In this document: in pieces, positions 1 to 64,000 of the stretch
How positions within the stretch are numbered: the stretch's first letter is position 1
How the letters are laid out: each line of letters begins with the position of its first letter
Assembly (NCBI RefSeq): GCF_030052815.1
Contig: NC_079503.1
Coordinates: 50,386,735-50,450,734 of the forward strand
Direction: 5' to 3'
DNA from: Hevea brasiliensis
Taxonomy: Eukaryota > Streptophyta > Magnoliopsida > Malpighiales > Euphorbiaceae
Length of the DNA stretch: 64,000 nucleotides
Notes under the pieces: model-generated
What the model saw: only the letters and a program-made list of their open reading frames with translations
Told to the model about the DNA's origin: nothing
Database searches by the model: none
Position numbers and translations under genes: made by a program

Positions 1-489
1 ATCATTTATTTTTAATAGACATTAAGGTCAAAAGGCAACTCTAGGTGTCAAATGACCAAAATACCCTTCTTCGAGTTGTATTCCCGATTTTTTGATAACG
101 CCGATTTTTATCTGTCTCTCGATTTTTTTTATACTAATTTATTAATTTTTCTTTGATATTTCTAGTGTCAATTACATTTCAATAAACTTTTAATTATGTC
201 CCGAAGTATAATTTCGAGGTTTCCCAGTAGCCATGGGGCTAGCAATTGCCTTCACCGTAACTTACCGGTGCGATCACCCATCGCCATGGCGCCGGCTCGT
301 TTAACTTAGTTTCATTTTCTCTCTTTTATTTTTCTTTAATTTTTCTTGTATTTTCTTTTTATTTATTTCATCAATATATGTCTGTTCACTATCACTGAAG
401 TGTAGTTCCAGACATCCTTACTTGCCTGGACTGATATTAGGTCACTAGAGCAACATAACATACGGAATTGGTATAGGGAGGATGTTACA
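1..489 (-). repeat. 3' LTR of element D (partial)
   Basis: The right edge (element 5' end of the LTR) is the TGTAACATCC terminus, read on the minus strand at 480-489, directly after the polypurine tract. The first ~45 bases match 11231-11280 in the 5' LTR with only a few changes, which confirms LTR identity. The rest of the LTR lies left of the window. No gene is seen in it. Confidence 0.88.
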
Positions 490-505
490 ACTCTTTCCCT
501 CTAAA
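490..505 (-). other. Polypurine tract of element D
   Basis: On the minus strand a purine run (AGAGGGAAAGAGT) abuts the 3' LTR, the expected plus-strand primer for reverse transcription. It overlaps the end of the pol reading frame, as in element F. Confidence 0.8.
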
Positions 506-510
506 TAAAA

Positions 511-1908
511 ATTTCTTCCTCGAAATTTACCTGATGTGAAGAGCTGAGGAAACTATTGCCTCATTATCTCCTCGCTCTCCCATGTTGCCTCTTCCGTGTT
601 GTGATGCCTCCATAGGATTTTCACTAGTGGAATTGTCTTGTTTCTGAGCTCTTTTACTTCTCGTGCCAAGATTTTAATCGGTTCTTCTTCATATGTCAGG
701 TCAGGTTGTACAAAAATTTATTTTGCTGAGATGACATGTGAAGGATCTAATCTGTATCTTCTGAACATCGAGACATGGAACACATTGTGTATCTTGTCCA
801 GCTCAGGTGGTAAGGCTAATCTATAGACTACTGGTCTCACACGTTCAATAACTTCATATGGGCCAATGAACCTAGGGCTTAATTTTCCCTTTTGCCCGAA
901 TCTCAGCAATTTCTTCCACAGTGATACTTTGAGAAATACCTTCTCGCCAACTTCATATTCAATGTCCTTTCTTTTCAAGTCAGCATAAGATTTCTGTCAG
1001 TCCGAGGCAACTTTCAAATTGGCCTTTATCAATTTCACCTTTTCTTCTGTCTGTTTTACCAGGTCTAGTCCCACTAGCTTATCTTCACCCAATTCAGTCC
1101 AACATACTGGTGTTCTGCATTTTCTCCGATACAGTGCTTCATAGGGTGCCATTTTTATGCTAGCTTGATAGCTATCGTTGTATGCAAATTCTACCAGTGG
1201 AATGTATCTGTCCCAGCTTCCCTCAAACTCAATAACATAACTCCTCAGCATATCCTCTAGGACCTATCACATATGTTCGATTATTATTATCATTATTTGT
1301 TCAATTTATTATTTGCAATAACTCAATGAGTTTTAGAATTTACCTGGATTATTCTTTCTGATTTTCCATCCATCTGAGGATGAAAAGTCGTACTAAAATG
1401 GAGTTGTGTGCCCAAGGATTCTTGTAATTTCTTCCAAAATCTAGATGTAAACCTTGGGTCTCTATCAGATATAATGGAAAGCGGAATTCCATGTAGTCTA
1501 ACTATTTCATTGATGTACAATTCTGCTAGCTTTTCCAGTAAATAGTCAGTTCTGACTAGCAAAAAATGTGCTGATTTGGTCAACCTATCCACAATCACTT
1601 ATACTGCATCATGCTTCTTCTAAGTGAGAGGTAGACCACTGACAAAGTCCATAGTGACTCGGTCCCATTTCCATTCAGGTATGTTTATGGGCTGTAACAA
1701 ACCTGATGGCACTTGATGTTCTGCTTTGACTTGCTGACATGTCAAGCATCTAGTTACATAGTCAGCTATGTCCTTCATACCTGGCCACCAGTATCGAAGT
1801 TTTAGGTTATGGTACATTTTTATGCTTCCTGGGTGCATAGCATACACACAGTTATGTGCTTCTCTCAGAATACTAGTTTTCAACTCTTTATCATCTAGTA
1901 CACATACT
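511..1908 (-). pseudogene. Element D integrase and chromodomain-like tail (with intron-like insert)
   Basis: This is the C-terminal part of the D polyprotein, which would insert element cDNA into chromatin. Visible parts, in order: HHCC zinc-binding segment (HxnH then CLTC, ~1860-1740), catalytic core with MDF (first Asp), SDRDP (second Asp) and SER (Glu), an 80-bp interruption with GT-AG ends at 1264-1343, the C-terminal integrase region with GPYEVIERV, and a tail with WRHHNTEEATWESEE typical of the chromodomain end in this lineage. Stops occur near 1620, 1580, 718 and 550. The reading frame is joined to its upstream half across solo LTR S1. It is not functional as it stands. Confidence 0.88.
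1264..1343 (-). other. Candidate intron inside element D integrase
   Basis: On the minus strand an 80-bp AT-rich segment begins GTAAAT and ends GTGATAG. It lies between the codon for Gln, four residues after the catalytic Glu, and the codon run for LEDMLRS. Removing it leaves the reading frame in phase 0. A segment at the same codon boundary with the same ends is in element F (33947-34020); elements C and E lack it. It could be a spliceosomal intron or an old inherited insertion; splicing cannot be shown from DNA alone. Confidence 0.65.
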
Positions 1909-1913
1909 CTTTC

Positions 1914-4880
1914 TGTCACACCTTACCCCTCTGTAAGGCATAACATGATCCCGTAAAATACCTAATGAACTATCAAACTTCACCTATCGATAACTCATTA
2001 AGTACCCTACAAGGGATTTTAAAACAATTTTGTTACTTTCATAAGTGGTGAGCATTTTCTATTAGGTATTAAAACATTTAATTAGAGTTTGAAAACTAGT
2101 TAAAATTTTTGTTCAATTTTATTTTTCATCAAATTTTATAAAAATTTTGGCAGAGTACCGTCTGTATTTTGAGAAAACAGTTCTTCAAATACCTATAAAA
2201 AGCACTTCCAAAGATTTATCTCAACAACTTCATCAATTCAACATCCATCCCAACCAATTTCAATATCATTTCTCAATTTCCAAAATTCAACATCATCAAA
2301 TAATATAATTCAATTTCATTCAAATTAAAACAAAATATTTCCATTAATATTTCAATAAAGATAAAACAATTTAGATACATCATTCTAAATATTTACATTA
2401 GGAAAAATCCAAACCAAAATTTATTACAAGCTTTATACAACTACTCATGACCATTTTCTACATTTACATACATTACATACATTAAAATAATTTTTACAAT
2501 CAAGGTATAAAATATACCCGATAAACTTCAGAGAAGGTAGTTACTCAATCCTCAGCAGCTCACTCTGCTGCTCCTCTAGTCTCTATATCTGCGATAGCAA
2601 TAACAACCATCGCTGAGTACTAGGACTCAGTGGTGCACAATATACTAAAATAACCTTTATGCAGAATTTAAATCATACTTATTCAAAAATTGAACTGAAC
2701 ATGAAATATAAATTCAAAACATGATTTATAAGATTTTAATCCAAACAATTTCATTTCAAAAGTCTCAAAACAAATTTCATAAAAACACATAGTTATATCA
2801 TGCCATTCGAAACAAATATCATCTCAATAACCATAGGCTAATGAGAAGTCACATCACAAGGCTAGCTAGCTCAAATATATGGGAACCCATTCTTTTTCTT
2901 CTTCTACTAGCACACACCTCAACACTTCAGCTAGAGAAGGAATCAAAATTCGAAACTGATTTCCCCCACTAGTCATGCTAGTGAGGTATTCAAATATATG
3001 GTCATGACATTGTGGTTTCAAAATTTTAGTTTTGGTGTCTTATGTTGCACTGTTCCATTGGTCATGTTGCTATTAGAATTTGGCTAAGTTTTCTTCATAG
3101 AAATTGTTCCTTATTGTCTTAAATTTATTCTCCTTTTTGAATCACTCTAATTGGAGTTTTGTAGCTCAAGTTATAGCCATTTGAATCATGATTTCTGGAT
3201 TGGCCTAACCCAGATTTTCTGGGCAAATTCTGGGTTCTGGTAGTTTTAGGTCACCAAATTTGGGTGACTAAATGACTTGGTTAAGTGAATAATTTGGGTT
3301 TGTATTCTTCATGAAAGTTTTAGGTCTATATCTCAACTTTCTACTAGTAAAATTTCAGGTCATTTAGACCTGCCTAGCCCAAGTTATGGCCAAATGAACA
3401 AATACTATTCATTTGGTTATTTTTGTACAGGGCTGAATACCTATTTCTGGGTTTGGTCAATTTGTTCACTAGCTTTCTGGGAATGATTCCCAAATGAAAA
3501 ATGTATCATTTTGTGTCTAGTTTCATTCCCAATTGGCTTCACACCAATTGGGTTGGTAAATTTTCAGTTTTGATCCCTGAAAGGGATCTTGGTCCTGCTG
3601 CCTGCAGTATGGCCCTAATCAATCCGAATTTAAACCTAATTCTAACACTTCCAACATACCACAATTGGTCACAAATGACCATTTTTCAGCTCAAACTAGG
3701 TCAAACACACCATTTGATCAATTTTCTAATTTTTGTCCTCCAAAACCCTAGGTCCAAACCCTAATTCACATTTTTATTATATTTAACTAATTCAAAGCAT
3801 ACCAACACCACTTCACCACTCATACAATCATACTAATATTTTTTAATTCAATCAAATTCATACATTCCCCAACCAAACCCTAGCTGGCCGAAATCCATAC
3901 CCAGTCCTCCAACACTTGTTTTCATTTCATTTTAAGCATATTTCTAAATTCATTAAGCTATAAATACAATAATTAAACTAAAAGTTTGAAGTTTAGCTAC
4001 TAACCTTGAATGCAGAATTTTCTTTCCCTTCAAACCTCTTCCTTTCTTCTTTCTTTCTTCTTTAATATCCTCTTCTAGTTGCCAAAACAAACTCTAATCA
4101 TGGTGAGTAATTTTTCTATGATGGGATTTGTTGTCTTTAAGCTCACAAAAAAGAGCTTCAATGGAGGATTATGGGCGAGGGAGGGAGGACGGCTTGTTGA
4201 TGAAGATGAAGACCTTTTTGTTTTTTTTTTCTTTTTCTTTTATGAATTTTTAATCTTATGGAAGACCACAATTAATCCAAATTAATTCTTTTATTATAAT
4301 GTTTATTGCATCATGCATGATGTCATCACTTTTCACTTTTCCTTTTTCTCTTTTTTTTTCTATTTATTTTTCTTTGGTTCTTTTAATTTAATTCTTGATT
4401 CCAAAATTTTCTTTTCTTTGATTTCATTTGACAGTTAGGTCAAGAGTAAGCTCCAGGAGTCAATTGACCAAATTACCCCTCATCGGTTCGTCCCGATTTG
4501 TAATTAATTCAATATTTCTTCCGGATCCCTGACCTAATTATTTGACCGACTTAACAATTCTTTTTCATGATTTTCTCTTTTTCGTTGTGTTCGCAATAGT
4601 CCTAAGGACAGCAACGTCACATTTTACGATTCGAAATTTGAGTTTAAATTGACTTCGCAATCCTTCCTGAAAAAGTCACCCATTGCTGTGACTCTCGGCT
4701 CATTTATCCTCTTATGTTCCATTTTTCTTATTTATACTTAACTAATTGACAATTACTAATTATTTGTGTTTAGGGCTTATCTAGTTGTCTTAAGGTGGTT
4801 TTAATCCCCTTAATTATCCGGACCGACACCGATCACTGAAATAGTGAAATATACCAGGCTATACAAATAGAGGTGTTACA
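1914..4880 (-). mobile_element. Solo LTR S1 (gypsy), 2967 bp
   Basis: The segment begins TGTCACACCTTACCC and ends GGTGTTACA, the inverted TG..CA termini of a gypsy LTR. It is flanked by the exact 5-bp duplication CTTTC (1909-1913 and 4881-4885). The element D pol frame is split by it: RNase H/linker on the right, integrase on the left. It is the same subfamily as S3 (62092 onward), but about 530 bp present in S3 after ~63215 are missing here near 3020. A solo LTR between target duplications normally arises by LTR-LTR recombination. No gene is inside; short ORFs near 3501 and 4079 are chance reads. Confidence 0.92.
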
Positions 4881-4885
4881 CTTTC

Positions 4886-7099
4886 TTTATAGTATAGGCA
4901 CCCATTTTCTTTCACTTCATATTCAGTTTCCTTTCTCTCAGTGATTTTGCCCATAACAACCATTAATTTCTCATCTGTCTTCTGCCCATCCTATATCTGT
5001 TGTAACACATTCAGCTTCACTTGCAACTCAGCCAAAATAACTCCCTCATGAGTTAAGGACAGTTGGGCATTCAAAGATCTCAATGCTACAATAGATTTTT
5101 TGCTTAAGGCATCAGCGACTACGTTTGCCTTCCCAGGGTGGTAGTCAATCACACAATCATAATCTTTCAAGAATCCAATCCATCACCTCTGTCTCAAATT
5201 AAGTTCCTTCTGGGTTGGCAGATACTTCAGACTCTTATGGTCTGTGTATATGCAGCATTTTTCTCCATACAAGTAATGCCTCCATATCTTTAATGCGAAG
5301 ATAATTGCTGCTAATTCCAAATCATGAGTAGGGTAATTCTTTTCATGTGGCCTTAACTGCTTGGAAGCATATGCGACCACTTTCCCTTCTTGCATGAGTA
5401 CACACCCTAACCCATTATGTGAGGCATCACTATAGACTACGAAGTCTTTTCCCATTACTGGCTGTGTTAACACTGGTGCCTTTATTAACATAGCCTTCAG
5501 CCTCTCAAAACTGGCTTGACACTTGTCATTCTAGTCAAATTTCATATTCTTGTGTAGTAATTTGGTCATTGGAGCAGCTATTAGGGAAAATCTCTTTACA
5601 AATCTTCTATAATATCCAGCTAACCCCAAGAAACTTCTGATCTCAGTTGTATTCCTGCGAGGCTTCCATTCCATCACTGCTTCAATCTTCTTGGGATCCA
5701 CTCTAATACCTTCAGCTCATACTACATATCCAAGGAATGCAATCTCATTCAACCAGAACTCACACTTGGACAATTTAGCATACAGTTTCTTCTCTTTTAA
5801 AGTCTGCAAAACAATTCTCAAATGCTCATCATGTCCTGTTTTATCCTTGGAATACACCAGGATGTCATCAATGAAGACCACGATGAACTGATCTAAGTAT
5901 GGATGGAAGATACAGTTCATAAGGTCCATGAATGCTGCTAGAGCATTTGTTAAACCAAATGGCATCACCAGGAATTCATAATGCCCATACCGGGCTCTGA
6001 ATGCAGTCTTAGGCACATCTGCATCCTTAACCCTTAGCTGATGATACCCTGATCTAAGATTAATCTTAGAAAACACGCCGGCTCCCTTCAACTGATCAAA
6101 CAGATCGTCAATTCTAGGCAACTGATACTTGTTCTTCACTGTTACTTTGTTTAACTGCTGGTAGTAAACACATAACCTTAGTGTCCCATCTTTTATCTTT
6201 ACAAACAGTACCGGAGCTCCCCATGATGACACACTAGGGCGTATGAACCCCTTGTCTAGTAATTCTTGCAGCTGGATTTTTAACTCCTTCAATTCAGTAG
6301 GTGCCATCCTATTCGAAGCAATTGAAATTGGAGCTGTACCCGGCATAATCTCAATAGCAAATTCAACTTTCCTTTTTGGTGGCAAACTAGGCAATTCCTC
6401 AGGAAATACCTCAGAGAAATCCCTAACTATGGGTATGTCAGACAAGTCAAATTTACCCTGCCTAGTGTCAACCACGTGTGCCAGATAGGCTTCACACCCT
6501 TTTCTCAACCATCTCCTTGCAACTGTAGCTGAGATGACATTAGACAAGAAATCTGTCCTTTCACCCATAACTATTATTTCTTCATTCTCAGTAGTTTTTA
6601 GAGAGATTCTCTTCAATTTACAATCTACCATTGCATGATGATGGGATAACCAGTCTATTCCCAAAATCACGTCAAACTCATGGAAAGGCAATTAGATTAA
6701 GTCTGCTGAGAACTCTTTCCCTTGAATCTTCGATGGACAGCCCTTATATACCTTGTTTACTACCACACTGTGGCCTAGCGGATTTGTGACCAGGATGTCT
6801 TGCTCATTTTCCTCTATTGTTATTCCTTTCTCTACGGGCAGCTTGATACAAATATATGAATGAGTAGATCCAGGATCCACTAATGCATGCACAAAAGTAT
6901 TATAGAGGAGGAACATACCCTTGATGACATCTAGAGCATCCTGTTCCTCTTGTGCCCTTATAGCATAGGCTCTAGCTGGTTTTCTACCTTTTGCTCTCTC
7001 CACAAACTCTGATATAGGTTTCTGTGAAGTATCGGCTGCCTCAGCCTTACCCGGCTTTCTACCCCTTGGAGCTAGAGGGGCAGGCCTATCAGTTGATAC
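4886..7099 (-). pseudogene. Element D protease, reverse transcriptase and RNase H
   Basis: Minus-strand pol core. The aspartic protease motif [10 protein letters not shown] has its Asp near 6877. The RT reads [12 protein letters not shown], then GYHQLRVK, and the active site [10 protein letters not shown] with both aspartates intact at 5864-5869. RNase H follows with [14 protein letters not shown] (~5440) and DHKSLKYL (~5240). Stops interrupt it at about 6690, 5715, 5540 and 5181; several are consistent with single transitions (TGG to TAG near 5533, CGA to TGA near 5181). The frame is otherwise long (324 and 195 codons open), so decay is moderate. The downstream linker is cut by S1. Confidence 0.9.
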
Positions 7100-8171
7100 C
7101 ATAGTAGATGTAGCAGTTCTGCGCGGACAATCTCGGATTAGGTGGTCTGTAGACCCACACCGTAAACAAGCACCTATCATCCTCCAATATTCCCCCTTAT
7201 GCAATTTTTGGCAATGTGGGCAAGCAACAGATACTGTTGGGGCTGGTCCCTTGAACACTGTCCCTGGAGAGCTAGCCACTGAAGGGGTGGACTGGCCTCT
7301 CCTCGGTGCAAACTGAGATTTGGGCCTCTGTGACTGACCCTAACTTGGTGCTCTACTGAAACCCTGAGTAGTCGAACCTCTAAATTTCTTACTAGGGGCA
7401 GAAGATGTACTGGTTTGACCCTGACCTCTTTTCTGCTATCTGTCCCTTCTGTTCTGCTCATTTATTCTAACTTTTTCAACCTTCAGTGCGGCTTTCACTA
7501 ACTTGGCAAACTCTATAATCTCCAAGGCTGTAATCATTACTTTAATGTTATCATTGAGTCCTTCCTCAAATCTCTTGCATCTCTCGGCCTCGTTAGGGAC
7601 TATTTCCCACCTATAGCGGCTCAGTCTGACGAATTCTCTTTCATATTCAGCCACTATCAGCTATCTCTGGCGTAGGGTAATAAATTCTCTTCTTTTCTCT
7701 TCCAGCACTGCCCACATACTTCTTTCTGAACCTAGTGAGAAAGAAATCCCAAGTTATTTGTTCTGGTGGCACCTCACTAGTTACTGTATCCCACCATTGG
7801 TATGTATCTTTTTGCAGTAGTGAAACAGCAGCTTCCAAATTCTTCTCTGGAGTACAATGAAGTTGTTTCAAGACTCTTCCAGTTGTGTCCAACTAGTTTT
7901 CAGCTGTGACAGAATCATCTTCCCTTTTGCCCATTAAATCCACTGCTCTGAACTTCTTGAGTTTCTCCATATGAGATTTTTGATGTGGAGGTGGTTGTGG
8001 TGGCGGTGGCATAACTCCTGCCATCTGTATAAAAAACTTAGCCATTTGCTGAAATGTGGCTATTGCATCTGGTACTAGTGGAGCAGGTTCCCTCCTGTCT
8101 CCTAGTTCAGTCATAGATGGAGCATGACTCTCCACCTCCTCATCGACCGCTCTCTGCGATGTGGAGTCCAT
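7100..8171 (-). pseudogene. Element D gag (nucleocapsid/capsid-like)
   Basis: The structural protein that packages element RNA. The start is set at the ATG at 8171 (MDSTSQRAV) because element F begins the same way at 30102; the longer upstream reading is leader. The retrotransposon gag core is seen as QWWDTVTSEVPPEQITWDFFLTRFRKKY, followed by EYEREFVRLSRY and RCKRFEEGLN. A classical CCHC knuckle (CLRCGSTDHLIRDC) is at 7127-7168, preceded by a CPHC pair at ~7213-7222. Frameshifts near 7690 and 7440 and stops near 7892 and 7340 break it. Confidence 0.88.
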
Positions 8172-8278
8172 ATTCTGATCAAAATAACAAATCAAAAGAT
8201 CTGCATTAGAGTCATCATAAAACTTACAATTCAATGCATGATATGCAATCTATCTAAGTCCAGAAATGCCTAAACCAT

Positions 8279-8290
8279 GCTCTGATACCA
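8279..8290 (-). other. Primer binding site of element D
   Basis: On the minus strand TGGTATCAGAGC, the usual plant PBS complementary to the 3' end of initiator Met-tRNA, lies 5 bp inside the 5' LTR. It fixes the orientation of the element. Confidence 0.92.
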
Positions 8291-8295
8291 CTAAA

Positions 8296-11282
8296 TGTAA
8301 CACCCCTCACCCCTCTACATTATAGCCGAGCAAAGCGTGCTACACAGCATGCCGGAGCACCTAGTATATGATTATCTCATTTCCTGAACTCAATTTGATT
8401 TTAAGAGGTCTTTTATGTAAAATTCATATCATGCTGATTCTATTTTCATACCTTAATAAAATCAGTGTTTCAGAAATGGTTATAAAAATCCGGCAAGGTG
8501 CCATTTGTATTTTGGACAAACTGTCCTTCTAAACCTGTTAAAAACAGTTCAATATGATAATTTTCTTAAAATCTCAACTATTTCATAGTCTCAAAATACA
8601 ATCCATCATAATTTACATTCATTAAAACACTCTCCATAGGAGTTTAATATGTATAAATGATTACAAATCTTAAAGTTTTAGAATACACAAAATTACATAA
8701 CAAAATGTCAAAATACAACTGATAGTTATTACAGAAGATCCTAAGTCCTACCATGTATGCAGTATAGTACAGATAGCTCTGGACTCCTGTGCAAATCTGA
8801 TGTCTCACCCGGTCGTAGGTCTGCTGGGCTCCCCAGCTGTGTCTCCAATACCTACGCATAGCAAAAGCAACTCGCTAAGCAATTCTGCTTAGTGGTGCTA
8901 AATATAAAGAAATATATACTAAAATAAAATAAATGAATTGTTTATGAATTTATAACATTGGTATTCTTTGCAGTTGCTAATTCTACTTTTATTTGCTAAC
9001 CTTTCATTTTTTTACTAATTTTGGTGGTGTTGTATGTCAATAAATTGAATTTAACTATTTGAATTTAATAATGCCTAAATTAACTGCCCTTGTAGCCTAT
9101 ACACTGACTAGATTGGATAAATGGATATATAGGCACTGGGTACCTAGTGCCTCGGACCGTCACTCCATCGATCACAAAGTGTCTCTCGGTGTGCAAACAG
9201 TGTGGCTAAAAAACCATATAGTCAATCCGGCGATAAGCCAAGTATAATAACACAATATGTATAGCCGTAGGCTATTGAAGTCATAGTGTGGCACAATATG
9301 CAGTAAAAATACAGTATGGCATAACGCCATTTACAGAATAGCTGTCAGAATCCTATTGGCATGCCAACCTATCCAAACTAGTAAACTAGGAAAACTGGGG
9401 CATATTACAAATTAATTGTTTCATTTTTTATTTTTTTGAGTTTACTAGTTATCATGTAATTCACAAGTCAATGTAAATATTGACCTTTTTGGGTAATATG
9501 GATAAGTTTATTCTAGCATCAACATGTCACAATTTGTAATTCAATATGCTGTCAATATAGTGCAATTTACCCTTTTTACAAGTTGGCATTCATTGCCAAA
9601 TTACTTCAAGCATCATTGTATGTAAATGTCAAATTTTCATTTTTAGTGTGCTAGATTGGTCTAGCTTAATGTCCTATTTCTCTTGATTTTTAGCTTATGG
9701 TTAAAGAAGCAAAATTGTAACTCTATGTCTTATTGAACTTTTGGCATAAATTTCAAGTCATTCTAAGTTGTATAGACCAAGATATGGTCAATTTACTAAA
9801 GCTGGACAGATTGCATCTTTAGTGTAAAATTTGGTCAATTTTAGGTCACATTCAGTATTGGCAGTTTTGGTACCCGAACTTGTGCAAGCAATTTGACTTA
9901 GTTCTAGCCATTTCTGGGCTTTGGTGTCTTCATAAGAATTGTAGCTCTATGTCTAAGCTTTCCATGGTAAAACTTTTAGGTCATTTAGACCTGTTTTGAG
10001 TAAGTTATGGTCATCTTAGTAACTACTATTTATATGGTAAAAAATCTGGGCCTGCACTTACCAATTCCAGATTAGGTCATTTTTAAGGTCAGTTTCTAGG
10101 CAGAATTTTGGCAACATTTCTGCATAAAAGTTAGCCTATTTTGTGTCTAGTTTCACCTCCCATTGGCCTCATACCAATTGGGATCACCAATTGTCACTTA
10201 TGGTTTAATTTATCTACTGCCTTCACAACACAAAATGTGCACACAAAGAACACTTCCAAATGACACTTCTCCTTCTCTCAAAACTACAAATATACATTCA
10301 TAACACTTCTATGCTATTCATCATATCTCAATCATGTCCATTTGGGTAGAATATACAAGTGTTCCATGTATATTATACAATCCTAATTTGCAAAGTTAAA
10401 TTTAACATAATATATACATGAAAGCACTTGATTATAATATATACCTCCCAACTATTACTTTATATACACTGCCCTCAATTTATCTTCACCATAATTCATC
10501 AAGAAAATTCATGAAACCAAACACTAATTCATGAATTTAAAGGCTACCAAAAGTGGCAGTTTGCTAAGATATACAAATTGCTTTTCAAACCCTTAAATTC
10601 AAGTGCTCAATGTACATATACATGAAAACTTAATTACTACAACATTAAATTGACTAAATCAATATTATTTTCCATCCATTAGAGGTAAGAAAAACTCAAG
10701 CAACATAGGTTCTCATGGCTGCCAAAATTGAATAGCACCATAACTTAATAAATTCTTCCATTCTCTTCACCATTCAACTCACCTCAACCTAAACATGAAG
10801 TTTACTAAAGCAAGGGAGGGGATTTGGACACTTACCTCAACTTGACCTTGATAAAACCTTGGAATTTACTCTACTTTTTGCTGCCTAAAGGTTTCCTAAG
10901 ATGTGTAGATCAACTTTAATGAAGAACAATTGCAGAAATTATGGCTTGATGATGGAGAGAGAAAGCTTCAATGTGTGTATCCATAGAGATTTTGGTTTGG
11001 GAGCTCCATTTCGGCAAGAAGAAGAATAAAGAAGAAGAAGACCAAGTTAGTGAGATTTGCTGTCCCAAAGTCCTATATAGGTTTCCTAAATTAAGAGTTA
11101 GTGGAGCACTTAGGTTAGTTTTATTGTTTATTTATTCAAAGTTTCATAATTTGGATTTGAAGCCCCATTTCTTTCACCATTCATATAATGTACCTCATTT
11201 TATTTTTTCATGACATTTCCAAAGTGTAATATCATTTATTTTTAATGGACATTGAGGTCAAAAGGCAACTCTAGGTATCGAA
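8296..11282 (-). repeat. 5' LTR of element D, truncated at its outer end
   Basis: Starts TGTAACACCCC next to the PBS and runs to 11282, where similarity to the 3' LTR stops at about window position 45 of that copy. Roughly 440 bp of the element-5' end are therefore missing. It holds the conserved hairpins at 8823-8837 and 8875-8892 and the CCAATTGG inverted repeat near 10158. No gene is seen; ORFs near 8644, 9059 and 10971 have no recognisable product. Confidence 0.85.
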
Positions 11283-11623
11283 TTACACAACATTTGCATA
11301 ATGGGCCCAAAAAATAAAGCCCAACAAGCCCCTTAAATGAAGAACACGGCAGGCACCATGTGTAAATGCTGTCTTTGACATGGGTTGAGGCGTGCGAGGG
11401 ACACGGACCGTGTCATTGAGCGATACGCCCTGTGTACGCTGAAACATGCCTTGGGCTATGTAAAAACCCAAAACATGATCCAAGCCGTGTTTCTTGTGGC
11501 AGTTTGGTATTCCTAGGGTTTTCTTGATCCAAACCAACTTCAAATCAACCCAAACTCAACCCAATCACACAATTAAGCCTCAAAATCAATTCTAATGGAA
11601 AATATAGTGGCTCTAATACCAAT
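11283..11623 (-). other. Copia-2 leader remnant and primer site
   Basis: The part next to the LTR (11590-11623) matches the copia-1 leader at 41895-41927, including the PBS read on the minus strand as TTGGTATTAGAGCC (11610-11623). Further left the sequence is less AT-rich than its surroundings and I do not recognise it. It contains a perfect 7+7 inverted repeat with 1-base loop, GACACGG-A-CCGTGTC (11400-11414). No supported gene: the open frame at 11283-11543 has no known motif. Confidence 0.6.
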
Positions 11624-12321
11624 TAAAGGCTAGGAAGTATAGAATTTAGGGCATTAGAACCTTGAATTTCAAAATTTATTCTAGGGTTACATTTATCATA
11701 CATGATGAATTATGCACCTAATCAATTTCCAATGCCTAATTGCATACCAAAACACGTTTTAGCATGCATTAAACTTTCATTTGCCATCAAGAATTGAACA
11801 TTAGGAATTTAATCAATTAAACCCTAACTAAAAGAGGGGTTTTGATCGCTAACCTTCAAGATGCACAATTGATTAATGTCCCTTCCTTTGGATGCTCTTA
11901 GAACCCCAATTGTAGTCCCTCTAGCTTGTCCACCACAAGCACACCAAGAAGCAATTATGGCAGCCCTAAATCTTGCCTTTCAAGCTTTGCCAACCACTTG
12001 AAGATGGGGTTTAGTGCTTTAGTGAAGGTTAAAGGATGTTTAGGACACTAGAAACCTTTTTCTAGCATTTTTAACTCAGAGAAAACAAGTGATTTTTCTT
12101 TGAATCACGTGAGAAAAGAAAAGAGGAGATGGACTCCCAAGTTGCAATCCAAAAGAAGAAGAGGAAGGAGAAAATTGTTTTCTCTTTCTTCCTTTTGCCT
12201 TTTATACTAAAGTCAACATTCACTTACTCTTGCCACATGTCACCACAAGATCCCATCTTGCCTTTTGGTTGACTTAATCTTATGGAGCCAAGTGTCAAGC
12301 TCTATTTAAATCATAAAAGGT

Positions 12322-12326
12322 GGTCT
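12322..12326. repeat. Target site duplication of element G (left)
   Basis: GGTCT here and GGTCT at 23149-23153 flank element G exactly. This proves that G inserted as a unit into the copia-2 LTR. Confidence 0.93.
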
Positions 12327-15300
12327 TATAACACCCCTCACCCGTCTACAGTGTAGCCGAGCAAGGCGTGCCACACAACGTGCTGGAGCACCTAGTCTAT
12401 GATTATCTTATTTTGTGAATACTCAATTTAGTTTAGGAAATCGTTATGTGAAATTTACATCATGATTGTTTATTATTTTAAGTTTTGATAAAATTGAGTG
12501 TTGCAAAATTTTAATATAAATCCAGCAAAGTGCCATCTGTATTTCGAACAAACAGTCCTTCTACACCTGTAAAAAAAATAGTTCAATATAATATTCTCAA
12601 ATCCCAAATTTGTACATAATCTCAAGGTCACAGTAAATTCAATAGACTTTCACAGTATTTAAACAGTTCCATAATACAGTCCATAATAATTTAAATACAT
12701 CCAGAAAGTCTCCATATGAGTTTAATTATTGCAAATATTAAAGTTCCATAATATTACAAATTACAGAGCATTTTAAAATATAAAAGATGTGCAAAACAGA
12801 AGAATCCCTAAGTCCTACCATGTATGCAATGCAGAGCAGATGACTCTGGACTCCTGTACAGATCTAATCTCTCACCCGATCGTAGGTCGGCTGGGCTCCC
12901 CAGTTGTGTCTCCTATACCTATGCATAGCAAAAGCAACGCGCTAAGCAATTCTGCTTAGTGGTGCCAATCATAAAGAAAAATACACTAAAATAGAATAAT
13001 TTAATCATTTATGAATTTATGGTGCCAATATTCTTTGCAGTCTAATATTTTAGTAATCTTTACTAAGATTATTCTTTTATTATCGTTTATACTTTTATTT
13101 TCTAATATTTTATTTTTACTTAATTTGGTTGTATTGTATGTCACTACACTTAATTTAGCTGTCTAAATTTAATAATTCTTAAATTAACTGCCCATGTAGC
13201 CTATACACTGACCAGACTAGATAAATGATTAATATAGCACTGGGTACCTAGTACCTCGAGTCGTTACACCATTGATCACAAAGTATCTCCTGGTGTGCAA
13301 ACAGTGTGGCTAAGAAGCCATATAATGAATCAGGCAATAAGCCGAGTATAATAACATAATCCGCATAGGCATAGGCTATTAAAATCTGTATAGCCATAGG
13401 CTATTAAAATCACAGTGTGGCATAATAAGCCATAAAACACAATGTGGCATGAAGCCATTTACAGTACAGCTGTCAGTACCCTATTGGCATGCCAACATAT
13501 CCAAACTAGTCAACTGGGCAAGGCTAGGGCATTTACAAGCTTAAATATTTAATTCTTTATTTTTAGGGTTTATAAGTCATTATGCCTTTCACTGATCAAC
13601 AAAAATGTTGACCTTTTTATGCATCATGGATAGGTTGATTATAGTATCAACGTGTCACAATTTGCATCTCAATATGTTGCTAACATAGTACATTTTACAA
13701 TTCTTACAAGTTGGTATTTATTACCAATTTTATTTCTAAGACTTATTGCATGATAATGTCAATTTTTCAGTTTTGGTATGCTAGATTGATCTAGCTAAAT
13801 GTTCTGTTTCCCTTTGGTTTTTGTTTCAGGTCAAAGAAGCAATTTTATAGGTCTATGTCTTATTGAACTTTTGCCACTAATTTCATGTCATTCTGAGTTG
13901 TATAGACCAAGATATGGTCAATTTACTAAAGCTGGACACATTGCTTTTTTAATTCAAAGTTAGGTCATTTTTAGGTCAAACTCAATTCTGGCAGATTTGG
14001 TACCCTAACTTGGGCAAGCAAATTGACTTAGTTGTGGTCATTTTTGGGCTTTGGTGTCTTCATAAGAGTTATAGCTCTATGTCTAAGCTTTCCATTGATA
14101 TAAATTTCAGGTCATTTGGACCTGTTTTGAGTGAGTTATGGTCATTTTAATGACTACTGTTCATATGGTAAAAAATATGAGTTTGTAAAGTTCCAATTCC
14201 GGATTAGGTCAATTTTAAGGTCAGTTTTCGGACAGAATTTTGGCAACATTTCTACATGAAAGTTGGCCTATTTTATGTCTAATTTTGCCTCCAATTGGCC
14301 TCATACTAATTGGGTTCACAAATTTGCATTTATGGCTCAATTTAGCTATTGCCATCAACAAACACAACCTGCACACAAAAATGCACTTTCAATTAGTAAT
14401 TCCTAGTCAATAAAATTTGACTAGTCATTTGATCATTTTATGGTCATTTTTAGACTTAGGTTCCTTCATAAGATATGTTCCTCTATGTCTTAGGGACCCC
14501 CAGGTACAATGTCATAATTTTTCAAGCTCGGTATAGTGAGTTATGGTCAATGTGTTAACCTGGACTCTTAATCCTATAAAAGGCAATAGTCAAACTTCAG
14601 AGTAGTATGTTTGACCCTCTTTTTAGTGTCTTCACACTTAGAATTTGGCAAAGGTGTCTCAATCAATGTTTTAGCCCTAAATATCATGTTTCCAGATCAT
14701 ATTGGCAGATCTCAAATGGAATTTCCTAGTGGGATTTATGGCCAAATGAACACACGGGTATAAATGGCATTCTGGGTTCAACTTAACATTTTCTAGATTT
14801 CAATTCCTAACTTTAGCTAATATTTTCCCTAGGATGCAATGGGTTCTGGAGCTTGGTCAAAACATAAAAATTGTTGTGCTATGTCTTATAAAACTTTTGG
14901 CACTAGTTTCACTCAATTTTCAGCTTTAGAGACCAAGTTACGGCATGTTTTCCAAAACTAGTCAAGCATACCAATGGAACAGTGTTTTAGTCAATTTTTG
15001 GGTTAGCAGTTTTGGTGACCCAACTTGTGCTAACCATTTGACTTGGTTAAAGGAAAAACTGGGTCATGTGGTCTTCATAAAAATGTTCCCCTATGTCTAA
15101 GCTTTTCAATGGTTCCAAATTCAGGTCATTCTGACCTTCCTAGGGCAAGTTATGACCATATGAACACATACTATTCATATGGTCAATTCTGAGCCTAATC
15201 CAGCAAGCTACCTGTATTCAAGCCAAAATTTGACCAACTTATGAATGAAATTTGAGTAGGGTTTCTTCTTAAAAAATGAAGATTTGGATGTCCCAAAACA

Positions 15301-16901
15301 ACTCCAATTGGCCTCATACCAATTGGGGCAAAACAAAGGGAGATATGGCAATAAAAACCTACTGGATTCAATAACAACTCAACCTGCAAGCAATAAGCAC
15401 TCCCAATTTCAATCTCCTCCTTCTTCCAAACTCCAAATAAGAATACATGGCACTTCTAATACTCATTAATCACAACTCAATTATGTCAATTTAGGTAGAA
15501 TACACAAGTGCTCAATTCACATATTACAATTTTAATTCTCAAAGTTTAATTCAACATATACATACACATGAAATCACTTACTTTTACTACATACAATTCC
15601 AACCATTTCTTACGTATACTGCCCTTAATCCATCAATACCATAATTCATCATTTAAATTCATGAAATCAAACATTAATCCATGAATTTCAAGGCTGCCGA
15701 AATTTGCCATTTGCCAAGGCTCTCAAATACACTTTCCAAACTCCTAATTTCAAATGTTCAATATACATACATGGGAGGTAATTTATCAATATATAAAATT
15801 CACCTAATCAAAACTAATTCCCATTATTTTAGTGTAAGAAAAACTCAAGCAAGCTCACATCCCATGGCTGCCAAAAATGCATAGATTGCAAACTCAACAA
15901 TTTCTTTCAAATTTTAACACCAATCAACTCCCCTTAACCTAAGCATCAAGATTACTAACGAAAGGTAGGAAGATTGGACACTTACCTTTTGAGAGCTTTC
16001 CTAAAACCTCACCAAATCCTTCCTTTCTTACTCCCAAAAGCTTCCTCAAGTTTAGTGTGCAAGCTTTAATGAAGAAGATATGGTGAAATGAGGCTTGAAT
16101 CATGAGTGCATGGTGGTTATGGAGGTTTCGGCTATGGATGATTCATGGAGACAATTCAGCTGGTTTTTGTGCAAGGTTGAAGATGATGTATTTGCTGTCC
16201 ACTTATATATGGCCACTTAACCTCACTTAGTGGAGCACCAAGTGTGGGTAATGCATTAATTAATCTTAAATTCCTTAATTTGCACATTTGCCACTAATCT
16301 TTTACTATTTACATTATGTACCACATTTTTATTTTTTATGACATTTTCAAAGTTTGACATCACTTGTTTTGAATGGACATTTAGGTCAAGAGTCAACTCG
16401 AGTTGTCAAATGACCAAAATGCCCCTCTTCGGGTTGTATTCTCGATTTTTCAGTAACACCGATTTTTATCGGATTCTCGATTTTTCATTTTTATTTGTAC
16501 TAATTCCTTCATCTATCTTTGACATTTCTAATGTCAATTACACCTCTATAGGCCTTTAATTATGTCCCGAAAATTATTTCCGAGGGTTTCCCGAGGTCCT
16601 GGGGTGGGCAATTGCTTTCGTCGTAACTTCCTTGTGCAGTCACCCATCGCTACGGTGCCGGCTCATTTAACCTAGTTTCATTTCCTCTCTTTTATTTTTC
16701 CTTAATTTTTCTTGTATTTTCGTTTTATTTATTTCATCAATTTATGTCTGTTCACTATCACCGAAGTGTAGTTCCACACTTTTCTAATTGTTTATATTCT
16801 GGCTATCCACATTCTGACTGTCTGTACTCTGGCAGTCTGCCCGAACAACCTTAGTCATCGGAATAGTATAAAGTACATACTACATAAGTGAGGATGTTAT
16901 A
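12327..16901 (-). repeat. 3' LTR of element G, 4575 bp
   Basis: Begins TATAACACCCC (TG mutated to TA) and ends GATGTTATA. It contains the CTAAGCA/TGCTTAG hairpin (12942-12959), two CCAATTGG-type inverted repeats (~14293 and ~15302), and a decayed series of ~200-bp modules. A minus-strand TATA-like CATATATAAG lies at 16202-16211. The open frames here are short and carry no known domain. Confidence 0.9.
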
Positions 16902-16915
16902 ACTCTTCCCCTCTA
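16902..16915 (-). other. Polypurine tract of element G
   Basis: On the minus strand AGAGGGGAAGAGT abuts the 3' LTR. Just upstream the sequence still reads DKFRG, the end of a chromovirus pol, so the pol deletion spared the 3' end of the internal region. Confidence 0.78.
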
Positions 16916-17527
16916 AAAAGGAATTTCATCCTCGAAATTTATCCAGCATAAATAATCGATGGATTGCTATCTCTTTGTCTTTTAGCTTTTTTTTGTATTA
17001 TAATACTTTACTTTCTCTTTAATCTTTCTCACTAGTCTTAGTTTTATAATTTTATCCTTATTATGATTTACTATCGAAAATACGTAGCTCTATACAATAG
17101 TCCCAAGTCGGTACTGTAATCTGTAGCTTACAGCATAAACATCGAAAAAATTATATAGTTACCACGGTATCTCCCAATATATCAGATTTTCTAACATCTT
17201 ATCTTTCTTGACTTCACTTTTTAGAGCTGAGTTACCTTTTAATTTTTACTATTCTGCTCAACTTAACATTCTTAAGTGACTTTCATTCCACTATGGTTAC
17301 TATCTTTTTAAAATCCACTCTAATTCTATCAGTTAATAATAATACCTCCCATCTCAGGTCAATTTTTTAGAAACCAGATCCTATTTCCCATCATACTGTG
17401 GTCTAATGGTTAATAACTAAAATATATTATTTAGATTTATCCATTTGAACTCCTTTCTTTAATAATGCATAGGTCTATAATATCATAAAGAACAAATACT
17501 TTATCTCAGCTTCCCATCTGAAGCATT
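16916..17527. other. Element G internal region without pol
   Basis: About 600 bp of AT-rich sequence between gag and the polypurine tract. A short piece next to the tract resembles the very end of pol; the rest shows no RT, RNase H or integrase motif on either strand. This is where the pol genes would lie in an autonomous relative. Confidence 0.7.
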
Positions 17528-18459
17528 TTACTCTTCTCTGGCTTGGGCAACATTTGAAGGTGATGTTACTCTTGTCTCTAGTCCTCCTACATTCTCAATT
17601 ACAAGCTTTACAGTTCTCCCTGTTGCCTCAGATCCCTCTAAACTGCTATCACTCTGTGCAGTGGGAGGTAATTTCTTTGTCCGTGTCTGTGGCAATTTCC
17701 CCTTAGGACAATTTTTCACACAATGATTCATAGCGTCACATCTGTAACAGGCTCGTGTCAATCCCTTACATCACCTTTATGCCAATTTTTATAATGATCA
17801 CATTTTCTTACTAGTCCCAGTGCACTCATCACTGGTGTCTCTGATTGAACTATTCTGGGTACGGGCCTCGGTCTCAGTCTCTTACTCTGATCAGATATCT
17901 GACTTAAGAGTTCTCTAGGCCTCTTGTTACTAAACTGTCCAATTACCTCCTTTTGCTTATCTCCACTCCTATTCTATTCCTTTTTATGATAGCTAATATA
18001 TTCCTTTTTGAATTCTATAAGAAAGAAATCCCAAGTCATTTTAGCTGGAGACATTACTTTAGTTATAGCTACCCACCATTGATTAGTAGCTTCTTGTAGC
18101 AATGAGATTGCACACTATAAACTCTGTTTTGGTATGCATTTTAGTTGCTGCAAGACTCTTTTAGTCCTTTCTAACCAATACTCTGTAGTTGTAAAATCAT
18201 CTTCCTTTCTGCCATGGAAATCTACAGCCCCATACTTTCTAATTCTTCCCAAAGGTGACTTCTGCTGAGGCTGTGATGGAGGAATTACCCGAGTAATTTG
18301 TCTAAAGTACTCGATCATCTGCTCAAACAAGGCATGTTGGGGTTGTGCAGGCACCACTTGCACTAATGGGGCAAGATCTCCCTTGTCTTTAACATTACTC
18401 TCAGTCGGATTACAGCTTTTTACTTTTTTCTCTATTGTCCCCTACGACTCCGAATCCAT
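17528..18459 (-). pseudogene. Element G gag remnant
   Basis: The start is at the ATG at 18459 (MDSES), as in elements D and F, but a TAG follows within six codons. Visible: GAVDFHGRKEDD and YWLERTKRVLQQLKC (18240-18130), the TWDFFLIEFKKEY piece (~18040-18000), and a clean CCHC knuckle CYRCDAMNHCVKNC (17707-17748). Compared with D and F, the segment between core and knuckle is shortened and shifted. It is related to, but clearly diverged from, the gag of D and F. Confidence 0.78.
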
Positions 18460-18552
18460 GTCCAAAAATAAACATATCTGCCTTAGAGTCACCTTAACAC
18501 TTACAAATGCAATGCATGATATGCAATCTATCTAGGTCAAAAAACACCTAAA

Positions 18553-18568
18553 CCGTACTCTGATACCA
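18553..18568 (-). other. Primer binding site of element G
   Basis: On the minus strand TGGTATCAGAGTACGG: the first 11 bases match the initiator-Met-tRNA site, then one C-to-T change. It lies 5 bp inside the 5' LTR. Confidence 0.88.
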
Positions 18569-18573
18569 CTAAA

Positions 18574-21500
18574 TGTAACACCCCTCACCCGTCTACAATG
18601 TAGCCGAGCAAGGCATGCCACACGGAACACCTAGTCTATGATTATCTTATTTTCTGAATACTCAATTTAGTTTAAGAAACCGTTGTGTGAAATTTATATC
18701 ATGATTGTTTATTATTTATGTTTTGATAAAATTGAGTATTGCAAAATTTTAATACAAATCCGGAAAAGTGCCATTCGTATTTCGAATAAACAGTCCTTCT
18801 ATGCCTATTAAAAAAAAAGTTCAATATAATATTCTCAAATCCCAAATTTGTACATAATCTCAAGGTCTCAGTAAAGTCAATAGACTTTCACAGTATTTAA
18901 ACAGTTCCATAATACAGTTCATAATAATTTACACACATCCAGAAAATGTCCATATGAGTTTAATATGTACAAATTATTACAACTATTAAAGTTCCATAAT
19001 ATTACAAATTACAGAGCCAAATTTCAAAATATAAAAGATGTGCAAAACACGAATCCCTAAGTCCTACCATGTATGCAATGCAGTGTAGATGACTCTGGAC
19101 TCCTGTGCAGATCCGATCTCTCACCCGGTCATACTTCGGCAAGGCTCCCCAGTAGTGTCTCCAATACCTACGCGTAGCAAAAGTAATGTGCTAAGCAATT
19201 CTGCTTAGTGGTGCCAATCATAAAGAGCAATACACAAAAATAGAATAATTTAATCATTTATGAATTTATAGTGCCAATATTCTTTGCAGTCTAATATTTC
19301 AGTAATCTTTACTAAGATTATTCTTTTATTACCGTTTATACTTTTATTTTCTAATATTTTATTTTTACTTAATTTGGTTGTAGTGTATGTCACTACACTT
19401 AATTTAGCTGTCTAAATTTAATAATGCTTAAATTAACTGCCCGTGTAGCTTATACACTAACCAGACTGGATAAACGATTAATATAGCACTAGGTACCTAG
19501 TACCTCAGGCCGTCACAACATTGATCACAAAGTAACTCCTGGTGTGCAAACAGTGTGGCTAAGAAGCCATATAATAAATCAGGCAATAAGCCGAGTATAA
19601 TAACATAATCCGTATAGCCTAGGCTATTAAAATCCATATAGCCATAGGCTATTAAAATCACAGTGTGGTATAATAAGCCATAAAACACAGTGTGGTGTGA
19701 AGCCATTTACAGTACAGCTGTCAGTACTCTATTGGTATGGCAACCTATCCAAACTAGTCAACTAGGCAAGACTAGGGCATTTACAAGCTTAAATATTTAA
19801 TTTTTTTTTAGGGTTTATAGGTCATTATGCCTTTCACTGATCAACAAAAATGTTGACCTTTTTATGCATCATGGATAGGTTGATTCTAGTATCAACATGT
19901 CACAATTTGCATCTCAATATGTTGCTAATATAGTACATTTTACAATTCTCACAAGTTGGTATTTATTACCAATTTTATTTCTAAAACTTATTGCATGATA
20001 ATATCAATTTTTCAGTTTTAGTATGCTAGATTGATCTAGCTAAATGTTCTGTTTCCCTTGGTTTTTAGTTTCAAGTCAAAGAATCAATTTTATAGGTCTA
20101 TGTCCTATTGAACCTTTGTCACTGATTTCATGTCATTCTGACTTGTATAGACCAAGATATGGTCAATTTACTAAAGCTGGACACATTGCATTTTTAATGC
20201 AAAGTTAGGTCATTTTTAGGTCAAACTCAATTCTAGCAGATTTGGTACCCTAACTTGGGCAAGCAAATTGACTTGGTTCTAGTTATTTCTAGACTTTGAT
20301 GTCTTCATAAGAGTTATAGCTCTATGTCTAAGCTTTCCATTGATATAAATTTCAGGTCATTTGGTCCTGTTTTGAGTGAGTTATGGTCATTTTAATGACT
20401 ACTGTTCAGATGGTCAAAAATCTGGGTTTGTAAAGTTCCAATTCCGAATTAGGTCAATTTTATTGTCATTTTCTGGATAGAATTTTGGCAACATTTCTAC
20501 ATTAAAATTGGCCTATTTTATGTCTAGTTTTGCCTCTAATTGGCCTCATGCCAATTGGGGTCACAAATTTGCACTTATGGCTCAATTTAGCTACTGCCAT
20601 CAACGAAAACAACCTGCACACAAAAATGCACTTACAATTAGCAATTCCAGGTTAGTAAACTTTGACCAGTCATTTGATCATTTTGTGGTCATTTTTAAAC
20701 TTGGTTCCTTCAAAAGATATGTTCCCCTATGTCTTAGGGACCCCTAGGTTCAATTTCATAATTTTTCAAGCTTGGTATAGTGAGTTATGGTCAATGTATT
20801 GACCTGGACTCTTAATCTTATAAAAGGCAATAGTCAAACTTCAGAGCAGTATGTTTGACCCTCTTTTTAGGGTCCTCACACTTAGAATTTGGCAAAGGTG
20901 TCTGAATCAATGTTTTAGCCCTAAATATCATGTTTCTAGATTATATTGGCACATCTCAAATGGAATTTCCTAGTGGGAGTTATGGCCAAATGAACACATG
21001 GGTATCAATGGCATTCTGGGTTCAACTTAACATTTTCCAGATTTCAATTCCTAACTTTGGCTAATATTTTCCTTAGGATGCAATTGGTTTTGGAGCTTAG
21101 TCAAAACATAATAATTGTTGTGCTATGTCTTATAAAACTTTTGGCACTAGTTTCACTCAATTTTCAGCTTTGGAGACCAAGTTATGGCATTTTTGCCAAA
21201 ACTAGTCAAGCATACCAATGGAACAGTGTTTTGATCAATTTCTGGGTTGGCAGTTTTGGTGACCCAAATTGTGCTAATCGTTGGACTTGGTTAAAGGCGA
21301 AACTGGGTCAAGTAGTCCTCATGAAAAGTGTTCCCCTATGTCTAAGCTGTCAATGGTTCCAAATTCAGGTCATTCTGACCTTCCTAGGACAGGTTATGGC
21401 CATATGAACACATATTATTCTTATGGTCAATTCTGAGACTAATCCAGCAAGCTACCCGTATTCAAGCCAAAATTTGACCAACTTATGAATGAAATTTAAG

Positions 21501-23148
21501 TAGGATTTCTCCTTGAAAAATGAAGGTTTAGATGTCCCAAAATAGCTCCAATTGTCCTCATACCAATTGGGACAACACAAAGGGAGATATGGCAATAACA
21601 AGCTACTAGAATGAACAACAACTCAACCTACAAGAAATAAGCACTCCCAATTTCAATCTCCTCCTTCTTCCAAACTCCAAACAAGCATACATGGCACTTT
21701 TAATACTCATTAATCACAAATCAATTATGTCAATTTGACCAGAATACATAAGTGCTCAATGCACATATTACAATCTTAATTCTTAAAGTTTAATTCAACA
21801 TATACATGCACATGAAATCACTTACTTTTACTACATACAATTCTAACTATTTCTTACATTTACTACCCTTAATCCATCAATACCATAATTCATCATTTAA
21901 ATTTATGAAATCAAACATTAATCCATGAATTTCAAGGCCACCAAAATTGGCCATTTGCCAAGGCTCTCTAATACACTTTCCAAACTCCTAATTTCAAGTC
22001 TTCAATATACATACATGGGAGGTATTTTATCGATACATCAAATTCACTTAATCAACACTAATTCCCATCATTTTAGTGTAAGAAAAACTCAAGCAAGCTC
22101 ACCTTCCATGGCTGCTGAAAATGGGCAGATTGCAAACTCAACAATTTTTTTCAAATTTCAACACCAATCAACTCCCCTTAACCTAAACATCAAGATTATT
22201 AAAGAAAGGTAGGAAGATTGGACACTTACCTCTTGAGAGCTTTCCCAAAACCTCACTAAATCCTTCCTTTCTTGCTCCCAAAAGCTTCTTTAAGTTGAGT
22301 GTGCAAGCTTTAATGAAGAAGATATGGTGAAATGAGGCTTGAATCATGAGTGCATGGTGGTTGTGGAGGTTTTGGCTATGGAGGATTCATAGAGGCAATT
22401 CGGCTGGTTTTTGTGCAAGGTTAAAGACGATGTATTTACTGTCCACTTAGGCTTATATATGGCCACTTAACCTCACTTAGTTGAGCACTAAGTGTGGGTA
22501 ATGAATTAATTAATCTTAAATTCCTTAATTTGCACATTTGCCACTAATCTTTCACTATTTACATTATGTACCATATTTTTATTTTTCATGATATTTTCAA
22601 AGTTTAATATCACTTGTTTTGAATGGACATTTAGGTCAAAAGTTAACTCGAGGTGTCAAATGACCAAAATGTCTCTTTTCGGGTTGTATTCTTGATTTTT
22701 CGGTAATATCGATTTTTGTCAGTTTCTCGATTTTTTATTTTTATTTGTACTAATTCCTTAATCTTTCTTTGATATTTCTAATGTCAATTACACCTCTATA
22801 GGCCTTTAATTATGTCCCAAAAATTATTTTTGAGGGTTTCCTTCGGTCCTGGGGTCGGCAATTGCCTTCGCCGTAACTTCCCAGTGCAGTCACCCATCGC
22901 TACGGTGCCAACTCATTTAACCTAATTTCATTTCCTCTCTTTTATTTTTTCTTTATTTTTCTTGTTTTTTTTAATTTATTTCATCAATTTATGTCTGTTC
23001 ACTATCATCGAAGTGTAGTTTTAGACATTTTTGACTGTCTGTATTCTGGCTATCCACATTCTAACTGTTTATACTCTGGCAGTTTACCCGGACAACCTCA
23101 GTCATCGGAATAGTATAACGTACAAACTACGTAACTGAGGATGTTACA
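18574..23148 (-). repeat. 5' LTR of element G, 4575 bp
   Basis: TGTAACACCCC start and GATGTTACA end, followed by target duplication GGTCT (23149-23153). It is the same length as the other LTR and collinear with it. The hairpin is at 19191-19208 and a minus-strand TATA-like CATATATAAG at 22452-22461. No genes. Confidence 0.92.
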
Positions 23149-23325
23149 GGTCTTCCATCATAGGAAGACTAGTGGAAAGCTTGTATAGTGCCATGTGTCA
23201 CCATCTCATGGTGCCACATGTGACCATATGAAAAGACCAATATACCCTAACTTTTTAATTTGAGTTCTCAACCCAAAATTATAATTTCTCCTCTTCAAAT
23301 TAATTTATATCAAATATAAATTAAT

Positions 23326-23535
23326 TGATTAATTAATCTTCATTAATTAATTTCCCACAATTAAATTCATATTTAAGTAATTAAATATAAATTTAATTTA
23401 TGCTATACATTCAATAACCTAGATTTGGTTTGATTAATTAATCTTCATTAATTAATTTTTCACAATTAAATTCATATTTAAACAATTAAATATAAATTTA
23501 ATTTATGCTATACATTCAATAACCTAGATTTGGTT
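23326..23535. repeat. 105-bp tandem duplication in the copia-2 LTR
   Basis: Units 23326-23430 and 23431-23535 start TGATTAATTAATCTTC and end AGATTTGGTT, with few differences. Copia-1 LTRs have one copy, so the duplication is specific to copia-2 or its subfamily. Confidence 0.9.
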
Positions 23536-24371
23536 TTAAGTCATGCTAGGAACTTTGCAATCTTATTGCAAACCAAACCTATTTAATTATTTAATTAAAT
23601 TCTTTAATTAATCAATTAAATCACATTTTACTTGGTGATTAACTTATGTAGATGTGTTACTTACTAGGCTCATTACTTATTGGCAATGATAAATGATATT
23701 ATCCCATAATATCATTAGAACTCTTTCTTACCTTAAATGATTTCTCTAAATCATTTCAAGCATATCATAGACCATGGTTGATACCTAGCATAGCATGCCA
23801 TGGCCACTCAATCAATAATAAGGAATACCTTAAAGAACCTTTAATCATATGTTACCATGCACTAGAATCTCTCCGTTACAAAATCCCAATTCTAGCTGGA
23901 GTCATGCTTAATGTCAAACTCCATGCGTTGTGAACATTGTGTTCTCTTTTAATTCCAATTCTTGACTAATTAGATTTTTCCTGTCAGAAACTTTTTTCTG
24001 AGTAAATCTATCTGTTCTGGCCAGGAACTTAAATCATCAAGAATAATTAAATGAATATAGGATTTCATCCCTATTTAGTTAGGGTAACGAATTCCATCTT
24101 GATCAACACCTATCTTCATATATAACTAGCAGGAGCCAACACATGCCCATATACCAATACATATTATAAGTATGAAAGTAGTATCAAATTTAAGCCACCT
24201 ATATACAAGATAACTTTGTTATCTCAAGTCTAAAGATTATATACACTAATATTATATATGACAATGCATTGACAAGAGTAAACTCCATGTGATTGTCATA
24301 AGCGTCACTAGTCTGGCCTACTTATCATCTATAAGTGCCTATCATGTTTGTTATGTGGCATGAGACTCACC

Positions 24372-24629
24372 ACTCTAACTTATTTATATCTCCTATTAAT
24401 ACTTTGGGAACAAACATAATTACAATATTTCTAGATAAGTTATGTCCTTTGTGAAGTATCCTCAATTGTGAACCAATTTATGATACTTTGTACTAGAAAT
24501 ACTCTAACTTATTTATATCTCCTATTAATACTTTGGGAACAAACATGATTACAATATTTCTGGATAAGTCATGTCCTTTGTGAAGTATCGTCAATTGTGA
24601 ACCAATTTATGATACTTTGTACTAGAAAT
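24372..24629. repeat. 129-bp tandem duplication in the copia-2 LTR
   Basis: Units 24372-24500 and 24501-24629 start ACTCTAACTTATTT. They are nearly identical (for example AACATAATT versus AACATGATT). Copia-1 LTRs have a single copy. Confidence 0.92.
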
Positions 24630-24802
24630 ACTGTCACTCATATTCTTAACAACTTAAGAATGGAATTTCTAACAAAATATTAAAGGACCTTTTCAATTAC
24701 ACATAAATGGATTATGTAAACAGAAAAGTGAAATTGCCCTTTATTAATAAAATATGTACAAGATACATATAAAAATGATATGCTTAGGGAATAATACTAA
24801 TA

Positions 24803-26080
24803 GAAGAATTGAAGAAGAACATTCTGAAAGAGGCACACAGTAGCTTTTATGCTATGAACCCCAAGAGTATGAAGATGTATCGTGATTTGAAGTCTCATTG
24901 TTGGTGGCCTGGTATGAAGAAGGACATTGTTGATTATGTGACTAGATGCCTGATATGTCAGCAAGTTAAGGCAAAGCACTAAGTTCCATCAGGTTTGCTA
25001 TAACCTATAGCTATACCTGAGTGGAAATGGGACTGTATTACGATGAATTTTGTTATTGGTCTACCCCTCACACAGAAAAAGCATGATGCAGTGTGGGTAA
25101 TAATAGACAAATTAACGAAGTCAGCTCACTTCCTACTAGTTAGAATCGATTACTCACTGGAGAAGTTAGTAGAATTGTGTATAAGTGAGATAGTTCGATT
25201 ACATGGGGTGCTAGTATCGATCACATCAGACCGATACTCGAAGTTTACATCTAGGTTTTGGAAGAAGTTATAGGAAGCCTTGGGTACACATTTTCATTAT
25301 AGCATAGCTTTTCATCCTCAGACAGATGGGCAATCAGAAAGAGTAATCTAGATACTTAAGGACATGTTAAGAAGCTATGCTATGGAATTTGAAGAAAGTT
25401 GGGATAGGTATTTCACATTAGCAGAGTTTGCATATAATAATAGTTATCAGACAAGTTTAAAGATAGCTCCTTATGAAGCATTGTATGGAAGAAAGTGCAG
25501 GACACCCTTATGCTGGCTTAAATTGGGTGAAGATAAGATTGTGGGGCCAGATTTGGTGAAACAAACTGAGGAGAAGGTAAAGGTGATCAGAGCTAGTTTG
25601 AAAGTTGCCTCAAATAGACAGAAGTCATATGCGAATTTAAAAAGAAAAGACATGGAATATGAAGTCGGTGATAAAGTTTTCCTTAAGGTGTCGCCATAGA
25701 AAAAGGTGTTAAGATTTGGGAAGAAGGGTAAGTTAAGCCTGAGGTTTATTGGTCCATACGAAATCATTGAACGTGTGGGTCTGGTAGCCTATAGGCTAGC
25801 TGTACTACTAGAATTGGATAAGATCCACAATGTATTTAATGTCTCGATGCTAAGAAGATATAGGTCGGATCCTTCACATGTCATATCAGCGGAGGTAATT
25901 GATGTGCAACCAGATTTGACATATGAAGAGGAACTAGTAAAAATCTTAGCTCAAGAAATCAAGGAATTGTGGAATAAGAAGATTTCATTAGTGAAGGTGC
26001 TCTGGAGACACCATAACACAGAGGAAGCCACTTGGGAGAGCGAGGAGACAGTAGTATCCTTAGCTATTTACATCAGATAA
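24803..26080 (+). pseudogene. Element C integrase and chromodomain-like tail (no intron)
   Basis: Begins within the HHCC domain (KEAHSSFYAM...CLICQQ). In the catalytic core the first Asp is changed: MNFVIGLP where D, E and F read M/I-DF (25046). SDRY and SER follow. At 25351/25352 the frame passes directly from the codon before the splice site to ILKDMLRS with no insertion. The tail reads GPYEIIERVG and WRHHNTEEATWESEE. Stops at ~25001, 25271-25273, 25349-25351 and 25697-25699 are all TAG or TAA consistent with CAG, CAA or TGG changes. The residue change and stops make it inactive. Confidence 0.87.
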
Positions 26081-27345
26081 ATTTTGAGGATGAAATTTCT
26101 CTTTAAAGGGAAAGAGTTGTAGCTTCTTGAGAATTTCGAGCTCTGAATAATAATATTTTCGATATGTGAATAGCATTATTCAAAGCCAGCTCGAGGACTA
26201 AAAATGAGATGGAAATTAATTAAGACAAGCAGAATAAAAACAAAAGTGACTATCGGGTTATGGACTTAATTGGTATTATTGAAAAAGATAGACTATAATC
26301 CGATGAAGGGCATTTTGGTCAATTCACTTGAAGAGTTGACTTTTGATCAAAATATCAATTAAATTAAGTGAGATTGATGTATCGGAATGGGACTTAATTA
26401 AGTGAAAGAAGTATGAAAATTTAACTAGGACATGGATTGAATTGTTATGTTGTAATAATTAGAATTAGAATTAGAATTGTGTTCAGTAAGACATTTATGT
26501 AGCAAATAATACAAGAATATTAATTATAATGACACCTCATTAACACACCTCACCACCATCTTCATCATCTTCTTCTTTCCATCTCCTTTGTCGTCCATCT
26601 CTTTCTCTTTTCCTCCATTAACGCTTCATTTTCCAAGCTTTAAACACATAAATTCCTCCATAATTTTTATTGGAAATTAAGAGAAAACCTTGTATTAAGC
26701 TTTAATTTGAAGAAATCAGGCAAGGATTCTAGGAAATTTGGAAGATTAGTGAAAAAGAATTATTGACCAATTGAGATAAGTTATGATTTAAGCTTAGTTA
26801 GTTGTGAATTAATGGAATTCAAGTTTGATTGTAGAGATTATTATGAATATTGATAGAAATTATGGATGTTATTGAAGGAAGGGATTTCGATTTGAGAGAA
26901 CAAGAAGGAGAGTCAAGGTTTTTGGTGAATTGAAGGTTGATTGAGGTTGATTAGGACTTATAATCAAGGTTAGTGCTAAGAAATTTTATGAATTTTGAAA
27001 GTTATTGCTAATTAAGTTAGGATTTTATACAATTAGGGTTTTCATTGTATGAAACCTATTTAATGATATTATGCTTGTATTATGATTATTTGATGTGTAT
27101 TTATTGAGAAACATTAATGATATAGTGAAGAAATTAAATGACTTGGTATTATGCATTAAGTGTGAATCTAGACAGCTTGAGTCCAGTGAGATTAAATGCT
27201 TATAACTTGAGCTACATAATTTCAATTGATGTAAAACTAAAGGGAAATTAAAGATAAGACAATATACTAAAATTTTCATGGAGAATGCTTGACATGAAAC
27301 TAATTGGAAGATGCCTGAATTATAGCTGGAATCTGGCAATGCAAA

Positions 27346-27350
27346 ACTAA
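27346..27350. repeat. Target site duplication of element F (left)
   Basis: ACTAA at 27346-27350 is repeated at 47272-47276, directly outside the two LTRs of F. Confidence 0.93.
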
Positions 27351-29973
27351 TGTAATATCCTCATTTTAGCTAGTCCGTACAATCTACTGTTCCGATGACC
27401 AGTGTCGATCCGGACAGCTAGAACGTTCGGAAAAATATTTAAACTAAAGTGAGGAACTAAAAATTAACTCAAATAATTAATAAAAAAAAAATTTAGGAAA
27501 AATTATAAAATAATTTTTGGGACTCCAGAGAAGGGTCATTGAGGTTCTTATGGCATTAGAATGCCAAGAAAATACTTAGAAAATTTTTTCAATCGGTAAA
27601 GATAATTTTGGCCCGTTAAGCCAAACGGAGGATATTTTGGTTATTTCGTCTTCAGAGATGATTTTTGGGCTAACTTGTCCAGTTAAATAAATAATTTATA
27701 TAACATAAAATATGATTAAATATTGTTAAAAATTTAATTGAAATTAATTGGACAAGAAAAGGATGGAAAATTTAAAGAAATTGAAATTATGACATCATAA
27801 GGATGTCATTAAAAATCTCCAACCCAATCAAGTGTTGACACATGTCACCAAGGTATATAAAAGAGATGAAATGGGCAGAAAGTGAAGAAGAAAAATTAGA
27901 CCTCCTCTCTCTTCTTCTCCTTGACGTAAAACCTCCACCATTGCCCTCCATAACCAAGCTTTACCCAAGCTTGATTTCTTGGGTTTCTATCCATTAAAAC
28001 TTAAATTTCTCAACACAAAAACTTGCTCTTACACCTTGGTGATTTTTTTGGGAGCCAAAAGAACAGGAAAACAAGAGCTTTAGTAAGTGGGAAAATCTCA
28101 CTCCTTTGAGGTTAGTGACCTAACCATGAATTTAACTTTGAATATGTGTAAATTGCAAAGAAAAAAAATTGTTGAATACCATTTGTATGTAAACCCTAGA
28201 TTTTTTGTAGCCATGATTAGGGTTTGATTGTGTTGAGTTTAATGAAAGTAAAAGACTATCATGGCTGCCCATAATATGTATTTACCAAGTGGATTAAAGA
28301 AATGCAATGAAAATGCATGAAGGGTAATGTGTAAGTTAGGGTTTGGGATGGAAAAATAGGATTTTGACCATGTGATGATGAAAATAGGTTTTAATGGTCA
28401 ATTAGTGACCATTTAGTTCTGTTTAAATAAAAAATGAAGTGTGTTAAGTGATGGGATTGGGTTTGGTGTGGCAGCCATGAAAGTGACCTGCAGAATTGGA
28501 CTTGAGTCCAGCAGGTTTGGGCAGCCATAAAACTAAACACATAATGGCACAACTTTTGTGAAGAAACCATGCCCATAAAACCAAACCAAGTGGACCAAAA
28601 GCTTGCCTTAATCCGGGTGACCTGCAGTATATTTTTGCAGAATGACCAAATGAACAATGCCATAACTCAATGTAGAAAGGTTCAATTGACCTGAAAGTTT
28701 ACCAGCAACAAGCTGAGACATAGACCAACAACTTGCATGAAGGAACCTAACCCAAATTTTGACCAGAACCTATCCAACAAGTGAGTTACAATCACTGTTC
28801 ACTACACTATAGATATGGTCAGTTCAAAAAAATTTCAATCCGGCCAGTTGTGGTTTTTGGATGATAACTTGAGCTACAAAACTTCAAATGGAGTGATTCA
28901 AAAATTAAATTCAACTAGACAAAATAAGGAACAACTTTCATGTTGATCATTTTGCCAAATTCCCATTACAAGATTGACCAATGGAACAGTAAATATAAGG
29001 TATGAAAACTGAAAATTCTGCTCAATTAATATTAAGCTTAGAAATAGTTTTGGCAACCAAAACCAACAAGTTTAAAATGCAAAATGTGGTATGTTGGTGA
29101 TATTAGAACCAATGTATCTATTGCCTATGCAAAAGTCAACATTCTTGTTGACTAATGAAGTAAATAGTAACACCAAAACTTGAAATTCAAAAATTGTGAA
29201 ACTTAAAAGTGTAAAATGCCCTAGTATACCTAACAAGATTGGTTTGGATAGCTTGGCATGCCAATAGGGTTCTGTTAGCAGTACTGCATATGACTTCATG
29301 CCATTCTGTATTTCATGGCTCGTATGCCATTCTGTGACATAATAGCCTTTGGCTATGTTATTTGAGTTGATATACTTGGGTTTTAACCCTGATAATTATT
29401 ACAGCTTATTACCTGTTCTGTTGCTCACCGGGAGACACAATGTGACCGATGGAGACCTAACTGGGGAGCCCAGCAGACATCAGACGGGGTGAGTCTTCAG
29501 AGCTGTATCAGGAGTCCAGAGTCACCTCACATCTGCACTGCATATGGTAGGACATTAGGACTATACGTGGCCTTTTTCTATTTTGCATTTTGTATTAGTT
29601 TGGATTGTAACTATAAACTCCTGTAATTATGTATTAATGTAAATATATGAAATTTCATATTATTGAGGTTTTCTGCATTATGTATGTTGAAAAATGAAAT
29701 GTTGAGACTTTGAGATTGACTTGAATGTGTATAATGGAGTTTGGATTTGGAAATTATTTTAGAAGTGTTTTTAAATAGGTTCAGAAGAACTATTTTTTTC
29801 AATTTATAGCCGGCACTCTGTCGGATTTTCTATAAAATTTGTGGATAAATTCAAATTTATCAAAATTGAAAATAAATGAATTATAAAGGGATAAATTGTA
29901 ATAGAAACATAAATTGGTGCTCTGGCACACTGAGTGGCATAACTTGCTCGGCTATACTATAAGGGGTGTCACA
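27351..29973 (+). repeat. 5' LTR of element F, 2623 bp
   Basis: TGTAATATCC start, GGTGTCACA end, followed by the PBS. It is shorter than the 3' copy because a segment equivalent to 46468-46741 (274 bp) is missing at 29451, and a ~48-bp segment equivalent to ~45489-45536 is missing near 28515. Both missing parts carry structures conserved in other LTRs. No gene is supported. Confidence 0.9.
27854..27863 (+). promoter_or_regulatory. TATA box of element F 5' LTR
   Basis: TATATAAAAG about 500 bp into the LTR, in an otherwise conserved stretch, followed ~50 bp later by a CT-rich run (CTCCTCTCTCTTC) typical of a plant 5' transcribed leader. The 3' LTR has the same box at 44779-44788. Transcription would start about 30 bp downstream; that is inferred. 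Confidence 0.7.
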
Positions 29974-29978
29974 TTTAG

Positions 29979-29990
29979 TGGTATCAGAGC
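29979..29990 (+). other. Primer binding site of element F
   Basis: TGGTATCAGAGC, 5 bp after the 5' LTR, complementary to initiator Met-tRNA. Confidence 0.94.
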
Positions 29991-30101
29991 ATCAGCATGG
30001 GCGTTTCTGGGCCTAGATAGAGTGCATATCATTTCATTGCATTTGTAAGTGTTGAGGTGACACTGATGCAGATCTGTTTATTTTCTTATTTTGAATAGGA
30101 T

Positions 30102-31140
30102 ATGGATCCTGCTTCGCAAAGAGTAGTTGAGGAAGAGGTGGAGAGTCTGCTCCACCAGCAGCTGAGCCACATGCCCAACCTCAGTTTGCACTATTTCAAC
30201 AAATGACCGAGTTTTACTGGGAAATGATGGGGGCAATTCCACCACCATAATCATAGCCATAACCTCCACCAGCACCACAGAAATCTCATTTGGAGAAATT
30301 GAGGAAGCATGGGGCTGTGGACTTCTTTGGGAAGAGGGAAGATGATCCCATGGCTGCAGAAAATTAGTTGGATAGAACCATCAGAGTGCTGAAACAGCTA
30401 AATTGCACCCCCGAGCAGAACCTGGTGGGTGTTGTGTCCCTACTTCAGGATGATGCATATTAGTGGTGGGACACAGTAACCAGTGAGGTGCAACCTGAAT
30501 GGATCACCTGGGAATTCTTGCTCACAGAGTTCAGGAAGAAATATATTAGCAAAGTGTATTTAGAAGAGCGAAGAAGGGAATTTATCGCCCGAGATGAGAC
30601 GGTTGTCGATGGTGAGTATGAGCGTGAGTTTGTCAGACTGAGCCGGTATGGGAGGGAGATAGTCCCTACAGAGGCAGAGAGGTGCAGACAGTTTGAAGAA
30701 GGGCTCAATGACAACATCAAAGTCATGATCACAGCAATTGAGATTATGGATTTTGCTAAACTGGTAGATGCAGCATCAAAAGTGGAAAGGGTCAGAATCA
30801 ATGAACAAAATAGAAGGGAAAGACAGCAGAAGAGGGGTCCGGGTCAGTCCAGTACATTTTTTACTCTCAGTAAGAAAAGTAAGGGTCCTCCTGCTCAAAG
30901 TTCAGGACCACCACAGGGTCAGGGTCAGTCTCAGGTGCCCAGACCACAATTCACACCTAGGAGAGGCCAGTCCACACCATCAATGGGCAGCTCTCCAGGG
31001 ACGGTGTTTAGGAGACTAGCCCCTGCATCTTTTGCTTGTCAGCATTTTCAGAAGTGGCATAAGGGGGATTGTTGGCGAGTGATCGGTGCATGCTTACGAT
31101 GTGGATCGACAGAACACTAGATCAAGAATTGTTCGAAGAG
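30102..31140 (+). pseudogene. Element F gag
   Basis: Starts MDPASQRVVEEEVES at 30102, the same start as D. A one-base loss near 30150 shifts the frame; after it the gag reads on with a Pro/Gln-rich stretch holding three stops (~30248-30262, TAA/TAG/TAA in Gln positions). Further stops are at 30365-30367 (Trp position), 30461-30463 (Gln position, compare QWWDTV in D) and 31118-31120. The core WEFLLTEFRKKY, EYEREFVRLSRY and RQFEEGLNDN is open for 210 codons (30488-31117). The CCHC knuckle CLRCGSTEH..KNC spans the last stop (~31092-31133). Confidence 0.9.
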
Positions 31141-33106
31141 GACTACTACAATTACTCCAACACAAACTGACAGACCTGCTTCTACACCACAAAGGGGTAG
31201 GAAACCTGATAAACCTGAGGCAGCTGGTCCATCACTAAGGCCTGCATCCGAGTCAGCTGAGAGGCCAGACACTAGAATACTTGCCAGAGCCTATGCCATC
31301 AGAGCTCAGGAGGAGCAAGATGCCCCGGATGTCATCAGGGGTATGTTTTCCCTCTACAACACTTCTATACATGCATTGGTGGATCCAGGATCCACTCATT
31401 CCTACATTTGCATCAAACTACCCATAGAGAGGGGAGTTCCAGTAGAGGAGAGTGATCAAGACATTCTGGTCACAAATCCACTAGGCCACAGTGTGGTAGT
31501 GAATAAGGTGTATAAAGGTTGCCCATTGAGGATTCAGGGGTATGAATTCTCGGCAAACCTAATTGAGTTGCCCTTCCACGAGTTTGACATAATTTTGGGT
31601 ATGGACTGGTTGTCACGTCATCAAGCAATAGTTGATTGCAAATTGAAGAGGATTTCTCTGAAAACTTCTGAGGGTAATAAGACCATTATTGTGGGTGAAA
31701 GGACAGATTTCCTGTCCAATGTTATCTCAACCACGGTTGCAAGAAGATTGATGAGAAGAGGCTGTGAAGCTTACCTAGCACACGTGGTTGATACTAGGCA
31801 AGCTAAGCCAAACCTGAGTGATATACCCACAGTGAGAGACTTCCCAGATGTATTTTCTGAAGAGTTGCCTGGTTTACCACCAGAAAGGGAAGTCGAGTTT
31901 GCTATTGAGGTAATGTTGGGTATAGCACCTATTTCTATTGCTCCTTATAGGATGGCATCCACTGAATTGAGGGAGTTGAAAACTCAGTTGCAAGAGTTGC
32001 TTGATAAGGGGTTCATACGCCCCAGTGTGTCACCATGGGGAGCTTCGGTGCTATTTGTGAAAAAGAAGGATGGAACCTTGAGATTGTGTATTGATTACCG
32101 GCAGTTGAACAAAGTAACTGTGAAGAATAAATATCCGTTGCCCAGAATTGACGATCTATTTGATCAGTTGAAGGGAGCCGGTGTATTTTCAAAAATTGAT
32201 CTCAGATCAGGGTATCATCAGTTAAGGGTAAAGGATGCAGATGTGTCAAAAACTGCATTCAGAACCCGGTATGGGCACTATGAATTTCTAGTGATGCCGT
32301 TTGGGTTAACAAATGCACTAGCAACATTTATGGACCTTATGAACTGTATCTTCCATCCATACTTAAATCGGTTTGTAGTGGTCTTTATTGATAATATTCT
32401 GGTGTATTCCAAGACTAGGGAAGAACATGATGAACATTTGAGGATTGTTCTGCAAAACCTGCGAGAAAAGAAGCTGTATGCTAAGTTGTCCAAATGTGAC
32501 TTCTGGATGAGTGAAATCTCCTTTCTTAGACACATATTATCAGCAGAAGGGATTAAAATGGATCCCAAAAAGATAGAAGCAGTGATGGAGTGGAAGCCTC
32601 CTAGAAATACAACTGAGGTCAGAAGTTTCTTGGGGCTAGCTGGGTATTACAGAAGATTTGTGAAGGGGTTCTCTCTTATAGCTGCTCCAATGACCAAGTT
32701 GTTGCACAAGAATATGAAATTTGGCTGGAACGACAAGTGCCAAGCCAGTTTTGAGAGGCTGAAGGCTATGTTGACAAAAGCACCAGTGTTAACACAGCCA
32801 ATGTCGGGAAAAGACTTTGTGGTCTACAGTGATGCCTCACATAATGGGCTAGGGTGTGTATTGATGCAAGAGGGGAAAGTGGTCGCTTATGCTTCCAGGT
32901 AGTTAAGGCCATATGAACAAAACTACCCTACTCATGACCTGGAGTTAGCAGCAATTATCTTCGCACTGAAGATATGGAGGCATTATTTATATGGTGAAAA
33001 ATGCTACATCTATACAGACCACAAAAGTCTAAAATATTTGTCAACCCAGAAGGAGCTCAATCTTAGATAGAGGCGATGGATTGAGTTCCTCAAGGACTAT
33101 GATTGT
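31141..33106 (+). pseudogene. Element F protease, reverse transcriptase and RNase H
   Basis: Open for 519 codons (31343-32899). Protease: [10 protein letters not shown], Asp codon 31382-31384. [34 protein letters not shown], then the active site reads [10 protein letters not shown]: the second catalytic Asp is Asn (codon 32393-32395), where D has FIDD. RNase [14 protein letters not shown] (~32828), DHKSLKYL (~33020). Stops at 32900-32902 and 33068-33070 are TAG where D has CAG. The Asp-to-Asn change alone should abolish polymerase activity. Same frame as gag and integrase. Confidence 0.92.
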
Positions 33107-33946
33107 GTGATAGATTATCATCCTGGGAAGGCAAATGTAGTTGTTGATGCTTTGAGCAGGAAGTCCATCACAGCTTTAAGATCACTAAATGCCTGTCTGT
33201 CCTTAGCTCAAAATGGAGCTATTTTGGCTGAGTTACAAGCGAGGCCAACCCTGCTACAACAGATACAAGATGAGCAGAGGGCAGATGAAAAACTAATGGA
33301 CATTGTGGGAAAAATTCCTGAGGGGAAGGAAACTGAATATGAGGTGAAAGCAGATGGGTGTCTTTACTACAGAGGAAGAGTGTGTGTACCAGATGATGGG
33401 GAACTGAAGACTAGTATTCTGAAAGAAGCACACACTAGTGTTTATGCTATGCACTCGGGGAGCAAGAAAATGTATAATGATTTGAAGCCTCATTATTGGT
33501 GGCCTGGTATGAAGAGGGATATAACTGTCTATGTTACTAAGTATTTGACATGTCAGCAAGTCAAAGCAGAATATCAAGTTCCATCAGGATTGCTATAGCC
33601 TATAAGCATACCTGAATGGAAATGGGACCGGGTCACTATGGATTTTGTTAGTGGTCTACCTCTCACCCAAAGGAAGCATGATGCAGTGTGGGTGATAGTG
33701 GATAGATTGACGAAGTCAGCACATTTTCTGCCAGTTAAGACTGACTACTCACTGGAGAAGCTAGCAGAATTGTATATCAGTGAGATAGTTAGACTATATG
33801 GAATCCCACTTTCCATCATATCTGACAGAGACCCAAGGTTTACATTGAGATTCTGGAAAAAGTTGCAAGAAGCCTTGGGCACACAACTCCGCTTTAGCAC
33901 GGCTTTTCATCCCCAGACTGATGGACAGTCAGAACGAGTAATCCAG
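33107..33946 (+). pseudogene. Element F integrase, first part (zinc domain and catalytic core)
   Basis: HHCC domain: KEAHTSVYAMHSGS, then YLTC where other copies have CLTC or CLIC; the first zinc Cys is Tyr (codon 33542-33544). TAG at 33596-33598 replaces the CAG of D. Catalytic core: Asp in MDFVSGLP (33641), Asp in SDRDPRF (33824), Glu in QSER (33932), i.e. DD35E with 35 residues between the last two. The frame then meets the GT of the candidate intron four codons after the Glu. Confidence 0.92.
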
Positions 33947-34020
33947 GTAAACCTAAGAACTAATTGAATTTTTGCAAGTAATAAATTAAAATGATAGTAA
34001 CACTGTGAATTATGTGATAG
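33947..34020 (+). other. Candidate intron inside element F integrase
   Basis: 74 bp, AT-rich, beginning GTAAAC and ending TGTGATAG; upstream exon ends CAG. It is in phase 0 and contains in-frame stops, so the polyprotein is continuous only if it is removed. Ends and position match the 80-bp segment in D (GTAAAT...TGTGATAG); the middles are diverged but similar (a run close to TGCAAGTAATAAATT). A branch-like CTAAT (33959-33963) is near the 5' end rather than the 3' end, a point against simple splicing. C and E lack the segment exactly. Confidence 0.68.
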
Positions 34021-34539
34021 ATCCGAGAGGATATGCTAAGGAGTTGTGTCATTGAGTTTGAGGGGAGCTGGGATAGATACCTCCCACTGGCAGAATTTGC
34101 ATACAACAATAGGTACCAAGCTAGCATCCAAATGGCCCCGTATGAAGCACTGTATGGGAGGAAATGTAAAACCCCATTGTGTTGGACTAAATTGGGCGAA
34201 GATAAGCTGGTAGGACCAGACCTGGTGAAACAGATTGAGGAAAAAGTGAAGATAATCAAAGCTAACCTGAAGATTGCCTCAGATAGACAGAAGTCTTATG
34301 CTGACTTGAAGAGAAAAGAGATAGAGTATGCAGTTGGTGATAAAGTGTTTCTCAAAGTCTCACCATGGAAGAAAGTACTGAGATTTGGAAAAAAGGGTAA
34401 GTTAAGCTCTTCATTGGCCCATATGAAGTCATTGAACGTGTGGGACCAATGGCCTATCGGCTAGCTTTACCACCAGAATTGGATAAAATACACAATGTAT
34501 TCCATGTTTCTATGTTGAGAAGATATCGCTCAGACCCTT
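34021..34539 (+). pseudogene. Element F integrase C-terminal region
   Basis: Resumes IREDMLRSCVIEFEGSWDRYLPLAEFAYNN and APYEALYGRKC, then VGDKVFLKVSPWKK. Near 34412 a small deletion shifts the frame; the GPYEVIERV segment seen in C and D continues in another frame. It ends at the copia-1 insertion in the codons for RSDPSH. Confidence 0.9.
34535..34539. repeat. Target site duplication of copia-1 (left)
   Basis: CCCTT here and at 44021-44025 flank copia-1 exactly. Without copia-1 the surrounding F frame (RRYRSDP / SHVIS) closes as in element C. Confidence 0.94.
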
Positions 34540-36634
34540 TGAAGGAACGGAAGCGTGAAAAACACAAGATTATACCATTGAATTCAAAAATTTTCACCTA
34601 GGGTCACAAGCACCATGCAAGATTTATTTTTATCTATTTGATTTCAATGATAAACAACATATTAAAACTCTTTTAATATGTTTTTGGATCTGTATTTGCC
34701 ATTTAAGATTTTAAAATTAATCAGATTAATTTTAGAACCCTAGATTAAATCAAGAACGATTACACTAACCTCTTGATGTGTTGCAGCGTGTCTGCGCCTT
34801 TGAGATTCGTCTTCAGGACACCAGATGTTGTCCCTCTAGTTTGTCCACACCAAGAACACCTATGGCAGCCCTTGAACAGCTTCTAAAGCCTTTTCTATTA
34901 ATTAGAAATTCAAGTTCTGCCTTTTAAGAGATTAGAGATGCAAACAGGACACTAGAAACAATTTCTAGTGTTCTTAATTCAAGAGATTGATGGCTAATCT
35001 CTTTGAATTGATGAGAGATGAAGAGAAATAGCTGGAGAGGCTCAAAGTGGCGTGAAATATGAGAGGAGAGGCTGCTGGTTGTGTTTTCTTTTCATAACCC
35101 CACTTAAATAGCTAGGTTAACACATTAAACCCTAGCCACATGTCACCTTTTGATTAGCTCTAGGTTTAAGTGACCCAATCACATTGTGCCAAGTGTCAAA
35201 CCTATATTTAATCTTGATTTTAATCATCTTACATGATTAAAATTATTTGGCAAGCTTATGTGTTATGCCATGTGTCACCATCTCATGGTGCCACGTGTCA
35301 CACTGCAAAATGACCAAAATGCCCCTGTTTCTTAATTTTGAGTTCTTAACCCAAAATAATTATTTTCTTCTTCTAATTAATTTATATCAAATATAAATTA
35401 ATTAATTAATCTCTATTAATTAATTTCTCATCAATTAAATTCATATTTAAACACTTTAAATATAAATTTAATTTATACTACACATCCAATAATCTAGATT
35501 TGGTTTCAAGTCATGCTAGTGACTTTGCTATTTTATTGCAAACCAAATCTATTTAATTAATCAATTAAACTCTTTAATTAATTAATTAAATCATATTTAA
35601 ATAGGTGATAACTTGTGTATGTGTGTGACTTACTAGGCTCATCACTAATTGGCAATGAGACATGATATCAACTCTTAATATCATCAGAACTCTTTCTTAC
35701 CATAAATGATTTCTCTAAATCATTTTATGAACCTCATAGACCATGGTTAACACCTAGCATAGCATGCCATGGCCACCCAATTAGTAATAAGATTTACCTT
35801 AAATGAACCTATAATCATATGTTACCATGCACTAGAATCTCTCACATAAAATCCCAACTCAAGCCGAGTCATGGTTTATGTCAAACTCCATTTGATATGA
35901 ATATTATGTTCTCTTTTAATTCCAGTTCTTGATTAAAAGATTTTTCTCATCGAAACTCTTTCGAATAAATCTATCTGTCTGCCAGAACTTGAAACATCAA
36001 GAACAATTAAATGAACATAGGATTTTATCTCTATTTACTTAGAGGAACAGATTCCTTCTTGATCAACACCTACCTCCATATATAACTAGCAGAGCCAACA
36101 CATGCCCATATACCCATACATAGTACAAGTATGAAAGCAGTATCAAACTCAAACTACCTATATACAAGATAACTGTGCTATCTCAGGTCTAAAGATTATA
36201 TGCACTGATATGATTTATGACAAAACATTGACAAGAGTAAACTCCATGTGCTTGTCATAAGTGTCACTGGTTCGGCTTACTTATCATTTATAAGTGCCTA
36301 TCATGTTTGTTATATGGCATGAGAGTCACCATTCCATCTTATTTATATCTCATATAAATAACTTGGGAACAAACATGAATACAATCTTTCTGGATAAGTC
36401 ATGTCCTTATTATGAAGTATCCTCGATTGTGAACCTATTTATGATACTTCGTGCTAGAAATATTGTCACTCATATTCTTAACAACTTAAGAATAATATTT
36501 CTAACAAAATATCAATGGACCTTTTCTATTACACATAAATATATTATGTAAACGGAAAAGTGGAAATGCCTTTATTAATAAAAATATGTACAAGATACAT
36601 ACTAAATGATATGCTCTAGGGCATATTACTAACA
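34540..36634 (-). repeat. 3' LTR of copia-1, 2095 bp
   Basis: Starts TGAAGGAACGG and ends ATTACTAACA. Its only long open frame (36294-36551) recurs in the other LTR at 43680-43937 simply because the LTRs are copies; it has no known motif. No gene is supported. Confidence 0.94.
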
Positions 36635-36650
36635 ATCTCCCACTAGCACT
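36635..36650 (-). other. Polypurine tract of copia-1
   Basis: On the minus strand GTGCTAGTGGGAGAT directly precedes the 3' LTR. The AGTGGGAGAT ending is typical of plant copia elements. Confidence 0.75.
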
Positions 36651-36916
36651 AGAGCCATTCATTACAATATCTTAGACCCATCTTCTCAAGATGTCACTAA
36701 TGAGATTATGACAAAGGCTTAGTGAATGGATCACTAGTTTTTAGCCGATGTTATATTTTCTGCATGGCTATATCGCCTTGCCCAACTATATCCCGATAAT
36801 ATGGTAGTGCCTTTCTATGTGTTTGGATTTTGGGTGAGACCTTAGTTCCTTAGCTCGCATGATCGCTCCATTGTTGTCACGCAGTAGTGGAACCGCTGAC
36901 TTAATGGAAGGAACTA

Positions 36917-37454
36917 CTATAAGTTCTCATTTAACTTCTTTATCCAAACAAATTTCCTTTGCGAGATTCGATGCAACAATATACTCAAATTTCGGAGTGG
37001 AATCTGCAATCGTGCTCGCTTGGAACTCTTCCAACCGATCGCACCTCCATTACAAATGAACACATATCCAGAGGTAGACTTTCTATCATCGATATCCGAT
37101 TGGAAATCGAATCGTATAACCATCCAATTGCAAGTCTCCACCTCCATAAATCAAGAATAAATCCTTAGTTCTTCTTAAGTACTTAAGAATATTCTTGACA
37201 GCTATCCAGAGTTCCAAACCTGGATTGGATTGATACCTGCTAGTCAAACTAACAGCATATGCGATATCCGGCCTAGTACACAACATAGCAAACAATAAAC
37301 TACCAATAGCCCAAGCAAATCCAATCCTGGCCATCTTATCTATTTCTTCTTGTGTCTTTGGAGACTTCTCTTTAGAAAGGTGTATACCATGTATCACTGG
37401 TAACAATCCTATATTGTAATCAAGCATGTTAAACCTCTTTAACACCTTTTCCAA
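36917..37454 (-). pseudogene. Copia-1 RNase H and RT connection
   Basis: Minus-strand pieces: CTRPDIAYAVSLTSRYQSNPG and ILKYLRRTKDLFLIYGGG (37454-37086), then DIDDRKSTSGYVFICNGGAIGWKSSKR (37147-36917) in a shifted frame. These are standard for the C-terminal RNase H of Ty1/copia pol. The usual AEY(I) and WMKK endings are distorted by frameshifts. Confidence 0.88.
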
Positions 37455-37580
37455 GTATAGACTTTGGGATAAACCAATTATTCTTTCGCTCTATCTCTAT
37501 AGATGCGAATCCCAAGAATATAGGTTGCCTCCCTAAGTCTTTCATGGAGAATGTATTTGACAACCATACCTTTATAGTCG

Positions 37581-38283
37581 TCAACATACTGTATCATTAC
37601 CCATCAACGTTATGTCATCCACATATAAGACAAGGAAAGTGATAGCACTGTCACTAACCTTCTTATATACACATGGCTCATCCTCATTTTTGATAAAACC
37701 AAAGGATTTAATGGCTTCATCAAAACGGATGTTCCAACTCCTCGAAGCTTGTTTCAACCCATAAATGGATCGCTTTAGCTTGCATACCTTGGAACCATCT
37801 TGGGATTCAAATCCCTTAGGTTGTTCCATGAAAATGTTTTCTTCAATGTATCCATTGAGAAAAAGCTGTTTTGACATCCATCTGCCAAATCTCATAATCA
37901 TAGTATGCAGCTATTGCTAATAAAATCCTAATTGATTTAAGCATAGCAACAAAGCAGAAAGTCTCCTCATAGTCTATTCCTTGCCTTTGGCGAAACCCTT
38001 TCGCTACTAGCCTTGCCTTATAGGTCTCTACCTTTCCATCAGAACCAATTTTCTTCTTGAAAACCCATTTGTTCCCTATAGGTACAATACCTTCAGGTGG
38101 GTCAACAAGATCCCAAACTTGATTCTTATACATGGAATCAATCTCGGATTTCATAGCATCAATCCATTTTGAAGAGTCTATATCTGATATAGCTTCTTCA
38201 TAGGTAAGTGGATCATCTTCATGATCTACTTCTTCATGAGTAAACAACTCTTGTTCTTCTTCATGAAGAAAACCATATCTCAC
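37581..38283 (-). pseudogene. Copia-1 reverse transcriptase
   Basis: Two overlapping frames on the minus strand. The first (38283-37843) reads WIDAMKSEIDSMYKNQVWDLVD, KWVFKKKIGSDG and KARLVAKGFRQRQGIDY. The second (37901-37581) reads KLKRSIYGLKQASRSW and the active site YVDD (37614-37625), both aspartates intact. One frameshift separates them near 37870. This is the RVT_2-type copia polymerase. Confidence 0.92.
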
Positions 38284-38802
38284 TGGTGGGTGAGATACCT
38301 GGTTGTTCTACGAGGAACAGTGTAGATGTTTCATCAATGGGTATAGGTTGACTAGATGGATCTATATCCATCGATGCATTGGTTGGTCGAATTCTCCAAT
38401 TCTAACTCTATTTGCCTTCCTTTGCCTCCTTCTTAAACAAACCGTTGTTCAAGAAATGTGGCATCTCTACTTATCACAACCTTTTGTGAAGTAGGCAAAT
38501 AAAAATAATATCCAAAACTATCTTTTGGATATCCAACAAATCGACCTTTTACGATCGGTCTCCAATTTATCGGTGTTCACTTTTGATATAATTTGGACAA
38601 CCCCAAATCTTAACATGCTTAAGACTTGGTTTTCTTCCATGCCATATCTCATAAGGTGTGGAAGAAAGCGATTTTGATGGAATCCTATTCGAATATACAA
38701 AGTGATTCTAATGCAAATCCCAAAGGAGATTGGCATATCGGTATAGCTCATCATACTACGTACCATATCCAATAGGTACGATTTCTCCTTCGGATACACC
38801 AT
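38284..38802 (-). pseudogene. Copia-1 integrase C-terminal region and linker, fragmented
   Basis: Pieces such as NRIPSKS, PYEIWHGRKPSLKHVK and WGCP can be read only by changing frame several times between 38800 and 38520; the interval to RT carries Ser/Pro-rich linker sequence. Recognisable but heavily frameshifted, less decayed in codon content than in frame. Confidence 0.75.
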
Positions 38803-38909
38803 TCGGTTGTGGCGTTCTGGAGGAGTCGGTGAGAAACAATGCCATGCTCTCTCAAGTATTCATCAAATTCGGTACTCAAATATTCACCTCCACGATCGAT
38901 CGAAGAGCT

Positions 38910-39408
38910 TTAATATTTTTCTGTTTGATTTACTACTTCAGATTTAAATTCCTTAAACTTTTCAAAGGATTCATGTTTGTATTTCATCAAATACAAATAC
39001 CCAAACCTTGATTTATCATCAGTAAAGGTAATAAAATAATGAAAGCCCCCTCTAGCCATTTCTTTAAATGGACCACATACATCACTATGTATTAGCTCCA
39101 AAATATTTTCAGCTATTAGCACATGACCAACAAAGGGTGATCTAGTCATTTGCCACGAAGGCAAGATTCACAAGTTGGAGTAGGCTCGAGCCCAATGAGG
39201 ATAGAATCCCCATTTTCTCCAATTTTGCAATCCTATCTTCTGCAACATGACCTAACCTTAAGTGCCAAGTATATTTTGAACTTGAGTTGGTTTTCACCAT
39301 GGCATTGCTTTCATTTAGATTGCTACACTCTGGCCAGTGGAAACACTTTCTTACTGGCAATGGAAACACTTTCCTGTTGGCAGTGGAAACACTTTCCTTT
39401 GCCTCCAT
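38910..39408 (-). pseudogene. Copia-1 GAG-pre-integrase and integrase core
   Basis: Minus strand: TWHLRLGHVAEDRIAKLEKMG (His of the zinc domain, ~39267-39200), then ELIHSDVCGPFKEMARGG (first catalytic Asp near 39083) and YFITFTDDKSRFGYLYLMK. The downstream part toward the second Asp and Glu continues with frameshifts. Between the gag zinc knuckle (~39391) and this domain only ~100 bp remain, so the protease with its DSGA-type site is missing. Confidence 0.88.
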
Positions 39409-40153
39409 CAGCTTTAGTCTTACTTTTCTGTTTAGCTATTTTCTTGGAAGGACCAGGAATCTGAGGTTTCTTTTTCTTATTGCCTTTCTTCTTGTTGGAC
39501 TTTCCAGTAAGAAGATGCAACAAAGCTACCTCTTTTTCTTTATTGCACGGCATATTCTTTTGGTCTATATCCAGCATGTTGACTAATTCATCTAAGGTTC
39601 ATTCCTGTTTTGTCATATGGTAATTTGTCACAAAATTCCCTAAAGACTCATGAAGGTTCTGAAGGATCTAATGCGTTTGTTGTTGGAATTCCATGTTAAA
39701 GTCAAGATGTTCCAACTGCTCAATCACCGAATCATCTTGTGGACATGATCCCCAACATTCATCCCTCGGACATCCTCATACGGAATAAGCTGTTTAGATA
39801 TCTCATACCTAGCATTCTCTTTGTGCTCACCATACAACTCTTGTAGGTGAAGGAGGATCTCACTAGCACTCTGCATGTTCTCATGTTGCTTCGTAACTCA
39901 TTACTCATGGAAGCAAGCATGTAACACTTAGCGCTCATATCATGCTCCTTCCACTTGTCCAAAGTATCATGTTCCTCTTGTGTGGCCTCTGGAGGTAAGG
40001 GACCAGGAACATTTGAATATAGAACATATCCTATATGTTCAAGGTTCAGACAAGTTTCAAATTTCTTAGCCAATCGACAGATTAGGTCTGTCAACTGTTG
40101 TGATCAAGTATGCTTGCAAGGATATTGGATGGTGGTGGTTGTTTTGTGCTCAT
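39323..40153 (-). pseudogene. Copia-1 gag with disrupted zinc knuckle
   Basis: Start ATG at 40153 (MSTKQPPPSNILASILDHN). An open piece (40094-39759) reads KFETCLNLEHIGYVL, DKWKEHDMSAKCYMLASMSNELR, typical of plant copia gag. A Lys-rich basic run leads to KCFHC (39377-39391), the start of a CCHC knuckle, but its His/Cys half is replaced by repeats of a 23-bp unit. A short deletion after ILDHN and frameshifts near 39800 and 39590 break the frame. Confidence 0.85.
39335..39403. repeat. 23-bp triplicate across the copia-1 gag zinc knuckle
   Basis: GGAAACACTTT begins at 39339, 39362 and 39385, a strict 23-bp period. Units are close to CAGTGGAAACACTTTC plus TTACTGG or CTGTTGG. Because 23 is not a multiple of three, each copy changes frame. 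The first unit in gag direction encodes the KCFHC of the knuckle. Confidence 0.9.
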
Positions 40154-41333
40154 TTTTATCGTAAAATTAAGCTGCAGAAAATAACCAGATTAATTAGTAA
40201 ATGTATCATGTAATTAACCAAAATGATTATGGTCTTTTAATCAAATTGGTCCTCCCACTAACTTAGCGAATCCTACACTTCCAAAGTAGAAAAGCGGAAA
40301 TCCTAGTTGGATGGATTTCTAGTGGGTGATTGAATTCTTATAATTCTATTGATCATCCTCGGTACATCCATTATTGGAATTACAATAAACTATAAGTGAG
40401 CAACTCCTTGCCCATCACATCTCATGTGAGGTTCAATCCTTTTACTAGCCCCTAATGCTCAAAATCTCGTGTACATCCAATATTGACTTATCTTGCATTA
40501 GTTAAGTTGATCCCATTGAGCGATAATTATGCAAATAATTTTAATGTCCTCAGTACACCCAATATTGGCCACCAAACCATTTACATATTTACAACATCTC
40601 ATGCTTAACAATTATTCTTAAGAAAATCTCTTAAATTAATTGCATCTCATGCAACTATTTAAAATTTCTTAAAATAATTGCCCCAATGGAGGGCTTATGT
40701 TATAATTACTTTAATTATAGCATTTCCAACTTAATCATTTGTTTGGAAGATTTTATAGCCATCCTAATTACTATTAAGGTCTCACTTTGCACATTATCCA
40801 TTTAGCATGCATATATCATATAATTGCATACATTCCCATACATCTCATGCATTCATGGATAAGCAGTAAATATGGTATGATCATGGACTGTCTAAGGGAT
40901 TCAATTTGAGCCACCAAGAATTGAATCAGGCATTCCTAGGTGCATTTCATTCATTCATTTTACAAGAGTTGCTGAAGGAGTACATAATCAACACTTGATA
41001 TTGAATTCCTCCCACTGGTCCCACCAATGCTCTTGACCTCCTTGAACTTCTTGCAATCCAATATTACATAGTAATCCTTGGCATACCAAGGCGAATTTAC
41101 AAGTACTTAAATAAATGAAATTACAACCCAAAATATTACAAACTTAATAATACATGCCCAAAATAAATTAAAATAAATTAATTAATTTACAATCCCAAAG
41201 AAACATAAAAGAAATAAATCCAATCACATTGGTCTTTTATAGTCCATGATCATCCATCATGCATATCACTATTTAACAATTAAATAAAACATATATTCTT
41301 AAATTAAATTGAATATCTCATATTCAACTTAAA
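40154..41333. other. Copia-1 leader, gene-free
   Basis: About 1.2 kb of AT-rich sequence between the gag start and the minisatellite. I see no motif or supported coding sequence in it. It is unusually long for a copia leader. Confidence 0.7.
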
Positions 41334-41683
41334 ATTCAGATTTGAATATGATTCAAATAAATTTAAAAATTCAGATTTGAATCTCATTCAAACAAATTTA
41401 AAAATTCAGATTTGAATCACATTTAAACAACTTCAAAAATTCAGATTTGAATCACATTCAAACATTTTTAAAAATCAGATTTGAATCACATTCAAATATT
41501 TTTAAAAAATCAGATCTGAATTTTATTGAATCAATTTTAAAAATCAGATTTAAATATGATTCAAACAACTTTAAAAATTCAGAATTGAATCTCATTCAAA
41601 CAACTTTTAAAATTCAGATTTGAATCACATTCAAACAATTTTTAAAATTCTGATTTGAATCATAAATTAATTGTGTGATTAAA
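41334..41683. repeat. 35-bp minisatellite in the copia-1 leader (~10 copies)
   Basis: The core CAGATTTGAAT recurs (some copies with a mismatch) at 41337, 41372, 41407, 41442, 41476, 41511, 41545, 41580, 41615 and 41650, a period of 34-35 bp. Units are close to TTCAGATTTGAATCACATTC plus AAACAATTTTAAAAA. Neighbouring units differ at a few positions. It lies within the transcribed leader between PBS and gag. Confidence 0.94.
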
Positions 41684-41909
41684 ACAACTAATTAAACACT
41701 TTAATTAGTCAAAGAATAGGCCTTAGATCATACAACAATTGCAGAATTAAAAGCCAAACCTTGAATCACCCATGGAACCATTGTTGCCGCCCCCAATGGT
41801 GGCTTCTCCATGTGACGCCACATCTCATGATCCAACCAGCAATGAATCTCTTGATCTCATGATCAAACACACAATTAAATTATATAATCAACAATCTAAA
41901 TGGCAAATA
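41684..41909. other. Copia-1 leader between minisatellite and PBS, gene-free
   Basis: Short AT-rich stretch with a GC-richer patch near 41785-41820 (GCCGCCCCCAATGG). No gene or known motif seen. Confidence 0.6.
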
Positions 41910-41912
41910 TAG

Positions 41913-41927
41913 TGGCTCGATACCAAT
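41913..41927 (-). other. Primer binding site of copia-1
   Basis: On the minus strand ATTGGTATCGAGCCA next to the 5' LTR. It is the Met-tRNA-type site of plant copia elements (TGGTATCAGAGC class) with a one-base loss, as copia-2 has TGGTATTAGAGCC at the same place. Confidence 0.85.
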
Positions 41928-44020
41928 TGAAGGAACAGGCGTGAAAAACACAAGATTATACCATTGAATTCAAAAATTTTCACCTAGGGTCACAAGCACC
42001 ATGCAAGATTTATTTTTATCTATTTGATTTCAATGATAAACAACATATTAAAACTCTTTTAATATGTTTTTGGATCTGTATTTGCCATTTAAGATTTTAA
42101 AATTAATCAGATTAATTTTAGAACCCTAGATTAAATCAAGAACGATTACACTAACCTCTTGATGTCTTTGCGTGTCTGCGCCTTTGAGATTCGTCTTCAG
42201 GACACTAGATGTTGTCCCTCTAGTTTGTCCACACCAAGAACACCTATGGCAGCCCTTGAACAGCTTCTAAAGCCTTTTCTATTAATTAGAAATTCAAGTT
42301 CTGCCTTTTAAGAGATTAGAGATGCAAACAGGACACTAGAAACAATTTCTAGTGTTCTTAATTCAAGAGATTGATGGCTAATCTCTTTGAATTGATGAGA
42401 GATGAAGAGAAATAGCTGGAGAGGCTCAAAGTGGCGTGACATATGAGAGGAGAGGCTGCTGGTTGTGTTTTCTTTTCATAACCCCACTTAAATAGCTAGG
42501 TTAACACATTAAACCCTAGCCACATGTCACCTTTTGATTAGCTCTAGGTTTAAGTGACCCAATCACATTGTGCCAAGTGTCAAACCTATATTTAATCTTG
42601 ATTTTAATCATCTTACATGATTAAAATTATTTGGCAAGCTTATGTGTTATGCCATGTGTCACCATCTCATGGTGCCACGTGTCACACTGCAAAATGACCA
42701 AAATGCCCTGTGTCTTAATTTTGAGTTCTTAACCCAAAATAATTATTTTCTTCTTCTAATTAATTTATATCAAATATAAATTAATTAATTAATCTCTATT
42801 AATTAATTTCTCATCAATTAAATTCATATTTAAACACTTTAAATATAAATTTAATTTATACTACATCCAATAATCTAGATTTGGTTTCAAGTCATGCTAG
42901 GGACTTTGCAATTTTATTGCAAACCAAATCTATTTAATTAATCAATTAAACTCTTTAATTAATTAATTAAATCATATTTAAATAGGTGATAACTTGTGTA
43001 TGTGTGTGACTTACTAGGCTCATCACTAATTGGCAATGAGACATGATATCAACTCTTAATATCATCGAACTCTTTCTTACCATAAATGATTTCTCTAAAT
43101 CATTTTATGAACCTCATAGACCATGGTTAACACCTAGCATAGCATGCCATGGCCACCCAATTAGTAATAAGATTTACCTTAAATGAACCTATAATCATAT
43201 GTTACCATGCACTAGAATCTCTCTGTTACAAAATCCCAACTCAATTTGAGTCATGGTTTATGTCAAACTCCATTTGCTATGAATATTATGTTCTCTTTTA
43301 ATTCCAGTTCTTGATTAAAAGATTTTTCTCATCGAAACTCTTTTACGAATAAATCTATCTGTCTGGCCAGAACTTGAAACATCAAGAACAATTAAATGAA
43401 CATAGGATTTTATCTCTATTTACTTAGAGGAACAGATTCCTTCTTGATCAACACCTACCTCCATATATAACTAGCAGGAGCCAACACATGCCCATATACC
43501 CATACATAGTACAAGTATGAAAGCAGTATCAAACTCAAACTACCTATATACAAGATAACTGTGCTATCTCAGGTCTAAAGATTATATGCACTGATATGAT
43601 TTATGACAAAACATTGACAAGAGTAAACTCCATGTGCTTGTCATAAGTGTCACTGGTTCGGCCTACTTATCATTTATAAGTGCCTATCATGTTTGTTATA
43701 TGGCATGAGACTCACCATTCCATCTTATTTATATCTCATATAAATAACTTGGGAACAAACATGAATACAATCTTTCTGGATAAGTCATGTCCTTATTATG
43801 AAGTATCCTCGATTGTGAACCTATTTATGATACTTCGTGCTAGAAATATTGTCACTCATATTCTTAACAACTTAAGAATAATATTTCTAACAAAATATCA
43901 ATGGACCTTTTCTATTACACATAAATATATTATGTAAACGGAAAAGTGGAAATGCCTTTATTAATAAAAATATGTACAAGATACATACTAAATGATATGC
44001 TCTAGGGCATATTACTAACA
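41928..44020 (-). repeat. 5' LTR of copia-1, 2093 bp
   Basis: Starts TGAAGGAACAGG and ends ATTACTAACA, nearly identical to 34540-36634. Several of the differences are one- to three-base indels. No gene. Confidence 0.94.
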
Positions 44021-44264
44021 CCCTTCACATGTCATTTCTATGGAAGAGATTGAAATCCAACCGAACTTGACATACATAGAAGAACCTATACAAATCCTAG
44101 CTCGGGAAGTGAAGAAACTGAGAAATAGACAAATTCCACTGGTGAAAGTGCTTTGGAGGCACCATAACACTAAAGAGGCAACTTGGGAAAGTGAAGAGAT
44201 AATGAGGCAACAGTTCCCTCAACTGTTTGCATCAGGTAAATTTCGAGGACGAAATTTTTATTAA
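44021..44264 (+). pseudogene. Element F chromodomain-like tail
   Basis: Continues the F polyprotein after copia-1: SHVISMEEIEIQPNLTY, EEPIQILAREVKKLRNRQIPLVKVLWRHHNTKEATWESEEIMRQ and the terminal FRGRNFY before TAA (44262-44264). The pattern (aromatic Tyr, LVKVLW, WE) fits the chromodomain-like C terminus of chromovirus integrases, thought to guide insertion to heterochromatin. This copy of the tail has no stop of its own, unlike D. Confidence 0.88.
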
Positions 44265-44275
44265 AGGGAAAGAGT
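44263..44275 (+). other. Polypurine tract of element F
   Basis: AAAGGGAAAGAGT directly before the 3' LTR, overlapping the pol stop codon. Confidence 0.85.
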
Positions 44276-44778
44276 TGTAACATCCTCATTTTAGCTAGTC
44301 CGTACAGTCTACTGTTCTGGTGACCAGTGTCGAACCGGACAGCTAGAACGTTCGGAAAAATATTTAAACTAAAGTGAGGAACTAAAAATTAACTCAAATA
44401 ATTAATAAGAAAAAAATTTAGGAAAAATTATAAAATAATTTTTGGGACTCCAGAGAAGGGTCATTGCGGTTCTTATGGTATTAGAATGCCAAAAAAATAC
44501 TTACAAAAATGTTTCAATCGGTAAAGACAATTTTGGCCAGTTAAGCCAAACGGAGGGCATTTTGGTCATTTTGTCTTCAGAGATGATTTTTGGGCCAACT
44601 TGTCCAATTAAATAAATAATTTATATAACATAAAATATGATTAAATATTGCTAAAAATTTAATTGAAATTAATTGGACAAGAAAAGGATGGAAAAATGAA
44701 AGAAATTGAAATTATGACATCATAAGGATGTCATTAATAGTCTCCAACCCAATCAAGTGTTGACACATGTCACCAAGG

Positions 44779-44788
44779 TATATAAAAG
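44779..44788 (+). promoter_or_regulatory. TATA box of element F 3' LTR
   Basis: TATATAAAAG, the copy of the 27854 box, at the same distance from the LTR start. From a 3' LTR it would drive outward transcription into element C. Confidence 0.65.
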
Positions 44789-46694
44789 AGATTAAATGGG
44801 CAGAAAGTGAAGAAGAAAAATCAGACCTCCTCTCTCTTCTTCTCCTTGATGTAAAACCTCCACCATTGCCCTCCATAACCAAGCTTTACCCAAGCCTGAT
44901 TTCTTGGGTTTCTATCCATTAAAACTTCAATTTCTCAATATAAAAACTTGCTTTTACACCTTGGTGATTCTTTTGGGAGCCAAAAGAAGAGGAAAACAAG
45001 AGCTTTAGCAAGTGGGAAAATCTCACTCCTTTGAGGTTAGTGACCTAACCATGAGTTTTTCTTTAAATTCATGTTAAGAACTTTGAATATGTGTAAATTG
45101 CAAAGAAAAAAATTGTTGAATACCATTTGTATGTAAACCCTAGATTTTTGGTAGTCATGGTTAGGGTTTGATTGTGTTGAGTTTAATGAAAGTAAAAGAC
45201 TATCATGGCTGCCCATAAAATGTATTTACCACGTGGATTGAAGAAATGCAATGAAAATGCATGAAGGGTAATGTGTGAGTTAGGGTTTGGGGTGGAAAAA
45301 TGGGATTTTGACCATGTAATGATGAAAGTATGTTTTAATGGTCAATTAGTGACTATTTAGTTCTGTTTAAATAAAAAATGAAGTGTGTTGAGTGATGGGA
45401 TTGGGTTTGGTGTGGCTGCCATGAAAGTGACCTGCAGAATGGAGTGACCTGCAGAATTGGACTTGAGTCCAACAGGTTTAGGCAGCCATAACTTGAATTG
45501 TAGAGGTTTAATTGGTGCAAGGCCAATTTGAAATGAAACTAGACACATAATGGCACAACTTTGGTGAAGAAACCATGCCCATAAAACCAAACCAAGTGGA
45601 CCAAAAGCTTGCCTTAATCTAGGTGACCTGCAGTCTGTTTCTGCAGAATGACCAAATGAATAGTGATTGTTCATTTGGCTATAACTCAATTTAGAAAGGT
45701 CCAATTGACCTGAAATTTTACCAGAAACAAGCTGAGATATAGACCAACAACTTTCATGAAGGAATCTAACCCAAATTATGGCCAGAACCTATCCAACAAG
45801 TGAGTTACAGTCACTATTCACTGCACTGTAGATATGGTCAGTTCAGAAAAATTTCAATCCGTCCAGTTGTGGTTTTTGGACCATAACTTAAGCTAAAAAA
45901 CTCCAAATGGAGTGATTCAAAAAAAAGGAAATTCAACTAGAAAAAATAAGAAACAACTTTCATGTTGATTATTTTTCCAAATTCCCACTGTAAAATTGAC
46001 CAATGAAACAGTAAAGATAAGGTATGAAAACTGAAAATTCTGCTCAATTAATATTAAGCTTAGAAATGGTTTTGGCAACCAAAACCAACAAGTTTAAAAT
46101 GCAAAATGTGGTATTTTGGTGATATTAGAACCAATGTATCTATTGCCTATGCAAAAGTCAACATTTTGGTTGACTAATGAAGTGAATAGTAACACCAAAA
46201 CTTCAAAAATTGTGAAACTTAAAAGTGTAAAATGCCCTAGTATACCTAACAAGATTGGTTTGGATAGCTTGGCATGCCAATAGGGTTCTGTTAGCAGTAC
46301 TGCATATGGCTTCTTACCATTCTGTGTTTCATGGCTTCTATGCCATTCTATTACATAATAGCCTTTAGCTATGTTATTTGAGTTGATATACTTGGGTTTT
46401 AACCCTGATAATTATTACAGCTTATTAGCTGTTCTGTTGCACACCGGGAGACACAATGTGACCGATGATGTGATGGTCCGAGGTACTTAGTACCCAGTGC
46501 CAGTTTACACATTTATCCAATCCAGTTAATTAATATGGGTTCCTCTGGCAATGTTAAAGAACCTTACCAAAATTTTAATTGAATAATAATGCAAATAATA
46601 TCAAAAGTTAAGTCTACCAAAAATTGTAAACACACATTCTGCATCTTTGTTTTATCATATTTTATTTTATTTTATTTTATTTATATTGTCACCA

Positions 46695-46712
46695 CTAAGC
46701 AGAATTGCTTAG
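46695..46712 (+). other. Conserved LTR hairpin (element F copy)
   Basis: CTAAGCA-GAAT-TGCTTAG, 7-bp stem with 4-base loop, preceded by GTCACCA. The same structure is found at 8875-8892 (D), 12942-12959 and 19191-19208 (G), and with changed but pairing stems at 48512 (C), 2613 (S1), 49940 (S2), 61231 (B) and 62804 (S3). Confidence 0.85.
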
Positions 46713-46749
46713 GGCGTCGCTTTTGCCACGCACAGGTACTAGAGACCTA

Positions 46750-46764
46750 GCTGGGGAGCCCAGC
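46750..46764 (+). other. Second conserved LTR hairpin GCTGGG-GAG-CCCAGC
   Basis: 6-bp GC stem with 3-base loop, about 40 bp after the first hairpin. It is also at 8823-8837 (D, reverse complement) and as a 5-bp stem at 29461-29473 (F 5' LTR). Confidence 0.8.
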
Positions 46765-49051
46765 AGACATCAGACGGGGTGAGTCTTCAGAGCTGCATCA
46801 GGAGTCCAGAGTCACCTCACATTTGCACTGCATATGGTAGGACATTAGGACAATAGGTGGCCCTTTTGTATTTTGCATTTTGTATTAGTTTGGATTGTAA
46901 ATTTAAACTCCTGTAATTATGTATTAATATAAATTTATGAAATTTCATATTATTGAGGTTTTCTGCATTATGTATGTTGAAAAATGAAATGTTGAGACTT
47001 TGAGATTGACTTGAATGTGTATAATAGAGTTTGGATTTGGAAATTATTTTAGAAGTGTTTTTAAACAGGTTCAGAATAACTATTTTTTTCAATTTACAGC
47101 CGGCACTCTGCCGGATTTTCTATAAAATATGCGGATAAATTCAAATTTATCAAAATTGAAAATAAATGAATTATAAAGGGATAAATTGTAATTGAAACAT
47201 AAATTGGTGCTCCGGCACACTGAGTGGCATAACTTGCTGGGCTATACTATAGACGGATAAGGGGTGTCACAACTAAAATCTTGAAAAATGACCAAATAAA
47301 TAGTGTGCACTAAATTGAGCATAACTCACTCTACAAGAGTCCAAATTGAGTAATTCTTGAACCTGTGTAATCTTGAGACACAGGCAAACAATTCATATCA
47401 AGACCATAATGCTAAATTATGACTGTAACCTATCTAAATTTGCTTGACAAAGTGAGTTCAGAAACCTTCCTGGATTCTGGAAGTGACCTGAAAAACTAAG
47501 ATTTGGTCACCGGAACAGTTTTGGCAAATTGGCCATAACTCAAGCTACACAAATGCAAATTGAATAATTCCAAAGGCAAAATAAACATAATACATAAATC
47601 TATAATTCTTATGAAGAAGGTATGGCTAATTCCTACTGTACCTTAGCCAAATTTATTAAGGAATTTTAGGTACCAAATCTGGAATTTATTAAATGTAAGA
47701 ATAATTATTTAAAATGTGAATTGTGATTAATGCCAATGGTATGTTAAGCATGAATGGCATGTGAAATTGTGTATGAGGCCTATATTTCCGTGATGAATGA
47801 GATGATGATGGAATGATGAAAGAATGATAACGAAATGATGAAATAATGAGAACATTGAATTGCTAATGATAATAAATTAGCCCAAGTATGCCTAGACAAT
47901 AGTGCAAGGGTTGGATAGATTGGCATGCTAAGAAGGGACGAGATTAGCAGTACTGCCTATGGCTTCTGTGCCCGGATACGATTGGTAGGCACCGAGTGTC
48001 CGATATGATTATCTTTTATTCATGATTTCTTTGAATAATCATTGCCAGGCACTGAGTGTCCGATATGATTATTCTCATGACTTTTATGCCCAATTATATT
48101 ACATACTCGGCAAGGACCGATGTGTCCGATGGTATGACTGCCTAAGGCATCTAGTGTCTAGTAAAACTCACGTATCCAGTCCAAACAGTCCTGTTAAAGG
48201 TTACTGTGGGTACTAAAATAAATTAAGAAAGTTGATTATCGAACTAATGAAAAGGAAAGATCCTATGAAAACAAATATTTCCAAAGATCGTGAAAGTATG
48301 GAAATATGAGAAAATGAGAGAAAAATATTATGAAAGGTATCTAAAATCGTTACATAGTTAAACAAATGAAATGACTACAAAAATTTAATGTTATAAACTC
48401 GATATTCTTTTAAATGATTTATGAATATTTAAATGTGCATTTTCCTTATTTCATACAAGCATGAAAATTATTTTTGTTTGTATATTGTACTTTTATTATG
48501 TTAGTGTACCACTAAGCAGAAACGCTTAGCGCAATGGTTTCTCCTCACGCAAGTCCAGGCGATAGGTTCCAGTAGACTTTAGACAAGGATTTTGGACTGA
48601 TCTGTAGTAGTAATCATTGTCACCTCTGAACATTATTCTAGGAGAGATCATTAGCCCATAGTAATGCACGATCATGTGTATTGTAATCAAACACAAAGTT
48701 TGTAATTAAATTTTAAGATGTATGATAAATGTACACATTTTGTAAATAAATGTAACGAAGGAAATTTATGTACAGAAATGGATGTGAATAGATAAGGAAA
48801 TATGAGTTATGATTTTAAATTGTTATATATTTGAGATTTTCCAGTATGAATAATTTTAACAGGATAATTCTTTAACAGGTAAAATTAATAATGTGGGGAA
48901 ACTCTTGCAGTTTCCATTTAAAATTTCCTTGAATAAATTATGATGGAATTCAATTGATCATCAATTGAATAAGATAAGATTATGTGCTTTGGCATAGAAT
49001 GTGGCATTCCTTTGCTTGGCTACACTATAGATCGGGTAAGGGGGTATTACA

Positions 49052-49305
49052 GAGGAGACCGTTAATACAGGAGTTGCATGAACTGATGGATCAAGGTTTG
49101 ATATTGGATACAACTACTTCGGGTGCACTTTTGGCACATTTAGAATATGGCCGGATTTGAGGGATAGAATTATAGTTTCCTAGCACAAGGACCCACAGTT
49201 AATGCGAATCATAGAAAAGGTGCAACAGGGAGAAGATTATGAATTTGTGTTTGATGGAGATGGTACTTTTATGTAAGGCTCCAGAATATGTATGCCTGAT
49301 GTGGA
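49052..49305 (+). pseudogene. Element E pol linker between RNase H and integrase
   Basis: Plus-strand reading begins RRPLIQELHELMDQGL and continues LMRIIEKVQQGEDYEFVFDGDGT in another frame, the variable linker that precedes the integrase HHCC domain in chromoviruses. It is cut on the left by the end of element C's LTR and on the right by solo LTR S2. It differs clearly from the D/F linker, so E is another family or lineage. Confidence 0.75.
49301..49305. repeat. Target site duplication of S2 (left)
   Basis: GTGGA at 49301-49305 and again at 53397-53401, flanking the S2 termini. Confidence 0.92.
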
Positions 49306-49937
49306 TGTCACACCCTATCCCTCTGTAAGGCATGTCATGATCCCGTAGTATACCTAATGAATTACCAACTTCGTCTACTGATAACCCATTAAATACACTA
49401 CAAGAGATTTTAAAACTTTTCTTACTTCTTTTTACAGTGGTGAGCACTATTTACAGGTGTTAAAAACTTTTTTGAACTGAATTGAAACAGCTAACACATT
49501 TGAATTATTAGTAATTTCTGTAAAAATTTTAGCAGAGTGCCATCTGTATTTTGAATAAAGCAGTTCTTCAAAAACCTGTAAAAAACACTTCAAATATATT
49601 TCTCAATCTCAAACTCCAACATTTAATCAACACAATATGTTTCTCAACTCAAAACCCCAATAATTTTTCAATATTTCCAAAGGCTGAGATAAAAGAAATA
49701 TAGTACAAATTTTTCAAGCCAAAATAATTCACAATTTATTTTTACAACTTCAATGTACAATTTTAATTTACAACTGCTCAAAACCAAGAACACTATATAC
49801 ATACAGTGATCATACATTATAATACAAAATGCAAAATATGGTATACTCAATATACCCGATGATCTCTCACTGAAGTACTAGCAGCCTAGTCTGCTGCCCT
49901 GTCAGTCTGTCTATCTGCGACAGCAATCAAAAGCTAT

Positions 49938-49960
49938 CACTGAGTAAAATTTACTCAGTG
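49938..49960. other. Perfect inverted repeat in S2 (11-bp arms)
   Basis: CACTGAGTAAA-A-TTTACTCAGTG. It occupies the position of the conserved LTR hairpin (CTGAGT/ACTCAG in S1 and S3), here with a longer stem. Confidence 0.88.
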
Positions 49961-50057
49961 GTGCACAATAACAATTTGAAATGCGATATATAAATCTTTT
50001 ATTGACAATTCACAAATCAAATGATTCACAATTCCATTTCACAATTTACAAAGTTCA

Positions 50058-50355
50058 TATAACACAAATTTGATCAAATAACTGAGTAACACAATTTTGC
50101 TAATCAATAACACAATTTGATCAAATAACTGAACAATACAGTTTTGTCAATCAATAACACAATTTGATCAAATAACTGAACAATACAGTTTTGTCAATCA
50201 ATAACACAATTTGATCAAATAACTGAATAACACAGTTTTACCCATCAATAACACAATTTGATCAAATAACTGAAGAATACAGTGTTGCCAATCAATAACA
50301 CAATTTGATCAAATAATTGAATAACACAGTTTTGCAAATCAATAACACAATTTGG
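50058..50355. repeat. 47-bp tandem array in S2 (~6 copies)
   Basis: CAATAACAC begins at 50105, 50152, 50199, 50246, 50293 and 50340, exactly 47 bp apart, with a degenerate unit before 50105. Units read close to CAATAACACAATTTGATCAA then ATAACTGAA. The related LTR of B lacks the array, so it arose in S2 or its parent. Confidence 0.93.
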
Positions 50356-50783
50356 GCTATGACACAATTTTTTCCACCCATGCCGTGTTGTACACCACGA
50401 CAGGACACACTCACCCCAATAATCGAAATCAATGAGGGAAGAAGCTAGCTAAATAATGAGTACTCATCCACACTCACCTCAGACTGACAAGTTAAAGAGG
50501 GAGGAATATAGTGTACCTATCAGAGCACTTGCAGGCGTTACGTATCACCATCCCTGCAAGCTCCTGAGTTCACTCATGAGAGTTCCCAAGAATCGTAAGC
50601 GTTACGTATCGCTGTCCCTACTTTGCTCTGATAACACTAAACACATTTTATCTCAAAATTTCAACTTACAAAGTAGGCAACACAATAATTTTCAAATAGA
50701 ATTCCCAAACCCAAAACAATAAAATATTATTCATAACTCATTTCTCCAAATAAATTTTCTAGTAAAAGCAGTGAATATAAAAA

Positions 50784-51031
50784 GTATCGTGCACAAACAT
50801 AATTTAAAACTATAATGTTCACATAAAATTTTAAGTAGAAAATAAGAAGTCAAAATTATTGTGCACAAACACAATTTAAAACAATAACATATAAATAATC
50901 ATAATTTATTTCAATTGAAAAATTCAAAAGAAATAACTATTGTGCACAAACACAATTTAAAACAATAACATACAAATAATCATAATTTATTTCAATTGAA
51001 AAATTCAAAAGAAATAACTATTGTGCACAAA
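50784..51031. repeat. 81-bp tandem array in S2
   Basis: ATTGTGCACAAAC begins at 50858, 50939 and 51020, an 81-bp period: two nearly identical full units and the start of a third. A degenerate unit lies upstream at ~50784. Confidence 0.9.
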
Positions 51032-51833
51032 CCTCTGATAACTGTCTCTTGGCTCTGACTCAGTGTTTCCTTCCCTTTCCCTGAGTCTTTACTAACTGAA
51101 ACACATAATTTGAAGTGTTTCAGTACTCATTTATACTGTTTCTAACAATAAGGCTTAATACTTAATTCATTGAATTCTATTATTTCCTTAGTCAACCTAA
51201 GATGTTGACCCTCGATGCATTCTAGGTGAATTAGGTTTTAATGTTACCAATATGTCACATTTTATAGCCTTTTAGTGTTGGTACATGTTACCCAATTCAT
51301 TTCCATGTATAGTGCACTTTAGTGCAATTTGTCAAATTCCGATATACTAATTTGACCTAATCGGATGACCTAGTCCCCTCAGTTTTCGGGTTTCGGTCAA
51401 AACTACAAACTTGTAGATCTATGTCTTATTGCATGCGGGGCAAAATTTCAGGTCATTCTGAGTTTACTATACCAAGTTATGGTCATTTTACTATTGCTGG
51501 TCAAAGTGCATTAAAATTGGTCATTTTAGGTCATTTTAGGTTCAACTAATTTTTGGACCTGAACTTGTGCAAGCTATTTGACTTGCTTATGGTCATTTGT
51601 GGGCTTTAGTGTCTTCATAAGACTTGTAGATATATGTCTACATGGTAAAAATTTCAGGTCAATTGGACCTGTTTTGAGTGAGTTATGGCCAAAATACTAT
51701 CTATTGCCCAAATGGTCAATTTTCAGGCCTTAAATGCACTAATCCGGATTTGGTCATTTTTCAAGTTACCTTCCAAGCAGAATTTTGGTAAGCTTCCTTC
51801 ATGAAAGTTGGCACTTTTTGTGCCTAGTTTCAC

Positions 51834-51860
51834 CTCCAATTGGTATTATACCAATTGGAG
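51834..51860. other. CTCCAATTGG inverted repeat (hairpin) in S2
   Basis: CTCCAATTGG and CCAATTGGAG, with TA/TA extending the stem to 12 bp around a 3-base loop. Related, less perfect copies occur in D, G, S1, B and the F 3' LTR. Confidence 0.88.
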
Positions 51861-53401
51861 TCACACACTTAAGGTTCTAGGCCAAAGTACACACTGCTCT
51901 ATTGCAACACTCTTCATCACATACCAAATACACATTTAACACTTACCAAGTTACACACTCATGCCAATTCTGGTTTGTACCATAACCTAAACACATTTCA
52001 CAACACATTTTTTGTCACTTTGGCAGCTTATAACCACACTCAATATGCACCTTATAGTACAGAATTTACCAAGTCCAATTTACACACAATTTAACTACAT
52101 AATATGGCTCATTTACATGTCCAAACTCAAACTCTTACATACATGTATAAGCTGCCACAACAAGTAACATAATTCAACCATACAATTCCATAAACCAAAC
52201 CATAAAAAATAACATTTTTTTGGTTCACAATTCAAGCTGCTGATTTGTACATTACTTTGAATAAAATTCCAAGCTTCCAAATTCAAGTATACATTCACAT
52301 ATACTTAGTATACATCACCCAATTTATTCTGACACATATAAACACTTAATCAACCCTTTAATCTACCATTTACAAGAAAGAATAAACTGCCCTTAAGGAG
52401 TTTCCATGGCTGCCAAAAATACACATCTCCCTTAATACATCAATCTCCAAAAGTCTCTCCACAATTCAAGTACCCATAACATCCTCACAAACTTTAATGA
52501 AGCAATAATCAAAAACACATACTTACCATTTTGGAAACTCTTCAAAACTTCACCAAAACTTGGTCTTCTTGCTGCCTATCTACTGCCCAAGGTGTATGGA
52601 CAACTTTTAATGAAGGAAAGTGCAAGGAAGGAGGCTTGGATCAGGCTTGCATGAAGCTTGTAAACAATGCGTCCATGGAGGTTTTCACTCTCCCATTTTC
52701 GGCTGGCTGTCTTAAAGGTGGAAGAAGATAAGTTATTTCAGCCAAATGAAGGTTAATGGTCCACTTAAGGGAGTTAGTGGACCACTAAGTGAAGTTTAAT
52801 GTTTATTTAATCTTAAATTCCCAAATTTCCACATTTAACCCCTTACTTTTGCTATTTAATTAATGTACCACCAATTTAATTTTTCATGACATTTTCCAAG
52901 TGTAATATCATGTATTTTTAATGTACATTTAAGTCAAAAGACAACTCGGGGTGTCAAATGACCACAATGCCCCTGTTCGGGTTGCATTCCTGATTTTTCG
53001 GTAACACCGAGTTTTGTCCGTTTTTCGATTTCTCACTTTCCTTTGTACTAATTAATTAATTTTTCTTTGATATTTCTAATAGTATTTACACTTCAATAGA
53101 CATTTATTTAAGTCCTAAAAATATTTTCTAGGGTTCCTCGCGGTCCGAGGCTAGTCAACGGTCCACGCCGCGACTTTCTGGTGTTGTCACCCATCGCTAG
53201 GGTTCTCGGCTCGTTTAACCTGGTTACATTTCATTGCTATTATTTTTCCTTTATTTTTCTTGTATTTTATTTTCTTGTATTTCATTATTTTATGTCTCCT
53301 CATCAATAACTAAGTGTAGTTCTAGGCATCCTAGCTGTCCGGACAACACTGGTCACTGGAACAGTATAACGCACTACCGAACTTAGGGGTGTTACAGTGG
53401 A

Positions 53402-54683
53402 CAACCTAAGGAATGAGATTATGCGGGGGGCATACTATACACCTTACAATATTCACCCAGTATCTACAAAGATGTACCATGATATGAAGGATAGGTACTA
53501 GTGGAATGGTATAAAGAGGGACATAGCAGACTTTGTGTCCAAGTGCCTGACTTGTCAGAAAGTAAAGTTTGAGCATCAGAGGCCATCAGGGAAGTTGCAA
53601 TTGATTCTCATTCTAGAGTGGAAGTGGGAAATGATCACTATAGACTTTGTGACTGGGTTGCCTTGTACCACCCGAGGGTATGATTCCATATGGGTGATTG
53701 TGGATTATTTGACCAAGTTAGCTCACTTTTTGCCTGTACAAACCACCTTCTCTGTTACTCAATATGCAAGGTTGTACATCTGTGAGATAGTCAAATTACA
53801 TGGGGTTTCTGCTTCTATAATATCTGATAGAGGGCCCCAGTTCACTTCTCGGTTCTGAAGGAAGCTATAGGAAGCACTTGACACACAACTAAATTTTAGC
53901 ATAGCTTTCCACCCGCAGACAGATGGGCAGTCTGAGAGGACAATATAGACACTAGAGGATATGCTTTGTATGTGTGTCATGGATTTTGGAATCTAGTGGG
54001 ATGATCAGCTACCATTGGTGGAGTTTGCTTATAATAACAACTATCATTCCGATATTGGAATGGAACCCTATGAGGCATTGCATGGCAGGAAGTGTAGGTC
54101 CCCTTTATATTAGACAAAAGTTAGAAAGGCAAGAGTACATAATATAGATTTAGTGCAGTACACTTCAGAGATAGTTCCTTTGATTAAGGAATGTTTAAAA
54201 TCAGCTTTTAGTAGACAGAAGAGTTATGCAGACCTAAAGCAGAAATATGTAAAGTTTACAGAGTGTGGTTACGTATTCTTAAAGGTTTCTCCTGTGAAGG
54301 GGGTTATAAGATTTGAAAAGAAAGGCAAGTTGGCACCTTGTTCTGTAGGACTTTTTGAGATCACAGACAGAGTGGAAGCAGTTGCCTACTGGTTGGAGTT
54401 ACCACCAAACCTTTCTCATGTCCACCCAGGGTTTCATATTTCCATACTTAGGAAGTATGTTCCCTACCCTTCTCATGTGTTGTAACCTGACACAGTGGAG
54501 TTAAATGAGAATTTGACCTTTGAGGAACAACCAGTGGCCATAGTAGACTATTAGATGAGACAGCTTTGATCAAAACAGATCCCTATGGTTAAAGTTCTAT
54601 GGAAAAGTCAATCAGTAAAGGAATGCACCTGGGAGTTAGAGCGGGATATGCGCAAAAAGTACCCATACTTGTTTAGTATGTAA
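53402..54683 (+). pseudogene. Element E integrase and C-terminal tail (no intron)
   Basis: Plus strand: zinc domain end SKCLTCQKVKFEHQ, catalytic core IDFVTGLPCTT (Asp), SDRGPQFTSRF (Asp), GQSERTI (Glu), then TLEDML with no insertion at the intron site (~53946), EPYEALHGRKC, QKSYADLKQK, a GLFEITDRV segment and a tail ending KYPYLFSM before TAA (54681-54683). Stops near 53500, 53857, 53868, 53947, 53994, 54112, 54482 and 54552 include many TAG in Trp or Gln positions. A separate chromovirus lineage from D/F/C; the tail WKSQSVKECTWELE is chromodomain-like. Confidence 0.87.
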
Positions 54684-54771
54684 AACACGTCTCTTAAAAC
54701 TATGTAACTCAGAAAATTTGTTCTGTCTTCTATAAAAATTCGAGGATGAATTTTCCATAAGAAGAGAAGAA

Positions 54772-56705
54772 TGTTACATCCTGAAATTTTAAATAACTAT
54801 TTTATATGTAAATTTTAATATTTTAATATATTAAATATTGTGGTATTTTAATTTGGAATTTTTTGGGTTTTTGAAATTGGATTTTTATTTTTCAAGGTAA
54901 TTAATTTCAATGATTTTTAAAAATTAATTTAAGGACCACGTGGCAAGTTTGAAAATATTTTTGGAGTCCATAAATTTTTTTAAGTTTTGTACAATTTTTT
55001 CAAAATTTTTAAGCCTGGTTTTGGGTCCCAGGGCAGAGCAAAAATAAACTTTTAGGTGTCCTAAATCAAACCAATTAGATTGAATCTGTCTAGATTGGAC
55101 CGATCGAATTGAACCGGTCCTTTCCTTTTTCTTTTCCTTTCTCCTTCCCATGTACCCGACTCCCTCCCTTCCCTCTTTCTTTTCTCTCTCCTCCCTTCTC
55201 ACCATCACTGGCCACCACCTTCCCCACTTCCCTCCTTTGCTGGTGCACCAATGGTGCCCGTCCCTCACCGCTGTTACCTCTTTTTCTAGCCAAAAAATGC
55301 ACCCTAACTCTTTCACCTTCCCTTGCTATTTTCGGTGATTTCAGTTATCAATCAGATCGGGTCTTTTCCCCTTTTTTATCTACACCTCATAAGCTTTCCA
55401 TAGACACTAATTTCACGAATTTTCATTGAGTGGTTTGTGCGAATCGAGCCTTAGACGTTTTAGCCCTTTTCGCCTTCTAAGCTAGATTTCTCCCAAACCA
55501 TACACCCTACAAAAAATTTGAGACCACCAGCGCATCCTAAGCATCGAGAGCTTTGCAACGATGCCAATTTAGAATTTTTTTGACTCTAGAAATTTGGTAG
55601 GTCCCATGAGCTTGCCAATGATTTTTCAAGTCTTTAATGAGTCTTTCTAATTCAATAAAAGTTATATCCTAGCTCCTGATGTTGTGGGCTTCGCATAAGT
55701 TTTTCCATTTCAAAGAAATTCTACTAGTGACTGGGATTATAATTTAGGGTTGGACACATGGGCTGCCAAGCCCACTTTGAAAGTGGGTCAACATTATAGT
55801 GCTTTCCACCTTTTTTAGACACCCAAGATGAGTTCCAAGTGTCATAATTGGCATAGGTAAACTCAAATTCCAAATTCTCGTTTTTTACCTAATGTTGAGC
55901 TTAAAATAAAAATCTACAAAATATTCATGGGTAGCTAGAAAATTATAATTTCAATTGCAATAGTCGAATGGCATTGTTAAGGACTGCAGAGAATAATTAT
56001 AAAATTTTGGGGGGCTAATTTGGATAGTTTTTGCAAAATGTTAGTTTTAGGCTAAATAGCTGAACTATGTATTTATAAGAGAATTTACTATTTTGGCAAG
56101 CCTAGGAGGGGCATTGTGTTATTGTTGTGTTGTGAGCCTGAGGCCTTTTAAATTGGGAAGTGTTAGTAGAGTGTTTTACAAGTTGGGTAAGTCCTAGGTA
56201 CAGGAGAAACTTTGCCGTATTTTTGGCATAAATTTAGAGTGTTTTTTACTCTTTAGTTCCTTATTTTGAATTATTATTAATAAATTTCTTGAATATAATT
56301 GTTTAGGTGATCCGTGTCAACCTTTCTCATCTTCTCAGCCGCCCTAGTGACATTTGGATAATAAGTGAGTTGATATTGATTTTATTTGTAATTTCAATAT
56401 TATTAATTCATATTCAAGGAATGCTTATGCATTCACTTATATGTATATATATAATTAGTTAAATGCTAGGCATGCTCCTTTACTGCATATGTTATTGAAT
56501 TTGTTTGTGGATGTTGCCTTAAGATAACTTAGAGCTGTGTGCGTGTGTTGGCATGAGTATGGTATGGATATGGATATGGGTAGGATGGTTAATCACGGCT
56601 AGAGCTTAACTCGCTAGGACCCGATCCTTATATATGGATGAGTCTGGGTGAGCACAGTTTTGAGTTGATCTCGTTGGCCCCCACACTTGGATTATTAAGC
56701 AAAAG
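54772..56705 (+). repeat. 3' LTR of element E (partial, interrupted by A)
   Basis: Starts TGTTACATCCTGAAA shortly after pol. It is unlike the other LTRs: it lacks their hairpins and ~200-bp modules. A CT-rich tract (55118-55330) creates Ser/Pro-rich open frames on both strands that are not genes. It is cut at 56706 by the LTR of element A; the other part would lie beyond the window. Confidence 0.78.
55118..55330 (+). promoter_or_regulatory. Pyrimidine-rich tract in the element E LTR
   Basis: Long CT-rich stretch (for example TTCTCTCTCCTCCCTTCTC) about 350 bp into the LTR, like the CT-rich leader just downstream of the TATA box in F. It probably marks the start of the transcribed region; no clear TATA box is seen before it. 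Confidence 0.4.
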
Positions 56706-58312
56706 TGTAATGCCCTCACTGTTGGTAATCCGTATGTTCTACTATTCCGATGACTAACATTTGTTTAGATAGTCAGAATATTTGGAACTATATTTAAACT
56801 AGAGTGAGGAGATATAAATTGATGAAATAAAGACTAAGAAAAATTAAGAAAAAATAAAAGAAATGAAATGTAACTAGGTTAAAAGAGTCGAAACCACGGC
56901 GATGGGTGACCATATCGGGAAGTCACTACATAGACAGTTGATTACCCTAAACTCACGAGGAATCCTAGGAAATAATTTTCGGGAGTTAATTAAAAGTTTA
57001 CTGAGGTACAAATAACATTAAAAATGTTAAAGAAAATTTAGTTAATCAATACAGACGAAAATAAAAATGGAATATATAGTATAGAATTAAAGGAACCGTC
57101 GGGTCAGGAATTTAGTCGGTATTACTGAAAAAGTTTGACTATGACCCGAAGAGGGGTATTTTGGTCATTTAGCACCTAGAGTCGACTTTTAACCTAAATG
57201 TCCATTAAAATGAGTGATATTAAAATTTTGAAAACCCCATTAAAACACGAAACTATATGTAATGTAATTAAAGGAAACATAAGGAGAATTATTAGAATTA
57301 TTAACAGTTTAATTATTATAATGAATAAACAAATTCTTAGTGGAGTATAAATAGCATAAGGTGATAAAATTAATCCACTTCACTTCATCTTCTTCCTCAT
57401 TTCATCACCATAACCGAACCTAATTCCCCATTCTTCCTCCATGATTTCTCTCATCCAAGCTTCAAATTCCTTCCATTTTCATCATAATTCTCACAAGTTC
57501 CTTCACAAAAATTAGTCTCCATACCTTGGGAAGTCTATAGGCAGCAAGGGAAAAGAGAAATCTTGAAATTTTCACAAGGTTGAGAAGCAGCCATTAAAGG
57601 TTAGTGCATGTTTTCTTTTCCTTCCTTTGTTAAATCTTGATTTGAGATTAAAATGAGTGAGTATAACATGAAATTGAAAGAAAATGATTAGTAATTTAGA
57701 ATCCTCATTTCGGTATCCTTTGAAAATATGGGAGATTGATAAATTCATGCATGTAAATGGTGATCAGTGATGTTAATGGATAAGTAGATTAAGTTGGATG
57801 TGTTAGAATGTGATTGCATGTGTATGTTGTGATTGACAAATTAGAGTTAGGGTTTTGACCTAACTATTGGAGACTTTATGTAATTGCTGGAATTTGGTTT
57901 TGTGAGATGAATTAATGATGCTTAGAAGTACCATGAATGTTAATTAGTTCGGGAGTTGGAGGAAATGAAATTTGGAAGTGTACATTTTAAATGTAAGTTG
58001 AGACTTGGTAATCCAGTGAATGTTTTGAGTCATAACTGAAATTGTGTTGCTCCAATTGGTATGAAGCCAATTGGAGATGAAACTAGACCTAAAATGCTCC
58101 ATTTTTCATGGGGAAACCATGCCCAAATTATGTCCATAATTTGACCAAATTATTGTCCCAATCCGGATGACCATTTAGTGAACCTAGAAAAATGACCAAA
58201 TAAATAGTACACATTCATTTGGCCATAACTCTCTCTAGATAGGTCCAAATAACATGAATTTAATATCATTGGAAAGCTTAGATATAGGACTACAACTTTC
58301 ATGAAGATCACA
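56706..58312 (+). repeat. LTR of element A (partial, interrupted by B)
   Basis: Starts TGTAATGCCCTCACTG and shares the first ~100 bp pattern (TCCGTA.GT.CTACT.TTCCGATGAC) with the LTRs of F and C, so it is a Tekay-type LTR. TATAAATAG at 57346-57354 and a CT-rich stretch after it fit a promoter. At 58313 the LTR of B interrupts it. Left flank is AAAAG; the partner duplication is outside the window. No gene. Confidence 0.78.
57346..57354 (+). promoter_or_regulatory. TATA box of element A LTR
   Basis: TATAAATAG, 640 bp into the LTR, followed by CTTCATCTTCTTCCTC within 50 bp, the same arrangement as in element F. Confidence 0.65.
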
Positions 58313-61300
58313 TCTAACACCCTTATGTTCGGTAGTGCGTTCTACTGTTACGGTGACTAGTGTCTGTCCGGACAAATAGGATGCCTAGAACTACATTTAA
58401 ATGTTAGTGAGGAGACATAAAATAATGAAATACAAGAAAGGAAAATAAAAGAAAAACAAAGGAAAAATAATAGCAATGAAATGTAACCAAGTTAAACGAG
58501 CCGAAAACCGTAGCGATGGGTGACCCTACGGGGAAGTTGTGGCGTGGACCGTTGACTAGCCCTGGGCCACGAGGAACCCTAGAAAATATTTTTAAGACTT
58601 AAATAAACATCTATTGAAGTATAAATGACATAGGAAATGTCAAAAAAAAAATTAATTAATTAGTACAAAGAAAAACGAGAAATCGAGAAACCGATAAAAA
58701 TCGATGTTACCAAAAAAGCGGGAATACAACCCGAATAGGGACATTGTGGTCAATTGACACCCCAAGTTGACTTTTGACCTCAATGTCCATTAAAAATAAG
58801 TGGTATTACACTTTGAAAATATCATGAAAAATAAAAATATAGTACATAATGCAAATAATGGAAGTAATGAGGCAAATTTACAAATTTAGTAACTTTAATT
58901 AAATAAATCATTTCCTAAATTAGTGCTCCTCTAACTCACATTGTGGGATACCTTTATTAAGCATTTGGACATATTAAACTTCATCTTCAACCTCATTTCA
59001 TAACCAACCGAAACTAACTCCCATGAAAGCTCCTATGGCCGCCCCATTTTCCACCTTCATCTAACCATGATGAAGCTTTGTTCTTCCTGAATTCCTTCAC
59101 TAAAGTTGGACTATACAACTTGGCAAAGAGTGTGGCAGAAAAAAGGGAAGGATTTGAAGAAGTTTTAACAAGCTTTAAAAGAGGTAAGTGCTTGTTTTCC
59201 ATTATTTCTTCATTAAAGTTGTAGTTGAGGTTGTGGGGTGTTAGATTATGGAAGAAATTATGAGATTTGATGAGTTATTTAAGTGTACCATTTTGGGCAG
59301 CCATGGAAGTGAAAGGTAAGTGGTTTGTTCCTATATGAATTTAATGGGTAATGAAGTTAATTAGAGTACTTATATGTATAGGAGTGATTTACCATGTATA
59401 AAGTGTGATTGTAAGTTGAAAAGTGAAAATGGAAGTTTGATATGTATGTGTATTATTTTAGCAGCCTCATGATGAAGATTGAAGTATTTAAATTCATGAA
59501 AAGGTTTTTGAATTATGGTACTAAAAGTGGCAGCTTATGTGTATGATTGAGTAGAGAATAAATATGTAATTTGATTATGGAAGTTATGTGTAATAATTAT
59601 GACTGTTTATGTGTATATATTATTGGGTTTGGACTTTATGAATTATGATTGCATTTGGTGTATTGTGAAGTTGTTATATTCTATCCAAGTTGACCTATAA
59701 TGTAAAGAAATGAATGGTTATGGTTAGTATCAAATGCGGAATGGTTTGGAGAAGTGAAGATATAGTTGGTGAATGTGTGTTTGATTTGGTGTTTGAAAGG
59801 CATGTAGAGAGCAGTGTTCAAATGAGCCTATAACCCTAAGTTTGTGACTCTAATTGGTATGAGGCTAATTAGAGGTGAAACTAGTCACAAAATGTGCTAA
59901 CTTTTATGAAGAAAGCCTACCTAAATTCTGTCCAAAAAGTGACATGAGAGTTGACTAAATATGGATTAGTGACTTTGCAAACCTGAAAATTGACCATTTG
60001 GATAGCAGTTAGTTTTTTGGCCATAACTCACTCAAAACAGGTCCAATTGACCTGAAATTTATACAATGGATAGCTTAGACATAGAGCTACAACTCTTATG
60101 AAGACACCAAAATCCAGAAATGACCATAAGCAAGTCAAAATGCTTGCAAATATTCGGGTATAAGAACTGCCGGAACCGGAAATGACCTAAAAATGACCTA
60201 AGTTTACCATTTTAGTGCAATCTGACCAACAATAGTAAAATGACCATAACATGGTCTAGTAAACTCCAAATGACCTAAAATTTGAGGCAAAAGTTCACTA
60301 AGACATAGACCTACAAGTTTGTAAGTCAGACCAGAAATTGAAAACCGAGGGAACTAGGTCATCCAATTAGGTCAAAATAACTTATCAAAATCCGATAAAT
60401 TGCAATAAAATGCAATACACTTGAAAATGAATTTGGTAACATGTATCAAGACTAAAGGACTATAAAATTTGATACATTGGTAACATTAAAATTTATTCCC
60501 CTAGTGTGCATTAAGAGTCAACATTATAGGTTGACTAAGGAAAGCAATAGTATTAAATAATTTAATTATTGAACCTTATTGTTAGAGACATTTTAAATAA
60601 GTACTGAAACACTTTAAATTGTGTGTTTTAGTTAGCAAAGACTCAGGGAAGAGGAAGGAAACACTGAGTCAGGGCCAAGAGGTTACTCTTCAGAGGATTG
60701 TGCAAGACAGTTGTTTCTTTTGAATTTTCAATTGAAATAAATTATGACAATTTGTCTGTTATTGCTTAAATTGTGGAAAAGATTGTTTAAATGGAATTTG
60801 ATGGATACTTATTGCTTGAAAAATATTGTAAATGGTTTGAAACCACAGCTATCATGTATATTTGATTGAATTCCTCGCTAGCTTTTCTTGTGGGACGAAG
60901 TGGCTTTGAATTCCCTCTCTGGCTGAAGTGTTGAGATGTGTACTAGTTGAGGTGTGTGCCAATTGAGGACAAATAGGATGAGTACTCATATAATTGCTAG
61001 CTAGATATATTACTCCTCATTAGCCATCGGCTTTTGGGACAAATTGAACTATGGAATCATGATTAAGCTGTGTGTGTGATTTATTGATATTTATTGTGAT
61101 ATTGTGAAATGGGGTTTAATTCTTTATGACATTCACTGTCTTTTGAATTCAACTATGATTTTAAGTATCCACAGTTCATATGATTTATGGTTTATGGTTT
61201 TAAATTTCATTTTCTTAATGTTGTGCACTCCTGAGACATTGGCTCAGTGATAGCTTTTTCATTGCTGTCGCAGGTAGACAGACGGACAGAGCAACAGAGT

Positions 61301-61871
61301 AGGCTGCTTGTGCTACATTTTGAGATTTCGCCGGGCATATTGAGTATACCATATTTTTCTAGTCTTTATTGTAATGTATATGCACTGTATGTATATATTG
61401 TACTTGGTCTTGAGCATTTGTAAACTAAAATTGTAAATTATTTTGGCTTGTAAAAATATTGTAACATATTTCTCTTATCTCAGCTTTTGGAAACACTGGA
61501 AAATTAATGTTAAATTGAGTTGACAAATGTTGAGAAGTTTATTGTCTTGAACTATTATTGGAGTTTGGGATTGAAGAAATATATTGGAAGTACTTTTTAC
61601 AGGTTCTTGAAGAACTGTTTTATCCAAAATACAGATGGCACTCTGCCAAAATTTTTACAGAAATTATTGATACTCAAATTTGTTATTTGGTTTCACTTCA
61701 ATTACAAATATTTTAATACCTGTCAAAAGTGCTCACCACTGTAAAAAGAAATAAGAAAAGGTTTAAAATTCCTTATAGTGTATTTAATGAGTTATCAGCA
61801 GGCGAAGTTTGGTAATTCATTAGGTATACTATGGGATCATATTATGCCTTACGGAGGGGTAAGGTGTAACA
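58313..61871 (+). repeat. 5' LTR of element B, 3559 bp
   Basis: Starts TCTAACACCC (TG changed to TC) and ends AAGGTGTAACA, followed by a primer site. In reverse complement it matches the termini and interior of S1, S2 and S3, so it is the same family in the opposite orientation. It holds a CTGAG/CTCAG hairpin (61231-61247) and a decayed CCAATTGG-type repeat (~59850). Open frames at 59014 (minus) and 61520 are unsupported. Confidence 0.85.
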
Positions 61872-61879
61872 TGTTTTAA

Positions 61880-61891
61880 TGATATCAGAGC
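61880..61891 (+). other. Primer binding site of element B
   Basis: TGATATCAGAGC, one mismatch (G to A) from the initiator-Met-tRNA site, 8 bp after the LTR. Confidence 0.82.
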
Positions 61892-62059
61892 TAGTTTTTA
61901 AATTTTGTCTTCACCTGCATTTAAATATTATTTCTTCATAGTACAATTGCTCAATGTCATTGTTTGATACATACAGTACATTACATTATAAATATGCACT
62001 AACGGGAGGAAATCTCCTTGTGTTATTTTTTTAGGAGGTATAATATCCTCTAATTGACT

Positions 62060-62091
62060 ATGGAAGAAGGGGACCGTTCAGTCGATCAATC
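62060..62091 (+). pseudogene. Element B gag, first codons only
   Basis: ATG at 62060 opens MEEGDRSVDQS, the acidic start expected of a chromovirus gag at this distance from the primer site. It is cut after about 11 codons by S3. The rest of B lies past the right edge of the window. Confidence 0.6.
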
Positions 62092-64000
62092 TGTCACACT
62101 TTACCCCTCTGTAAGGCATAACATGATCCCGTAGAATTCCTAATGAACTATCGAACTTCACCTACCGATAACTCATTAAGTACCCTACAAGGGATTTTAA
62201 AACAATTTTCTTACTTTCATAAGTGACAAGCATTTTCTACTAGGTATTAAAACATTTAATTAGATTTTGAAAACTAATTAAAATTCTTGTCTCATTTTAT
62301 TTTTCCGCAAATTTTATAAAAATTTCGGCAGAGTGCCGTCTGTACTTTGAGAAAACAGTTCTTCAAATACCTGTAAAAAGCACTTCCAAAGATTTATCTT
62401 AACAACTTCATCAATTTCACAACCATGCCAACCAATTTCAACATCATTTTTCAATTTCCAAAATTCAACAATCGTCAAAATACTACCAATTAATTTCATT
62501 CAAATTAAAATAAAATATTTCCATTCATATCTCATTAAAGATAAAACAATTTATATACATCATTCCAAAAATATACATTAGGAAAAATCCAAACCAAAAT
62601 TTATTACAAGCTTTATACAACTGATCATAACCAATTTTACATGTCCATACAGTTACATACATTTACACATATCAAAATAGTTTTTATAATCAAGGTATAA
62701 AATATGCCCGATAGAACTTTAGGGTAGGTTGCTCCACAATCCTTAGCAGCTCACTCTGCTGCTCCTCTAGTCTCTATATCTGCGACAGTAATAACAGCCA
62801 TCGCTGAGTACTAGGACTCAGTGGTGCACAACAAACTAAAATAACCTTTATGCAAAATTTAAATCATACTTATTCAAAAATTAAACTGAACATGAAATAT
62901 AAATTCAAAACCTGATTTATAAGATTTTAATCTAAACAATTTCATTTGAAAAGTCTCAAAAAAAATTTCATCAAAACACACAGTTATATCATGCCATTCG
63001 AAACAAATATCATCTCAGCAGCCAAAGGCTAAGGAGAAGTCACAACACAAGGCTAGCTAGCTCAAATATATGGGAACCCATTCTTTTTCTTCTTCTACTG
63101 GCACACACCTCAACACTTCAGCTAGAGAAGGAATCAAAATTTGAAACTGATTTCCCCCACTAGTCATGCTAGTGAGGTATTCAAATATGTGGTCATGACA
63201 CTGTGGTTTCAAAACTGTCTTAACAATTTACTAAACATTTATTGTCATTTTAAACACAAATAATTAATCTTTCAACAATTTAAATCAAAAGCATAATAAA
63301 CTTTTCAATTCAATTATGTCACAATTTCATATCTCAATTCATTCAAAACAATATGCAGAAGAAAATTTACAAAATTTCATGTTATGCACAAACCTTATAC
63401 GAGTCGCCTCTTAGCCTTGACTCGATCCCTCGGGTTCTTTCTCAGTATTCTTTTCCATTGAAACACACAGTTTCACAGTGTTTCAATATCATAACTTATC
63501 ATAAATCCAAAAATAAATTCAAATTTACTTTTACCTAGCTTTAATATGCTAAACTTGGCGTTCTTTAAAATTTATTTTTCGGGGTTACTATTCACTACAC
63601 TATTCAAGTCAATTTGTTGACTTTTCTAATGCTTAATGGGTATGGGAATTCCAATTTCACCCACATACCATATTTTGGTAACTAAATTTGCTGGTTTTGG
63701 TTGTTTACTCAATTTTGAAGTCTTTTAGGCAAATTTACAAATTTTCAGTTTTGATGTCCTATGTTGCACTATTCCATTGGTCATGTTGCTGTTAGAATTT
63801 AGCTAAGTTTTCTTCATATAAATTGTTCCTTATTGTCTTAAATTTATTCTCCTTTTTGAATCACTCCACTTGGAGTTTTTTAGCTCAAGTTATAGCTATT
63901 TGAATCATAACTACTGGATTGGTCTAACCCAGATTTCTGGGCACCAAAACTAGTTCTAGCAGTTTAAAGTCACCAACTTTGGGTGGCTTCTTAGTTAAGG
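62092..64000 (-). mobile_element. S3: gypsy LTR (solo or part of an element), cut by window end
   Basis: Starts TGTCACACTTTACCC inside gag of B and is collinear with S1 (1914-4880), including the CTGAGT/ACTCAG hairpin at 62804-62821. It keeps about 530 bp (63215-63745) missing from S1. The left flank CAATC would be the target duplication; its partner is outside the window, so whether this is a solo LTR or an element end cannot be decided. No gene. Confidence 0.85.

What the first reader, a model, noticed from the sequence alone, without database searches (positions are those of the whole stretch)
33947..34020. Intron-like insert at one codon boundary in integrase, present in D and F, absent in C and E
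Seen: a 74-bp (F) and an 80-bp (D, 1264-1343 minus) AT-rich segment starts GTAAAY after CAG, ends TGTGATAG, lies in phase 0 four codons after the catalytic Glu, and interrupts the frame with stops. In C (25351/25352) and E (~53946) the codons on both sides are joined exactly. Known: a retrotransposon passing through spliced RNA should lose introns, and known exceptions (for example the Ogre intron) have roles in expression control. Inference: D and F propagated an unspliced or partly spliced intron that sets the ratio of full-length RNA to complete integrase, while C either lost it by retrotransposition of spliced RNA or predates it.
Basis: partly seen in the sequence, partly recalled or inferred. 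Interest (0 to 1): 0.85.

Follow-up and report, generated by a model that had tools for sequence, protein, structure and literature searches.

The report
Partly spliced intron in retrotransposon integrase
A family of rubber-tree jumping genes carries a tiny intron inside its integrase gene; most sampled close copies keep it, yet a few have lost it exactly, which suggests that both unspliced and spliced RNA have been copied back into the genome.

Summary
F (33947-34020) and D (1264-1343, minus) carry a 74/80-nt AT-rich GT..AG insert at one codon boundary of a Ty3/gypsy integrase; C and E do not. The insert is multi-copy, and three diverged subfamilies share it (74-80 nt). Both flanking exons evolved under strong purifying selection between these subfamilies (dN/dS 0.035-0.102 downstream), although the insert has stops in every frame in F and D. 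A query with exon sequence alone gave 39 further close copies: 35 keep the insert, 4 lack it exactly, with F-type exon on both sides. The four do not form one clade (AU p=2e-5; at least two losses, four in the best tree). This is what reverse transcription of spliced RNA leaves behind. Best reading: a spliceosomal intron only partly removed; unspliced RNA is the usual template, spliced RNA the likely mRNA for complete integrase. C most likely predates the intron. RNA evidence and a regulatory role are untested. My eight library searches showed no report of an integrase intron in such an element.

The parts
33947..34020 (+). 74-nt intron in element F, CAG|GTAAAC...GTGATAG|ATC, phase 0, stops in three frames
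1264..1343 (-). 80-nt homologous intron in element D, CAG|GTAAAT...GTGATAG|GTC
   Evidence: 40 genome copies scored
33599..33946 (+). F integrase exon upstream of the intron, rve catalytic core up to Q four codons after the catalytic Glu (an in-frame stop TAG precedes it at 33596-33598)
   Evidence: Pfam rve E 4.6e-05 (24.1 bits, below the curated 32.6)
34021..34398 (+). F integrase exon downstream of the intron (rest of the core and C-terminal part), open in this copy
   Evidence: (no Pfam hit)
33071..33598 (+). F open frame holding the integrase zinc-binding part (Integrase_H2C2)
31121..32902 (+). F protease-RT-RNase H open frame (RVP_2, RVT_1, RT_RNaseH_2)
25351..25352 (+). element C: junction of the same two codons with no insert
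   Evidence: 40 of 40 scored C-type genome copies (C included) cross it without an insert
53948..53949 (+). element E: same junction with no insert (distant copy, about 66%)
   Evidence: position counted from the translation
27351..29973 (+). F 5' LTR (approximate limits)
   Evidence: self-comparison
44276..47271 (+). F 3' LTR (approximate limits)
   Evidence: self-comparison
34539..44020 (.). younger element nested inside F's pol 3' end, LTRs 34539-36634 and 41927-44020 (98.5%)

Best explanation
The insert is a short spliceosomal intron, gained once by an ancestor of the D, F and L068/L069 subfamilies of a Ty3/gypsy retrotransposon in a lineage that includes Hevea, at a CAG codon inside the integrase core. 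It is removed from only part of the transcripts. Unspliced full-length RNA is the usual template for reverse transcription, so daughters keep the intron; read unspliced, integrase stops within seven codons, just after the catalytic Glu. Spliced RNA restores the reading frame and is the likely mRNA for complete integrase. Now and then spliced RNA is itself reverse-transcribed and gives a copy with the intron exactly gone. SHOWN: position, presence in three subfamilies, selection on both exons, exact loss more than once. INFERRED: single gain, splicing in RNA, the division of labour between the two RNAs, and any benefit to the element.
For: Canonical ends, length near the plant minimum (recalled), 76-80% AT against 57% in F's exons. 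Selection: dN/dS of D against F-type copies 0.094 upstream (39 of 40 copies) and 0.058 downstream (35 of 40, range 0.038-0.089), although stops interrupt the DNA frame; between the three subfamilies 0.035-0.102 downstream and 0.068-0.174 upstream, but 0.34 and 0.50 within D/L070, as expected of dead copies. The length changes 74/75/80 shift the frame without shifting the downstream exon's. Unselected sample: in the window plus 60 kb, 5 of 9 integrase copies have the insert, all of the D, F or L068/L069 kind. Exact loss: of 39 copies found by exon sequence alone, 35 have it and 4 read CAG|ATCCTGGAGGAT, F-type on both sides and unlike C (ATACTTAAGGAC). One clade for the four: AU p=2e-5 after masking. 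First six intron bases vary in 2 of 210 cells against 96 of 2030 inside. Four intron-bearing copies studied closely have LTR pairs (K2P 0.039-0.066), one with a clear 5-bp duplication, so they are real insertions.
Against: No RNA was available, so splicing itself was not seen. The 5' site lacks G at +5 and GATAG is a weak 3' end (recalled consensus). The last ten intron bases vary in 7 of 362 cells, a count that includes 12 letters of the four intron-less rows placed there by the aligner, so the 3' end is less clearly conserved than the 5' end. In 10 of 40 insert-selected copies the exon end is no longer CAG, and L070 has lost its AG. Two of the four losses could share one event (110+112, 111+112 and 111+113 not rejected), and recombination among copies could spread one loss; 'at least two' is the firm count. 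Of the 40 insert-selected copies only 2 (L017, L054) have no stop in either flank; the copies seen may all be dead now. Each genome search scored 40 of 1195-3810 candidates.
Confidence: 0.87

Rival explanations
1. Passive intron: it was gained by chance, is weakly spliced, and has persisted only because most reverse-transcribed RNA happens to be unspliced; it regulates nothing. (This and the next rival are two versions of the best explanation and differ only in function.)
For: Splice signals look suboptimal (recalled consensus); intron-less copies exist beside intron-bearing ones, and the intron-less C-type group is multi-copy too (40 of 40 scored).
Against: It was kept across three subfamilies whose synonymous distance is 0.39-2.2, although losses recur; the first six bases vary less than the interior.
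Confidence: 0.4
2. Regulatory intron in the manner of retroviral partial splicing: retained intron marks the genomic RNA and yields integrase cut just after the catalytic Glu, spliced RNA yields complete integrase, and the ratio is selected.
For: Retention in three diverged subfamilies despite recurrent loss; a stop within seven codons of the 5' site in 39 of 40 insert-selected copies and in five of five unselected inserts.
Against: The read-through tail is not conserved (VNLRTN, VNSKTH, VNN), intron-less C-type elements also multiplied without it, and no RNA or protein was measured.
Confidence: 0.35
3. Not an intron: a random insertion (small transposon or duplication) that inactivated a burst of copies, now decaying.
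For: Most of the 40 insert-selected copies also carry other stops in the flanks (38 of 40).
Against: Downstream dN/dS 0.035-0.102 across insert-bearing subfamilies; exact excision at GT..AG in 4 of 39; no similarity of the insert to its flanks (136 of 200 shuffles score as high); the 40 scored F-insert hits all lie at this integrase site, so it does not look like a dispersed element.
Confidence: 0.04
4. The four intron-less F-type copies arose by deletion between the two AG dinucleotides at the borders, or by gene conversion from C-type elements, not from spliced RNA.
For: CAG and TAG give a 2-base repeat that a deletion could use (sequence).
Against: All four have the same exact junction and none of the other 35 shows a deletion of like size there; the flanks next to the junction are F-type, not C-type.
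Confidence: 0.07

Closest known systems
Ogre (Ty3/gypsy, Tat) regulated intron
   [quoted passage not shown] this one lies inside the integrase core, is 74-80 nt, and has exact-loss copies beside it.
shGAG splicing of EVADE (Ty1/copia), BARE and sunflower Tyran/Varan
   Same: Spliced and unspliced RNAs of one element carry different frames (passages of PMC12786077 and PMC7730604).
   Different: There splicing makes a short Gag RNA (in EVADE it removes the protease domain); here splicing would restore the integrase frame.
Retroviral partial splicing and Cer1
   Same: Unspliced RNA is the genome, spliced RNA an mRNA (start of the Cer1 abstract; retroviruses recalled).
   Different: No env-like or export protein was seen or looked for here; the intron interrupts integrase.
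Intron-marked Ty, LINE-1, IAP and ONSEN reporters
   Same: Intron loss shows passage through spliced RNA (passage of PMC12786077).
   Different: Those introns were put in by people; this one is natural and mostly retained.

Membership tests
Spliceosomal (U2-type) intron | GT..AG ends with exon consensus at the 5' border | tested here: met
   GT 34 of 35 and AG 34 of 35 intron-bearing exon-selected copies; five of five unselected inserts start GTAAA, four of five end AG, L070 ends AA
Spliceosomal (U2-type) intron | Exact removal joins the flanking codons in frame | tested here: met
   4 of 39 copies with exact junction CAG|ATC
Spliceosomal (U2-type) intron | Removed from RNA | not testable with these tools
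   no RNA reads available
Ty3/gypsy LTR retrotransposon | LTRs with target duplication; order protease-RT-RNase H-integrase | tested here: met
   order in F; LTR pair in F and in 6 of 10 other copies compared; clear 5-bp duplication in one of four copies
Tekay/Del chromovirus clade | Placement by RT/integrase tree; chromodomain at the integrase C terminus | not tested
   clade name is recalled from the integrase motif; no clade tree, no chromodomain search of the element
Ogre-type intron | Intron between protease and RT frames | tested here: not met
   insert lies in integrase, downstream of the PR-RT-RH frame 31121-32902
shGAG splicing (EVADE/BARE) | Splicing that makes a short Gag RNA | tested here: not met
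   this insert lies in integrase; other introns in the element were not looked for
Dispersed introner-like element | Same sequence as introns at many unrelated sites | tested here: not met
   the 40 scored F-insert hits (of 1234 candidates) are all at the integrase site

The most novel reading that the evidence does not exclude
A natural, self-recording splicing switch in a plant retrotransposon: an intron gained inside the integrase core was turned into a device that separates genomic RNA (unspliced, integrase cut after the catalytic Glu) from the mRNA for complete integrase, and the share of exactly intron-less daughters (4 of 39 here) is a genomic record of how often spliced RNA served as template.
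Probability: 0.35. Interest if true: 0.82.

Novelty: new variant of a known kind. Interest (0 to 1): 0.7.

Why it matters
An element that moves through RNA should lose introns. Here one was kept across three diverged subfamilies while exact losses recur in the same family, so the share of spliced and unspliced RNA used as template can be estimated from a genome without any experiment. That makes the question of how retrotransposons keep genomic RNA and mRNA apart testable in a natural system.

Tried and rejected
Viral-contig scan for the RT frame found no relative. Hevea gene models P0001 and P0192 do not read through the site and say nothing on splicing. Origin of the insert by duplication of its flank: no similarity. 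The first tree's strong pairing of L112 with L127 was an artefact: from about column 560-600 both stop matching the family; the tree and the AU tests were repeated with poorly matching windows masked in 8 rows. Variant counts by codon position within F-type copies were set aside because transitions dominate (methylation decay, inference). Copies chosen by insert similarity were not used to judge how often the insert is kept. The gapped patterns meant to count intron-less against intron-bearing copies genome-wide did not complete, and the exon query for D-type losses did not complete, so D-type loss was not examined.

Full report
WHERE IT IS. The window is C11:50386735-50450734 of a 1.88-Gb genome in 755 contigs. 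Two contig lengths equal those carrying Hevea brasiliensis proteins (P0001 on 116300341 = C5, P0111 on 100867429 = C10), so I take it as the rubber tree. F's pol encodes RVP_2, RVT_1, RNase H, Integrase_H2C2 and rve in that order (rve below its curated cut-off), a Ty3/gypsy element; 'Tekay/Del-like' is recalled and was not tested by a tree.

F 33947-34020 (74 nt) and D 1264-1343 minus (80 nt) start GTAAAY after CAG and end GTGATAG; C and E join the same codons directly. The two inserts have stops in all frames and 76/79% AT against 57% in F's exons. They differ at 0.23 of sites.

IT IS SHARED AND MULTI-COPY. The F insert gave 40 scored hits (F included) of 1234 candidates, at 96-100%, all at the integrase site; the D insert 40 of 1195 at 94-100%, with a 41st partial row (flanks not fetched). 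Both lists were chosen by insert similarity. In the F list GTAAAC starts 40 of 40, TAG ends 38 of 40 and TAA 2, the exon end is CAG in 30 of 40, length 74 in 39 and 75 in 1. A sample not chosen by sequence, 60 kb beside the window, held five more integrase copies: L068 (74 nt), L069 (75) and L070 (80) with insert, L065 and L067 without. Together with the window 5 of 9 have it. L068/L069 are a third subfamily, with TATATGTCAG in place of TATGTGATAG at the 3' end and GTAAAC at the 5' end; an inner AATGATA is shared by all five and is a candidate branch region (inference). L070 has lost its AG (TAA). The tree separates intron-bearing D, F and L068/L069 from C, E, L065, L067 with support 69; a tree without L065-L070 gives D+F against C 99. 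So one gain after the split from C is the best reading, and C predates it. C-type copies: 40 of 40 scored (C included) of 3810 candidates cross the junction without an insert, judged by match length.

BOTH EXONS WERE TRANSLATED IN INTRON-BEARING LINEAGES. Nei-Gojobori dN/dS of D against F-type copies: upstream 0.094 (39 of 40 copies; one dropped for gaps), downstream 0.058 (35 of 40; five dropped for gaps), range 0.038-0.089. Ten pairs between subfamilies give 0.035-0.102 downstream and 0.068-0.174 upstream; inside one subfamily D/L070 gives 0.50 up and 0.34 down, L068/L069 0.18 and 0.26. Pairs among F-type copies without gaps give 0.40 up (496 pairs) and 0.16 down (435 pairs) as ratios of means. 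High dS values are near saturation, so the ratios are rough; codon-position counts say the same (D against F copies downstream 13.1, 7.7, 48.7). In F and D the DNA frame is blocked by stops in the insert, and its length shifts the frame between subfamilies, so the downstream part must have been reached without the insert. Independent insertion twice is unlikely given the homology.

EXACT LOSS. A query of 150 bases of F's upstream exon alone gave 40 scored of 3295 candidates, F and 39 others at 97-99%. I fetched the 3' side of all 39: 35 have the intron (31 of 74 nt, 4 of 75), 4 (C9:54.53M, C4:46.78M, C3:79.44M, C4:62.91M) read ATCCAG|ATCCTGGAGGAT, the F-type exon ends joined exactly. One intron copy has AT for GT, one TG for AG. 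A tree used 960-base pieces of 20 of the 39 (the four and 16 intron-bearing), the 40 insert-selected copies, D, C and L068-L070. After masking, each intron-less copy falls beside a different intron-bearing copy (L110/L117 99, L111/L129 86, L112/L116 73, L113/L128 64). AU test: all four together p=2e-5, 110+111+113 2.8e-5, 111+112+113 0.006, 110+111 0.002, 110+113 0.002, 112+113 0.039; not rejected 110+112 0.13, 111+112 0.39, 111+113 0.053; two triples were not tested. So at least two losses, four in the best tree; recombination among copies is not excluded. Exact removal at the splice ends is the mark of a spliced RNA template, the logic of the intron-marked Ty reporter (passage of PMC12786077).

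CONSERVATION. In these 39, minority cells are 2 of 210 in the first six intron bases, 96 of 2030 inside, 7 of 362 in the last ten (12 letters from intron-less rows included), and 79 of 2094, 65 of 2055 and 161 of 2057 at codon positions 1, 2, 3 downstream.

REAL INSERTIONS. Of ten insert-bearing copies fetched with flanks, six showed an LTR match over 800 bases by direct comparison and four did not. Four studied further have LTR matches of about 3.1-3.2 kb, K2P 0.039-0.066; the primer site tggtatcagagc (tRNA-Met-like, recalled) follows the LTR in two of the four and a variant of it in the other two; C5:40.66M has a clear 5-bp duplication GGTGG. At a recalled 1.3e-8 per site and year this is about 1.5-2.5 million years. 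The LTRs of the four intron-less copies were not fetched.

OTHER PLANTS. Of the 120 listed proteins (7957 matches), 63 read straight through the junction by my motif, 36 did not fit the motif, 12 end at the site, 7 were other and 2 carry the unspliced tail: P0234 (JGI, contig 1244, ends ERVIQVNN like L068/L069, 96% to them) and P0240 (NCBI, contig 1057, ends ERVIQVNFKTH, D-like tail, 78-84% to the F, D and L068/L069 copies compared). Their source organisms are not given, so I cannot say whether the intron reaches beyond Hevea.

MECHANISM. Shown: intron-like insert, retention in three subfamilies, translation of both sides in its lineages, exact loss more than once. Inferred: partial splicing, unspliced RNA as main template (35 of 39 close copies keep the intron), spliced RNA as mRNA for complete integrase. 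If unspliced RNA is translated, integrase ends within seven codons of the Q that follows the catalytic Glu, losing the C-terminal part. Whether this is used or merely tolerated is open; I give the regulatory reading 0.35.

LITERATURE. Eight library searches were answered. I read passages of PMC6317226, PMC12786077, PMC5014426, PMC7175516 and PMC7730604, and only listings with the starts of abstracts of the rest. PMC12786077 says plant LTR retrotransposons generally lack introns, naming Ogre and EVADE as exceptions; nothing that I read describes an integrase intron in such an element. Most subscription papers are not held, so this is no proof of absence. The Ogre papers themselves were not read (one was asked for and is not held).

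Noticed in passing
34539-44020: A younger element with 2.1-kb LTRs (98.5% identical) and a copia-type RVT_2 frame (37843-38307 minus) is nested in F's pol 3' end; relatives of its LTR (83-89%) also sit at 23173-24800 next to C.
   Followed up: partly
12329-16909 and 18576-23156: Two 4.6-kb copies 91.6% alike, 76% like the region 8298-10259 beside D; perhaps an LTR pair or solo LTRs of a related family.
   Followed up: no
window 25349-25351 and 53946-53948: The CAG codon just before the intron site is TAG in C and E, and 12 of 120 listed protein relatives end exactly before it (some may end there with their contig): the site may be a hot spot of C-to-T decay.
   Followed up: partly
P0313: A 303-base contig of an assembly labelled Escherichia coli encodes this integrase at 95-97% to L068/L069: probably plant DNA in a bacterial assembly.
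   Followed up: no
G000:C7:56524520-56524739: Two D-type intron matches lie about 70 bases apart on one strand, a possible local duplication of the site.
   Followed up: no
41331-41662 and 50059-50354: Tandem arrays of a 35-base unit (9.5 copies) and a 47-base unit (6.3 copies).
   Followed up: no
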